Source of the DNA: Margaritifera margaritifera
Lineage: Eukaryota > Mollusca > Bivalvia > Unionida > Margaritiferidae
DNA length: 64,000 bases
NCBI GenBank assembly: GCA_029931535.1
Contig: JAQPZY010001256.1
Span: forward strand, 557,001-621,000
Reading direction: 5' to 3'
A model generated the notes under the pieces. It saw only the letters and a program-made list of their open reading frames with translations, had not been told where the DNA came from and made no database searches. The translations under genes and the position numbers were made by a program. Of this stretch, positions 1 through 64,000 are shown piece by piece (positions within the stretch are counted from its first letter, which is position 1; every line of letters begins with the position of its first letter).

Positions 1-1470
1 ATCTGATCACTATAAGTCCCATTTATTTAGAGATACTGTATTACAAAACATTCTGCAATATTCAATTCTTATCTGATCGCTATAAGTTCCATTTTTTTTA
101 GATCAACTGTATTATAAACATACTGCAAAACGTCATACTACTTTAGACTGATGTACTACAAGCATAAACTGTATTACAAACATACTGCAATATTCAACTC
201 TTACCTGATCGCTATAAGTCCCATTTCTGTAAAGAGACTGTGTTACAAACATACTGCAATATTTAACTCTTAATTGATTACTGTAAGTCCTGTTACTTGT
301 ATTAGAGATGATACATGGTAACAAATTAAGCTGAACACTAAATCCCGCTACTTTATAGATCATACATTGCGACCAATTTAACTGATCACTATAAATCCCA
401 TTACATATATATAGATCATACACTGTGACAAATTTAGCTGAACACATAAGTCCCGGTGCTCTTGAGATATTGTATTATAAACATACTTCAATATTTACCA
501 CTTAGCTGATCACTATATGTTACGTTAGAGATCATACAGTGTGACAAATTTAACTGATCACTGTAAGTCTCGTTACGTCAGACATCCTACGTTTTGACAA
601 TTGTAACTGATCACTATAAGTCCCGTTACTCTAGAGACCATACATTATGACAAATTCAGCTGATTACTGTAAGTCCCGTTATGTTAGACAGTATACATTG
701 TGACGAATTTAACTGAGCAATACAAGTCCCATTACTTTAGAGACTCTGTATTCTAAACAAAAACCGCAACATCTAACTCTTAACTGATTACTAAAATCCC
801 ATTACTTAGAGATACTGTCTTATAATACTGCAATATTTAACTTTTATCTGAATTCAATTTCTTTCGATATACTGTATTATAAACATACTGCATCATTTAA
901 CTCGTAATTGATCACAATAAGTCCCATTTCTTTAGATATATTTTATTATAAACATACTGCATTATTAAACTTTTAATTGATTACTATTAGTCATATTACT
1001 ATTGTTAGAGATCATACACGGTAACAACTTTAGCTGAGCACTATAAATCCCGTTACTTTATAGCTCATACATTGCGAAAAATTTAACTGACCACTATACC
1101 TCCCAGTACATTAGAGACCATACATTGTGACATCTGTGGCTGAACACTATTAATCCCGTTACTTCTGAGGTACTATATTATAAACATATTGCAGTATTTA
1201 ACTCTTAACTGATCACTATTAGTCTGTATTCTTTAGAGATCATACATTGTAAGAAATCTAGCTGATAACAATAAGTCCCGTTACTTTAGAAATCATACAT
1301 TGTAAGAAATTTAGCTGACCACAATAAGTCCCGTTACTATAGAAATCATACATTGTAACAAATTTAGATGATCACTTTAATTCCTATTACTTTAGAAATC
1401 ATACATTGTAACAAATTTAGCTGATCACTATAAGTCCAGTTACTATAGAAATCATACATTGTAACAAATA
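1..1470. repeat. Degenerate ~52-bp tandem array
   Basis: About 1.5 kb of diverged copies of a unit built around CTGATCACTATAAGTCCC, then a TTAGAGATCATACATTGTGA-like half. Spacing between anchors is roughly 50-60 bp and copies differ by many substitutions and indels, so the array is old. It is probably cut by the left edge of the window. No gene is visible; short open frames here follow repeat periodicity. Confidence 0.8.
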
Positions 1471-2937
1471 AACTTCCGGAAAACTGGTGAATAATAGTCT
1501 TATATTGCAAGATTTATTGAAGTTAAACATGGTTTTACTGTTACAAATTCAGTTTTGTTCGGGGCCTATAAAATGAATATCTGCGACCAGAAAACCACAC
1601 TCAACGTTCTTCAGTCCTTGTTTGCTGCATGACAAATAGAATATCTGCTGTGATATTTATATCAAGATGCCCATATCATAATCTTTCTTTATTATATACC
1701 CGTCGAGTGATATTCCATGCAAATACCATGAGTCGGATGATGCAGCCAATTCTACACTAACTGGACGTTGTCAAGCACTTATTGGATGTTGTTAAGCAGA
1801 CGTAAGATCCAATAAGTGTGTTGCTATGTAATATGACGTCGCATTATGTCTATCATGACGTAACATTACGTAAACCTCACGTGACATCTAAATTTATATT
1901 AATACTGGATTTTGTAGTAAATATTATTCAAACAAGATTTGTCTTCAAAAATATTTGTATTAACATAAATTTATGAAATAGGATATAAACGCAATTTATT
2001 ATTTAACAAACGGTATATAATAAATAAATTCAAAGGATTCTAGAATTAAATATTATCTTCTTGCCCGAAGTACGTGGGACTAGGAATTTCGCCCGCAGTA
2101 CTTCAGTCTCGCCCAGTACAAACATTATAAGCAATAAATATGTAACACGTATATAATAACACGTCACAATATCCCAAATCACGTCATGACTTGTTTAATG
2201 TAAGGCGCAATGACTGAGGCATCCAACTATTTTTCAAAGTTATTTAATTACGCTATTCTGCGTTTTCGGCAAATAAAATCTGATTCAGTATTTCATATGA
2301 TAAATAGAACCTTGCACGTGTTCTCGTTGAAAATGAAATTTATGAAACTCATCAAATAATGGCAGTTATTAGGTTCGATTCGTTCGATACATTTAAATTG
2401 AAATAAACACTGATGTTCGATCCTCTTAAATTCTACATACTGTACTCATCGGTAACAGCTGTAAAAGTAAGTAGATAGTGGTGGACAGCGTTCACCTTTA
2501 TTAAAGTCATGAAAATGTTACGAAACACCGTGACATAACACTTGTAGTAATAAGACATAGCAGTGCCTTGAGTATTGTGAAGACCTTAACGTTATAAGAT
2601 CAAAAATAATCTCAAACTCTAATTCACTTTACCCTAATTTTACAAAACTCTTTGAATAATATATCATGCCACTCAATGCAAAGACCCCGTCTCATATCAA
2701 ATTGTTAAACACGTCAGAAATTTCAAATCAATGCAAGATCCTCTTAAAAGAAGATTTGCATCTTCGTTCTAAATTCCCTATAAACTTTTATGCAGCGAAA
2801 GCAAAAGAAAATCATTCCGTTTACTTAGATGTTGGGGGAAATTGGGTCACATTCCAACGGGTTTCTGTCGTACTCATCCCTTACTCCTTTCATTAGCCTC
2901 TTACAAGTTCTCCGTCGTAATTTGTCCAGCAGAAAGC
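1471..2937. other. AT-rich spacer, no gene seen
   Basis: Unique AT-rich sequence between two tandem arrays. It has a short inverted stretch around 1,760-1,810 (CAAGCACTTATTGGATGTTG against CCAATAAGTGTGTTG) and several ACGT-containing words near 1,830-1,890. I see no splice-supported exons, no RNA gene and no recognisable protein. The open frame at about 2,666-2,896 runs into the following satellite and has no recognisable domain. Confidence 0.5.
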
Positions 2938-5900
2938 TTGACAAACAGGTACATTATTCAAGGGATTCATATAATTCACTAATTACAAGAGATAGCAAAA
3001 ACATTTACAAATATGTCCATTATTCAAGGAATTCATATAGTTCAGTAATTACAAGAGATAGTAAACTCCTTTACAAACAGGTGTATTATTCAACGGATTC
3101 GTATAATTCAGTAATTACAAAAGATAGCAAAAACCTTTACAAACATGTGCATTGTTCAAGGGGCTCATATAATTCAGTAATTACAAACATGTCCAGTATT
3201 CAAGTGATTCGTATAATTCAGTAATTAAAAGAGATAGCAAAGACCTTTACAAACATATCCATTCTTCAAAAGATTCATATAATTCAATAATTACAAACAT
3301 GTCCAGTATTCAAGGGATTCATATAATTCAGTAATTACAAACATGTCCAGTATTCAAGGGATTCATATAATTCAGTAATTACAAACATGTCCATTCTTCA
3401 AAAGATTCATATAATTCAATAATTACAAACATGTCCAGTATTCAAGGGATTCATACAATTCAGTAATTACAAACATGTCCAGTATTCAAGGGATTCATAT
3501 AATTCAATAATTACAAACATGTCCAGTATTCAAGGGATTCATATAATTCAGTAATTACAAACATGTCCAGTATTCAAGGGATTCATATAATTCAATAATT
3601 ACAAACATGTCCAGTATTCAAAAGATTCATATAATTCAATAATTACAAACATGTCCAGTATTCAAGGGATTCATATAATTCAGTAATTACAAACATGTCC
3701 AGTATTCAAGGGATTCATATAATTCAATAATTACAAACATGTCCAGTATTCAAGGGATTCGTATAATTCAGTAATTACAAACATGCCCAGTATTCAAGGG
3801 ATTCATATAATTCAGTAATTACAAACATGTCCAGTATTCAAAAGATTCATATAATTCAATAATTACAAACATGTCCAGTATTCAAGGGATTCATATAATT
3901 CAGTAATTACAAACATGTCCAGTATTCAAGGGATTCATATAATTCAGTAATTACAAACATGTCCAGTATTCAAGGGATTCATATAATTCAATAATTACAA
4001 ACATGTCCAGTATTCAAGGGATTCATATAATTCAATAATTACAAACATGTCCAGTATTCAAGGGATTCATATAGTTCAGTAATTAAAAGAGATATCAAAA
4101 ACATTTACAAACATATCCATTATTCGAGGGATTCATATCATTCAGTAACTACAAGAAATAGCAAAAACCTTTACAAACAGGTGTATTATTCAAGGGATTC
4201 ATATAATTCAGTAATTACAAGAGATAGCAAAAACCTTTAAAAACATATCCATTATTCAAGAGATTCATACAATTCAGTAATTACAGGAGATAGCAAACGC
4301 CTTTACAAACAGTAGATTAGTCAAGGGATTCATATAATTTAGAATTACAAGAGATAGCAAACGCCTTTACAAACAGATGCATTATTCAAGGGATTCATAT
4401 AGTTCAGTAATTACAAGAGATAGCAAAAACCTTTAAAAACATATCCATTATTCAAGAGATTCATACAATTCAGTAATTACAGGAGATAGCAAACGCCTTT
4501 ACAAACATATCCATTATTCAAGGGATTCATATAATTCAGTAATTACAAGAGATAGCAAAAACCTTTAAAAACATATCCATTATTCAAGAGATTCATACAA
4601 TTCAGTAATTACAGGAGATAGCAAACGCCTTTACAAACAGTAGATTAGTCAAGGGATTCATATAATTTAGAATTACAAGAGATAGCAAACGCCTTTACAA
4701 ACAGATGCATTATTCAAGGGATTCATATAATTCAGTAATTACAAGAGATAGCAAAAACCTTTAAAAACATATCCATTATTCAAGAGATTCATACAATTCA
4801 GTAATTACAGGGGATAGCAAACGCCTTTACAAACAGTAGATTAGTCAAGGGATTCATATAATTTAGAATTACAAGAGATAGCAAACGCCTTTACAAACAG
4901 GTGCATTATTCAAGGGATTCATATAATTCAGTAATTACAAGAGATTGCAAAAACTTTTGCAAATAGGTGAATTGTTCAAGGGATTCATATTATTCAGTAA
5001 ATACAAGAGATAGCAAACTCCTTTACAAACAGGTGCATTGTTCAAGGGATTCATATAATTTGGTAATTGCAAGAGATTGCAAAAACCTTTACAAACAGGT
5101 GGATTATCCAAGTAATTCATATAATTCAGTAATTACAAGAGACAGCAAACTCCTTTACTAACAGGTGCATTACTCAATGGATTCATATAATTTAGTAATT
5201 ACTAGAGATAGCAAACTCCTTTACAAACAGGTGCATTATTCATCGGATTCATATAATTTAGTAATTACAAGAGACAGCAAACTCCTTTACAAACAGGTGC
5301 ATTATTCAACGGATTTATATAATTCAGTAATTACTAGAGACAGCAAACTCCTTTACAAACAGGTGCATTATTCAACGGATTTATATAATTCAGTAATTAC
5401 TAGAGATAGCAAACTCCTTTACAAACAGGTCCATTATTCAACGGATTCATATAATTCAGTAATTACAAGAGACAGCGAAAACCTTTACAAACAGGTGCAT
5501 TATTCAAGGGATTCATATATAATTCAGTAATTACAATCGATAGCAAACGCCTTTACAAACAGATGCATTATTCAAGGGATTCATATAATTCAGTAATTAC
5601 AGGAGATAGCAAACGCCTTTACAAACAGTAGATTAGTCAAGGGATTCATATAATTTAGAATTACAAGAGATATCAAACGCCTTTACAAACAGATGCATTA
5701 TTCAAGGGATTCATATAATTCAGTAATTACAAGAGATAGCAAAAACCTTTAAAAACATATCCATTATTCAAGAGATTCATACAATTCAGTAATTACAGGA
5801 GATAGCAAACGCCTTTACAAACAGTAGATTAGTCAAGGGATTCATATAATTTAGAATTACAAGAGATAGCAAACGCCTTTACAAACAGGTGCATTATTCA

Positions 5901-7300
5901 AGGGATTCATATAATTCAGTAATTACAAGAGATTGCAAAAACCTTTGCAAATAGGTGAATTGTTCAAGGGATTCATATTATTCAGTAAATACAAGAGATA
6001 GCAAACTCCTTTACAAACAGGTGCATTGTTCAAGGGATTCATATAATTTGGTAATTGCAAGAGATTGCAAAAACCTTTACAAACAGGTGGATTATCCAAG
6101 TAATTCATATAATTCAGTAATTACAAGAGACAGCAAACTCCTTTACTAACAGGTGCATTACTCAATGGATTCATATAATTTAGTAATTACTAGAGATAGC
6201 AAACTCCTTTACAAACAGGTGCATTATTCAACGGATTTATATAATTCAGTAATTACTAGAGACAGCAAACTCCTTTACAAACAGGTGCATTATTCAACGG
6301 ATTCATATAATTCAGTAATTACTAGAGATAGCAAAACCTTTATATACATGTGCATCATTCAAGGGATTCATATAATTCAGTAATTACAGGAGATAGCAAA
6401 CGCCTTTACAAACAGTAGATTAGTCAAGGGATTCATATAATTTAGAATTACAAGAGATATCAAACGCCTTTACAAACAGATGCATTATTCAAGGGATTCA
6501 TATAATTCAGTAATTACAAGAGATAGCAAAAACCTTTAAAAACATATCCATTATTCAAGAGATTCATACAATTCAGTAATTACAGGAGATAGCAAACGCC
6601 TTTACAAACAGTAGATTAGTCAAGGGATTCATATAATTTAGAATTACAAGAGATAGCAAACGCCTTTACAAACAGATGCATTATTCAAGGGATTCATATA
6701 ATTCAGTAATTACAAGAGATTGCAAAAACCTTTGCAAATAGGTGAATTGTTCAAGGGATTCATATTATTCAGTAAATACAAGAGATAGCAAACTCCTTTA
6801 CAAACAGGTGCATTGTTCAAGGGATTCATATAATTTGGTAATTGCAAGAGATTGCAAAAACCTTTACAAACAGGTGGATTATCCAAGTAATTCATATAAT
6901 TCAGTAATTACAAGAGACAGCAAACTCCTTTACTAACAGGTGCATTACTCAATGGATTCATATAATTTAGTAATTACTAGAGATAGCAAACTCCTTTACA
7001 AACAGGTGCATTATTCAACGGATTTATATAATTCAGTAATTACTAGAGACAGCAAACTCCTTTACAAACAGGTGCATTATTCAACGGATTCATATAATTC
7101 AGTAATTACTAGAGATAGCAAAACCTTTATATACATGTGCATCATTCAAGGGATTCATATAATTCAGTAGTTACAAGAGATAGCAAACTCCTTTACAAAC
7201 GTGTGTGTTATTCAAGGGATTCATATAAGTCATTAATTACAAACAGGTGTATTATTCAGGGGAATCATATAATTCAGTAATTACAAGAGATAGCATAAAC
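2938..7300. repeat. 66-bp satellite with a 44-bp derivative
   Basis: The basic 66-bp unit reads ATTCATATAATTCAGTAATT, then ACAAGAGATAGCAAA, then CCTTTACAAACAGGTGCATT and a short tail. From about 3,160 to 4,070 the unit is only 44 bp: 22 bp between two TTACAA words are missing. From about 4,900 to 7,170 whole blocks of roughly 0.8-1.0 kb recur almost unchanged (offsets 988 and 787 bp), showing recent block duplication. Because 66 is a multiple of 3, repetitive open frames arise with a 22-residue period. I treat these as non-coding. Confidence 0.9.
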
Positions 7301-7468
7301 CTTTTAGCGACATTATTTTATTACACATTCCTTCTTTGCAAAAGAATATGGAAATAAGAGACAAAAAATATTTTGTTCTGATTTTCAATTCTGGCAAATG
7401 GTCATGTGTTAAACAGTTGTTCAGGTCTTTTCAACGAGCTAATTCAACGGAGGACTTTAATCTGGAGT

Positions 7469-7480
7469 GTGTTATTATTA

Positions 7481-7526
<46 letters not shown>

Positions 7527-7527
7527 C
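7469..7527. repeat. (ATT)n microsatellite
   Basis: A nearly pure ATT run of about 18 copies just beyond the 66-bp satellite. No associated gene is seen. Confidence 0.95.
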
Positions 7528-9211
7528 CTACTTTCTAGATTGTCAAAACAAGGCAAATAAATCTTTTAAAGATATAATGTTCCTCCAAATTAACCTCGTC
7601 AGGAGCTACACATCATGGAAAACATCACGTCACGAGCACACTGAGAGCCATATCACAATTATCCCGAAAATGATCGTTTACTTTTTGCACAATATCCTAT
7701 ATAACAATCTCCAACGTGATCTATTTGGACATATTAGGCACATTTTTGCATATTGTGCGAGATTTTGGTGCTCAACATAGATAACTTAATACCCTAGTGG
7801 TTAATAATTATTATATGCATATCACTGCATACGAAAGAGATAGTTCCTTCTAAGGCTTTCATATGCAGAAGATATCTGACCTACCATCTGCCTCGTGAAT
7901 ATAATCATACACTGACAAACGTTGCAGACTCATAGGTTCCTATTTTATAAGGTTTATGTGCCCTTCTTGGTCTTTACGCCACTTATTTTGGCCATATGGC
8001 TTTAAATAAGCACAGTAGAAACTATACATTGTAATTAAATTTAACTTATAGGATTACCTAAATTACAGTATTTTAATTATATATAGCTCAATAAATGTAA
8101 CCAACTGCCGTTTAAAAGAGCAATTTAAACTTTCTTTAGTTTCTAAAACTTCGCCAGAAAATGACCAAGTCGAAAAAGTTTTGAAAACAATTTTGAAATA
8201 ACCCTTATAAATATAAACGAGAGCACATGCACAGTTGTCTTCACACCATGGTGTTCATCTATTCAAACCATCTCAAGTTTGCACCTATATTGATTTTAGA
8301 TGAGTGTTGGTAGCAAAGACTCCCTGAGGGGCAGACAATTTTAAAACGGCCATGCGGTTGGAAGTACAGTTTTCCGGTGTATGAACAACATACCAAAAGT
8401 GAATACAAAATGGCATTTAATAATTGGATAATGAAACTGAGAAAGTGTGTAGAGGTGCATGGAGAGTACTTTGAGGGCATGCACTGACGTACTATTCACT
8501 AATAAAGATCTTTGTTGTAAAGCGCATTAATAATCATAACTTTTTACATAACCCTCGTACAGATTAAACTGGCGTCACAGGCTTGAAACTATACATTCTT
8601 AACATGCCTCCTGTTGAACAGAACACCTGGTATTAGGTTCATCAGACATGATAGAAAGTCATGTTCGATAAACATTAAAGCAATAGATACCCTCCACCAA
8701 AAGCTAGATTAAAATTCACGCTTTAAATACAAAATGACAACTAAGTGTAATATGATGTTGATGGGTTGTTCTTCATACAAGAAAAGTGTGGACAGGTGGC
8801 CAATGGGGAATAACCATATCAATGACGGCTGCAGTGATAGGAATTCAGCTATTCTTGCTACAAGAAAATTACGGACAGGGTACTAAGAGGAATGGACAGG
8901 GTACCAAGAGGAATAACTATGAATTGAAAAACACTAAAGCAAAATTTACTTTTAAATGAATCATTTATTAATTCCTTAGGGGTATTCTTTAATTTTTTCT
9001 CTGTTAATTGAAAGCACGATACATCAAATTTTTGCTAAGTTTTGTTTTGGTTTTTGTTGTGGTACTTGTGCATTAATTTACAGAGTGACTATAAGCATGC
9101 GAACAATATATGTGTTTAGGTATGCAAGTATTAGGCATATAACAGTAAATTATTAAGTACGATGTAACAATATATTTGAAGCGTCGTCATGCAAGCGGAT
9201 TTACTAAAATA

Positions 9212-9260
<49 letters not shown>

Positions 9261-10616
9261 TGTGTGTGTGTATGTGTGTATACATATACACACACAAGCA
9301 CACACACACACAGAGTCTTTATTGAGCGATGCATGGCATATTATATTGGGGTATTTCGGATTGGATCCATTTTCCCAGTGATCCCTGCGCAATGTGTAAC
9401 CCTTACAGCGCATTCGGAAAATTTTGGGGGAACAAAATGTCCAGCATGATTTTCATGCAAAAGAAATGGATAGTATGATACTTAGCTAATTACCGTAACG
9501 TTAAAATAATGGCCGAAAATTTCATAATCACCAGGAGACAGACGTACTGACTGAGAAAATTACGGCATAGTTGCAAACATATCAGGATGAATTGAGGTAG
9601 GGCTATCAAATTGAGATCTGTGTGTCACAGGTGATGGTGATTTTTCTTTGACGGTGAGCGTAAGGAATGAACTTTCCCAGGGTACCGTTTTAGGATCACA
9701 ATTTATTCCTCTTTTTTATATAATGTCTGACCTATAAGTTCATCCAAGTCGTGACTGTTGGCAGATGACAGTTTGCAGCACTCTGTCATCTGTTCAGTGA
9801 ATGATTGCTAAAGGTATGCCAACAGACCTAACCATCTTTGAGTAATGCACTGAAGTATATCCTTAGAAACGATAAATAAAAGAAAAAGAACAACTCGAAA
9901 AGGGAAGCAATATTGAGTTTAGAGGAGAACCTTTACACTGGGGTTCAAATTGAAATAAAACAATATTGTTTCCGTGGCGAAAATGATCCTCAGCTTTCCA
10001 TCGAAAATGTATCCGTAAATCCGCCGAAAGTGTCAATAACTGTTTCTTGCTCTCGTCAGACCCTTGACGGCTGTTCCTGGCTCCCTCAAATATGTAGCAA
10101 ATTAAAAGATAGATATAATGTAACGATGAGCCTCGGGATTTACATACGGCGAATGCAGACAAGAGACAAACACTGGTACCACACTTTTAGACAAATTACG
10201 GCATTTTGTATCTTTACATTCTTAGAACTTAACTTTGATTCGGTACTACATAGCCAGTATTATGCTGAGAAACCGTTAAATCCAATACATAAATACATAC
10301 ATGCTACAGTTATCAATGCTGGAAATGAGGCGGAAATTAAGTAGGCCTGGACCACTTCACAAGATCATCGACGAACAAGTTGCAGAGAAGTCAACGATGC
10401 ATGTGGATGTCAAAGTAAAGCTTAATTTTTGCATTGATGAACTCAATTTTGTGATCTGGTGTATAAATTCGGCTCGTCAGTTGTGCCGTCACTCTAAACC
10501 AGCTTCTTGTATTCTGTGATGTGATGATTAACAGTTTCGTCTTTACTTCAACAAATTTGTATGAATATGCTGAAGTTGCTAAATAAAACTATGAAAGTAA
10601 AGAACATAATCATAAA
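7528..10616. other. AT-rich region, no supported gene
   Basis: About 3 kb of AT-rich single-copy-looking DNA. A (TA)n tract at 9,211-9,256 is followed by TG/CA-rich sequence to about 9,315. A 143-codon open frame at 9,913-10,344 has no recognisable domain, no visible homologue in the window and no splice or poly(A) context I can defend. I see no RNA genes here. Confidence 0.45.
9211..9316. repeat. (TA)n and (TG)n/(CA)n microsatellite
   Basis: About 23 TA copies followed by TGTG and CACA tracts, a compound dinucleotide repeat. Confidence 0.9.
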
Positions 10617-10617
10617 G

Positions 10618-10653
<36 letters not shown>
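10617..10653. repeat. (ATT)n tract at the Polinton insertion point
   Basis: An ATT run directly abutting the left target duplication. The element inserted at the edge of a simple repeat. Confidence 0.9.
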
Positions 10654-10658
<5 letters not shown>

Positions 10659-10659
10659 G
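10654..10659. repeat. Left target-site duplication TATATG
   Basis: The six bases TATATG immediately precede the element's AGTAGTATAGGG terminus. The same six bases follow the right terminus at 26,477-26,482. A 6-bp duplication is the hallmark of Polinton/Maverick integration by a retroviral-type integrase. Confidence 0.9.
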
Positions 10660-10985
10660 AGTAGTATAGGGTGGGCATCGAGGTACGGGTGGCACTTGGG
10701 GTACCATGGGAATTTAACATAGAGGGTGGCACTTGGGGTACCAACGGGAATTTAACATAGAGGGTGGCACTTGGGGTACCAACGGAAATTTAACATAGCG
10801 GGTGGCACTTGGGGTACCATGGAAAATTAACATTGGGGCCTATCGGGGTACCAACGAGAATGGAACATGGTGTGGCCTCTATGGGTACCAACGGGGAAAA
10901 AAAAAATAAAGAGAGAGAGAAGTAGGGCAATCATGGAAAATTAATCTTTTCTTGAAAAATGGGTGGCCCTGAAAAGGGCCATTGG
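10660..10985. repeat. Left terminal inverted repeat
   Basis: It begins AGTAGTATAGGGTGGGC and holds four consecutive 38-bp subterminal repeats starting GGTGGCACTTGGGGTACC. A GA-rich stretch and a histone-type 3'-end signal follow. It matches the reverse complement of 26,187-26,476, except that the right end has only three subterminal copies, which accounts for the length difference. Confidence 0.95.
10945..10980 (-). terminator. Histone-type mRNA 3' end: stem-loop plus U7-box-like element
   Basis: On the minus strand the sequence reads GGCCCTTTTCAGGGCC (10,965-10,980), then ACCCA, then CAAGAAAAGA (10,945-10,954). Stem of six pairs, four-base loop, ACCCA cleavage region and a downstream purine box match the metazoan replication-dependent histone 3' signal in order and spacing. 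The stem begins 11 nt after the stop of the 197-aa gene and lies inside the terminal repeat. In histone mRNAs such stems bind SLBP and the purine box pairs with U7 snRNA. That this happens here is inference. Confidence 0.85.
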
Positions 10986-10991
10986 AGTTTT

Positions 10992-11585
10992 TTACTTTTT
11001 CCTCCAACATTGAGTCAGGAAGCCTAGGAGGGTGTTGGTATTCTTCTTTTTCTTTGGGAGTGGTGGTGAATTGGGCAGCCAGTCGGGATGTTCCATGCGT
11101 CTGAACTTATCCTGGATTTTCATCCAGTTTAAATTCTGGCGTTGAAATTTCTTTTCTTTTCTGGCTTGCTCCTTTTGACTTCTTTCGAGAGCCCAAAAGA
11201 TCTTAATGTGTGCTACTTCTTGCTCCAAAACTTTTTTTAATAATAATTTTGTCATGTGAAGATTTATCTCTTCTCGCCTGACGCTACTGGCTGGTGGATA
11301 TATCCTACAATCTTCCTTCACTTGGTGTAGGAAGTATTCCGCCCCATCCAGTAAGTCGAGGGCCGACTTGATAAATCCCACACGACAAGGAGCCGAAGAA
11401 GTCTTTTGCGATTCCTCCACTAAGACATCCTTCACCAGCCTCCTCGCTGAAGTGAGAGCCGCTAGTTGGCTGGTGACGTATGGCTTGGTGGCAGGATATC
11501 TCCACCAACACTCCAACCTTTCCACCAAAGACTCCACACCTACCATCAAATCCCAGGCTTCCTGCAATAATTCAATAGTATTCAT
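10992..11585 (-). CDS. Left-end Polinton protein of 197 aa, helical, basic C-terminus
   Basis: I do not recognise the family. The protein starts MNTIELLQEAW and is predicted helical by eye, with many Leu/Glu/Lys heptad-like stretches through residues 1-150. A charged segment follows (QKEQARKEKKFQRQ) and then a Pro- and Lys-rich tail (PPLPKKKK). Residues near 45-58 (SARRLVKDVLVEE) resemble AHDLVEEVLREE in the 142-aa gene two loci to the right, so the left-end genes may be distant paralogues. It is the last gene of the element and has the shared promoter module about 40 bp upstream of its ATG. It ends 11 nt before a histone-type stem-loop. There is no signal peptide, membrane segment or Cys cluster. 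Intact reading frame. The function is unknown. Timing of expression with S phase is an inference from the flanking signals. Confidence 0.75.
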   Translation of the reverse strand: MNTIELLQEAWDLMVGVESLVERLECWWRYPATKPYVTSQLAALTSARRLVKDVLVEESQKTSSAPCRVGFIKSALDLLDGAEYFLHQVKEDCRIYPPASSVRREEINLHMTKLLLKKVLEQEVAHIKIFWALERSQKEQARKEKKFQRQNLNWMKIQDKFRRMEHPDWLPNSPPLPKKKKNTNTLLGFLTQCWRKK

Positions 11586-11621
11586 CTTCTTGTTGTTAAA
11601 GTGAATGGTGCGACTGCGGAA

Positions 11622-11670
11622 GACGCCGCTTTATATGATAGAAGCGCGGACGTGAAGGAAAACATCTCTT
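11622..11670 (-). promoter_or_regulatory. Shared left-end promoter module, copy 1
   Basis: Minus-strand order: GATGTTTTCCTTCACGTCCG, then CGCTTCTATCATATAAAGCGG, with a TATA box (ATATAAA, 11,630-11,636). The same words precede the 142-aa gene, and with a weaker TATA the 89-aa gene; a decayed version lies in the second element. The ATG at 11,585 is about 45 bp downstream of the TATA box, which allows a short leader. Confidence 0.75.
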
Positions 11671-11889
11671 TTTTCCAAAACATAATTTTTTCTTATCAAA
11701 CACAAACAAACACACACCACACCATCCATTTTTTTTTAAATCAAAAAAACACACCACACCATCCATTTTTTTATTTTTTTTATCAAACACACACCACACC
11801 ATCCTTTTTTTAAAAATTTTTTATCAAACACACAAACACACTCTATACAAACACACTCTGCAAACACATATAGGGCAATCATGAAAATT
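11671..11889. other. Low-complexity spacer between left-end genes
   Basis: Plus strand rich in ATCAAACACACAAACACACC and T-runs. On the coding strand it reads as A-runs with TGTGTTTGATAAA. Similar spacers separate the next pair of genes and occur in the second element. No coding sequence. Confidence 0.7.
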
Positions 11890-11891
11890 AA

Positions 11892-11927
11892 TCTTTTCTT
11901 GATTAATGAGTGGCCCTGAAAAGGGCC
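11892..11927 (-). terminator. Histone-type mRNA 3' end after the 89-aa gene
   Basis: Minus strand: stem-loop GGCCCTTTTCAGGGCC (11,912-11,927), ACTCA, then CAAGAAAAGA (11,892-11,901). It begins 22 nt after the stop of the 89-aa gene. Stem, loop and purine box are identical to copy 1 while the sequence between them differs, which points to selection on the signal itself. Confidence 0.85.
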
Positions 11928-11949
11928 GTTTGGTTTTGTTTGGTGTAAA

Positions 11950-12219
11950 TTAGCGGTGCGGGCACCTCCCTGGCTTTTCCCGACACGCGGGACAGCTTCC
12001 CCTCCATGTTTTTTGGCTTACTTTACATGGAGCTGTGAAGGCCGACGGAGGATGAGTCGCTTCAGACTCCCAATTTTCCTTCTCCTCCATCATCGGATTT
12101 GGTCTGATCGGTTCCTTCTTCTCTTTTTCCTCCTCCTCCCTCTTCTCCACTTCATGGAGAAGGTGCCACGCCACCTCTAGATGTACTCGTATCTGTCGTA
12201 CAATTTCGATCTTGTTCAT
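11950..12219 (-). CDS. Left-end Polinton protein of 89 aa
   Basis: Not recognised. It starts MNKIEIVRQIRVHLEVAWHL, similar in style to the neighbouring 197-aa protein (MNTIELLQEAW). An acidic/basic coiled stretch follows (EKREEEEKEKKE), then a C-terminus with CPACREKPGRCPHR whose three Cys could bind metal or form disulphides. The ATG lies about 45 bp downstream of a divergent copy of the shared promoter (TATATTAAAA in place of ATATAAA). A histone-type stem-loop starts 22 nt after the stop. The short length and the extra open sequence around it leave room for truncation. The repeated flanking signals are the main evidence that it is a real transcription unit. Confidence 0.6.
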   Translation of the reverse strand: MNKIEIVRQIRVHLEVAWHLLHEVEKREEEEKEKKEPIRPNPMMEEKENWESEATHPPSAFTAPCKVSQKTWRGSCPACREKPGRCPHR

Positions 12220-12260
12220 TTTGATAAGTGAACGGGGTAGCTCATCTAGGGAAAGTGTTG

Positions 12261-12300
12261 TTTTAATATACTAGAAGCGCGGACGTGAAGGAAAACATCC
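12261..12300 (-). promoter_or_regulatory. Shared left-end promoter module, copy 2
   Basis: Minus strand reads GATGTTTTCCTTCACGTCCG, then CGCTTCTAGTATATTAAAAC. The upstream element is almost identical to the other copies but the TATA word is changed, so this promoter may be weaker. Confidence 0.7.
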
Positions 12301-12830
12301 CATACACCTTAAAAAAACATTACCCACACTACCCGCGGATTTCGCACTCCATGACCCCTTACCCCAAAAACACAGACCCAGTGCGCGGACCTAAAAGAAA
12401 ATATTTTTTAAAAATTTTTATCAAACACACAAACACACCACCCTTTTTTATTTTTTATTTTATTTTTATCAAACACAAACACAATCCTTTTTTTATTTTT
12501 TATTTTGTTTTTATCAAACACAAACACAAACACACAATCCTTTTTTTAATCAAACACACTCCACACTATCCTTTTTTTATTTTTTATTTTATTTTTAGCA
12601 AACACAAACACACAATCCTTTTTTTATCAAACACACACCACAAACATACAATCCATTTTTTTTTTATTTTTTATCAAACACACCACACCATTTATTTTTA
12701 TTTTTTAATTTTTAATCAAACACACACCACACTATCTATACAAACATTATTTTTTGGAAAAGGGATTTTTGTTTGGTGGGTAAAACACAAACATACACAC
12801 ATACAAACATACAAAAATTTTTGTTAAGGC
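12301..12830. other. Low-complexity A/C- and T-rich spacer
   Basis: About 500 bp of repeated ATCAAACACAAACACAATCC words and T-runs, in at least six irregular units. Open frames across it have simple-sequence composition. No gene. Confidence 0.75.
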
Positions 12831-12847
12831 AATCGAAGAGTAGTTAT

Positions 12848-12882
12848 CTTTTCTAGAGATCTGGGTGGCCCTGAAAAGGGCC
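12848..12882 (-). terminator. Histone-type mRNA 3' end after the AT-hook gene
   Basis: Minus strand: GGCCCTTTTCAGGGCC (12,867-12,882), ACCCA, then CTAGAAAAGA (12,848-12,857). It begins 24 nt after the stop of the 142-aa gene. The stem-loop is perfectly conserved although the surrounding spacer is not. Confidence 0.85.
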
Positions 12883-12906
12883 GTTGGGGTTAAGAAGTTA
12901 TGTTGT

Positions 12907-13335
12907 TTAACTTCTAGTAGTAGCAGCAGTAGCGGTAGCAGCCGCAGCAGGGCGGCCACGTTTAGCCACAGGTCTCGTGGCTGCTGTTGGACAAGCTCTC
13001 TTTCTGGTAAAAGAGAAGGCAAACTCCTCGCAGTCTATCTTGCAGCTGACTTCTCCGTCGGGTACTTTCATGGACTGCAAGAGTTGTAGCTGCTGCTGTT
13101 TTTGTTGTTGTTGTTGTCTTTGCTGCTGTTGCTGCTGCAGTCTTTGTCTCTCCTCCCATTCCGTTCTGTCCCTGATGATTTCTTCCCTCAGGACTTCTTC
13201 CACCAGATCATGAGCCATTTGTAGGAAGATCATTGTCTTTCTCTCAGGGTTGGTCTCCATCAAATGATGCTTCACCCTTTGCATATTCACCATAGCGTCG
13301 TTCATTTTGCTTATCTTGGCTGCTGCCATCTTCAT
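12907..13335 (-). CDS. Gln-rich protein with AT-hook (142 aa)
   Basis: Residues 1-60 look helical (AHDLVEEVLREEIIRDR). Residues 64-86 are almost all Gln with a few Arg/Lys/Leu. Residues 90-112 include a Cys pair (SCKIDCEEFAFSF), and the C-terminal 30 residues are basic and Ala/Thr/Pro-rich with KRGRP at 125-129, the core of an AT-hook that binds the minor groove of AT-rich DNA. The tail composition recalls histone H1 and HMGA proteins, but there is no histone fold that I can see. It has the strongest copy of the shared promoter (TATA about 60 bp upstream of the ATG) and a histone-type 3' end. A role in packaging or regulating the AT-rich element DNA is inference. CAG-type repeats explain the Gln tract, so its length may vary. 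Confidence 0.75.
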   Translation of the reverse strand: MKMAAAKISKMNDAMVNMQRVKHHLMETNPERKTMIFLQMAHDLVEEVLREEIIRDRTEWEERQRLQQQQQQRQQQQQKQQQLQLLQSMKVPDGEVSCKIDCEEFAFSFTRKRACPTAATRPVAKRGRPAAAATATAATTRS

Positions 13336-13387
13336 GAAGTGTTGTTAAGATCTTGACTAGTCAACGAGAGTGACTACACAGGCCAAC

Positions 13388-13430
13388 GCACCGCTTTATA
13401 TGCTAGAAGCGCGGACGCGATGGAAAACAT
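13388..13430 (-). promoter_or_regulatory. Shared left-end promoter module, copy 3
   Basis: Minus strand: ATGTTTTCCATCGCGTCCGC, then GCTTCTAGCATATAAAGCGG and TGCG. TATA box at 13,394-13,400. It sits between the protease gene's 3' end and the AT-hook gene, so the three left-end genes have promoters separate from the capsid block. Confidence 0.8.
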
Positions 13431-13617
13431 GGGGTTCAGATCGATAGTGAGAAATGGATAGAGGTGGTGACTTCAGATCGATAGAAAGTGAAATAGAGCC
13501 TATTCATTTTGTTTTTCAAATTCAATAAACAACACCACACCATTTTTTCAAAAATCAACATTTTTTAATGAACAAGAAGCTTCTTTAAACATAAAAAGGT
13601 AAACAATGATCAAGATA

Positions 13618-14190
13618 TTAAACAGGAACGTATTTATAGGGTTGACAACGTTGGGAAGGCAAACTGAACTTCCACTTTTCTACATCTACATCATTCTGAT
13701 GCACACTACGTTTCTGAGCTAAAGACAAGAGATATCCATAACGTTCACAAAACCATCGTTCTACTTTAGCATCGTTTCGAGCATATTCTCTATCAAAAAA
13801 AGTCACTAAATGTTCTAGGGAATATCCGAGACTGCGTTGATGAAGATAATGTACACAATATTGTCCGCACACCATTGAATCCGATCCTTGTAATTGGGCA
13901 TTATTGAATCGAGTAGAGATGGCATTTCTTCTCATAAAGTCGATGATGTCGTCTTCCAAAGGAGGTAATCCATAAGAATCAAAATATTCCACATCACCAC
14001 TGTGATCGTTGGGAAAGTACACAGCTACCCAATGGGTTCCTGGTCGATGACTGTCGTCGGTATTGATGACATAGGCATGAACGTCTTTAGGTTTGCGATG
14101 GGGTAGTTCATCTTTAGCACACACCACAGGATTCCATGAAGAAGTGTAGGAATTGCGAGTCAACAGGTAATGAAGTTCCCTGGTATCCAT
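13618..14190 (-). CDS. PRO: Adenovirus-type (adenain-like) cysteine protease
   Basis: Polinton maturation protease of the Ulp1/adenain clan, expected to cleave capsid precursors. Numbering from the ATG at 14,190 (190 aa): His53 in GTHWVAV, Asp71 in EYFDSYG, Gln101 of the oxyanion hole and Cys108 in VCGQYC. The Gln-to-Cys spacing of seven residues is as in the family. The frame is intact. The 87-aa gene's TGA at 14,196-14,198 lies within the leader, and the ATG follows an A-run (AAAAAAATGG), which favours this start over the upstream GTG. It lies between two small ORFs and the left-end genes, its usual place next to the capsid block. A diverged copy lies at 30,640-31,217. Confidence 0.93.
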   Translation of the reverse strand: MDTRELHYLLTRNSYTSSWNPVVCAKDELPHRKPKDVHAYVINTDDSHRPGTHWVAVYFPNDHSGDVEYFDSYGLPPLEDDIIDFMRRNAISTRFNNAQLQGSDSMVCGQYCVHYLHQRSLGYSLEHLVTFFDREYARNDAKVERWFCERYGYLLSLAQKRSVHQNDVDVEKWKFSLPSQRCQPYKYVPV

Positions 14191-14195
14191 TTTTT

Positions 14196-14459
14196 TCACA
14201 GGAAATAATAAGTCATCAATTCACACTTGACTTTAAATTTGAATTGATCTGTCAAGTAAATCCACGACGATTCACTGCGGATAGTTTCTGTACTTTGTTG
14301 CAAGAGAGCTTCGATGCGTTTGATCTCCAGAGGAGTGAGTGGAGGTGAAGAAGAATCCTGCAAGTCTTTATACCATTGTCTAAACACCTTTTCTTCCGAG
14401 ATCTGAGACCAGGCCTCCTCCAAATATTCATCCAATTTTTCTTCGCCCGTCATCATCAA
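14196..14459 (-). CDS. Small conserved Polinton ORF (87 aa)
   Basis: Not recognised beyond its copy in the second element (about 30,400-30,635), which shows it is a shared gene of this Polinton lineage. It starts MMMTGEEKLDEYLEEAW and is acidic and helical in appearance. It contains PPLTPLEIKRIEALLQQST and ends MTYYFL. No membrane segment or Cys motif. The ATG is 18 bp below the end of the 91-aa gene, and its stop touches the protease leader, so the genes are packed as in a capsid operon. The function is unknown. Confidence 0.7.
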   Translation of the reverse strand: MMMTGEEKLDEYLEEAWSQISEEKVFRQWYKDLQDSSSPPLTPLEIKRIEALLQQSTETIRSESSWIYLTDQFKFKVKCELMTYYFL

Positions 14460-14477
14460 ACATTGGTCGTGTTGTTT

Positions 14478-14753
14478 CTAACTGGGATGATCGATTTGAC
14501 ATCCATGACAATGTTCTCGGGTCAGGCTGTTAATTCTTTCAGTCAATTCCTTAGCATAACAGGAGACTAAATGTTTTTCTTGTTCAGGCCATTGAGAAAT
14601 AAATCCAATAAACTTGGGAACAGTATTATTCTCTTCTTCTTTTGGAAGTTCTGGATGAATCAACCCGTCATCATCAGTGATTTGTGACTGTTGTACTTCA
14701 CAAAATCCCTCATCATTATCTATCTCCATAGGTTCTTCTTCTACGTGTTGCAT
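14478..14753 (-). CDS. Small acidic Polinton ORF with CHGC motif (91 aa)
   Basis: The first 50 residues are acidic (EEEPMEIDNDEGF, then PELPKEEENN). The C-terminal 40 hold SQWPEQEKHLVSCYAKEL and REHCHGCQIDHPS. The block from WPEQEKHLVSC to the CxxC/H region is the best conserved part in the second element (30,255-30,390), suggesting a small functional domain, perhaps metal-binding (C-x2-C with nearby His). The ATG follows an A-run (GAAAAAAAGATG) directly after the major capsid gene's end. The function is unknown. Confidence 0.7.
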   Translation of the reverse strand: MQHVEEEPMEIDNDEGFCEVQQSQITDDDGLIHPELPKEEENNTVPKFIGFISQWPEQEKHLVSCYAKELTERINSLTREHCHGCQIDHPS

Positions 14754-14764
14754 CTTTTTTTCTT

Positions 14765-16142
14765 CTAATAGTCTAGAATTACTTCTCTCAAACTGTTGAT
14801 CTCTAGAGTATTATCAAATTCTGCATACAAGACGACGTTCACTGTCTCGGGTAGAGGATTTGCAAACTGAAGTTCCACACGAAGTGGGCCTGATTTTATA
14901 GGGTGGAATGTCTTTCGTCGCTGCCTTGGTCCGGAGTGAAATCAAAACCCCACAAGGCATACCCTCCTGCATAATCCTGGTACGAAATACCGTGGCTGGT
15001 GTTGGTGCCTAACTGTCCTGTGGCTTCAAACAGACTCAAGTAAGATCGCAAGTATTTTTTCTGGGTAAAGTCAGGTTCAAAAGGTCTGGTACACAATGCT
15101 TTGCCATCTCGACTGACTTCTATCTTTTTGACGTCAAAGTGCTTGAAGTTGAACGGATTTTCTTTGTGGGATCCATTGAAGGCTGAATTTTTGACGATGC
15201 CAATCAGCAAACGTTTGGGTAGCTGTCCTTGGAAGACGTGATCTTCGACTTTGGATTGGGCTCCAGTGCCAATGGTAAATGTTTTCACTTCCACTCGTCG
15301 CACAGGATACTTGGCAGTGGTTCTGCTCAAGGTTTGACTGATGTCGTTGGCTACTTTAGGTAAGACTAATGAAGGTTTTCCACGGGTTGTTGTCACCATT
15401 GACCATCAAATGGAAAGCAGCACTACTGCGATTCAGTCTCAGACGTACATCTACTCCGTTCAACAAATACTTGTCTTGCAACCACATGTCCAAATGCAAA
15501 CGATCCATCAGTTCTAAAGTTCGCCCTCTGATTTTCTCTCGACGGGCGTTAAATCCCACATTGTACGGGGTTTCTGGAGTTATATTTTCAATTAGATCGT
15601 CACCAGCCTTCGTAACCTTCGCCGGTACAGTCGCAAGTGTGTCGTTGAAGATATCAATAATCTTTGTATTAGGGTGGACCCCCTCCTTTCTCGTTCCCGC
15701 GGTGTCAGGTTTCCAGACCACCGAAGCATCCAGATGAGTGTTCTTGGCTTCTTTTCCGTACGTCAAGAAATTTTCCAAGTAAGCACGGTAAGGGTAAGTA
15801 TCCAAACTGCTGCTGACCAGTTTGTTATTCAAGTACAAATATATTCCGCTGAACAAGGAATGCATGACATTATTGACAAGTGCCACTAGGTCATCGGCAT
15901 CTGGAGGGTACACCATCCTTCGTTTCGGCCACTTTGCGTTTCAGGTACAAGTAGCTGTTATTCAGATCGATGTAATCTTCGGTTTGTCCTTTGATTTCAA
16001 ATTCAATAGGAGCTGAATCTGTCAAAGACGATACAGGATGAAATTCTACCCATTGGGATTCTTGCATCGTCATCATGGTGGGAGGCATGGAAAACAGATC
16101 CAGTTCTGACTTGGTACATTCGCAAGAATCTCGGTGCATCAT
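14765..16142 (-). pseudogene. MCP: Major capsid protein (double jelly roll), frameshifted
   Basis: Polinton MCP of the PRD1-adenovirus lineage, which would form the trimeric hexon-like capsomer. Reading begins at 16,142 (MMHRDSCECTKSELD) and includes FEIKGQTEDYIDLNNSYLYL, typical of the MCP N-terminus. Four segments in different frames cover it: about 16,142-15,900, 15,916-15,360, 15,399-14,896 and a tail ending at the TAG at 14,765. Breaks therefore lie near 15,900, 15,375 and 14,905. Conserved blocks include [41 protein letters not shown] and a final NSLREVIL. Each segment is well preserved, so the breaks are recent or are assembly errors. A decayed copy is at 28,759-30,067. Confidence 0.9.
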
Positions 16143-16178
16143 TTTTAATGGCTTTTAGTAATCTCTGACTGTTCTTCT

Positions 16179-16577
16179 TTACTTATTCTTTTTTGAACCA
16201 CCGTGTGTTTTATTAGCTCTGAAGGGACGTCGTCTCTTTCTGCCTTGTCCTTGCTGTGGAATGGAGGAAGAAGTAATGCCCGGGCCAGAAGCGTGAAGCG
16301 AATTTATAGGACTCTCTCGGAGACCCAAAAGATCTTTGCCAGTGTGCATCAACACATTTTTGCCTGCTCTCATAAAGGCTTCTTTGGGATTTTGTTTGTC
16401 GATGAGGACGTTTTGCAGAAATTCTTTTCCTTGTGTCAAAGCGGCATCTTTTAAGGCATGCAATCCTCGAGTCACCATGGGTTTCAAAATAGGGGCTACC
16501 GTCCGAAAAGACGATTTTAACATATCTCCTAAACCGTGTCCTCGTTGTCGAGCCACTCCTCGGTACACAAGATACAT
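16179..16577 (-). CDS. Small basic virion-type protein, GHGLGD family (132 aa)
   Basis: A conserved Polinton gene between the penton and major capsid genes. It starts MYLVYRGVARQRGHGLGDML, followed by an amphipathic stretch (FRTVAPILKPMVTRGLHALK), an LTQGKEFLQNVLIDKQ block and a strongly basic C-terminus (GQGRKRRRPFRANKTHGGSKKNK in outline). The Gly-rich start plus amphipathic helix plus basic tail resembles internal adenovirus-type core or membrane-lytic proteins in layout. That comparison is inference, not detected homology. ATG preceded by AAAAAAATG. The frame is intact; the copy in the second element (28,303-28,700) is frameshifted. Confidence 0.8.
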   Translation of the reverse strand: MYLVYRGVARQRGHGLGDMLKSSFRTVAPILKPMVTRGLHALKDAALTQGKEFLQNVLIDKQNPKEAFMRAGKNVLMHTGKDLLGLRESPINSLHASGPGITSSSIPQQGQGRKRRRPFRANKTHGGSKKNK

Positions 16578-16584
16578 TTTTTTG

Positions 16585-17559
16585 TTACAATTCGTTAGAG
16601 AACTTTTTTCGAAAATGTAGTTTCACCGTGACTTTTCCTTTGTCAATGAATGGAACATCTTGTCCCAAATCTCCTTTTATACTAATGTTGACACTGTCAA
16701 AATACGATTTACTGACTGGAAGATAATGAGGATGTACAAATTCACGGTGAACGTGAAACGTGTTTCCAACTTCTTCGTACGCACCAGCAGCAGTATCCAC
16801 TTTGAAAGGAATGACTCTCAGTAAGGGAGCGGCTGTGTGTCCCACCACGTTGTACTCCACCACATCGGAGTACACAAACATTAAATTCAAACCAACGTTC
16901 AATTCGATAGGGGTTTTAAAAGCTTCTCCGAAATCTGTGTTGGTGTGGATTGTTCGATCACCATGATAGCCTTTATTTCCACCCAAAATATCAAACAACC
17001 CAGAAGAAAAAGTGATGGTCATGAATTTTCTGTCGTGAATCTGAAAGTTGTCTTTGTCAACTTTGTCTTCTAATGGTTTCCCCCCATTCCCTTTCAAAAA
17101 TTGCAAGACGAAACGGCGTGCCACAGGATGGTATCTGATCTCTACCCATTTTTGTTTTTTTTCCAAGGCTTTGCCAAATTGGGCTTTGAAGACGGCCGCA
17201 ATCGTCTCCACCAAATGTTGAGCACTAAAATAATACCCTTCAGGAATTCTCATGCGATAGGTCGAGTAGGGAGTATTGCCCTTTTGTGTACCTATTTTTT
17301 TCCCAATTTCAGGATCATGGGCGTCCAACTCTTTTTGGACTTTTTAGTTATAGATTGCTACGTCAAAAATGGTTTGATTTCCAGACACATTCTTGATTTG
17401 CGTAGGATGAATGTTTTCTACCAAAGCCACTTCCCAATGCGCATCGCGATCCAATTGGATGGCCTGAAGTAATTTGGCCGTGAAACAACATAATTTGTTG
17501 TTGGGAAACACATCCATGGAACTGTCACTCGGAAAAGTTAAATAAAATTGGTCATTCAT
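16585..17559 (-). pseudogene. Minor capsid (penton, single jelly roll) protein with in-frame stop
   Basis: The N-terminal part, from ATG at 17,559 (MNDQFYLTFPSDSSMDVFPN), carries the FYLTxPSxSSMDV signature of Polinton penton proteins, and HWEVALVENIHP follows. A TAA at 17,344-17,346 ends it after 71 codons. The same frame then stays open for the rest of the protein to 16,585 (contains IPEGYYFSAQHLVETIAAVF and ISIKGDLGQDVPF, ending FSNEL). Since both sides are in one frame, the break is a single nonsense codon rather than an indel. The protein normally forms capsid vertices. The C-terminal end is duplicated as a fragment at 28,196. Confidence 0.85.
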
Positions 17560-17984
17560 TGTAGGTCCAAAGTTTTGCTCTCCGAGGAGTCACTCGAGTT
17601 CAAATGATGTTCAAATGGTTCCAAAAGAGGACTACTATGGTGACTGGAAGAAGGTGGTGGACTGGCGTTGGTCGTACTACCGTGTTGTTGTCTGCTGTTG
17701 TGGTGACTGTTGTCCGTCGTCGTAAATTTCAAAGAGGGACTGGGTAGAAGATAACCGATGCAACTGCTGAGTAAAATGGTCCACAATTGTTTGTCCCCTT
17801 GTTGTAAACTCAAATTGGCAATAGCTTCTCCGATGACACAATACACCACAAAAATTTGGCAGAAAAAGACGATTTGATTTTTAGGCACACGTTCTCCGCA
17901 CCACACCCAGAGCGGTTGTTTTTGTAATTCTTGAAGAGAAGAACTCTGCGAAGGAGTCGAGGTCGTGGTTGTGTTGAATGGCAT
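17556..17984 (-). CDS. Polinton membrane protein with two hydrophobic segments (142 aa)
   Basis: After a Ser/Thr-rich start, residues 32-58 are hydrophobic (VPKNQIVFFCQIFVVYCVIG). A second segment around 66-82 follows (LWTILLSSCIGYLLPSPSLK). The LWxxLLSSxxGYLLPSP signature is one I associate with a small membrane protein common in Polintons. The C-terminal 60 residues are Ser/His/Pro-rich and probably disordered. A TATA-like CTATAAAAA lies 20-28 bp upstream of the ATG, inside the end of the integrase gene. Its stop overlaps the penton ATG by a few bases. Role unknown, possibly in an internal membrane or entry. Confidence 0.75.
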   Translation of the reverse strand: MPFNTTTTSTPSQSSSLQELQKQPLWVWCGERVPKNQIVFFCQIFVVYCVIGEAIANLSLQQGDKQLWTILLSSCIGYLLPSPSLKFTTTDNSHHNSRQQHGSTTNASPPPSSSHHSSPLLEPFEHHLNSSDSSESKTLDLQ

Positions 17985-19106
17985 GTTAGGTTACTTCTTC
18001 TTCTTTTTATAGTAACGACTTGGGAAGCAGCAATCCAAGAAGCAAAACTAGGAGGATATCCTTTCCAACGTACTTTGACTTCTTCTACTCGACGTTTGCC
18101 TACTTTGCGTGTTCTTTGTTCGAGAATGCTTTCGATGTTGTACAAGGCGTCTTCTTCTTTGGTCACTCGTTGTAACTCAGGCAAGTAAAATGTTCCTTTG
18201 AGCACTTCACCGTGCATGTCTTCCAATTTATAGACGCGAGGATTACGTCCACGCACGGGTGTAGTGACACGAAACAATTCGGTGGTCCAGTTGGGTAAAT
18301 AACCTTTGTCAAAAGTGCGTTTGGTTTTTCCGATGCGAACCCAATCTCCCGTCTTCAACTCCAGCAAGGTTTTTTTTCTGGGGTCTGCTCTGGGGTGTAC
18401 CAAACAATCGATCAATCACGGTCACTTCGTTTTCAGGGCTGACCTCTTCGAGGGCACATCCGATGCTTCGATGGTACGATTGATTGTACGCTTTGACCAA
18501 ACGGGGTAACACGTCGATGTACTTGAGAGTGTGTTGATGTGTAAAATATTTCCACATGCGTTCTTTCAAAATTCTTTGAAAACGTTCCACGATACTGGCT
18601 TTGGTTTCAGGATTTTCGGTGGTAAAAAAATGAATGTGTCTTTGTTTCAATTCTTTTTGAAAAGCTTGGTTTAGAAATTCGGTGCCTTTGTCAGTTTGCC
18701 ATCGTAAAGGGTGACGACCACTTTGTTTCAAGACCAATTTTAAGGCACGTACTAATTCGGTACTGCTTTTAGAAGTCAAAGGCACGACCCAAGCAAATTT
18801 GGAAAACACGTCGATGACACAAAACAAATATTTGTGACCACGATTGCAGGCTGCCAAATTTGAGACGTCGGCTAAATCGGCTTGCCATTGATGATCGATG
18901 CCTTCCACTTGGGTTGGACTTCTAGAAAATTTTCGTCGAAAGGGTTCGTGTAATGTGTACGTCGATTGTTCTTGTAACCATTGTCGTACTTCGGGCAAAC
19001 GTACACTTTTCAATTTACTTTTGGCAGCTCGATATAATTTATGAACTCCTAAGTAACAAGCAGCATGGCCAGGATTGTAATAAAGGCTGGTTAAAAGTTT
19101 CTCCAT
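17810..19106 (-). pseudogene. INT: Retroviral-type integrase with chromodomain, frameshifted
   Basis: The first segment (19,106-18,309, ATG at 19,106) is an rve integrase. The DDE residues are Asp77 (QADLADV), Asp139 (WQTDKGTEF) and Glu174 (SIVERFQR), preceded by the YYNPGHAACYLGVHKLYRA region. The C-terminal segment lies in another frame (18,415 downwards). It contains a DWVRIGKTKRTFDKGYLPNW block and a chromodomain (about 18,142-18,017: YNIESILEQ to RWKGYPPSFASWI), used for targeting chromatin. The frames switch at an eight-base A/T homopolymer at 18,370-18,377. The open frame runs on to 17,810 and overlaps the next gene, so the natural stop is probably near 17,995 and has also been lost. 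Confidence 0.9.
18003..18012 (-). promoter_or_regulatory. TATA-like box before the 142-aa membrane protein
   Basis: CTATAAAAA on the minus strand, 20-28 bp upstream of the ATG at 17,984. The spacing is short for a TATA box unless the leader is almost absent. Confidence 0.4.
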
Positions 19107-19112
19107 GATTCC

Positions 19113-20144
19113 TCAATAAGTTACCCACTGTTCGATGCTACTACTTTGAGTGTCGTGAGGTTTGGACGAAGCGGCTTGACGCGTTCGACGAGATACAGGA
19201 GTGGGCAGTGAAGAAGGGGTGATGGTAGGTTTCTTCTTGGTGGTGTCTTTTTTTACTTCAGTCTTGCTGTCTTTCTTTTTTTCTTCTGCTGAAGAAGGAG
19301 TGGACATCTTCTTTTTAACCCAAGCTTTCATGGCTTCTCGATGAGGGGTAGGAGAGGGTGTCAACAAGGAAGCTGCAATTTGACTAGGTATGCCAGCAGA
19401 CGGAGTTTGAAACACTTCTCGGGGCTCGTCTTCTACTGTCATCCCCGTGGCGGTGTCTGTTTTAGTGGTCGTGGTAACTTTAGGTTCGCTTTTCATCAGG
19501 GCCTTGAAATCTCTCAGAGTGGGTGGAGCTGTTTCGTCTACAGCTTTTTGGTGAAAGAGTTGCAGACGTTGTAAGAGTTGACCGTACCGTTGCGATTTTT
19601 CTGTTTCTGACAAATCGCTTCGTTCCATCAGCGTTTGTAATTCTTGTTGTAACTGTGACATCTCGTTGAGATTAGGATTGGGTGGTAAATGAGGTATCCG
19701 TTGTTCGTTCCAACGATGGAATTCCATCCATCGTTTGTAAGGTACTAAAGTCAGTTTTCGTCCTTCCATTTCATCCAAAGGTACAAAAATGTGTGGTCCC
19801 GAAGTGGCGACTTTCGAAATGGGTTTCCATTTTTGCATCAAATTAGGAAACACTTGTCTTAAGTCTGGTTTGGCAGGCATCATCATGAAGGGAGGTGAAG
19901 AAGATGATGTGGACGCAAGAGGAGACCTCGTCACTGCTGGCTGTCGCGGTGGTGTCTTGCGGGTGTACGTTTGCGTCCTGGCAGCAGTACCTCTCTTGCG
20001 GGTGCCAGTGGTCGTGGGTGTTTTCTTCTTGGCAGAACTTTTCTTTTTCTTGGGGGCTTTCTTTTTAGGGCTTTTCTTTTTTTGTGGCTTTCTTTTTGGA
20101 ACTTTTCTTCTTTTTTGGTTTTTTGGGTTTTTTGGCTTGGGCAT
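19113..20144 (-). CDS. Lys-rich Polinton protein (343 aa)
   Basis: Residues 1-47 are nearly half Lys with Pro and Ser (KKKSPKKKAPKKKKSSAKKK), like histone H1 tails or adenovirus core proteins. Residues 55-90 are Thr/Pro/Ser-rich. Residues 95-200 contain a more ordered part (RQVFPNLMQKWKPISKV, FVPLDEMEGRKLTLVPYKRW) and a helical SQLQQELQTLMERSDLSE stretch; the rest is Lys/Ser/Thr-rich and disordered. It overlaps the preceding conserved gene in another frame across a run of AAG/AAA codons. It may be an independent gene with its own ATG, or the C-terminal part of the preceding gene separated by an indel. A DNA-condensing core role is inference. Confidence 0.7.
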   Translation of the reverse strand: MPKPKNPKNQKRRKVPKRKPQKKKSPKKKAPKKKKSSAKKKTPTTTGTRKRGTAARTQTYTRKTPPRQPAVTRSPLASTSSSSPPFMMMPAKPDLRQVFPNLMQKWKPISKVATSGPHIFVPLDEMEGRKLTLVPYKRWMEFHRWNEQRIPHLPPNPNLNEMSQLQQELQTLMERSDLSETEKSQRYGQLLQRLQLFHQKAVDETAPPTLRDFKALMKSEPKVTTTTKTDTATGMTVEDEPREVFQTPSAGIPSQIAASLLTPSPTPHREAMKAWVKKKMSTPSSAEEKKKDSKTEVKKDTTKKKPTITPSSLPTPVSRRTRQAASSKPHDTQSSSIEQWVTY

Positions 20145-20477
20145 AAGGATCCCATTTCAAAAGTGAACGAATCATGACCCCTCCTAAAGAACCGCTCCCT
20201 CCAGGGGTTAAAATGATTTGTTTTTTAATCCGTGGATCGATTCTAGGATCGGCTAGTTGTGACAACGCCCCTTTATGTTTTTGAAAAAAACGTTGAGTTT
20301 GATGAGGGATGTGAATGATGCCTTGCAGTAATTGACGTGCCGTCAAAGTAAACCATCGTAACACTTCTTTGAGACTAGCTTCTAACAAATGAGCACGGAC
20401 TTGTGGATTTTTTTGCGACTGATACCATACAAGGCACGAATCAATTTAGACGAAGGATGAGCTTGAAAGGAAGTCAT
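20065..20477 (-). pseudogene. Conserved Polinton protein with GGSGSLGG motif, frameshifted
   Basis: ATG at 20,477 (MTSFQAHPSSKLIRALYG). The frame breaks at a seven-base A/T homopolymer near 20,407-20,413. The continuing frame holds a KHKGALSQLADPRIDPRIKK helix region and ILTPGGSGSLGGVMIRSLL, then a Lys-rich end shared in position with the next gene. The arrangement of a basic helical block ending in a Gly-Gly hydrophobic tail (RxKKxILxxGG) is one I recognise from small proteins in many Polintons and related elements. I do not know its role. A TATAAAAAC box lies at 20,514-20,522, about 40 bp upstream of the ATG. Confidence 0.7.
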
Positions 20478-20513
20478 CTCGAAGACTGTGAGACAGAAAT
20501 GACGCGGTAGATG

Positions 20514-20522
20514 TTTTTATAG
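20514..20522 (-). promoter_or_regulatory. TATA box before the GGSGSLGG gene
   Basis: CTATAAAAA on the minus strand, about 37-45 bp upstream of the ATG at 20,477 and just below the ATPase stop. The spacing fits a TATA box with a short leader. Confidence 0.55.
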
Positions 20523-20528
20523 TTTTTT

Positions 20529-21274
20529 TTAGAGAGTGGCTGAAGGGGATTTGTAAATGACAGGACCTCCTTCTTGGCACCAATGGTGAAACAATTGGGT
20601 ACGAAATCTCAAATAGTCGGGAGTGGTCGGTTTTAAGTCAATGAGTAAATACGCATGAGGTGTTTGAGTGGCATCGTCGTACGCATAATTCAACCAAGGA
20701 GTGCCTAACTGTTTGGCTAACACTTGCACTTGAGATTTGTCTCTGGATCTTTTAAATAACACCACGTAATGAGCGTTGAGACTGATGGTACGATGGGCTT
20801 TACTTTGTTGAAATAAAGTTTGAGTAATGTAAATGATGCTGGCATTTCGATGGTGTCCTTTTCGTGTAAACCAAAGTTTAATTTCTTCTTCGTCTTCTCC
20901 TAACATGTCGTCGAAGATGACCAGATGTGTTTGACTCACGTCAGACACGATCCCATCGTCTTCGCGAGGAATGCCTTCCACAAACGAAATGGTTTCTCCT
21001 TGACTTTCACGAAGTAAGGTGTAAGACGATTGCCACTCTTTAAAGAGTAACACCACACGATGCGTTGAGGTGGACGATCGAACAGATGAGATTTGTGTTC
21101 GATCGCTCGTTTGACAAATTCGGTTTTGCCTGAACCACTAGGTCCAGCAATCAACATGTTAAAAGGATGGCGCATATACAAAGCTTCCCAACTTGGACGA
21201 TCTAACTTTTCGTCGATCACTTTGACCACAGAGGAAGTAGAATAGGCAGACGAGGCAGAAGAAGATGTAGCCAT
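20529..21274 (-). pseudogene. ATP: FtsK/HerA-type DNA-packaging ATPase (A32-like), frameshifted
   Basis: The N-terminal frame starts at 21,274. Walker A is GPSGSGKTEF (residues 44-53, about 21,145-21,116), followed by PPQRIVWCYS. The C-terminal frame (from 21,056 down) has Walker B HLVIFDDML near 20,912 and the SIIYITQTLFQQ and HRTISLNAHY blocks typical of Polinton and adintovirus packaging ATPases. The two frames switch around 21,030-21,040 at a TTTAAAG stretch, consistent with a single-base loss. The protein would drive genome packaging into capsids. The remaining sequence is well conserved, so the break is recent or an assembly error. Confidence 0.9.
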
Positions 21275-21336
21275 GACTGAGGTAGGAAGATTTTTGAGAA
21301 GAAGACAAAAGACCTAAGACATACGTTTCAAACACG

Positions 21337-21342
21337 TTTATT
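21337..21342 (-). terminator. Poly(A) signal AATAAA
   Basis: AATAAA on the minus strand 33 nt below the stop of the 104-aa membrane gene. It shows that at least one gene of the element uses ordinary polyadenylation, in contrast to the left-end genes. Confidence 0.55.
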
Positions 21343-21374
21343 TTTTTTGTAAAACAACACAACGAAAACATATT

Positions 21375-21689
21375 TTACAAGTCATGAAGGACAAAAATGC
21401 ATACCGCAAAAATGGTCAGGTACAAGATTAAGGCTACCACTAAAAGAATTAAAGTTCTGTATAAACAAATCAATGTACAACAAGAACAAAACACTGTCCT
21501 AGGAATGGAAGGCACAGGCACTGGCGGTAGTATTCTTCTGCTCGTCTTTGTTCTGGTGGTGGTGGTAGAAGAATGAAATGTCTCTGACGGTAAGGAGGGG
21601 GTGTGTTCCTCAGGGGGTTGTATTTGGACGACGACGGTGTGGTCTTTCTCTGCTGTGTCAGGTTCTTCCAGGATTGTTTCTAAGGTCAT
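21375..21689 (-). CDS. Tail-anchored small membrane protein (104 aa)
   Basis: I chose the start at 21,689 (MTLETILEEPDTAEKD) because the frame upstream overlaps the 88-aa gene, and this ATG lies 37 nt after that gene's stop. The first 60 residues are polar, with Pro/Thr/Ser-rich stretches. The last 40 are strongly hydrophobic with a Cys cluster (VFCSCCTLICLYRTLILLVV), ending CIFVLHDL. One membrane segment at the C-terminus suggests a tail anchor. An AATAAA signal follows. Not recognised; possibly a virion membrane or host-membrane protein. Confidence 0.65.
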   Translation of the reverse strand: MTLETILEEPDTAEKDHTVVVQIQPPEEHTPSLPSETFHSSTTTTRTKTSRRILPPVPVPSIPRTVFCSCCTLICLYRTLILLVVALILYLTIFAVCIFVLHDL

Positions 21690-21726
21690 TTTTGACTTGG
21701 ATTTCAAGTGGTTCACTTTTGTAAAC

Positions 21727-21993
21727 TTAGTGACGTGCCAGGTCTTTGGCAAACTGGGCCACTTCTTGTAGCCAAGCATCGAAACCAATTTTTCTCCAGT
21801 CACGTACATCTTTCCAAGCGTAAAGTTGTTGGTGTAACTCACTTGCAATACACACTTCTTGAAACGTGTGAAGGGTAGATAAAGTTTGACTAATGTCTTC
21901 TTCACACGGAGCTACCCCACTCGTCTTCATCACCACTCTCAACACTTTGAGTACAATTTGTCTTTCGTGTACCGATAAAGCATGAATGGTCAT
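21727..21993 (-). CDS. Small Polinton ORF (88 aa)
   Basis: It starts MTIHALSVHERQIVLKVLRV and is helical in appearance, with no membrane segment. It contains TLSTLHTFQEVCIASELHQQ and a Trp-rich AWKDVRDWRKIGFDAWLQ. A TATA-like run (CATAAAAAAAC) ends directly before its ATG. Not recognised. It sits in a row of small ORFs between the ATPase and polymerase, spaced by 20-40 bp, which supports it being a real gene. Confidence 0.6.
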   Translation of the reverse strand: MTIHALSVHERQIVLKVLRVVMKTSGVAPCEEDISQTLSTLHTFQEVCIASELHQQLYAWKDVRDWRKIGFDAWLQEVAQFAKDLARH

Positions 21994-22019
21994 GTTTTTT
22001 TATGGTTCATCAAAATAGT

Positions 22020-22265
22020 TCAAAACAACCACGGGTCCTCCAAAATAATCCAAGACAAACAATGGTCCTCAAAAATGCTCCACAACGAATGTCCTGGAAA
22101 ACGAAATCCAAGAAATGCAGTCACTAACACACACACGACATAGCGTCCAAAATTCAATGGAAACAGTTCTTGTATCAAGTGTTTATAATCCTCTAAGGTC
22201 TGAACACGCTCGTTGACTTCCTTCCACGGAATACGTTTCACAAGTGTAGACCACAGTCCTGTCAT
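22020..22265 (-). CDS. Small ORF with one hydrophobic segment (81 aa)
   Basis: It starts MTGLWSTLVKRIPWKEVNER, followed by a polar helix and then a hydrophobic stretch (GRYVVCVLVTAFLGFRFPG). The C-terminus is Trp-rich (LSWIILEDPWLF). ATATAAAAACCC ends a few bases before the ACCATG start. This TATA-containing segment is duplicated just upstream (22,269-22,351). The 3' end shows tandem similarity (GGTCCTCCAAAATA words), so the C-terminus may be recently altered. Function unknown. Confidence 0.55.
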   Translation of the reverse strand: MTGLWSTLVKRIPWKEVNERVQTLEDYKHLIQELFPLNFGRYVVCVLVTAFLGFRFPGHSLWSIFEDHCLSWIILEDPWLF

Positions 22266-22268
22266 GGT

Positions 22269-22351
22269 GGGTTTTTATATCTAGGTTCCCAAGGTTGGTA
22301 TCTTTTGTGGTGAGTTTTTATATCCAGGTTCCTAAGGTTGGTATCTTTTGT
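22269..22351 (-). promoter_or_regulatory. Tandemly duplicated TATA-containing promoter segment
   Basis: Two consecutive ~42-bp copies of a segment that on the minus strand reads CACAAAAGATACCAACCTT, then GGAACC and GATATAAAAA. They lie between the 81-aa gene and the repeat-bearing gene upstream. The copies differ at only a few bases. Confidence 0.5.
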
Positions 22352-22459
22352 GAAAGTCTACTCCAAGGTGTCTATGATAGTCTCTCCCCAGAATCAGTCT
22401 TCTCATACTGTGAAAGTAAGCATAGTTTACAAATCGAGGAATGACTCTGAGTTTGCGTT

Positions 22460-22840
22460 TCACTTGTATCTGGACAACTCTTTGCAAATGCGTTCTCGCA
22501 GCTCCAAAGGCAAACCACGAATGTGTTCTTGTAAAGTATCCGACTTGGAAAGAAGTAACTCTCTTTTGTTTTCTTCACAATAGCTGTGATAGTTTCTCCT
22601 CAGAATCAGACTTCTGATACGGTGGAAGTCGCGGTAGTGCGCAAATCGAGGAATGAATTTGAGTTTGCGTTTCACTTGGATCTGGACAAACTCTCCGTAA
22701 ATGCGTTCTCGCAACTTCAAAGGCAAATCACGAATGCGGTCTTCTAGACTAGGTTTGTTGGTGACAAAATACTGGTAAATGCGTTCTCGCAGCTCCAAAG
22801 GTAAACCACGAATGTATTCTTGTAAAGTATCATCCGACAT
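22460..22840 (-). CDS. Protein with repeated F-box-like LPLELRERIY motifs (126 aa)
   Basis: The ATG at 22,840 lies one base after the stop of the upstream 75-aa gene. The motif RGLPLELRERIYQYF occurs near the N-terminus, again as RDLPLKLRERIYGEF about 26 residues later, and a third time near the C-terminus (RGLPLELRERICKEL). LPxELxxxI is the core of the F-box, which binds Skp1 in ubiquitin ligases; three copies in a small protein would be unusual. The DNA shows that the third copy belongs to a tandem duplication of roughly 240 bp. It continues past the stop to about 22,370 but is out of frame after loss of one T in a TTT. F-box identity is inference from the motif. Confidence 0.55.
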   Translation of the reverse strand: MSDDTLQEYIRGLPLELRERIYQYFVTNKPSLEDRIRDLPLKLRERIYGEFVQIQVKRKLKFIPRFAHYRDFHRIRSLILRRNYHSYCEENKRELLLSKSDTLQEHIRGLPLELRERICKELSRYK

Positions 22841-22841
22841 G

Positions 22842-23069
22842 TTACTTCTTCTTGGCATCCGGCTCATTGTACCCGTACTCTTCTGAAGCAACTAAAGGCA
22901 AGTACTGACAGCGTACGGCATCCGTCTCATCGTGTGAATCGCTGATGCCAAAGCGTACGGAATCCGTCTCCTCGCATGGCACTGCATCGCACTCCAAGTC
23001 GTGATGGCACCTGGAGTTCACACTAGATTTCTCACTCGGTGGGTGGGTGGTATGAGTATTCTTATTCAT
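22842..23069 (-). CDS. Small Cys/Asp-rich ORF (75 aa)
   Basis: It starts MNKNTHTTHPPSEKSSVNSR. Residues 25-60 contain three imperfect copies of a DSHDETDAVRC-like unit (AVPCEETDSVRFG, SDSHDETDAVRC), so it too grew by internal duplication. No membrane segment. The stop is one base before the ATG of the next gene, an overlap-style junction that supports both. It follows the polymerase stop by about 20 bp. Not recognised. Confidence 0.5.
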   Translation of the reverse strand: MNKNTHTTHPPSEKSSVNSRCHHDLECDAVPCEETDSVRFGISDSHDETDAVRCQYLPLVASEEYGYNEPDAKKK

Positions 23070-23091
23070 CTTGCTCGGTCAACGTTGAAAG

Positions 23092-26000
23092 TCAGAATGA
23101 ATGGTTAGGCTTGAAAGTGGTCCCTTTTTTATACTGAAGATTGGCGTGTCCGTAAGGCAAAGTGGTGTGGTCTGGATGTCTCACTCGTTTTTGGTACACG
23201 ATTCGGTACACTTTTTGTAAAGGACGAGTGACAATTTGGTGATTAGGTAACCGTACGATCTTGTGAGGTTCTAACGTTTGCACTCGAAAGTCTTCCACTT
23301 GTCCCGCCAGCAAAGCATTTTTCAAAACCTCAAAATTGACCACTTGACTGGCTCGATAGTTCTGGGTTAATCCTTTGACTTTACATTGGGTGTGAAGTTG
23401 GCCTTGTGGGTCTCGGTATCGGTAGCCGTAATTTTTAGGGCCACCGCTGGCAAAACTCAGGATGGTGTCTTGAGGGTGCTCGTCCGTCCAGACTCCTAAA
23501 CGATCTCCTTGGATGGTAGGATGTGGGCAACCGGGGCGATGGATGTAGATACAACTGTCGGTGTCAAAGTACAGGACACGATCTCCCAAGACTTCTAAAG
23601 CTTCGTCGTACAATTTCAAGCGAGCATGAGCGGTCACGTAAGCTGCAATGACTACGTTGCTAAAATGGTCGGGTTTTACAAACTTGAATTCTTCTTCAAA
23701 ATTGACTAAGATCAAATCATCACGGACAATTTCGACGTGTTTGACTAGTTTACTTTTGTCGTCCACCAATTTAAAGTAGAGATAGGGATCGGTCAAGTAT
23801 TCCGTCTTGGGTAAGATCGTACGTTGTGCCATTTTTCCCCACAAGCAATTGAGCATGACTTTGGCAAACGATCTTCTTCCTTCGTTTTTTTCTACGTCTT
23901 CCAAAGTGATGCCTTCGATGTCACGGTACTCTTCTTTGAATCGAACTTGGTCTTCTGGAGTCTGACACCACGAGGGATAGCCGCTGGATTCTTGTTTGAG
24001 TTTTAAAAATTGGTTCACGTACCGCGAGAAAATGCCTGGATGGGAAGTGTCGTCCTTTTGGTATTGTGCTGTGGTTGGAAAGTGCCAGATTTCGTACACT
24101 TTCAACAAGCGGTATCCTCGATCCAGTGCCCGAAACAATTCCGCACTGACCCACGTTCCTGTCAAAGCGCGTTCTTCCTCCGTGTGGTCACAGGGGTGAT
24201 CTTGGTTGCACGTTTCGGCACACGTACGGCATAAATGAAACATCAGTTTTCCTTGGCAATGGTGAGGTAAGATAGGATGGTACAAGTCGGTCGGGGGTAA
24301 GACTTTACATTTGATCAATCCTTCGTATTGACGAATGTGTTCCACGTCGATGTGTTCGGTCAAGATTTCAGGGTGTCCGGTCGGAAATCGAGCATATTTG
24401 CACACCAAAGGATACAATGAACACACGTCGATGTATTTGATTTCTTCTCCTTTTGATTCGTCTACGTCGTACAGCAAGCGAGTGGCATTGGTTCGTCTTC
24501 CAAACAAACTGTGGCGCGGATCCAAAGGTTCGATGTCGGTCACGTCGTAACTTTCGGTGATGCTCCTAAATTCAGGATCGGTTTTCAAACGGCAATCGTA
24601 CTCGTGCTCCCACATTTCTACCACTTGGTATCCTTGACTTTCTAAGTGGAGTCGTCGTTGGTAAGTTCGTTCGTACAACTGTTCCATGGTGAAATTTGAA
24701 AAAGGACTTTTCAGGTCTCGTTTAGGAAAACAGGTAGGGCATCCGTGAAACAAACAAACCTGAAACTCGTACACCGTGTGCGGGTTTTCTAAATCAAATC
24801 CATCCACGGAATAAGATCCAATCTTCTTTTCTCCCCCTCCGTTTCTGGCATGTTGTATCCATTTGTCTTCTTTTTGACATAAGTAATGGAGCCAACGCAA
24901 AGCTTTGGCCGAGTACTGACGACTGTTAAAGAGAGACGTGTTGGAGTCTATGATGGCTAGTTCGTTTTCGGGCATGAAGTTTTTGGTGTACACTAAGGCA
25001 CAGGCTTTAGGTAGAGTGGACGCTTCTTTCAAAGGATCGATGTCTCCGTGATCAAGAAATAACTGTCGAAACTTTCCACAGCAACGGCGCAAAATGTCCA
25101 CATCGGATCGACAGTACTTGAGCATCTCTTCTTGGAAGTCAAACGGTTCTGACTGGTGAGCGCGGTACCAAGCGTGAAAGGCTTCTCGCTGTTCGGGTCG
25201 CATTCCGTCGGGATCGTAACAGTCCACGTCAGGCAAATGCGGTAGCACGGCGTGTTGATTGCCTTCCGTATTGAAGAAGTGGGGAAAAATATCCTTTGGC
25301 CATTTCTGTCATGCCAAATGTTTTTGGCATTCGACTCAAAGGCATGGCCAAATAACTTATGGAATCTTTGAACTGTACTTGTCCCACTTTCATGTAAATG
25401 AGTTTGGTGACTATGGGGCGTTCGGTACCTTGTTGCGAATAATATTTTAACAAAAATTGTCCATCGTATTGTGAGCTATGACGGTCGCATAGCGATGACA
25501 GTCTCCGTAGCGTTGAATGTCCTCTTCGCTCCAAGTGTCGTCGATGGGGTCTAAAATCCATTCAGCAAACTGGGGCAAAGTGTTAGGACCACGAAAGATT
25601 TTTTCACGTCCTCCTGGAATCCTACTACAATGAGGACAGTGAAAATGAATAGATTCTTGGATGCACTTCTCACAAGCCCGATGAGCCACGCAGAAATTGG
25701 GAATGTGAATGCCCGTTTCTTGCATGCATTCAAAATCAAAAAAGATGAAATTCACTTGGGTCTTGTTCTTCTGATCGCTCTTTAATTCTTTCTTCTCTAT
25801 ATTGTCGTACTTTTGCATGAAACATTGATGATCATAATCCACCATCTGCTGACAAAAGCGGCATCTTTTCTTTCCAGCACAAACGTGTCTCTTGGGGTCG
25901 TTGGTACGAATCAGCTGTCCACACGTGGAGCACATTTTCAATAAGTCGCAAGCACATTTTTGTTGGTGTCCTTGTGTCTTGCGATGCTGTTCGTAGCAAG

Positions 26001-26166
26001 AGGGACTGACAAAAGTGCGTCGACAGGTTTCACAATGGACGTGTTGTTCAGGAAGGCATGGTTTGTCCGCTAAACAGCCCCGACATCTCTGACCGCAATG
26101 AGTGTGTCGCTCCCGATTGTTAAATCCTTGGTCACGAAAAAGAAGACCCTCCAGGAGATGTCTATG
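23092..26166 (-). pseudogene. POLB: Protein-primed family B DNA polymerase (pPolB), two frameshifts
   Basis: Replicative polymerase of the element. The N-terminal 100 codons hold many Cys/His pairs (HCGQRCRGC, CETCRRTF, MCSTCGQL, RCRFCQQM), a zinc-ribbon-like region. The Exo I residues Asp/Glu are in FFDFECMQ; Exo II is split by a frameshift near 25,460, directly after VIAHN. A second frameshift lies in a T5 run near 25,286. The large C-terminal frame (25,248-23,092, 718 codons) carries Exo III YCRSDVDIL, motif A DVCSLYP (about 24,429), motif B KVMLNCLWG (about 23,862), motif C YFDTDS (about 23,565) and KNYGY. The open frame extends up to a TAA at 26,167-26,169 with no ATG before the zinc region. 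The start may be lost or supplied by splicing. Confidence 0.93.
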
Positions 26167-26186
26167 TTAAACCAAAAAAAAAAAAA

Positions 26187-26476
26187 CCAACGGCCCTTTT
26201 GAGGGCCACCCATTTTTCAAGAAAAGATTAATTTTCCATGATTGCCCTACTTCTCTCTCTCTCTCTATTTTTTTTTCCCCCGTTGGTACCCGTAGAGGCC
26301 CCACCATGTTCCATTCTCGTTGGTACCCCGATAGACCCCAATGTTAATTTCCCATGGTACCCCAAGTGCCACCCGCTATGTTAAATTTCCGTTGGTACCC
26401 CAAGTGCCACCCTCTGTGTTAAATTCCCATGGTACCCCAAGTGCCACCCGTACCTCGATACCCACCCTATACTACT
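26187..26476. repeat. Right terminal inverted repeat
   Basis: Reverse complement of the left repeat, ending CCCTATACTACT at 26,476, with three 38-bp subterminal copies instead of four. It includes a stem-loop in plus orientation. Confidence 0.95.
26192..26227 (+). terminator. Histone-type stem-loop in the right terminal repeat
   Basis: Plus strand GGCCCTTTTGAGGGCC (26,192-26,207), ACCCA, then CAAGAAAAGA (26,218-26,227). It differs from the left copies by one loop base (C to G). No plus-strand gene ends here, so it may simply be carried along by repeat symmetry. Confidence 0.7.
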
Positions 26477-26482
26477 TATATG
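26477..26482. repeat. Right target-site duplication TATATG
   Basis: It matches 10,654-10,659 exactly and confirms both element ends. Confidence 0.9.
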
Positions 26483-27059
26483 TTATTGCTTTTGTTCATG
26501 AATGAATATATGGGGAATTGACCTCTTCTGTCTATAGAATAATGGATATTTTTGACAGCAGGTATATAAAAAAACTACTATTACAAGAAACGTCTAGCTT
26601 TTTTTAAATCTTTCCCAATCTCTAATTAGATGCCAGATGACAATGAAACCGAACACTGCCGTCAGCAAGCAAACGTCAAGGATTGTCTATGATGTCACGT
26701 GCAGTGGTCTTCTTCCTGATCACTGACGAGAGATTCATTGTCTCCGTGCCAGCGCCCTCTCTCTCTGTCAAAAGATATAATCTAATAATATATCCTTCTG
26801 ATAATGATTGCTCTCTAAATAAAAGCTGAAGGCATTATGTGCGAACCAACTGTATCTAATGTGTTGTCCTTAACTTCAAGAACTTTTAGTAACGGTTTGG
26901 CACGTTTCTCCTGTGTTCTTATGGTTTGAAGAAGAAAGAAAGAAAAACATACAATGCCTTGTCAATATTATATAGTGTAATAATTAATTGTTAATATCAT
27001 AATTAAATAATACCATGTCAATATCATACAATGTAATAATACCTTGTCAATAGGAGTTT
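26483..27059. other. Spacer between the Polintons, no gene seen
   Basis: AT-rich sequence with short repeated words (TAATACCATGTCAATATCATA around 26,985-27,050). I see no exon, element end or RNA gene. Confidence 0.4.
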
Positions 27060-27530
27060 TTTAATTTCTTTACTGATATGGGTTCTTCCTCTTCTTCAAT
27101 TTCTTCGTTTTGTCTTGCCTTCTTGAATTTCTTGACGGGTATGTGATCTTCTTCTTGTGTTTCTGTTTCTGAAGAACGCTCCTCTTTCTCCTCCTTGTTC
27201 TCTTTTTTCTTGGGACACTCTGAAGACCAATGTTCTTTTTATTGGCATTCATAACAGGTATCTTTACTTTTGTCTCTCTTTTCTCCTGCCTTAGTAGTGG
27301 TTCCTTTTCTTTGACGTTGTGGACATTCTAAGAGCCTAGTGTCCTTTCTCTGGACACACATAGCAAATATCTTGACTTTTATCTTGAGTGGTGTAGTCCG
27401 AAGTCTTATTGGAAGTATAGTTTCGAATGACTCTCTAAAAATCTCTGACGAGAAGGGCGATCTGTTTTGACTCTTCCATCTCTTCCATCTTCACAGACTG
27501 AAAGCTGAAGAATGAATATATTATCTTACA
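27060..27530 (-). pseudogene. Remnant with two CCHC zinc knuckles
   Basis: On the minus strand, CYECQ followed by a stop codon, then KEHWSSECPKK (near 27,200-27,260), fits a CX2CX4HX4C zinc knuckle. A second one, CYVCPEKGH, lies near 27,340-27,370 with its frame broken. Downstream is a Lys/Arg-rich tail (KKRTRRRKRSVLQKQKHKKK). This layout resembles retroelement Gag nucleocapsid regions or CNBP-type proteins. Several stops make it non-functional. No reverse transcriptase is visible nearby, so the source is uncertain. Confidence 0.45.
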
Positions 27531-27537
27531 ATGGGAA

Positions 27538-27557
27538 GCCCCCCTCTCTCTCTCTCT

Positions 27558-27622
<65 letters not shown>
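27538..27622. repeat. (CT)n(AT)n microsatellite
   Basis: A short CT run followed by about 30 AT copies. Confidence 0.9.
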
Positions 27623-27623
<1 letters not shown>

Positions 27624-27663
27624 AGAGAGTGTGTACCCTAGTCAAATCAAATTTTGAATCAAG

Positions 27664-27903
27664 ATGAAACGATCACAACTTGCTGAAGAGAAACCAGAAG
27701 ATGCAAAGAGACGACGACGACGACTTTCGGTGTCGCTTCATACGCTAAGTGAAGTGTTAGCACAAGCGCATGCCAGTGGTTTTGAAGATGACATGAGTAA
27801 GCCTGAAACAACACCATCTACCTCAACTACAAGACCAAGAGAGTCAGGATCAACCAAGACAGAAAGTCGTTCGGTAGCTCCTGAAGATTATTTTCACATT
27901 TGA
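27664..27903 (+). CDS. Unrecognised small basic ORF (79 aa), possibly a gene remnant
   Basis: It starts MKRSQLAEEKPEDAKRRRRR, a nuclear-localisation-like cluster, followed by LSVSLHTLSEVLAQAHASGF and a Ser/Thr-rich tail. A second open stretch follows at about 27,915-28,190 (contains KLSITHISLKSPVWIEFS) with internal stops. Neither resembles the genes of the intact Polinton. It directly precedes the truncated penton fragment and may belong to another element that broke the second Polinton. Confidence 0.3.
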   Translation: MKRSQLAEEKPEDAKRRRRRLSVSLHTLSEVLAQAHASGFEDDMSKPETTPSTSTTRPRESGSTKTESRSVAPEDYFHI

Positions 27904-28195
27904 GAGACCCAAAAAATGACTTTCAGAAAATGTCGAACGGTGATATTTAAAGAGTTCGAGTCTCAAGTAGCACTAAAGAAAGCAGCGAGTTTCATTACAG
28001 ATTTATGATAATCATTGTTAGATACATTGAAACGATAGTGTCAAGTTAAAGATGAAGATCGTTTGAAACTATCCATCACTCACATCAGTTTGAAGTCTCC
28101 TGTCTGGATCGAGTTTAGTACACCGCCAGAATTAACTTCTTCCAAAATTATTGACAAAATTCAACACGTTCAACAATCGAATGACGAGTTTTTCA

Positions 28196-28295
28196 TGACA
28201 ATATTAGTATAAAAGGAGATCTTGGACAAAATATTCTATTCTCCAAAGGAAAAGTCACGGTGAAACTACATTTTCGAAAACGATTTGCGAACTGT
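28196..28295 (+). pseudogene. Minor capsid (penton) C-terminal fragment
   Basis: Codes for ISIKGDLGQ and GKVTVKLHFRKRFAN, matching the last ~30 residues of the penton protein at 16,585-16,690. Everything upstream is absent, so this marks the truncation point. The original stop is also lost. Confidence 0.8.
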
Positions 28296-28302
28296 AAAAC
28301 AG

Positions 28303-28700
28303 ATGTATCCTGTGTACCAAGAAGTCGCTCAAAAACCAGGACATGGTTTAGGAGATATGTTGAAATCAGTTTTTCGTACGGTAGTACCCGTCTTAAAACT
28401 GATGGTGACTCGAGGATTGCTTACTTTAGAAGATGAGGCTTTGACGCAAGGAAAAGAATTTCTCCAAAACATTATCATCGACAAACAACGTCCTAAAGAA
28501 GCCTTCATGAAAGCAGGACAAAAATGTTTTGCTTCATACTAGAAAAGACCTTTTGGGTCGCCGAGACACCCCTATAAATTCGCTCCACACTTTTAGTCAA
28601 GGCATTACTTCCTCCTCTACGCCACAGCAAGGACAAGGCAGAAAGAGACGTCGAAAACCCTTCAAATCTCATAAACACCTTCAAAACAAAATAAGAAAAG
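28303..28700 (+). pseudogene. GHGLGD-family basic virion-type protein, frameshifted
   Basis: The ATG at 28,303 (MYPVYQEVAQKPGHGLGDML) and the LTQGKEFLQNIIIDKQ block match the gene at 16,179-16,577. A frameshift near 28,520 in an A-run ends the first frame. The basic C-terminus (QGQGRKRRRKPF) continues in another frame to about 28,700. Confidence 0.85.
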
Positions 28701-28758
28701 AAGAACAGCACCTGTCAGAGAATTTGACGTTTTTAATTACTAGCTGAAAAAAAGGAAA

Positions 28759-30067
28759 ATGATGCACTCCAATTCTTGCGAATGTTCCAAGTCAGAACTC
28801 GATATGTTTACCACACAACCGACGATGATGACGATGCAAGAATACCAACGGTTAGAATTTCATCCTCCGTCGTCTTTGACCACCTCAGTACCCATCGAAT
28901 TTGAAATCGAACGACAAAACTGAAGGTGACATCGATCTGAATAACAGTTAGTTGTACCTGAAAGTCAAAGTTCTCAAAGTGGATAACGCTAATCCAGGCG
29001 CCAATGCCAGAGGTGCTCCCGTCAACAATTTTATGCATTCGGCGAAGTGGATTTGTACTTGAATACCAAACTGATGAACGGCAGCATGGATACTTACCCT
29101 TATCGAGCGTAATTGGAAAATTTCTTGACGTACGGAAAAAAAGTCAAGAACACTCATCTGGACACCGCCGTTGTATGGAAACCTGACACTTTGGACAAAT
29201 TCAACGACAGAGAGTTGACTGCGGATGACGATCCTCACAATATTGGATTTAACGACCGCCAAAAGAAAATCAAACAAGGACTCAGTTTAGAACTGATGGA
29301 TCGTTTGCATTTGGACATGTGGTTGCAAGACAAGAATTTATTTAATGCCGTGGATGTACGCCTGAGACTGAATCGAAGTAGTACCGTGTTTCATTTGATG
29401 GTTAATGCTTACGAGTACAAAACGAACATCGAAGAAGCCAGACTGTACGTGCGCCGTGTGGAAGTCTTACCTAAAGTGGGAGACGACATCAGTCAAACTA
29501 TGAGCAGAATGAGAGCCAAGAATCCTCTACGACGAGTGGAATTGAATACCTTCACCATTGCCTCTGGACTCCGATCCAGGATCGAAGATCATGTTTTCCA
29601 AGGACAGCTACCAAAACATTTGCTCATCAGCATCCTCAGCAATGCGCCTGTCAACGGAGTCGTCGATGAAAATCCTTTTGAGTTCCAAATCTTCAATGTG
29701 TCCAAGATAGAAGTCATCCGAGATGGCCAGAAATTGTGTGCTAGAACTTTCTTTTAAACCTAACTTTGCCCAGAAAAATTACTTGAGATCTTTCTTTACT
29801 CTGTTTGAAGCCACTTGACAGTTAGGTTCCAACAGTAGTCATCGTATTCGTACGACGATTATGCAGGAGGATATACTTTCGTTGGGATTTGATTTCACTC
29901 CAGACCAAGGCAGCGACAAGAGACATTTCCACCCTGTAAAATAGGGCCAACTTCGTGTAGAACTTCAGTTTGCAGTAGCTCTGATGAGCACAGTGAATGT
30001 CATCTTGTATGCAGAATTTGACCAAACTCTGGAAATCAACAGTTTGAGAGAAGTGATCCTAGACTAG
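28759..30067 (+). pseudogene. MCP: Major capsid protein, decayed copy
   Basis: It starts like the other copy (MMHSNSCECSKSELDMF) and ends at a TAG at 30,067. Stops and frameshifts lie in the first 350 bp (around 28,920 and 28,960), near 29,110, and after 29,757. The longest surviving frame (29,113-29,757) contains LMDRLHLDMWLQDKNL and QLPKHLLISILSN. Deleted residues relative to 14,765-16,142 are visible in the loop between about 29,190 and 29,220. Confidence 0.85.
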
Positions 30068-30085
30068 TACAAGAAAAAAGAAAAT

Positions 30086-30159
30086 ATGGAACACGAAAGT
30101 ATGGAAATAGGCGAAGATGATGCTTTCGTGGTTTGTTTGCTTGTTTGTTTGTTTGTTTG

Positions 30160-30192
<33 letters not shown>

Positions 30193-30396
30193 CTTCTCCA
30201 GAGCAACAATAGCAGTCACAAACTACAAGTGATGTAGAAGATAAAAATTCAGTCATGATGTCAAGATGGCCAGAACAAGAAAAACATTTAGTCTCCTGCT
30301 TTGCTCATGACTTGGTTGAAAGAATAACATATCTAGTCAGGGAACATTGTTATGAATGTCAAATCAATCATCCTACTCAGAAACAACACGACAAAT
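30086..30396 (+). pseudogene. Copy of the 91-aa acidic ORF, interrupted by a T-rich insertion
   Basis: It begins MEHESMEIGEDDAFV. A (GTTT)n and poly-T tract at 30,131-30,188 is inserted, after which the conserved WPEQEKHLVSCFAHDL and CYECQINHP parts resume. The stop present in the first element is changed, so the frame reads on into the next gene. Confidence 0.75.
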
Positions 30397-30636
30397 GTTT
30401 GATGACGAGTTCAGAAGACAACTTGGAAGAGTATCTGGAAGAAGCATGGACCCAGAAGAGAAGAGTTTGGAAAAGTGTATATAGACCTGCGTGACCATTC
30501 CTAACCTCCATTGACTTCTCTGGAGACGAACCGCATCGAAGCTCTCTTGTAACAGAGTACGGACACTACTCGTTCATACTGGACATATTTCAAGGAAAAA
30601 GTCAGGTGTGAACTGACGACTTATCATTACCTGTGA
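30397..30636 (+). pseudogene. Copy of the 87-aa ORF, decayed
   Basis: Codes for MTSSEDNLEEYLEEAWTQK, matching the start of the 14,196-14,459 gene, then breaks after about 30 codons. The DNA continues to match to CTTATCATTACCTGTGAAAA just before the protease copy. Confidence 0.7.
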
Positions 30637-30639
30637 AAA

Positions 30640-31217
30640 TAAGAAAAAAGAATACCTGGGAACTTCATTACCTTTGACTCACAATTCGTACACAGCTTCT
30701 TGGAATCCAGTGGTGTGTCATAAAGATGAACTTCCACATCGAAAACCTAAAGCCGTTCAGGCCGTTGTCATCAACACAGACGACAGTCATCGACCAGGAA
30801 CCTATTGGATAGCCGTCTACTTTGAAACAACCACAGTGAGGAATATTTGTATTCTTATGGACTAGCTTCTCTGGAAGACGACATCATTGACTTTGTGAGA
30901 AGAAATGCTGTATCTACTCAATTCAGTAATATGATATTACAAGGATCAGATTCCATTGTATGTGAACAATATTGTGTGTATTTTCTTCATCAACGCAGTC
31001 TTGGATTTCATTTAGAACATTTAGTGAATTGTTTTGATCGTGAGTACTCTAGAAACGATGATAAAATAGAAAGATGGTTTTGTGAACATAATGGCTATCT
31101 GTTTTTTTTTACTCAGAACGTAGTTTGCATCAGGGGCAAAATGACAGTATACTAGATCATTGGAAGTCGAATCTGACTCCACAACGTTGTCAACCTTGTA
31201 AATACGTTCATATTTAA
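30640..31217 (+). pseudogene. PRO: Adenovirus-type protease, decayed copy
   Basis: Contains THNSYTASWNPVVCHKDELP, GTYWIAVYF (the catalytic His position reads Tyr), then after a frameshift SYGLASLEDDIIDFVRR, LQGSDSIVCEQYCVYFL and a C-terminus ending at 31,217. The CG of VCGQYC has become CE. A lost active-site His plus the frameshift near 30,830 make it inactive. Confidence 0.85.
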
Positions 31218-31384
31218 TGGGTCAGCTTGTATTCATGTTTGAGTTATAGAAGTTTCTTATTATTATTAAATATGTTCATTTTGGAGGAAAAAAATGGTGT
31301 TGTCTTGTTTAATTTTTACCCCACCCCCACCCCCAAAAAATTGCGTTAACATGCTCTTTCACATTCTCTCTATCGATCTATGTA

Positions 31385-31482
31385 TAAAAACAATGTTTTC
31401 TTTCACGTCCGCGTACCGAATTGGAGGAGTGTATTTCTTCACGTCTGTGCTTCTGCCACATAAAGCGGTGCGTTCACCAGTC
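31385..31482 (+). promoter_or_regulatory. Left-end promoter module, second-element copy
   Basis: Plus strand ATGTTTTCTTTCACGTCCGCG at 31,391-31,411, followed by an interrupted second half TTCACGTCTGTGCTTCTGCC and ACATAAAGCGGTGCG at about 31,463-31,477. It matches the three promoters of the first element, with the TATA changed to CATAAA. Confidence 0.7.
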
Positions 31483-32158
31483 TTGCCACCCATCGTCAAC
31501 TCGACAAAGAAGCAATATAAGCGGAAATAGGACCGGACAACTAAGCCATACCGTAATACCCATAGAATCTATTAAGCGCCTCCTGGATCAGCACAAAGAG
31601 TTCCAGACAGGCAGAAGATTGTTTAAGAAGCTCAAGACTCATTTTAAATTGTCGAAACAAATTGTCCCCTCGATGTTAGAAAATGAAGTCGTAAAAGACA
31701 GAAGAAGTGGAAACATCAGGGAAAACGATTTGTTGAGACGACAAAAGAGGTAATAACTGACAATACTATTGTTAAAGTGTCACACACGCGCATCTGCTGA
31801 TTCGTGAGACCTATGGTGAGGGCTTCAAGACTATCCCAACAGCGGAGGAGGAGTAGGACCCCCCACCCCCGACTGAAGACTGGGAAATGGAGATGGAAGA
31901 GGAGTGGTGGAGCCCCCCCCCCCCCCCAACCGACTAAAGAAGAAGACTGGGATATGAAGCTGCAAAAGCAACAACCACAATAAAAGAGACAGCAATCAAT
32001 AGTCCCTGAAGCAGTGGATTGTAAAGTGATGCAAATCATCCTCACTCTTCCCTACCTGTCTCCTTCAATCCACATGGTGGGGATAGATTGAGTAGATGTG
32101 CTGCCTGCGGAGCTCGACCCGGGAGGTGCGAACACTAGGTATCTATAATAATCAAAAC
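31483..32158 (+). pseudogene. Decayed left-end gene of the second Polinton
   Basis: The position between the shared promoter and the histone-type stem-loop corresponds to the AT-hook/Gln-rich gene of the first element. Short open stretches (IPIESIKRLLDQHKEFQTGR, then a Gln/Lys-rich KLQKQQPQ) fit that protein loosely. G/C-runs at about 31,860 and 31,910 and many stops break it. Protein-level assignment is weak; the location is the main argument. Confidence 0.45.
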
Positions 32159-32194
32159 TGCCCTGTTCAGGGCCACCCAGATATCTAGAAAAGA
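32159..32194 (+). terminator. Histone-type 3' end, second-element copy (degenerate)
   Basis: TGCCCTGTTCAGGGCC (32,159-32,174), ACCCA, then CTAGAAAAGAGAGCT from 32,185. The outer stem pair is lost and one loop base is changed relative to the first element. Spacing and purine box are kept. Confidence 0.7.
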
Positions 32195-32685
32195 GAGCTA
32201 CTGCTCCAAATTATTGCCGATTTTTGTATGTTTGTTTATGTTTGTGCATGTCTATGTCTATCTTTATCACAAAAACATAAAACCCTTTAACTCTCTCTTA
32301 TGTTTATATGTGGGTATAGTGTGCCTATAAATACTCCTACTCTTGCCTGCATGTGTGATAGTATAGTATGTTTGTGTGAGGGTATAGTGTGTCGATAAAT
32401 ACACCTAGTATGTTTGTATGTACGTAAGTATAGCGTGTATATAAAGACTCCTACCCTTTTCGTCAGATAGTAGGGTGTGTGTGTGTGGATAGTATATCAA
32501 AAAGTGTGTGGTGGATAGTAAGGGTGTGTGTTGGATTGTAATAAAAAAGCTGGTAATGGATGGGGGGGGGTAATTAAAAAAAGCGGGTGCTGGATAGTTG
32601 CGTGTGTGTTGGATTGGAGTCAAAAAGCGATTGATGGAAAGTCGGGGGGGGGGGCATTGTATATCAAAAATGTTAACATTACATT
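32195..32685. other. Second-element spacer, TG- and G-run-rich
   Basis: TGTTTGTATG/GTGTGTGTTGGATTG words with G-runs. The composition mirrors the spacers of the first element on the other strand. No gene. Confidence 0.6.
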
Positions 32686-32956
32686 TTCCGTAATGTGCAT
32701 TTCCCGTAGAGTCCCCATCATCTTCATTTCTCGCAGAGTCCTAGAGTGTCCCCCACATGTTAAATTTCCGTAGAGACCTATAAATTTTTCCGTAGACGCC
32801 CAGACTGACCCTCAATGTTAAATTCCGGTAGAGCCCTAGATTTTCCCCCTCATGTTAAATTCCATAGAGCCACAGAAAGTTTTCCGTAGACACCCAGAGT
32901 GACCCTTACTCAATGTTAAATTCCGGTAGAGCCCTAGAGTGTTTCATATAACTACT
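32686..32956. repeat. Subterminal repeats of the second Polinton end
   Basis: About six diverged units around CATGTTAAATTCCGTAGAG and CCTAGAGTG, corresponding in layout to the 38-bp subterminal repeats of the first element (which also carry TTAAATTTCC). The end reads ATATAACTACT, like the first element's CTATACTACT. Confidence 0.7.
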
Positions 32957-33849
32957 GATAATGTCAATGAGAAAGATCTATTTTTGCTACTTTTAAATTA
33001 ACCTTGACTTTCAATGTTTAATGTATCAAAATGAGTAAATGAAATAAATTATTGAGTTAAAATTGGTAGCAATGCATTTTCAATATACTTTAAGCTTATA
33101 AATATGCATTTTCTTCATGCATCTTGCATATACATTTTGTAAAGTGGTTTTCAAATAAAAACCATGATGGAAATTTTCTATGCAAATTAAAGATTCATAT
33201 TTTACCTCTTATTTTCCAACAAAATTCGCTTAAATGTCCAAAAACATTTCACCAATGCACCCTCAAAGCTTTTCCAATAAAATGAGCCCTCTACTTTTTT
33301 ATGTTAAATATTGAATATAGAAGCAGTATGTTTTTTTTTTAAAAAAAAATATGTACATTAAATAAGCTCCTCTGGCCCCTTCAGCAAATCTATCTTACGA
33401 TCTTACAGTGCATCGAGAACCCTATTTGCATGAAAATAGGGAACGGGTGATATTTGGTGGTCTAGGTAGGGAGTTCTTAATTTGTTATGACATGCTATAC
33501 CGATTTCTGTCAGTGCAGTTGATTAGAGTAACATTTCGGCGTATGAACCGGGTTAACATATTTCTTATTCCAATGTTGGGCCTAGTCGGAAGTACGTATT
33601 ATAAAATCTACAGCTAATTCAATTATGAAAACAGTTCTAGATATGGCACGTGTATGAAATTTTAAATCAATGAGTTGTCTGCAAAATATTTTCACTAAAA
33701 TGGTGCATGTAATTATTTTGCAGTTTTCACGAAATGCGTATAAAGTCTCGATGTGCCAGCTCTGCTATAGATATCAACATCTTATGATTTCCGGGTGGTG
33801 ACCACCGGGGGAATTATACGAATTTATTGTCTGAGATAATATTCCCGGC
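32957..33849. other. 5' flank of the host FKBP15 gene
   Basis: AT-rich sequence without repeats. It should contain the promoter and 5' UTR of the host gene. No clear TATA box is evident close to the ATG at 33,850, which would fit an initiator-type promoter. Only about 0.9 kb separates the coding start from Polinton DNA. Confidence 0.5.
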
Positions 33850-33902
33850 ATGTTTTTCAATGCTGATGACGATGATCAAGATTTCCTGTCGTCTTCTGGA
33901 GG
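33850..33902 (+). CDS. FKBP15: FKBP15 exon 1 (start codon)
   Basis: The ATG at 33,850 codes for MFFNADDDDQDFLSSSG and ends GG before GTAAAG. An acidic N-terminus ending DFLSxSGG is characteristic of the family. Phase 2 at the donor fits the first base of exon 2. Confidence 0.85.
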
Positions 33903-36900
33903 GTAAAGTTTCAAATGAACATGTACACTTGAACGTCAGTTTGGAATACTGTCACCCTTGGGGGGTGTTCTCTAAAGTGTGATATGCTGCACAGGGGGTG
34001 TGACTCTTGCTTAAAGTTGGTGCTGGTACGCATCATGATCGTTTCATGAGATTTTTCATGAGTGATGGGAATAGGGCCTGGGCCCAACATTTTACAGGGG
34101 AAATTAAATCAATTAGAAACAAATTTTTCAGAAAATAAATTAATTGGGTTTTCTGAAATATGTTTTATTGAGATCTGGCCCATTTACACTGATTGGGGTA
34201 TATTTTCTGACCCCGAGGATCACCTTAATGAAATCCCTGCCTCCCATTTGTTAAGAACATACTTATTTCTGATCTTCTGCTGATAAAACGTCCCGTTTTT
34301 ACTTGAATTTTATTTTGTCCCTGCTGAAAATGATGCTCTTGGGGTCTCACAAATATAGTTACAGTGTGAGGCGTCGACCCAGTTATGTATGATGCTGCTG
34401 TCGAAATCATGTAGCTCTCTTCCAACCGCATTGTCAGGGGAAGTGGAGGCCAGATTTTGTAGGATATATCACATGGTTGGCAGGGCTCTCAAAAGAGTTT
34501 CAGGATGAGGAGTCCTGGACTCTTCACTCATGGAGTTCAGGAGTCCCCATCCTATTTCTGAGAGCCCCTGGCATAAACTAACGAGTCGATCACTTTCAAA
34601 AGGATTGAAAGGAAAATGAAAAAGTACATGATCATTATTGTATACATATCTGGATTAAATTTTCAGCCTCATAATATCATATTAGAGAGAAACTATGTTT
34701 CAGTAATTGTCAAAAAATCTTTATATCATATTGCACTCTACCATCTGCAAACTAGTTTTTCAAATGAGTTAGTTTCTTTACTTTTACTGTTCTTTGACTT
34801 AACAAATGTTGTGTGGCATTCTGGTTGTCTAAGTCTTCAAGTACAGGATGCTACAAGTTAGTATATCCATTCAAATGAAAGGATTTTGCTTTCCAGCAGT
34901 CTTATACCACTCAGAAACTGCTTTTAATGTACCATCTGATTCTACTGTTTTAAAGCATGAGAACTGCTTCTCTCACTCAGGTCTTTAAGTTCTCACCTTC
35001 ATAGTTCTGCCACCATTTTTGTCAGCATCCTTTGCCATAGTCAAGACGGAGTCAGCATTACATATACATTTCGAGTTAGAGTTTTCTTTGTTGTCTTCAC
35101 TCGTGCTCTCACTTTCATCCGTTTTTTGCCTTTTATGACCATTAGTCTCATTTTCATCGCAAGTCTGTTTCCCGAAAAATGAAAACCGGTTTTGCTGACT
35201 CATTTTTACAAGTCAAAGTACTTTTCTGCACTCTTGGAAAAAGTGTCTACTGATACTGTTGTGCCCTAGTCTAAATCACACATACTGAAGTGGCAGTTAT
35301 CATTATTATTATTATTGCTTATTAATGATTTGACAGTATGGTCCAACTCAAACTTTTACAAAGCTTTGATTACTTTCATGGTTTACATACGTTTCGCATT
35401 CTTGGCAGAAACACTTGAGAAAGTATTTTGATTTTTTGTATTGTTTAATTGTTATTCCATTGTTCAAGATGTTTTTAGAGGAATATTTTAGGGCAGCTGA
35501 TATATTGTTTAGCTCAAATCATGTCAAAATGCCAAAATGTGCTTTCTCCAAATGATGAAAAACCACCGGCTAAGAAATATGAGGTTCAGGAATACATCAT
35601 AAGTCCAACTCATGAACTTACTCCTTGGGGTGAACTTAGCTTGGTGGAGTATTGGAGATCTGTCAGCAGCCTTAAAAACCCAGACACAGGAAAACTAAAG
35701 TTTGAACTTCTTTGCAGGCTGCACGTGGTTGTTTTGTCAATGCCACATCTAATTCTGCTACATAGAGGACATTCTCCATTTTTGGCAAAACAAAGTGATT
35801 CAAGGGGAAATCTGGACCAGAAAACTAGTGAGAGCCTATTACATGTGAAGCTTAATAATAAAATGAATGTTATCAGTGGTCACCAGTCAATGATCTTGTG
35901 AAAGAAACTAAATATGCTTGTGAATTTTATTTAATAAATCTTTGCATTGAACTATGAGTTATACAACTCTTCCTTTTTCATTAAATTGACAATACACTGA
36001 CTTGTATGAATTAATGAATTAATTATTAATATAACATTATCCACGAGAAATTGATTCATGTTCAAAACTTGCTGTTTTATTATGGTATGAAGAGATAACA
36101 TATTATCGCAAAAAAATGCACGTTTTTTTTCAATTCCCTCAAAACTCGTAAAATTTATGTCGATAACAAATCTACTGGTTTAGACGCCAATCTACTGACC
36201 AAAATTTTTAAATCTACTGGTTTGATGCCTTGGTTCTGTCACATGTATGCGCATCATCACCAATTTAAACACTGTTAAAACAACTGAGGGCATTGTTTAT
36301 TTTCTGAACAATCGCAAGTGCTTACATACATGTTATATAGAACATCAGTTTCTTTGAAGTCATCACATCATAGAAGGATTAACTGTTAATTATTCACTGA
36401 GGCTTTATGCCTGTTTACCCAAATCTAGCCATCAGCTATTCTGCAGATTGGCCATGGCTGACCAAAATATAAAAAGTGGAGCATTACGGGGGAAAGTGAG
36501 GTGACTCACAGGGACACATTACACAGAGAGAATGTGCATCCTCACGTGTATTTGACCCAGAAGCTCGGGTTCCTGAGAGCACAGTTTTGAGTCTAGTTGC
36601 TTTAATCATACTATACTTATGTTGATACCTTTTTCTTGACTGAAGTCTATGCACGCACAATCAAGTGAGACTGAAGTCAATGCAGGCACAATCAAGTGAG
36701 ACTGAAGTCAATGCAGGCACAATCAAGTGAGACTGAAGTCAATGCAGGCACAGTCAAGTGAGACTGAAGTCTATGCACGCACAATCAAGTGAGACTGAAG
36801 TCAATGCAGGCACAATCAAGTGAGACTGAAGTCAATGCAGGCACAATCAAGTGAGACTGAAGTCAATGCAGGCACAATCAAGTGAGACTGAAGTCTATGC

Positions 36901-39900
36901 ACGCACAATCAAGTGAGACTGAAGTCAATGCAGGCACAATCAAGTGAGACTGAAGTCAATGCAGGCACAGTCAAGTGAGACTGAAGTCAATGCAGGCACA
37001 GTCAAGTGAGACTGAAGTCAATGCAGGCACAATCAAGTGAGACTGAAGTCAATGCAGGCACAATCAAGTGAGACTGAAGTCAATGCAGGCACAGTCAAGT
37101 GAGACTGAAGTCAATGCAGGCACAATCAAGTGAGACTGAAGTCAATGCAGGCACAATCAAGTGAGACTGAAGTCAATGCAGGCACAGTCAAGTGAGACTG
37201 AAGTCAATGCAGGCACAGTCAAGTGAGACTGAAGTCAATGCAGGCACAATCAAGTGAGACTGAAGTCAATGCAGGCACAGTCAAGTGAGACTGAAGTCAA
37301 TGCAGGCACAATCAAGTGAGACTGAAGTCAATGCAGGCACAATCAAGTGGTTATGTTTTTCAAAATCTGTTGACAATCATTTCAGTTGGTCGTAGATTGA
37401 TGGTAGCCGAGGAATGGCAAAGTAGGTTGAACTAGGGGTTCATTTTTTTTCCTGAAACAAATATGTATAATCATTGACATAGGGGAATTCGCCAGAAGAC
37501 TTCTTATGGTGTCTGCTTGGTCCTAAATTAAAATTATGCCAATCTTAAATCCAGTATGCCACATCATGGCCATCTTGAAAATGTTGTTATTGCTACTCCT
37601 TCTGAATGGATGGTCATATCATCATGGTGTTTTACCAAAAGACTTCTTATGATATCTAGTTTTTCCTAAATAAAAATGGTGCTGCTATTACATCCAATGT
37701 GGCCACTACGATGGCCATCTTGAAAATCATGCTGTCACTACTCCTTCTGAATAGATGGTCATATTGACATAGGGTTTTCAGCTAAAGACTTCTTATATGA
37801 TGTCTAGTTGTTCCTAAATGAAAATGGTGCTGATTTTACATTCAATATGGTCACCATGACAACCATCCTGAAAATCTTTTTATTGCTTACGAATATTAGA
37901 GAAGGTTTCAACACTCGCCGTTTAAAATAAGAAATGGTCTTATCTTGGATTCCTGGATATTCTTTTTGGCTTGTAGAGCATCAGCTCCTTCAAGGCACTC
38001 TTGTTATCATTTTATGGGGTAATAAGTTTGTTTGGACAAAGAAAACATGTTTTGATAATTAAAAAAATAAAAGATAAATAAAATATCATTTCATATTCAT
38101 TGTAGCCACATCAGTAGCAAATGGCATAACATTTTCAGGATCCATTTGTGAATTTATTTTACATTTATTTGTATTTATGATCCAACAGTTCATGAGTGAG
38201 CACATACAGCCACAATTATATGTGCACATTTCATCCAGATTTCTTGTATGACTATCTCACTTTTGTTTCAGCTCCAAACTAGGTAGCCTGTTTGGTCTTG
38301 ACAAGGCCAGCAGTCAAGGGGGTAATGAGTCTTTGACATATACAGCACCAAAACAGCCCAAGAAAACAGGTATGTCTGTATGCAAGCTACATGTACTTAG
38401 TTGATAACAATGGCAGAGGCCAATTATCTCAGTTTTTCATTGGAAAGTGTACTGCAGCTGTACTAATCCGGACAAAGAATATGGAGAAAACAGGGGGGGG
38501 TCAATTGAACATCCTCATTCCTCTGCTGGATCCAGCATTGAAAAGTTATTGTAAATTAGTAGTGTACCTATTCATTGCTTTAATCAATAATGTATTGCAT
38601 TAGTGTTAAATTAGCAAAGTGATCATGAGTAATTGATTACACCACTATAATTTATCTGCAGAGTATGAATGTGATAATTTCAGATTTCCTGGGTAATTTC
38701 TGGGTTTTTATCACAGTTCCCTACATATTTTTTTCCCATAAATTTTTGTCTTGTTAAGCTTATAAAATGTGTGTGAGTGTATATATATATATATAGTCAA
38801 ACCTATCAACAGTGGCCACCCATTAAAAGGCAAAACTGGCCATGGTACACAGGTTCACCTTTTAAAATTTTTAATTTTAACAAATACCATATACCGAATA
38901 TCAATATCATTATTAGTAGTAGTATTAGTAGTACATTATCAGTATTGTTTTATGTGCACTATTCATCAAAATCATAAAATACTCAAATACATTGTTCTCT
39001 CCTAAATTTATGTTCCACACAAGATTACTGTATTCTGTTCACTTTAATCCATCCTATAAATTAAATCATCACTGACTTAAAATAATCACTGATATTAGTT
39101 TGTTTTGTGAACCATGACAAAAAATTAATAACACTACCTACTTACAGCTTACATATGACTGTAAAACAGAGGACTGATTCTTTCGTCAGCCAACTTGTAT
39201 AAGTTTCAGTTGGAAACAGATGTTCACATTTTTAAAATGACATCTGGACAAGTCAGTTGCTCAAATCGCTGAGATCAAAAGACAGTCAGCTTACGTGAGA
39301 AGCTTGTGATGAATACGGAATCCAAAGAAGCCGTATATGGCTATTTTTTGTGACCCATGAACTGAAACTTCGCGTGACTTTACAGACAGGTTTTAAATAT
39401 TGAATGACCCCCCTGACCTTATTGAAAAGGGATGTAACTTGTATATCTTCTCAAAGACAAAGTTTTTCTTCAGAGAGTGCTTTAATTCACAGGCAAATAG
39501 ATGAAGATATTGAACTATACCTGTCATACTGGCACATTTCTGCTGCGATAGCACGACTACTTTTCCCAGCATCCAGCAAGAGAATTGCTTCAACCTTCTA
39601 CCCTAATGATAAAAACTGCCTCGCTTTCTAATTTGACATATTGACACCTTTTAGTTACAGTCAACGTGACTGGAGTTATGAGTACAAGCGAGATAAGAAA
39701 TGTTTGCGCATCAATTTACATGATATCCCATTATCTAAACAATGCCTTCCTCATGAAGCAAAAATTCAGTTTGCGTAGACTGTGCAGTCACTGTAGATAT
39801 GCTCCAGTGACCGCTGAAGGCAGGGAGAAACCATTGTACCTGGCCACTGACTGTGGAAGGCAGGTGACCATTACATACAGGACATTTATATAGGAAATTT

Positions 39901-42900
39901 GCTAGGGGGGGGATGAATTAGAATTGCCATTGTGAACAGGTGACCGCTGAGTAAAGTTGATCGTTAGAACAGGTTTGACTGTATATATATATAAAATGTC
40001 ATGCAATAGTGCATGTAGACAGGACGTTTTCTAGGACACATTATTGTGGGATTCATAATTTTATCTGATTAAAAAAAAATCACACTGAAAAGTAAATCAA
40101 ATGCATGAAAATTGTGTATTATAGTTTCAAGCCCTTCCTTCCCTTATTTCTTCATTAAATCCCTTCTGTATTCTTCAAATTACTCTGTTTTTCAAATGAA
40201 GGTGGGAATTTCTCCCTGTAATTTTCAGGTCTAGAATAGAACCTGTGTGGAAAGCCAGTGCCCTATGATTCTTCATGTCTCAAGTCTCAAATTAAACTCA
40301 AAAACTATTAATTACCTTTTGCAATAAAATGTCTATCCTTGTAAATTTCCCTCAAATGGTTTCCTTTGATTTCTGAAGGTGCATTGATTTCATGCATAGA
40401 TAATTTGACTATGACAATGGAGGCCTCCATTGTAATGTAGACTTGATGGAAGATTTAGTAGGTCATTCCTGCACTCATGACATGAGATTGTTGTTCAGTC
40501 GATGTATAGTGGCCATTTTACTTCCTGTTTAGGCTGCTGTGGGTTAACTTTCCGTGTGAATATATACATGTTAGGTTAACTCCTAAGGAGTACATTGGAA
40601 TATTCAAAAACATTGTTTGTAAAACAGTCATGAAAGTATTCATTAAAAAACTTCTATGAAATACTGTTATTTTTATTATAATGTCTTTAACATAAAATTG
40701 TTTGCAAAAAGTTTTAAAACTATTAAATCATGGAAAATGAGATAGAGCATGTTAAGATATGCCTCTAACTAAATATACAGAATTTTGTAAAGTTTTAATA
40801 TTGCTGTTTAATTGGCTGTATCAAATGATTAATATGACATTAAGCAAAAAATAAGTTAGGAAGACTAATATGCTGATAAAATTCCATATTTTTCATGAAA
40901 ATTTCAGATTTGTTTACAAAATATTCTAGAGTTCATGCAGGGCTGGACAAATCCACTTGCCCAACATCTGGGACAAGCTCAAATTAGGCTCGGGAAGGCT
41001 CAAGTTTGCCAATTGCTTGCTCATGGGCAAGTAAAATAAATGGGGAGAGAGAAAGGTTGTGTTCAATTAATACTGCTTTATGTTCTGCAAGCTTTATACT
41101 CTGCGAACTTTCCACAGTACATATATTGGCACTTTTATTTAGTGTCTGTATGTAGCACTTGCTTCTGTTACATAAATGCTCATAGTTCATTCATCTATCC
41201 AGTGCTCAAAAAAACTTGTTTCCAACACTGAACCAAAGCAAGTAGCTTTAAACAAAATTATTTGCCCAGACTCATTCTACTTGCCTCAAATCGTCCATTC
41301 TGCTTCTTTTACCCTGTACTTGGGTAGTTTCTTTGTCTGACCATCAACATGAACGCTTCAAAACTCTAAACATGATTGAAGTTTTTTTTTAAAATGAAGT
41401 CATGGAGCTATGGTTTATATATTGCTGTTATTTTTATTTCCATCAGAACTAATTTCATTGTTTCAGAGAAATAGTTTTAAGTTTCACAATGTCACAATGC
41501 AGTGGACTCATAAGAATTAAAAAAGATACGGGTCTACCCATGCTTTATGTCAATGGAATCAGCGACCAGAACTTATGTGCACCAAATGGATTAAAGTAAT
41601 GATCACTATTGTTTTAATTGTAAAGGATGCTCATGAGTGCTTTGAATAGTCAGTAATTCCCTTGGTTAGCTGAAGTGTCACACAGGAACTGATATACATT
41701 CATTGAACCCAGTGATGTGTTACAGGAAATAAGAGTGAACAAAGTAAGAAATCCTTGCAGCTCATTATAATTCATGAAAGAGAACTGAGCACTAATTATA
41801 GGTAGCCAGTGAAATACGGAGAGCAGAAATAATAGTGTTAGGTCATGTGCTTTGCTTTGTAAACAAGCTTATGGCTTTGTATACAAGTGGGCAGATGATA
41901 TTCCTATGTGTGAGGGACCTACAAACAGGGCTTCAGCAGGGGCTAAATGTTAATCAGGTTACTAGCGACTTTCCAAAAGTTTAAGATAAAAATGTAGTAT
42001 TTCGTTGCTCAAGGTCTTTTGACAAACCTGATGGGCAACTTAGTTAGAAAATGGGAAGGGCCCGATATAGAATTAGAGGGGCCCTGGACATCAGACTATC
42101 CAAATTTTCTAGCACTGCTATTGATCCTTTATTTCGCCATACATTGTCAAAGGCCATCACTTCCATCTTGTTGTCAGTGTCAAGGTCAGTCTTGTATTTT
42201 CTCGTACAGACATGATAATGTGAATAATTGCTTTTTATATTTTAACTTTTTTTAGTTGCATGTTAATCTAAATATTTGTAAGTACACTGGATTTGCCGAC
42301 TTTCAAGTCCTAACCTAGCCACAGGGTGAGTAGGCTGCTCTCTTATAAATGAAACTGATTGGCCTACTTTCGGGTCAAATTAAATGTGCCGATCTTGTCA
42401 CCTCTCAAAAGTCGGCTTGTTAAAGATTGTTTTGATACACGTCTATGATTTAAAATTGACCAGGTGATCATTTTTAATGACATAACTCATGAGATTTCTG
42501 TTACATGTGTGTTTGAAAATAAAAGGCACTCATCTCTAATTATTAGCCACATGGATTTCTCTCAAAGTGCAGTTGTTATATTTAATGTTTTAGTTCAAGA
42601 TTTGTTACCTAACCATTTCTCTCTCTTCATTCATTTACATTTACCCTCTATTAGTAAATTGTGCTGTACATATATATTGCACATGTGCTTGACTTGTAAA
42701 ATTAGCTATCATCAGATATCTTATAAATCTATCTATCTATCTATCTATCTGTCTATCTGTCTGTCAGTCTTTCTTTGATCTTCTAACTATCTGTGCATTC
42801 TGTTCTTCAGCTGTCAATTCAGACCCTTCACATTTTTTTAATCTACATATCTATCTACATGCACTATTAGCTATATCTCTTTTGATAACTTTAATTATTT

Positions 42901-45420
42901 GCATATATATTTACATGCATCCAAGAGTTATGGCTTCCTGATTGCCCCACCTGCTAACTTTGGTTTCCGCAAGATGACTTTAGTGTGAATGGTTGCATTT
43001 CAACCCAATTTAAGATTCAGCTTTATATTGATAAGACCTTGAACAAATTTGCTATCCAGTATTCCGTGACATCATTTGTAGGAGTTTATGACCCCTTATA
43101 GTCATCATCCTAACATTGGTTTCAGCAGCATAACTTTACTGAAGATTGATGTATTTCAGTTTGATTTGACACGCAGCTACATATTAATCAGACCTAAAAT
43201 TATTTTCATTTCAATCTTTCTATGACATCGTTAACAGGAGTTATGGCCCCTTATTACCTGTCTGCTTAACTTAGGTTTCCACAGCGTTACTTTATACGGA
43301 TCTTTGAATTTCAATCAAATTTGGCATGCAAATCGATATTAATGAGATCTTGAATTATTCAGATTTATGATAGTCCACAGTGCCCCAGCTAGATGGATAT
43401 AGAGGGGCATTTACCACCCCATTCAGGTCCCTCATCTCTGCCCTCCAAGAGCCCTTCCTCTCCTATCTTCAGTATTTTCTATTTATTTCACTTATTTTTC
43501 TGTTTATTTCATATAGAATGATCACATAAATGTGCTTTTGTCTGTTTCTGCTCTCAAAACGATAACATTCTAAATTAAAGAAATAATACCCTTTTGTTAC
43601 AAAAAGTGCCCCTTCCTGTAACAAAAATGCCTCTTTAGCTAAAGTGTCCCACTGCCCCTCCCCTCTATAAGAAACTGCTAGCTACAGCACTGTTCCTCAT
43701 CATCATTTACAGGAGTTCTGGCCATAAATTGCACATTTTCCTAACTTTAGGTTCCCAGCCTAACTTTTCTAAGGATTATTAAATTTTGACTAAACTTGAC
43801 ATGCAGCTTTATATTGATGAGACTTGCATGAGTTTTATTTCCAGCATTCACTGTTATCGATTTCTAGACTTGTAGCTCCTGATTGCCAGTCTTGCTATAC
43901 TTTGGTTTCCATAGCAAACCAGATGTGGTGTGCTGTTTTATACTGATGTGATCAAAGATGGGTTTGCAGTATCATTAATCAGTGGAGTGATTGCCCATTT
44001 TTTCCAACTTTGGTTTTAGCACAAGATCATTATCCAGTATTTTAAGGGAATTTTGTGTGTAGCATCAAATGTTGAACTCCTGTATCAGTTTGATTCCAGC
44101 ATTTAACATTATCATTTTGTAGAGTTATGGCCCATTATTGTTTAATATGACCCCTTTTGTTTCCACAAAGTTTATCTGTTTGGGGCCCTTTGTGATGCAC
44201 CAATCGTTAATAGTTCTAGTTTAGACCACTTGAAATGGTCATCTACCTAAATAAAATCTATCATTTCTTTATTCTTCCTTTGATTTCAGATGTAGGGGGT
44301 CAGACTGGCGGAGCAGGTTCACCAACAGTTACATTTGCAGTAGCTGTGCATGCCTATAAATAGTATGTAGCTGTCAAGAGAAAATTTCTCTCATTTTTTT
44401 AGGGTTTTGACTGCAATGAATTATCATGAAGTCATAACAAAGGTGTCGTTGTGTTCTCCATTCATTCTCTTACATCCATAGTCAATGTTATCATTCCCCT
44501 CAGTATGATAAGTACCATATTCATTATTCATATTCATTGCTATCATTCCCCTCAGTATGATTAGTACCATATTCATTGTCAGTGTTATCATTGTTATTTA
44601 TATCTGAAGTGTTAGCTCCCTTTGTGTTGAGAGCTCTCAACCAACTTTGAAGGTTCATTATTTCACCCCAGTGTATAGACAAAAACAGAGATCGTACTGC
44701 AAGTACAGAGATCGTACTGCAAGTACAGAGATCGTACTGCAAGTACAGAGATCGTACTGCAAGTACAGAGATCGTACTGCAAGCTTTTCTGTTAATATAT
44801 GTGTCATGATAATTTATTGAGACTGAAAGAATTTACTTTGACTGCCATAGACCCTTTATAATTCATAGTAAAATCTAGCATCTGTTCTCAGCATGACTAC
44901 CAGTGACATCATCTGAATGGATCAACAATATTTTCATCCAAGTATTCATGGGATTAAAATTCAAGGTTACAAGAAATTCCTGTTGACAGGATTTGGGATT
45001 TTGTTTAGTTTGACAAATACTTCAAAATAACTTTTTTCCATTGAAACAAACTTTGGCTCAAACATTTAAGTTAACATGTAATCCACAACAAAATCTCTGT
45101 TGCACGCCCTGTGTCAGAGCTGGCTGATGACAGTTTCTTCAAAATGTTTATACATCTTTATATTCTGATGTATTATTGTATTTCACAAACTTTTAAGCCA
45201 TACAGTAGGTGTAAATACTGCAACAAAATATATCTACATATACCATATATCTACATATACCTTTTGTGTCAGTGAAGTACATGTGTCTTCCTGGATATGT
45301 AACAAGGATAAATATATAAGATTCAGCCCCCTATTTAATATTCAGAATTCATAATTAGGATATAAGTAGTAAATAGATTTGGACAAATTGAGCTATCTTC
45401 TATAAGTAAAGCATAATTCT

Positions 45421-45493
<73 letters not shown>

Positions 45494-48400
45494 GAATATT
45501 CTGAGCTTGTTGTTTGTTTCGCACATGTGATAAAAAGATAAGCAAAATATGACTTTCACGTTTTATATTAGTAGATACAGCCAGACATTGATTATTCAAA
45601 ATCTATGCAAAACATTTTGTCTTGGTGAATGATTTTTGGATAAAATAATATGAAGAACCAGTTTAGGCACAGAGGACATTGCACCAGTCCAAATGAGTGG
45701 AAAGTCTGGATTAATGATGTTTTATTGTATATATAATCATCTTTTACAGTGTAGATGGAAAGTATGCCAGTCAAGGCAAACTTGGGTCAGCTATCCTAGC
45801 CAGTCATGCAGCAAATGATGTAAGTTTTTAGCTCTACTGCTCACGGCCTGCATTCCATCATCATCATCCATCTGTTATCATAAGTTTATTATTGCCACTC
45901 CTAAACTACTGGGAGTGTTACAAAAAAAACTTTACAAACACACATTCATGCCAAGGTCTAGTTGGTCCTTAATGAAAATGGTTCCCCTTAGACATTCAGT
46001 ATGGCCACCATGTTGGCCATCTTGAAAATCTTGTCATCACTACTTCTTCTGTACTGATGGTTGTATCAGCATGTGGTTTTCTCTGAAAGACTTACTATGA
46101 TGTTTAGTTGGTCCTAAATGAAAATGGTGCCAGTCTGAAATCCATCATGGCCATCATGGTGGCCATCTTAAAAATCTTTTCACTACTTCTAAATGTGTGA
46201 TTGGGTTTTAACTAACTGCTCATCTGACCGCTGACATGACAGCTCGAAAATCTTGTTATTGCTATGCCTTTTTTATGAATGGTGGCATTGACTTATGGTA
46301 TTCACTAAAACATTTCTTGCAATATGTAATTGGTTCTGAATGAAAACAGTCCTGATCTGACCACCAACATATCCACACTTTTGTAAAGGAGTTTGAAGAT
46401 CAGGCCTAATTAAACCTTGGGGTCAGTTCAGAGGTCATTGCTTGCATTTGTGTTTTTCACTGAGTATATGAACACAATGACTTGTACAAATGCAAATGAA
46501 TTTTAACAGACTTTGTATTTAGCCACATCCAAGTAAAAAAGTTGATAGCACAATGGCATTGATTTTAAGGTCAAAGGTCTTGACTCAGTTTTTTAGCTGT
46601 ACTGGCTTGTGAGCATGATAACACAAACAAGTATGAATACATTTTTATCAAGCCTATTTTATGGATATATCTGAAAATACCTTGAATGTTGCCAGTTAAA
46701 AAGGGTTCTTTGCCAAAATATAATAATCATAGATTTCAATAAACATTGCATGTGGGTATATCTTGATATTGTCAGAGACAATTAAGTTCGGTGACCTTTT
46801 TATCCATTATATCAAGTTCAAAGTCAAAAGCCATGACAAAGAATTGTGTACTGCACTTACACGTATCTTGTGAACATGTTGACTCAATGTGTAAGAAAAT
46901 ATTTTTGTTACCAAATATTTTATATTGGAGTTTCTCAAGAATTTCATAGATGATTTAAATCCTCAGCAGATAAAAAGAAGAAAATGACATAAGAAATGGA
47001 ATTATTATGGATACTTAGAAATTTGATCTGGCCAGTAAAGTATCGGTTCTTTTGAGGGACTTTTGTTAGATTTATTTCCTGCTGAGGATAACTCATATTT
47101 TTGTTTTTTTTATCCCCTGTCTTTTCTGACAAGTGAGGAGTATAGTATTTGCATTTCTGTTCATTTTTTGACCATCTGCCATACTTTCATTTCTTCTCTG
47201 TAATTTTCATGTCATGAGAGAAAATTGATAATTGTGTTTCATGAAAGTGTCATTTCTAAAGGGTATTTTGAATGGCACATTTGGTGTCCTATCTTCATAG
47301 TCATGATCAAAGGTCATTTGGTATCCTATCTTCAGAGTCATGGTCAAAGGTCATTTTGTATCCTATTTTCAGGGTCATGGTCAAAGGTCATTATTTTGTG
47401 TTCCTTGTTTCTGCCCTATGACTCTCAATCTGTTTGAGACAGTATTATTTTTTTCTGCAATTATTCATCTCTACTAGTAGATATATCACATTTGGATCTA
47501 ATCTTAAAGGTCAAGGTCACAAATCAGTTCTGGCTCTATCACTGTCACATTTCCTCAACTCAGTGGGTAAAAGACATAAATTTAATAAATTGGCTTGTTT
47601 TATACATTTTTAATGGAACACAATTTCTATTTTTGCACCTTTATTGAACCATTTGTGAAAAGAATATTCTCATTTTGATAATGGGTCTTGTGTCAGTATC
47701 TCTATGTATTGGTTGTAAGAAGTGAAGCAGCTACAGATTTAGGTAGATAGGACTGTCATTTGTTACAAATAGCTATAAAATTAATTTTATCATGTAACCT
47801 CATGTAACCTCAAAACTACTGTTCTATTGCTGAAGATAATCTTACAAGAAATCTTTTTGGCAGTCTTCTTTTTGCATTACCATTTCCACTTTCTTACCAG
47901 ATGTTTCCTTGGTACAATAGGGTCTCATTTTATAAAACCTTAAATGTCATGGTCACTTTGTGAAAGAAAACACAACTGGAACAATATCTTGGACAAAGAA
48001 TAGTTTCTTTTATATATAAATATTTTGCTACATATTCTGTTATCATTTAATATTCATATTCCTATATTCTATCATTTATTATTCATATTCCTATATTCTA
48101 GCATCATTGAATATTCATATTCCTATATTCTGTCATTTATTATTCATATTCCTATATTCTATCATCATTTATTATTCATATTCCTATATTCTATCATCAT
48201 TGAATATTCATATTGCTATATTCTATCATCATTTATTATTCATATTCCTATATTCTATCATCATTTATTATTCATATTCCTATATTCTATCATCATTTAT
48301 TATTCATATTCCTAAATTCTATCATCCTTTATTATTCATATTCCCATATTCTATCATCCTTTAATATTCATATTCCTATATTCTATCATCATTTAATATT

Positions 48401-51400
48401 CATATTCCTATATTCTATCATCATTTAATATTTCTATTCATATTCATATTCCTATATTCTGTCATCATTTTATATTCATATTCCTATATTCTGTCATCAT
48501 TTAATATTCATATTCCTATATTCTGTCATCATTTAATATTCATATTCTTATGCTCTGTCATCATTTAATATTCATATTCCTATATTCTGTCATCACTTAA
48601 TATTCATATTCTTATGCTCTGTCATCATTTAATATTCATATTCCTATATTCTGTCATCATTTAATATTCATATTCTTATATTCTGTCATCATTTAATATT
48701 CATATTCCTATATTCTGTCAACATTTAATATTCATATTCTTATGCTCTGTCATCATTTAATATTCATATTCCTATTCATTTTCTTATATTCTGTCATCAT
48801 TTAATATTCATATTCCTATATTCTGTCATCATTTAATATTCATATTCTTTCTGCAAGTTGATTGTGTAGCATATATTGTGACATCTGTAGTACATTCCCT
48901 TCTGAACTTTGACATATGAAATCTGATGTATCATTTTTTTAAAAATACATAACATTTCTTTAGCTAGAGGTGTGTTTTCTTCTGTTACAGTACAGACTAT
49001 TATTTTATGTTTTCTTCTGTTACAGTACAGACTATTATTTATGTTTTCTTCTGTTATAGTACAGAATATTATTTTATGTTTTCTTCTGTTATAGTACAGA
49101 ATATTATTTCATGTTTTCTTCTGTTATAGTACAGAATATTATTTTATGTTTTCTTCTGTTACAGTACAGACTATTGTTGTATGTGTCCAAGACACAGCAG
49201 GTTACCAGTGCAAAGATCACCACAGCTTTCAGTTTTACAGTAAGTGTACATCCTGTCATTTGATGCTGTACTATATAGACCCTTGTAATATGTAGAGAAT
49301 TTCAAGTTGCCTCTTTTGGATAACATCAGATGAGGATATCAGGTAAATCCAACATATGCACAGAAATGATTTCTAACTTCTGTAGATAGTGGGATGGTAA
49401 AGGATTTGATTCTCTATTTTCATTTTTGTTGTGTAAACTAAGGTCTGTCATTTTAATATGATGTTGATAATTAAACTCCTTATACATGGACTTATGGGTG
49501 CTATTAGACAAAAATTCAACAAAGCGGTCCAAAATGACACTCTTATTGGTATGTGTGAGATGATCATCCTTGTTGTTTTCTTTTCAATCAATTAAATTAC
49601 CACACAGAATGACACTTTTAATACATAAGCTCAAGTCGTGCAAAATTACGAATCAAAAGAGATTAAAATAGCTATAACTAATCATTAATAGGTTTGATTT
49701 TAATTAACAAACTTTCACAAGCAAATGATTACTGCATTTTATGAAAGAGTAACTTGATATATTTTTTTAAGAAACTCTCATAATTTCCTGTATATCAAAA
49801 GATCCTGTTTTTCATATACCCATTTATAGATCAAGATTGAAAATTAATGTAAGAAATCTGGGTTGACACTTGAAATTATCATTACAATAAAAAATGGATC
49901 AATTAAAGAAACTTATGTATGTTATTGATGTAAGGAACATAACTCCCATATATACTCGCGTATAAGCCAATACCAACTGCAAACTGCATAGACCCAGATC
50001 TGCCTGCGCATTATGCGCTGGCAGATCTGGGTCTATGTAGTTTGTAAGGACTAATCAGTAGAACACACAACATCGACCCTGATCTGCCGGCGCATCATGT
50101 GATGGCAGATCAGGGTCTATGTTGTTTGCATTGGGACCTGGCTTATACACGAGTATATAACATATGTAAGACTTTTCCCCTCATTAGATCAAGATTGAAA
50201 GTCGATGTTGGAAGATTAGTTTAACATTGAAAATTAATAAATCAGAACATCTTTTCTTACATTAAAAATCAAATGGAGTAATTAAAGAATATAATAAAAT
50301 AATAAATATAACTTTGTTGACTTCAATTTCTTTATTGGATAAAGATAAAAAATTTATGTCACAAAATCCAAGTTGATAAAATATCTAATAATATTGAAAA
50401 ATGGATAACCTAAAATATAAAACAAAAGAAGAGAATGTAACTGTGCAGACTTATTCCTAAATATTTAATCTCTGTATATTAAGAGACCAATTTGTTCTTT
50501 TACCTTTCCCTTTTATGATCAAGATTTTTAAAAACATTGAAGTTGTCAAAACAAATTAACCAAACAATCTGAGAGAGGATGAATTAAAGGTCTACACGTT
50601 CTTTGATGAAATGGTGAATGTATCTGTAGACTTTGTAAAAAAATTCAGATCAAAATAAAAAATTGAGATCATAAGTTAGTACATGTATTTTAAAGAAAGA
50701 CCAAAATTTGTGTTACTGTGTGGACTTTTTCTTTTCTTTTAGAATAAAATGAAAAACTAATTCATAAATCTAGGTTGGATAAAGAAATTATTCTCAGTTT
50801 TTAAAATAGATAAATTAAGAAAAGTCTGTGTTCTTTAATAAAGAGACACTTATCTGGATTTGTTAGATTAAGATTCACAAAATCGAAATCAGAAATACAT
50901 ATTGACTAAAAATGATACAAAATGCCAAAAAATGTATATATTAAAGAAAGCACTGCATAAGTGAAATTTTTAGCTTCTTTATTTATCAATGTTCAGCCAA
51001 ATCCTCTTTTGTCATCACAGTTGATGAGGGAGATCAGTCCAACATGTGCAGTGTGTGACTCATTGAAAGCATCTATACCTGTGTTTTCTGCTAGATCATC
51101 TTTCTGTCATGCTGTCAAGACTTAATATTTATTAAAACATAGGTCTATCTTTATGTTATGATAATATTTTGTGCAAAAAAATTAATCTCAACGTTATCAT
51201 GAATTCATCTCAGACCCAAGACCAGGCTGCATTCAGCCTCTGCCCTTTGTCTGAAATGAAACCGACCTTGGGTTCAGATGTGGTTGAACAAGGCACCCTC
51301 CAAATTACTGTCTGATGCCTCTCTGACTCCCCTTTCATGCAAGACCAGCTTCTTAGCCACTCTAGCCACAGCAGGCAGAATCAGTGAAATTCACACCTTA

Positions 51401-54400
51401 TCAGCTGTACAATCTATCTACCATTCCACCTTGATGGTTCAGTTTCTCTCATGACAGCCCCTCCCTTCATCAGTTAGAACAGGCATCTAATCTAAGCAAC
51501 CTTCCACTATAAACAGACACATTTTTGAGGTTCCTTATACCAAGTTTTTGTAATAAATAAACCTTTATTAAGCAGTTACCTATTTTTAAAGGACATATTT
51601 GTCACTTACTTTTGCTGATGAAAAATTTGACCATAGTTTAAAATATGGGCCATGTTATATGGTTTGTCAAGTTGCTGTTTGATAATATTCTTTTATTTTA
51701 CTTACAGATTCAGCCCAATAACTATGCCAGTTTCTATGATGATGCCAGACAGACATGGTCCCTGATGTTTGACACAGAACAAAATGTCACTCAGTTTGCC
51801 AAACAGGTTTGGTGACTCTTGTCAGGCATCTGATGCCTTGAAACAATCTTTTGATAAAAAAAAAATCATCCATTCAGATCTATCTTCTTTTTAAAATCCA
51901 GCAAAAAAATGAAAATTCACTGATACTAAGTAGGGACTTGTGATTCTTGTTGTTGCAACAATTGCAGTGCTGTAATTAGAATAGGGAACAAAGTAACAGC
52001 AACACACTTTGAATTTCAAACCAACAAAAAAAAAGACTTTTACCTAATTTTACATTAAAACACTTAAAGTAAAAAAGGAATAATGATCTGTGTTAACCTT
52101 CATTACAGGGCAGACATTTAGAGCAGAAGCTATTGATATGGTCTTTTTATGTTTAAGTAGCAGCATGAATAACTGACTCTTGAGATTTAGTAGTATAGAC
52201 ATGGAGGATCAGGTCTCATTTGTGAGGTTCAATAGTATAGACACAGATTATCAGGTCTCAGTGTGAGGTTTGGTAGTATAGACATGAGGATCAGGTCTCA
52301 GTGTGAGATTTAGTGGTATAGACAGAGGTCTCAATGTGAGGTTTAGTAGTATAAACATGGAGGATGAAGTCTTATTGTGAGGTTTAGTATAGACATGTAG
52401 GATCAGGTCTTGTTGTGAGGACTAGTAGTATAGACATGGAGGATCAAGTCTCATTTTGTGAGGTTTAGTACTAAACATGAAGGATTAGTCTCAGTGTGAG
52501 GTTTAGTTGTATAGACATGGGAGAATTGGGTCTAGGTGTGAGGTTTAGAAGTATTGACATGGAGGATCAGGTCTCATTGTGATGTTTAGTAGTACAGACA
52601 TGTGCTACTAAAGGTTTCAATGTGAGATTTAGTAGTATAGACATGGAGAATGAGTTTTACTAAACTGAGTGATTTAGTAGTACAGATATGTAGGATCTGG
52701 TCTCATTGTGAGGTATGGTAGTAAATACATGGAGGATCAGGTCTCATTGTTGGATTTAGTGGTAGACATAGAGTTCTCAGTGTGAGGTTTAGTATTATAG
52801 ACATGGAGGATGAAGTCTCATGGTGAGGTTTAGTAGTACAGACATGGATGATCAGGTCTTATTGTGAGGTTTAATATAGACATGTAGAATCAGGTCTCAA
52901 TATGAGTTTAGTAGTATATACATGGAGGTCTTAGTGTGAGGTTTAGTAGTATAGACATGTGGGATCAGGTCTCAGTGTGAGGTTTAATATTATATACATG
53001 TAAGATTGGGTCTCATTGTGAGGTTTAGTAGCATAGACTTGAAGGATCAGGTCTCATTGTAAGGTTTAGTAGTACAAACATGGAGAATCAGGTCTCAGTG
53101 TAAGGTTTAGTAGTACAGACATAGAGAATCAGGTTTCAATGTGAACTCTAGTAATATAGACATGTTGGTATCTTTGAGGTTTAGTAGTACAGACATGTAG
53201 AAATCAGGTCTCTGTCAGGTTTAGTAGTATATATAGAGAAGATGGGGTCTCATTGTGATGTTTAGTAGTATAAACATGGAAGATGAGGTCTCATTGTGAG
53301 GTTTAGTAGTACAGACATGGAGAATCAGGTCTCATTGTGAAGTTTAGTAGAATAGACAGAGGATCAGGTCCCAGTGTGATATTTAGCAGTATAGACATGT
53401 AGGTTTCAGTGTGATGTTTAGTAGTACAGACATGAAGGATGAGGTGTCATTGAGAGATTTAGTAGCACAGACATGGAGAATGAGTTCTCATTGTGATGTT
53501 TAGTAGTACAGACATGGCAAATCAGTACTCATTATGAAGTTTAGTAGAATAGTCATGGAGGATCCTGTCTCAATGTGAGGTTTAGTAGTACAGATAAATA
53601 GGATCAGGTCTCAGTGTGAGGTTCAATAGTATAGACAGGGAGGATCAGGTCTCATTGCTTTGGATGATCAAGCTTTCTCTGAGTTTTCTTGTGTGGCTCT
53701 TCTATTTCCTATGTTTGCAATTTGTGAACTTAGGATGTTTGCTTGTGATAAATAAATTTTGATGTGCAACTTACGAGGATGAAATCAACCTATTATGTCA
53801 GCATTATGACATCACTCAATCATTACACCAAGGTAGTACTATGAATTATGGTAGAAATTTAAATAAAATTATCAGAAAAGGTATAAAGTGTTATTAAATG
53901 TAATGACCATTATCAGAAAATGTGTAAAGTGTTATTAAATGTAATGACCATTATCAGAAAAGGTGTAAAGTGTTATTAAATGTAATGACCATTATCAGAA
54001 AAGGTGTAAAGTGTTATTAAATGTAATGACCATTATCAGAAAAGGTGTAAAGTGTTATTAAATGTAATGGCCATTATCAGAAAATGTGTAAAGTGTTATT
54101 AAATGTAATGGCCATTATCAGAAAAGGTGTAAAGTGTTATTAAATGTAATGACCATTATCAGAAAATGTGTAAAGTGTTATTAAATGTAATGGCCATTAT
54201 CAGAAAATGTGTAAAGTGTTATTAAATGTAATGACCATTATCAGAAAAGGTGTAAAGTGTTATTAAATGTAATGACCATTATCAGAAAATGTGTAAAGTG
54301 TTATTAAATGTAATGGCCATTGTCAGAAAATGTGTAAAGTGTTATTAAATGTAATGACCATTATCAGAAAATGTGTAAAGTGTTATTAAATGTAATGACC

Positions 54401-57400
54401 ATTATCAGAAAATGTGTAAAGTGTTATTAAATGTAATGACCATTATCAGAAAATGTGTAAAGTGTTATTAAATGTAATGACCATTATCAGAAAATGTGTA
54501 AAGTGTTATTAAATGTAATGACCATTATCAGAAAATGTGTAAAGTGTTATTAAATGTAATGGCCATTATCAGAAAATGTGTAAAGTGTTATTAAATGTAA
54601 TGACCATTATCAGAAAATGTGTAAAGTGTTATTAAATGTAATGACCATTATCAGAAAATGTGTAAAGTGTTATTAAATGTAATGGCCATTATCAGAAAAT
54701 GTGTAAAGTGTTATTAAATGTAATGACCATTATCAGAAAAGGTGTAAAGTGTTATTAAATGTAATGGCCATTAAAGGTGTAAAGTGTTATGAAATGTAAT
54801 GGCCATTATCAGAAAAGGTGTAAGTGTTAGAACAGATAACATTAAAAGAGAGAAATCTTGATCTGAACAGTTGGGATAGATTAAAAGAATTTCTACAAAG
54901 AAATATGATGCTATATATGTAAATTTTTTGGCTATTAAATGTCTGGAAATGAACAACTTTTCTTTCAAAATACCAACCATTGGTTTTTTAAAAAACTGTT
55001 TAACTGAGCACACTTTTAAACCAGGTAGCTGTATGGAGGCCTACATCAGATGGAAAGATTTGTAGTATAATCAAAATGCTAGGTATATTATGGCATTAAC
55101 ATATGAAAGGTTTATCATCAAACTAATGAATGGTTGGTAGAATTACAAATTTCACCCTTTTCATGGATGTAAATGAAAATGCCCTCCTCTTTGCCTCATT
55201 TTTATATGTCTGCCAAAAGTCGTAGCATATCATGTTATGATGTTGTCCATCCCTCTGTTCCCTATTTCATTTCTTCATAATAACTCAAGTTCTCCACCGT
55301 GTACCATTATCAAACTTTGTAAGCAGCTTGCATATGTAGCATGGAAGAAGCCTATAGATTTTGGACTCAACAAGTGAAAGATCAAGGTCACAGGGACTGA
55401 AAGAAATAAAACTGTTTCCACACAATAGCTTGACTTGTATACTAGATACCTTGACCAAATTTGGTAAATGGCTTGCATTTGAGATAAGAAAAACACTTAT
55501 TGATTTTGAGAAAAAAAAGGTCAATGTCACAGTGACTCTAGAAAGAAAAATGGGTTTTTTGCATGATATCTAGAGTTCTTTATCACCTACTTTGACTAAA
55601 CTTTGTGGATGGCTTGCATTTGGGACAAGGAAAACACCTATTCATTTTGGAGTCAAATGGTCAAAGGGACTGAAAGAATGAGACACGTTTTCCACATAAC
55701 TACTTTCATAGAACTAATCTGTCCCACATGCCTTGACAGAACTTTGTAGATAGCTTGCATTTGTGACCAGGAGGACACTCTTTTGACTTTGGGGTTAAAA
55801 GATGAAAGGTCATGGTTGGATGGACTCCTAAAAGGAAAAGAGTTTCCGCAGAATAACTCAAATCCTATGTCACAAACAATGAGCAAACTTTGTGGATGGC
55901 TTCCAATTGAGACTAGATAGGCACCTATCGATTTTGGATTCAATATGTCAGAAGTCAAGGTCACCAAGATTGAAAGAAGAAAAATGGTTTCTACAAAATA
56001 ACTAGAGAGTTCTGTGTCATTTACGTTGACCAAATTTTGTGTATGGCTTGCATTTAAGACAATAAAGACACCTATTTATAATGTGGAGCTTACAATATTT
56101 AGTATTGCTAGGCAACATCACTTAGCAACAGTGACACAGGACAGGAGTTAAAAGGCTACAACATATTTTATTACCTGAGTATCCAAACAATGAAAGAGGG
56201 TTTTTACATAAATGAAGTTTAATAATATTATTTACCTTATGGCGGATGTATAATGTACCATTTATGGTGCTCTTGTTACAATTCATCTACCATTTTAATT
56301 CAGCATTAGTAAATTACTCAGGCCATACTAACACTTAATAGAGCTTTCTTCATTACTCAGGCCATACTAACACTTAATAGAGCTTCCTTTATTTATCTTT
56401 CTTTCTATCTTAAAAGTAATCATTTTTGTCACTACATTGATTATCATAACACTAAACTGACACTTTTCCACATGGCTGCCATGATCTTGCACCTGTGAGC
56501 TGTGTCCAGATCTGTAGTATGTGATGTCACACCATATTTTCTGATAATGGTCATTAAAAATTGTTCTCCTCTTAAATATGGAAAAGATTTTATCTTAACA
56601 TGTACAACCTAAAGAAATAAATTTAAATATTATTGGAAAAGAAAACAAATAAGGCAATTAAAACTATGTAAAACTTGTTGAAGTTATCAGATATTTGTCA
56701 TCATGTGCTTTATATCACAGTTACAACTAACTCAGTGACATACACTTGTCTTTATGTATAAAGTGAGAAGAATATGTGATCTTCAAATACCCTATATTGT
56801 AAGGTCTTCAATTACCCTATATTGTAAGGTCTTCAAAGGTGGCGCTCTCCAGTTTCGTACTTTGCATAGGGTTAGAAATTTAAAGAAAAAGAATTACCCA
56901 GGGTTTCCTCACTGGCTGTTCTGGCTATTTAAAAAAGACCTTGTATATCTTAGGCATTGTTAAAAGAACTTTGAATTCCCTTTATTTTGGTGTATGATTG
57001 ATGGGTGAAATTTGGGTTATAGAGTATACAGCTTGGTCTTACTTAAGATGTGCACCTCTCAAAAAACTGCTAGCTCCGCTTAGTCATTTTCACTTCCTGG
57101 ACTTCAAAGGTAAATATAAAAAAAAGAGCCGATAACTTTTTTTACTTTTTAGATATTTTGTAATTTATTCATAGTACTTTCTGAGGCTGGTATTGTCTGC
57201 TCTAGCAAAATTCGTTTCCCTATTTTAATAACTCCTGAAAATAGTGCACTTTTGACTAATTCAGGCTGATTTTTCGAGTACTTTAGAGCGGCCATTTTGT
57301 CTGCCGTGTGCTTAGATCATGTCCAGTTTCCACAAGTACAATATGTCAAGAAATTTCAGCCACAGTACATGAAAGTAACATAGAGGTATGCCAACATTCT

Positions 57401-60400
57401 CTCCATTGTGCATGTTGCAAATGCAAAATACTTCATCTTACACCTGTCACTCTCTCAGAAGCATGTATTATCTGCAGAGCGCCCCCATTAAGACAACATA
57501 TGCATTATTATTATATGATTTAATTTTGGTTGTATAGCTGAAACATTTAAGCCGCAAGCATATAAACAGTCCTTTTGAATAATTCTCATGTATTTTCCCA
57601 CAGAACAGTATTCATTTGTAGCAAAGTCCCACACAAGCCTAGCCCCCCCCCCCCTTATGATGAAAAGTGGGCTATTTTAAAACTACACCTTGCATTTTCT
57701 CAACAATAGCAACCAATGTTTTGGTAAAAGACAGGAACATGAAACTTGCCACAATTATTCATGAGATGTCACTAATAAAATTTACAGACTGAACAGGGAT
57801 GGAAGAGTTCAGGTTCACAGAGGTCAAAGGTCAAAGGGTACAAAGTTTGCTAATTCTTCTAACACTAGTATATGGAAGAAAGCGAATCTGCTTTATTATC
57901 ATTATTTTCCAGAATTTTATTACAACCGAATGAAAAGAAACATTTTTGCTATATTTTTCTTAGACTTAATACAACAGTTTTAAATTTAAGTTGACTTTAC
58001 TCCTATGTTCTAAGACTTCTAATATTCCCATAATTGAGGTCATTGCACACAAAATACTGCCTCAAGGCATATTATGTAAGCAAGAGCAAAATATTCATAA
58101 TTAGCTTATTTTTATGCATAACATCAATGTTAATATACCATTTTGTTGAGAAATGCATACATAATTATATGAGAAAGAGAAAATCAATTGCACAAATTTT
58201 CATATTTATTTTAAGGTGACGCTCTCCAGTTTCGTACTTTTCATCGGGTTAGAAATTTAAAGAAAAAGAATTACCCAGGGTTTCCTCACTGGCTGTTCTG
58301 GCTATTTAAAAAAGACCTTGTATATCTTAGGCATTGTTAAAAGAACTTTGAATTCCCTTTATTTTGGTGTATGATTGATGGGTGAAATTTGGGTTATAGA
58401 GTATACAGCTTGGTCTTACTTAAGATGTGCACCTCTCAAAAAACTGCTAGCTCTGCTTAGTCATTTTCACTTCCTGGACTTCAAAGGTAAATATAAAAAA
58501 AAGAGCCGATAACTTTTTTTACTTTTTAGATATTTTGTAATTTATTCATAGTACTTTCTGAGGCTGGTATTGTCTGCTCTGGCAAGATTCGTTTCCCTAT
58601 TTTAATAACTCCTGAAATAGTGCACTTTTGACTAATTCAGGCTGATTTTTCGAGTACTTTAGAGTGGCCATTTTGTCTGCCGTGTGCTTAGATCATGTCC
58701 AGTTTCCACAAGTACAATATGTCAAGAAATTTCAGCCACAGTACATGAAAGTAACATAGAGGTATGCCAACATTCTCTCCATTGTGCATGTTGCAAATGC
58801 AAAATACTTCATCTTACCCTATATTGTAAGGTCTTCAAAAACCCTATATTGTAAGGTCTTCAAATACCCTATATTGTAAGGTCTACAAATACCCTATATT
58901 GCAAGGATTTTCAATTACCCTATATTGTAAGGCTTTTCAATTATCCTATGTTGTAAGGATCTTCAAATACACTATATTGTAAGGATTTTCAATTACCCTA
59001 TATTGTAAGGTCTTCAATTACCCAATATTGTAAGGATCTTCAAATACCCTATATTTTAAGGATTTTCAATTACCCTATATTGTAAGGATTTTCAATTACC
59101 CTATATTGTACCGTCTTCAAATACCCTATATTGTAAGGATTTTCAATTACCCTATATTGTAAGGTCTTCAATTACCCTATATTGTAAGGATCTTTAAATA
59201 CCCTATATTGTAAGGATTTTCAATTACCCTATATTGTAAGGTCTTCAAATACCCTATATTGTAAGGTCTTCAAATACCCTTTATTGTAATGATTTTCAAT
59301 TACCCTATATTGTAAGGATTTTCAATTACCCTATATTGTAACGTCTTCAAATACCCAATATTGTAAGGATTTTCAAATACCCTATATTGTAAGGTCTTCA
59401 ATAACTTATATTGTAAGGATCTTCAATTACCCTATATTGTAAGGATTTTCAATTACCCTATATTGTAAGGTCTTCAAATACCCTATATTGTAAGGATCTT
59501 CAAATACCCTATATTGTAAGGATTTTCAATTACCCTATATTATAAGGATTTTCAATTACCCTATATTGTAAGGATTTTCAAATACCCTATATTGTAAGGA
59601 TTTTCAATTACCCCATATTGTAAGGTCTTCAAATACCCTATATTGTAAGGATTTTCAATTACCCTATATTGTAAGGATTTTCAATTACCCTATATTGTAA
59701 GGATTTTCAAATACCCTATATTGTAAGGTCTTCAAATACCCTATATTGTAAGGATTTTCAAATACCCTATATTGTAAGGTCTTCAAATTACCCTATATTG
59801 TAAGGATTTTCAATTACCCTATATTGTAAGGTCTTCAAATACCCTATATTGTAAGGTCTTCAAATACCCTATATTGTAAGGTCTTCAAATACCCTATATT
59901 GTAAGGATTTTCAAATACCCAATATTGTAAGGTCTTCAAATACCCTATATTGTAAGGATCTTCAAACACCCTATATTGTAAGGATTTTCAATTACCCTAT
60001 ATTGCAAGGATTTTCAATTACCCTATATTGTAAGGTCTTCAAATACCCTATATTGTAAGGTCTTCAAATACCCTATATTGTAAGGATTTTCAATTACCCT
60101 ATATTGTAAGGATTTTCAATTACCCTATATTGTAAGGATTTTCAAATACCCTATATTGTAAGGTCTTCAATTACCCTATATTGTAAGGTCTTCAAATACC
60201 CTATATTGTAAGGTCTTCAAATACCCTATATTGTAAGGTCTTCAAATACCCTATATTGTAAGGATTTTCAAATACCCTATATTGTAAGGTATTCAAATTA
60301 CCCTATATTGTAAGGATTTTCAATTACCCTATATTGTAAGGATTTTCAATTACCCTATATTGTAAGGATTTTCAAATACCCTATATTGTAAGGTCTTCAA

Positions 60401-63400
60401 TTAGCCTATATTGTAAGGTCTTCAAATACCCTATATTGTAAGGTCTTCAAATACCCTATATTGTAAGGATTTTCAAATACCCAATATTGTAAGGTCTTCA
60501 AATACCCTATATTGTAAGGATCTTCAAACACCCTATATTGCAAGGATTTTCAATTACCCTATATTGTAAGGATTTTCAAATACCCTATATTGTAAGGTCT
60601 TCAAATACCCTATATTGTAAGGATTTTCAATTACCCTATATTGTAAGGATTTTCAATTACCCTATATTGTAAGGATTTTCAAATACCCTATATTGTAAGG
60701 TCTTCAATTACCCTATATTGTAAGGTCTTCAAATACCCTATATTGTAAGGTCTTCAAATACCCTATATTGTAAGGATTTTCAAATACCCTATATTGTAAG
60801 GTATTCAAATTACCCTATATTGTAAGGATTTTCAATTACCCTATATTGTAAGGATTTTCAAATACCCTATATTGTAAGGTCTTCAAATACTCTATATTGT
60901 AAGGATTTTCAAATACCCAATATTGTAAGGTCTTCAAATACCCTATATTGCAAGGATCTTCAAATACCCTATATTGTAAGGATTTTCAATTACCCTATAT
61001 TGTAAGGATTTTCAATTACCCTATATTGTAAGGTCTTCAAATACCTTATATTTTAAGGTCTTCAAATACCCTATATTGTAAGGATTTTCAATTAACCTAT
61101 ATTGTAAGGATTTTCAAATACCCTATATTGTAAGGTCTTCAAATACCCTATATTGTAAGGATTTTCAAATACCCTATATTGTAAGGTCTTCAAATACCCT
61201 ATATTGCAAGGATCTTCAAATACCCTATATTGTAAGGATTTTCAATTACCCTATATTGTAAGGATTTTCAATTACCCTATATTGTAAGGTCTTCAAATAC
61301 CCTATATTGTAAGGTCTTTACATACCCTATATTGTAAGGATTTTCAATTAACCTATATTGTAAGGATTTTCAAATACCCTATATTGTAAGGTCTTCAAAT
61401 ACCCTATATTGTAAGGATCTTCAATTACCCTATATCGTAAGGTCTTCAATTACCCTATATTGTAAGGATTTTCAATTACCCTATATTGTAAGGATTTTCA
61501 ATTACCCTATATTGTAAGGTCTTCAAATACTCTATATTGTAAGGATTTTCAATTACCCTATATTGTAAGGATTTTCAATTACCCTATATTGTAAGGTCTT
61601 CAAATACCCTATATTGTAAGGATTTTCAATTACCCTATATTGTAAGGTCTTCAAATACCCTATATTGTAAGGATTTTCAATTACCCAATATTGTAAGGTC
61701 TCCAATTACCCTATATTGTAAGGTCTTCAAATACCCTATATTGTAAGGATTTTCAATTACCCAATATTGTAAGGTCTTCAAATACCCTATATTGTAAGGT
61801 CTTCAAATACCCTATATTGTAAGGATTTTCTATTTTCATTTGTTATCTTGATATATCACATATTTATATTTATTTGGAAGAATTTATCTTCCTATAGTTT
61901 TTTTGTGCAGTTTGTTATATTTACAGTTGTTAGGACTTTGCTTTTAATCAGCACCATATAGCCATTATTGTACTGATGTGCTGTTATACCCTACATACAT
62001 ACATATTCAGTTAGCAAAAATGTGCAGATTTTCCAAATACTCATAAAATTATTAGAAGATATATGGTATAAATTCCTGTATTTTCTGTGAAATTATCTGT
62101 ATTTTAGGTCATGCCTAATACAAGAAAATGCACAGTAATCAGATTTTCATGGTGTTGTTCAATTGTTATGGCTGTGAGTAATGCTAAGATATGAGTTTTG
62201 CAAAGAACTGTAACAATCCAGACAATACTGTTAGTAATATTGCACAATTTTTCTGTTTTTCTGTTAGCATAAGGAAAATGTATTACTGAGTTGAGCTCAC
62301 TTTATTTTATTTCATGTACATGTACATACAATATACTTTTATATAGTGTATTATCCTAGTTGGGCCTGTCACAGACACTAATTATGGTTTATGTTGCCAT
62401 CTCTCCTTTTAAATGTAGAAACTTGTCAGTAACATTTTAATTGTGTGATGGTCCATATGGCAAGTGTTGCACCAGTATAATGCTCATGCTAATGTACACC
62501 TACATTATGTTGTATAAATTATCCAGGCTAATGTACACCTACATTATGTTGTATAAATTATCCAGGCTAATGTACACCTACATTATGTTGTATAAATTAT
62601 CCAGGCTAATGTACAACTACATTATGTTGTATAAAATATCCAGGCTAATGTACACCTACATTATGTTGTATAAAATATCCAGGCTAATGTACACCTACAT
62701 TATGTTGTATAAAATATCCAGGCTAATGTACACCTACATTATGTTGTATAAATTATCCAGGCTAATGTACACCTACATTATGTTGTATAAATTATCCAGG
62801 CTAATGTACACCTACATTATGTTGTATAAATTATCCAGGCTAATGTACACCTACATTATGTTGTATAAAATATCCAGGCTAATGCACACCTACATTATGT
62901 TGTATAAATTATCCAGGCTAATGCACACCTACATTACGTTGTATAAATTATCCAGGCTAATGTACACCTACATTACGTTGTATAAATTATCCAGGCTAAT
63001 GTACACCTACATTACGTTGTATAAATTATCCAGGCTAATGTACACCTACATTGTGTTGTATAAATTATCCAGGCTAATGTACACCTACATTGTGTTGTAT
63101 AAAATATCCAGGCTAATGTACACCTACATTATGTTGTATAAAATATCCAGGCTAATGTACACCTACATTATGTTGTATAAATTATCCAGGCTAATGTACA
63201 CCTACATTATGTTGTATAAATTATCCAGGCTAATGTACACCTACATTATGTTGTATAAATTATCCAGGCTAATGTACACCTACATTATGTTGTATAAATT
63301 ATCCAGGCTAATGTACACCTACATTATGTTCTATAAAATATCCAGGCTAATGTACACCTACATTATGTTGTATAAAATATCCAGGCTAATGTACACCTAC

Positions 63401-63654
63401 ATTATGTTGTATAAAATATCCAGGCTATTGTACACCTACATTATGTTGTATAAAATATCCAGGCTAATGTACACCTACATTATGTTGTATAAATTATCTA
63501 GATAGCTCTGGCAAGAGCAAACAGTGCAGGTGGGTCCCTGGATGCCCTAATCTCCCAGGATCTGACCCTTGGTGATGGTAGGGTGCTGGAAAATGGAGAC
63601 AGTGTAGAAGTCAAGTATGAAGGACACCTTCTCACCAATTACACCTTTGGACAG
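33850..63654 (+). CDS. FKBP15: FKBP15 (WAFL) homologue, exons 1-7 of a longer gene
   Basis: FKBP15 is a large protein with an N-terminal WH1-like domain, one FKBP (peptidyl-prolyl isomerase-like) domain and a long coiled coil, linked to endosomal trafficking and actin. Seven exons with GT-AG borders and matching phases give 207 codons: 33850-33902, 38272-38369, 44290-44362, 45750-45819, 49165-49239, 51708-51806, 63502-63654. Recognisable blocks are the acidic start (MFFNADDDDQDFLSSSGG), LGSLFGLD, TYTAPKQPKK, VAVHAYKY, QPNNYASFYDDARQTWS and LDALISQDLTLGDG. The last exon enters the FKBP domain (GDSVEVKYEGHLL). The FKBP remainder and coiled coil lie beyond the right edge. Introns total nearly 30 kb. 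Confidence 0.92.
34985..35203 (-). pseudogene. Possible transposase N-terminal exon remnant
   Basis: It starts MSQQNRFSFFGKQTCDENET, with a PIP-box-like QxxxxxFF pattern at the start and a polar Lys/Asp/Glu-rich continuation ending GGRTMKVRT. This is the style of N-termini found on hAT-type transposase-derived ORFs in invertebrates. It faces away from the plus-strand remnant 320 bp downstream. Low confidence. Confidence 0.3.
35521..35901 (+). pseudogene. hAT-type transposase C-terminal (dimerisation) remnant
   Basis: The segment LVEYWRSVSSLKNPDTGKLK, then LLCRLHVVVLSMPH, resembles the hAT dimerisation region (FWRxxxSLKN, LxxLxLPHSNA). After MPH the expected SNADxERxFS motif is missing, probably through a frameshift. 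A later DSRGNLDQKTSESLLHVKLN fits the tail of such proteins. No terminal inverted repeats were identified. Confidence 0.5.
36640..37350. repeat. 31-bp minisatellite
   Basis: About 23 head-to-tail copies of GACTGAAGTCAATGCAGGCA plus CAATCAAGTGA. Variants (TCTATGCACG for TCAATGCAGG, CAGTC for CAATC) are arranged in blocks, indicating unequal exchange. Confidence 0.95.
37490..37890. repeat. Degenerate ~140-bp repeat, about three copies
   Basis: Units with ACTTCTTATGATGTCTAGTT, TCCTAAATGAAAATGGTGCT and ATGGCCATCTTGAAAATC. The same family recurs at 45,920-46,380. Confidence 0.8.
38272..38369 (+). CDS. FKBP15: FKBP15 exon 2
   Basis: Acceptor TTTTGTTTCAG, donor GTATGT. Codes for SKLGSLFGLDKASSQGGNES and TYTAPKQPKKT, a conserved N-terminal segment. 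Confidence 0.92.
42726..42775. repeat. (TATC)n/(TGTC)n microsatellite
   Basis: About 10 tetranucleotide copies, ATCT-type changing to GTCT at the right end. Confidence 0.9.
42920..44180. repeat. Degenerate ~165-bp tandem repeat
   Basis: About seven diverged units, each containing GAGTTATGGCCCCTTATT, TTTGGTTTCCACAGC, AATTTGACATGCAGCTTTAT and GAGACCTTGAA-like words. This kind of intronic repeat is common in bivalve and other marine invertebrate genomes. Confidence 0.75.
44290..44362 (+). CDS. FKBP15: FKBP15 exon 3
   Basis: Acceptor TTTGATTTCAG, donor GTATGT. Codes for a Gly-rich linker, then TVTFAVAVHAYKY, the start of the WH1-like domain. Confidence 0.92.
44687..44783. repeat. 20-bp minisatellite, five copies
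   Basis: Five near-perfect copies of AGTACAGAGATCGTACTGCA in intron 3. The unit is partly palindromic (AGTAC..GTACT). Confidence 0.95.
45420..45494. repeat. (ATT)n microsatellite
   Basis: About 24 ATT copies with one TTT interruption, in intron 3. Confidence 0.95.
45750..45819 (+). CDS. FKBP15: FKBP15 exon 4
   Basis: Acceptor CTTTTACAG, donor GTAAGT. Codes for VDGKYASQGKLGSAILASHA, within the WH1-like domain. Confidence 0.92.
45920..46380. repeat. Second copy field of the ~140-190-bp intronic repeat
   Basis: Same words as at 37,490-37,890 (TTGGTCCTTAATGAAAATGG, ATGGCCACCATGTTGGCCAT, CTTGAAAATC). Three to four diverged units. Confidence 0.75.
48035..48850. repeat. ~32-bp minisatellite
   Basis: About 25 copies of ATCATTTAATATTCATATTC plus CTATATTCTGTC. 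The left part has TTTATTATT and CTATC variants and the right part TTTAATATT and CTGTC, so the array has two subfamilies. Several right-hand units carry CTTATGCTCTG. Confidence 0.95.
48970..49180 (+). repeat. Tandemly duplicated splice acceptor, ~35-bp unit
   Basis: Five units of TTTTCTTCTGTTACAG (or TTATAG) plus TACAGACTATT (or TACAGAATATT) precede the functional copy, which alone continues as GTTGTATGTGTCC into exon 5. Each unit keeps a pyrimidine tract and an AG, so each is a potential acceptor. Confidence 0.9.
49165..49239 (+). CDS. FKBP15: FKBP15 exon 5
   Basis: Acceptor TCTTCTGTTACAG, donor GTAAGT. Codes for YRLLLYVSKTQQVTSAKITT. The intron end plus exon start is repeated five more times immediately upstream, so I chose the last copy because only it continues into the conserved frame. 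Confidence 0.9.
49240..51707 (+). other. FKBP15 intron 5
   Basis: AT-rich, with a 211-bp foldback MITE at 49,949-50,159. Otherwise single-copy-looking sequence. No gene seen. Confidence 0.7.
49949..50159. mobile_element. Foldback MITE with two internal hairpins
   Basis: Terminal inverted repeats of 21 bp: TATATACTCGCGTATAAGCCA at the left and the complement of TATATACTCGTGTATAAGCCA at the right. Inside are two long hairpins: CATAGACCCAGATCTGCC (49,987-50,004) pairs perfectly with 50,020-50,037, and a related CTGATCTGCC/GGCAGATCAG hairpin lies at about 50,070-50,125. There is no coding capacity. A TA target duplication is possible but cannot be separated from the repeat ends. Confidence 0.85.
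51708..51806 (+). CDS. FKBP15: FKBP15 exon 6
   Basis: Acceptor TTTTACTTACAG, donor GTTTGG (weak). Codes for IQPNNYASFYDDARQTWSLM and QNVTQFAKQ, the end of the WH1-like domain. Confidence 0.92.
52180..53660. repeat. Degenerate ~42-bp minisatellite
   Basis: About 33 irregular units of GTGAGGTTTAGTAGTATAGA plus CATGGAGGATCAGGTCTCATT. Frequent indels distinguish it from the cleaner arrays beside it. Confidence 0.9.
53865..54835. repeat. 41-bp minisatellite
   Basis: About 23 almost identical units of TATCAGAAAATGTGTAAAGT, then GTTATTAAATGTAATGACCAT. The only common variants are AAAATG/AAAAGG and GACC/GGCC. The last two units at the right are truncated and diverged. Confidence 0.95.
55265..56095. 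repeat. Degenerate ~155-bp tandem repeat
   Basis: About five units with AAACTTTGTGGATGGCTTGC, CACCTATTGATTTTGG and GTCACAGGGACTGAAAG words. Open frames across it on the minus strand follow repeat periodicity. Confidence 0.8.
56787..56835. repeat. Two- to three-unit seed of the CCTATATTGTAAGG satellite
   Basis: ACCCTATATTGTAAGGTCTTC repeated just left of the first ~605-bp segment copy. It matches the large array at 58,814-61,832. Confidence 0.9.
56836..57440. repeat. Duplicated ~605-bp segment, copy 1
   Basis: From GGTGGCGCTCTCCAGTTTCG to AATACTTCATCTTA; nearly identical to 58,213-58,816. No coding sequence recognised. Confidence 0.95.
58213..58816. repeat. Duplicated ~605-bp segment, copy 2
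   Basis: It differs from copy 1 by only a handful of substitutions and one deleted A. It ends directly at the start of the 3-kb satellite. Confidence 0.95.
58814..61832. repeat. 3-kb satellite of 25/26-bp units, two variants
   Basis: Around 118 units of TACCCTATATTGTAAGG followed by either TCTTCAAA or ATTTTCAAT. The two variants alternate irregularly, and blocks of several hundred bp recur in the same order (for example 59,880-60,290 against 60,420-60,790). Confidence 0.95.
62475..63500. repeat. 39-bp minisatellite reaching the exon 7 acceptor
   Basis: About 26 units of GCTAATGTACACCTACATTA, then TGTTGTATAAATTATCCAG. Because 39 is a multiple of 3, it gives one long open frame with a 13-residue period; I do not regard it as a gene. 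The final unit ends TTATCTAG, which is the exon 7 acceptor. Confidence 0.95.
63502..63654 (+). CDS. FKBP15: FKBP15 exon 7 (FKBP domain begins)
   Basis: Acceptor AAATTATCTAG, donor GTAAGT. Codes for a SLDALISQDLTLGDG linker and GDSVEVKYEGHLLTNYTFGQ, the first strands of the FKBP fold. The acceptor derives from the last unit of a 39-bp minisatellite and has a poor pyrimidine tract. Confidence 0.9.
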
Positions 63655-64000
63655 GTAAGTTTACGTGATATCATAAAATGTTCCAAATAGAAATTTTACT
63701 ACTTCATTGTTATATCAGTTTATGACAAAAACGTTTGTGTTCAGCCATTATCATATATATATGCTAAACAAAAACTGTCAAACAACTGTGCAAAACTGGT
63801 GTGAAACCAACCCTAGGCAGGTTACAAACCAGTTTCACCCGCTGTTTTTTATCAGTTTTTGTTTTGTATATGTGATTTTTACTGACCAACATGATCTTTC
63901 TGATCCCGTGCAATTTTGCAATTTGTAACGATTGTTTATGGCCTTGTGGTCTGTAATTTGCATATATGTGTGTATGTATGTGTGTGTGTATATATATATA
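63655..64000 (+). other. Start of FKBP15 intron 7
   Basis: Intronic sequence ending in TG/TA dinucleotide tracts at the window edge. Confidence 0.7.

Follow-up and report, generated by a model that had tools for sequence, protein, structure and literature searches.

The DNA studied here is a window of 64,000 nt, meaning the whole stretch that was analysed, from Margaritifera margaritifera (GCA_029931535.1, contig JAQPZY010001256.1, positions 557,001-621,000, forward strand). Genome-wide comparisons were made in the 2.45-Gb genome of the same, single species. Near the left of the window lies a defective provirus of 15.8 kb, called element A below, and farther right the decayed remains of a second element of opposite orientation, element B (Table 1). 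The TIRs of element A are identical in 278 of 328 aligned columns, with 40 gap columns, and the element is flanked by a 6-bp target duplication, which is a hallmark of Polintons. Judged by its PolB, its rve integrase with chromodomain, its TIRs and this duplication, element A is an integrated Polinton/adintovirus-like element.

The PolB frame has 675 relatives at E<=1e-5; in the list of 120 of these, bivalves supply the nearest animal-named ones, and one entry is a coral adintovirus. Neither the PolB piece nor a PolB alignment found a relative in a viral contig collection. Its alignment to these proteins begins only near residue 216-231 of the full-length ones, and the N-terminal 215-230 residues are missing at the right TIR. 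The adintovirus definition, in the accessible text of PMC11071296, includes a PolB N-terminal OTU-like domain, which is absent from this copy together with the N-terminus. Candidate frames for the capsid proteins (double jelly-roll hexon and penton) at 14896-15399, 15356-15916 and 16585-17253 are suggested by position, and none has a Pfam match above cut-off.

Table 1. Features of elements A and B, in window coordinates.
Feature	Position	Strand	Evidence and remarks
Target duplication TATATG, 6 bp	10654-10659 and 26477-26482		flanks element A
Element A, Polinton/adintovirus-like provirus, 15.8 kb, defective	10660-26476		TIRs and target duplication
g1 3' signal	10940-10985	-	RF00032 42.6 bits; also within left TIR
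g1 signal parts	stem-loop 10965-10980; purine box 10945-10953; TTGCC box 10926-10930	-	ACCCA after stem
g1, 197 aa	10992-11585	-	predicted four-helix bundle and basic tail (AF2 single sequence, pLDDT 78)
g1 promoter-like module	11626-11662	-	TTTTCCTTCACGTCCGCGCTTCTA plus ATATAAAGCGG
g2 3' signal	11887-11932	-	RF00032 41.2 bits; stem-loop 11912-11927, ACTCA, TTGCC box 11874-11878
g2, 89 aa	11950-12219	-
g2 promoter-like module	12263-12295	-	TATA position occupied by ATATTAAA
g3 3' signal	12842-12887	-	RF00032 40.1 bits; stem-loop 12867-12882, ACCCA, box CTAGAAAAGA, TTGCC box 12828-12832
g3, 142 aa	12907-13335	-	predicted helical hairpin, Q-rich middle, basic Ala-rich tail (AF2 single sequence, pLDDT 73)
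g3 promoter-like module	13391-13427	-
Adenovirus-type protease candidate, first gene of core block	13618-14190	-	PF00770 E 0.0078, 16.4 bits, under cut-off of 21.3
Integrase core (rve) and chromodomain, broken, read as separate pieces	17810-19106	-	PF00665 2.6e-12; PF00385 4.7e-7
PolB C-terminal piece, gene broken farther upstream	23092-25203	-	PF03175 4.9e-25
gR2 tail, rightward end gene, ends RKRRPSRRCLC-stop	26102-26170	+	22 open codons, read by eye
Right-TIR 3' signal, end of gR2 remnant	26187-26232	+	RF00032 41.6 bits
Right-TIR signal parts	stem-loop 26192-26207; TTGCC box 26242-26246	+	loop UUUG
Element B, promoter-like module matching that of g3	31430-31507	+	blastn; looser regex match at 31442
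Element B, decayed 3' signal matching that of g3	32154-32199	+	RF00032 21.1 bits, under cut-off of 34; 39/46 bases identical

When the whole 64 kb was compared with 4227 Rfam families by cmscan, all four matches at gathering level were to RF00032 (Histone3, cut-off 34 bits), with E-values of 2.9e-9 to 2.6e-8. Three of these fall at the ends of three consecutive minus-strand genes, g1, g2 and g3, for which the sequence-only reading had claimed histone-type 3' ends 11-24 nt past the stop; the measured distances are 11, 22 and 24 nt. It had further claimed that the full histone 3' signal is present, and the scores of 40.1-42.6 bits at all three gene ends agree with this. A strict regular expression for the metazoan consensus matches only these three sites in the window. 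The 16-mer of the signal occurs five times in the window with up to three mismatches, compared to 0.09 expected in shuffles; four of these five sites lie above the RF00032 cut-off and the fifth, that of element B, falls below it. Each of the four sites of element A has a further box, TTGCC, which can be read in the sequence 33-34 nt past the stem. The proposal that the signal is conserved while its spacers are not needs a correction, since the downstream flank does not vary quite freely: it keeps the TTGCC box, and between sites 1 and 2 the likeness is 90% over 69 nt.

The core genes of element A have no histone 3' signal. The protease gene is one of these, and has ATTAAA 48 nt past its stop. 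AATAAA or ATTAAA occurs within 200 nt past the stop in only 3 of the 13 other reading frames of the element, and one is also present after g2 (174 nt) and after g3 (190 nt); polyadenylation of the core genes is therefore only conjectural. A promoter-like module is common to g1, g2 and g3 and is found at no other gene of element A.

At the right end, the tail of a rightward gene, gR2, stops 21 nt before the stem in the TIR. This copy lacks the remainder of gR2, another gene named gR1 and the N-terminus of PolB; gR2 is present at locus L039 and others. The idea that the right-end site merely mirrors the left TIR was rejected, as other copies have a rightward gene ending there. In elements A and B the module and the 3' signal of g3 have both been kept, whereas the coding sequence between them is no longer aligned by blastn.

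The genome was searched with RF00032, which gave 75 scored places, all 75 above the cut-off; 50 of them, chosen by RF00032 alone, were read. These counts are lower bounds, because only the best candidates were scored and the host's own histone sites are absent from the listing. In all 50 loci one or more of the element's five recurring gene families (g1, g2, g3, gR1 and gR2) are encoded, which answers in the positive whether related elements carry the motif, and each of the 30 best-scoring histone stem-loops of the search adjoins element genes. The g1 family is present in 38 of the 50 loci and the g2 family in 12. A regular expression for the stem finds 93 stem-loops in the 50 loci plus element A; a purine box follows every one, starting 13 nt past the stem in 89. 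Between 25 and 50 nt past the stem the TTGCC box occurs at 80 of 85 distinct sites (2.2 expected from shuffles), compared to 4 of 1078 control windows farther downstream. Conversely, AATAAA/ATTAAA is depleted within 100 nt past the stem, being found in 1 of 87 distinct stretches against 17.2 expected. The promoter-like module lies within 1300 nt upstream at only 40 of the 93 sites, and thus is not general.

In the alignment of element stems, 98.5% of cells are paired. Covariation is modest: both partners have changed at two pairs, from C-G to U-A, but 95 of 500 shuffles also reach two doubly changed pairs. The covariation score is reached by 13 of 500 shuffles, and one pair is broken in 4 of 45 sites, in a sample of related copies whose stems were picked by a stem pattern.

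The host's histone genes provide the natural comparison. Histone stretches fetched from five contigs contain 21 RF00032 matches, and the ends of H1, H2A, H2B, H3 and H4 have the same type of stem, the same spacing and the same layout as the element sites. The purine box lies 13-14 nt past the stem in all 17 of the host sites measured (21 were found). The TTGCC box is present 25-50 nt past the stem in 6 of 16 distinct host sites, compared to 0.39 expected; at about 34 nt past the stem it falls outside Rfam's RF00032 model. Around the purine box the g3 site is nearly the same as that of host H2B. The sequence comparisons thus establish the signals, their position after the stops of maintained genes, their long-term upkeep and a layout shared with the host histone genes.

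As for the processing machinery, the SLBP domain (PF15247) has two matches on one host contig (C413), one of 64.3 bits and another of 38.8 bits that runs across a single TAA. A single U7 candidate scored 29.4 bits against a cut-off of 34, with a genome-wide E of 0.21, in a search which at E<=1 also gives matches in 6 of 14 control prokaryotes. The pairing of this sub-threshold candidate with the purine boxes clearly beats shuffles for only 2 of 7 targets. The U7 pattern TCTTTT-N-AATTTGTCTAG has 35 matches, compared to 27 for its reversed control, and the four that were examined (three of one five-copy repeat and one other) gave no RF00066 match.

Estimates of dN/dS near 0.2 indicate that g1-g3 evolve under purifying selection. 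Of 13 pairings of g1 with the window copy, 8 have a dS below 1.5, and in these dN/dS is 0.17-0.26. Among 91 g1 pairs, dS is finite for 60; their median dN/dS is 0.23, and 2 of the 60 reach 1 or more. The ranges are 0.16-0.41 for g2 (21 pairs) and 0.20-0.29 for g3 (3 pairs). In the window copy, the codon score of g2 is no better than that of shuffles (453/1000). The histone-type signal is still present where protein identity has fallen to about 48%. The g1 halves, g2 and g3 resemble one another only weakly as proteins, with scores that 7 to 49 of 500 shuffles also attain.

Searches of g1-g3 against Pfam, PHROGs and NCBIfam, and of g1 and g3 against PDB sequences, gave nothing better than E 0.01. 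Protein searches gave no match at E<=0.01 with g3 and none at E<=1 with g1. A viral contig collection scanned with a g1 alignment and three stem-loop patterns contained no relative or match. The earlier statement that the element encodes no histones agrees with the lack of any histone match for g1-g3 in Pfam and NCBIfam, and holds for these three genes, which the search covered. By the sequences of g1-g3 and the single-sequence models of g1 and g3, the terminal proteins are not recognisable histones.

It is nevertheless conceivable, if unlikely, that all five proteins descend from histones and have diverged strongly, or that they package DNA as histones do, the signal then being the 3' end of virus-encoded histones. 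Two of the proteins are indeed basic (pI 9.6 for g1 and 9.7 for g3, but only 7.7 for g2), gR1 ends in a GLGRGKGL-type sequence which by eye resembles the start of H4, and 'Histoid' genes are reported in some adomaviruses in the accessible text of PMC11071296. The failure of g1-g3 to match histones in Pfam and NCBIfam, or of g1 and g3 to do so among PDB sequences, argues against kinship, as do the single-sequence models, which give a four-helix bundle for g1, a helical hairpin for g3 and a histone fold for neither; Foldseek found no match for the g1 model at E<=0.001. A hairpin serving replication, end-joining or packaging as DNA or RNA, with an incidental likeness to histone ends, would account for the one outward-facing copy in each TIR. 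It is very improbable, because the internal copies are sense-oriented after the stops of g2, g3 and gR1, and such a hairpin would have no need for the layout of the host histone genes, in which a purine box and a TTGCC box follow the stem.

Equally hard to credit is a passive origin, in which a single capture brought in histone 3' ends along with gene fragments, and these ends have since been copied without having a function. The copies do share ancestry, as the 90% likeness of two window sites illustrates, and the resemblance of the g3 site to H2B would fit a capture. Yet the signal has been kept after five gene families, in the case of g1 up to saturated dS, and elements A and B retain it although their coding sequence can no longer be aligned; a dead copy would drift, as the fifth site did in the decayed element B. 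The least probable reading makes the sites decoys that titrate SLBP or U7 and disturb the host's histone supply. The signal does recur many times across the genome, but its copies follow families of maintained genes and nothing points to high expression.

Taken as a whole, the data are very probably best explained by the use of the host's SLBP/U7 histone-type processing by the terminal genes, and the interpretation of the sequence-only reading, that Polinton genes bear histone-type 3' ends, is supported. The terminal genes would be stand-alone units, in the layout of the window g1, g2 and g3 at one end and gR1 and gR2 at the other. Each would be finished by a copy of the 3' signal of the host's replication-dependent histone genes, whereas the compact core of putative capsid, integrase and polymerase genes lacks it. 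Host SLBP would bind the stem-loop of the transcript and the U7 snRNP would pair with the purine box, AGAAAAGA. CPSF73 would then cut about 5 nt past the stem, to leave an mRNA that ends in the stem-loop and has no poly(A) tail. Since SLBP is a protein of S phase, the export, stability and translation of the terminal-gene mRNAs would be expected mainly in that phase, in which replication of the element is possible. Cleavage, the lack of poly(A) and the timing are predicted here by analogy with the known histone pathway.

In a broader formulation, which we consider probable though less so than the use of the pathway itself, this lineage of integrated viruses has its own histone-type regulon: five end genes with no recognisable histone kinship, three of them sharing a promoter module, and all finished by SLBP and U7 instead of being polyadenylated. 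TTGCC would be an unrecognised third box of the host's histone 3' ends.

To our knowledge, replication-dependent histone 3' processing is specific for histone mRNAs. If the interpretation is true, the element would represent a novel means by which a DNA virus links the expression of its genes to the host's DNA replication, with one class of viral genes tied to S phase and freed from poly(A)-dependent control; RNA-seq with poly(A) selection would miss their transcripts. The sites are also a natural experiment on the needs of the histone machinery, in which spacers vary and essentials are kept, and they point to the TTGCC box. For annotation there is a warning, in that the top-scoring histone stem-loops of the genome search sit beside element genes. 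No description in Polintons or related viruses was known to the first reading, and searches of the open-licence literature, outside which most subscription papers lie, on histone stem-loops in Polintons and in transposable elements and on mollusc U7 turned up no precedent by title or opening of the abstract.

Among known systems, the metazoan replication-dependent histone 3' end (RF00032) shares with the element sites a 6-bp stem, a 4-nt loop, an A-rich 5' flank, an ACCCA-type stretch, a purine box at 13 nt, a sense position soon after the stop and few downstream poly(A) signals. It differs in that the element genes are not recognisable histones and are carried by a mobile, virus-like element; the distance from stop to stem is 11-24 nt in the window genes, compared to 27-36 nt in one host histone repeat (L071). 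With Polintons/Mavericks and adintoviruses element A has in common a PF03175 PolB, rve and chromodomain, a protease-like gene, TIRs and the 6-bp duplication. Unlike those described in the literature consulted, it has histone-type 3' ends, and its PolB N-terminus is missing in this copy. The viral histone H4 of bracoviruses is a true histone gene in an animal virus, and so is likewise a viral gene tied to the histone system, whereas the set in the element consists of non-histone genes. The adomaviruses with their 'Histoid' genes are another case of an animal DNA virus with a histone connection (PMC11071296, accessible text); the words 'stem-loop' and 'polyadenyl' do not occur in the main text of that paper. 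In that case the likeness to histones is reported for the protein, whereas in the element it lies in the RNA 3' end and not in the proteins.

Four matches to the histone 3′ stem-loop model (Rfam RF00032, Histone3) lie above the curated cut-off, and they are the sole gathering-level RNA families in the 64-kb window. As the sequence-only reading had claimed, the signal, a stem-loop followed by a purine box, follows three consecutive minus-strand genes, g1, g2 and g3, at the left end of element A; the fourth match is on the plus strand, within the right terminal inverted repeat (TIR). Scores at these good sites were 40.1–42.6 bits in the covariance-model search which that reading had proposed, and a fifth site (32154–32199), at 21.1 bits, is under the cut-off. 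With up to 3 mismatches allowed, a 16-mer of the signal matches 5 times in the window vs. 0.09 expected. Folding of the single strand into the stem gave z values of −1.97 to −4.58 at the four good sites and −0.33 at the decayed one. The histone-type 3′ signal is real.

Left-end genes of element A and the extra TTGCC boxes downstream of its signals (window positions)
Feature	Position	Strand	Remark
g1	10992–11585	−	signal 11 nt past stop codon
g2	11950–12219	−	signal 22 nt past stop codon
g3	12907–13335	−	signal 24 nt past stop codon
TTGCC box	10926–10930	−	element A
TTGCC box	11874–11878	−	element A
TTGCC box	12828–12832	−	element A
TTGCC box	26242–26246	+	element A

Element A, a Polinton/adintovirus-like provirus at 10660–26476, is bounded by TIR arms with the outer ends AGTAGTATAG... 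and ...CTATACTACT, and by the target duplication TATATG on either side. It encodes PolB (Pfam, 4.9e-25), an rve integrase core (Pfam, 2.6e-12), a chromodomain (4.7e-7) and an adenovirus-type protease whose Pfam match is beneath the cut-off; candidate capsid genes were assigned by position alone. At E ≤ 1e-5, 675 relatives of PolB were found. Among the 120 listed, the best, 73% identical, is on a metagenome contig, the next include entries labelled bacterial metagenome bin, the first animal-named ones are from the oyster Saccostrea, and PolB of a Rhodactis coral adintovirus is also present. Several core genes are broken, and this copy is defective. Downstream, in opposite orientation, is the truncated and decayed element B, 76–77% identical to A over three long stretches reaching from protease to penton. 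It occupies 28196–32954, about 1.7 kb from element A, its right border being drawn by eye, and has its own promoter-like module and decayed 3′ signal.

In the 2.45-Gb genome, where the window is C739:557001–621000, RF00032 scored 75 places, all above the cut-off (34.7–45.8 bits); this is a lower bound, since the search scores best candidates only, and none of the 75 is one of the host's histone sites. A control search over 14 named genomes gave one match and none over the cut-off. Fifty of the 75 places, the 30 best and 20 of the 21 lowest, were read by tblastn with five protein families: g1–g3 from the window, and the right-end families gR1 and gR2 from another copy, L039. Related elements do carry the signal, at least one of the five families being present in 50/50 loci (g1 in 38, gR2 in 31, gR1 in 29, g2 in 12 and g3 in 3). 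Since the loci were picked by the RNA model alone, signal and gene set are strongly linked; being related copies, the loci are not 50 independent events. Taken in one exact form, GGCTCTTTTAAGAGCCACCCA-N-AGAAAAGA, the signal had 24 matches in the genome and the reversed control none.

In seven loci read, the leftward gR1 adjoins the rightward gR2, and both finish in the signal wherever the stem pattern detected it. The intact gR1 frames (L039, L043, L013) have 195–205 aa, those in the other loci being shorter or cut up; gR2 has 76–77 aa in five loci, with longer frames in L013 and L041, and a C-terminal end ..RRCxC. The three whole gR1 frames end GLGRGKGL(R/G)QLKL, which by eye resembles how histone H4 begins at its N-terminus. 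Of gR2, the window keeps just the final 22 codons, ahead of the right-TIR signal, and PolB matches its relatives only from about residue 216–231 onward; gR1, the bulk of gR2 and the N-terminal part of PolB have therefore been lost from this copy. The rearranged right end is seen at 26102–26192, where the gR2 tail is close to PolB without its N-terminal 215–230 residues. In 20/50 loci a stretch of 3 kb holds g1, gR1 and gR2 together, so gene order varies among sublineages.

Genes g1–g3 are set apart by long spacers and have a common upstream module, TTTTCC(A/T)TC(A/G)CGTCCGCGCTTCTA, whose strict form has exactly three occurrences in the window; relaxing the pattern brings in just one more, its counterpart in element B. 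TATA-like boxes are 50, 51 and 66 nt ahead of their ATGs. The genes of the capsid/integrase/PolB core overlap or abut, are without the module, and have no RF00032 match at a threshold as loose as E ≤ 10. Within 200 nt past the stop, AATAAA or ATTAAA was found for 3/13 core frames (at 29, 32 and 48 nt) and for none of the other 10; among the left-end genes, g2 and g3 have one each, at 174 and 190 nt, and g1 lacks it. When cassettes were compared with each other, and A with B, by blastn, the module, 3′ signal and low-complexity spacer aligned and the coding bodies did not. Genome-wide, the module is within 1300 nt upstream at 40/93 sites read, and thus belongs to some signal-bearing genes, not all. 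TATAAAAA motifs are seen at 18011, 20521, 22279, 22322 and 23133 (−), several shortly ahead of core genes; they may be core-block promoters of a separate class.

A defined set of element genes has kept the signal. Fourteen intact g1 frames gave 91 pairs; with 31 lacking finite dS left out, the median dN/dS of the other 60 was 0.23 (2/60 at ≥1), and eight pairs with the window copy at dS <1.5 gave 0.17–0.26. Values were 0.16–0.41 for g2 (21 pairs, 7 frames) and 0.20–0.29 for g3 (3 pairs). The loci of the tested frames have the signal, down to 47–49% g1 protein identity. Over 45 distinct 46-nt sites the stem is paired in 98.5% of cells (4 broken), with C-G/U-G/U-A variation at two pairs. The covariation score was equalled in 13/500 shuffles and the count of doubly changed pairs in 95/500, so covariation is supportive, not decisive. 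AATAAA or ATTAAA occurs within 100 nt past the stem in 1/87 distinct stretches, which are related copies, vs. 17.2 expected from mononucleotide shuffles.

Profile searches gave no family match for g1–g3, and g1 and g3 had none among PDB sequences. The single-sequence model of g1 is a four-helix bundle (pLDDT 78, pTM 0.63; other four models 53–65), with which Foldseek found nothing at E ≤ 0.001; that of g3 is a helical hairpin (pLDDT 73, pTM 0.39). At a guess, g1–g3 may encode early regulators or proteins that bind DNA.

Histone pre-mRNA is cleaved about 5 nt past the stem. The host has two matches to the SLBP RNA-binding domain, on one contig. The sole U7 candidate (L079 1501–1564; C1214:1523816–1523879), with an Sm-site AATTTGTCTAG and a hairpin, scored 29.4 bits vs. 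a cut-off of 34, and at E ≤ 1 sub-threshold U7 matches were also found in 6/14 control genomes. Duplexes with this candidate clearly outdid shuffles for g3 (equalled in 3/200) and H4 (2/200), and did not for g1, H1, H2A, H2B and H3 (22–123/200). Judged by eye, pairing of the candidate's 5′ part with CUCUA and AGAU, which flank the purine run, looks possible. As outlined in PMC7614891, the histone pathway involves SLBP binding, U7 pairing and CPSF73 cleavage, and SLBP rises before S phase. It would be natural to expect that signal-bearing element mRNAs are without poly(A) and follow S phase. Searches of an open-licence library turned up no prior report of such signals in Polintons, adintoviruses, other viruses or transposons.

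Tandem histone clusters of the host were located with PF00125. Stretches L071–L075 have 21 stem-loops and 21 RF00032 matches (34.2–40.6 bits), preceded by genes that, from their N-termini, we take to be H1, H2A, H2B, H3 and H4. There was no RF00032 match in L076 (C226:143001–152500), where an H2B-like variant gene (MSPKQAAGSKGAKKAITKTT...) is repeated in tandem about every 3.76 kb. The purine box starts 13–14 nt after the stem in 17/17 host sites measured, four near-copies of the 21 being left out, and at element sites 13 nt after it in 89/93, 12 in 3 and 14 in 1. The TTGCC box, outside the 46-position Rfam model and absent from the sequence-only reading, lies 25–50 nt past the stem at 80/85 distinct element sites (2.2 expected from shuffles) and 6/16 distinct host sites (0.39 expected); control 25-nt windows 100–400 nt downstream had it in 4/1078. 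It is looser in host histone genes than in the element, host sites without it having TTGTC, GTGCC, ATGCC and similar. A TTGCC-like box is about 34 nt past the stem in L071–L073 and at the window's four sites. In this lineage the box may be a third component of histone 3′ processing. In the proposed comparison with host histone genes, the element signal, judged by its sequence, shares the host layout in each respect compared, U7 pairing left aside; the H2B site of L071 is GGCCCTTTTCAGGGCC ATACAT ATCTCTAGAAAAGAT, and the g3 site of the element is GGCCCTTTTCAGGGCC ACCCAG ATCTCTAGAAAAGAT.
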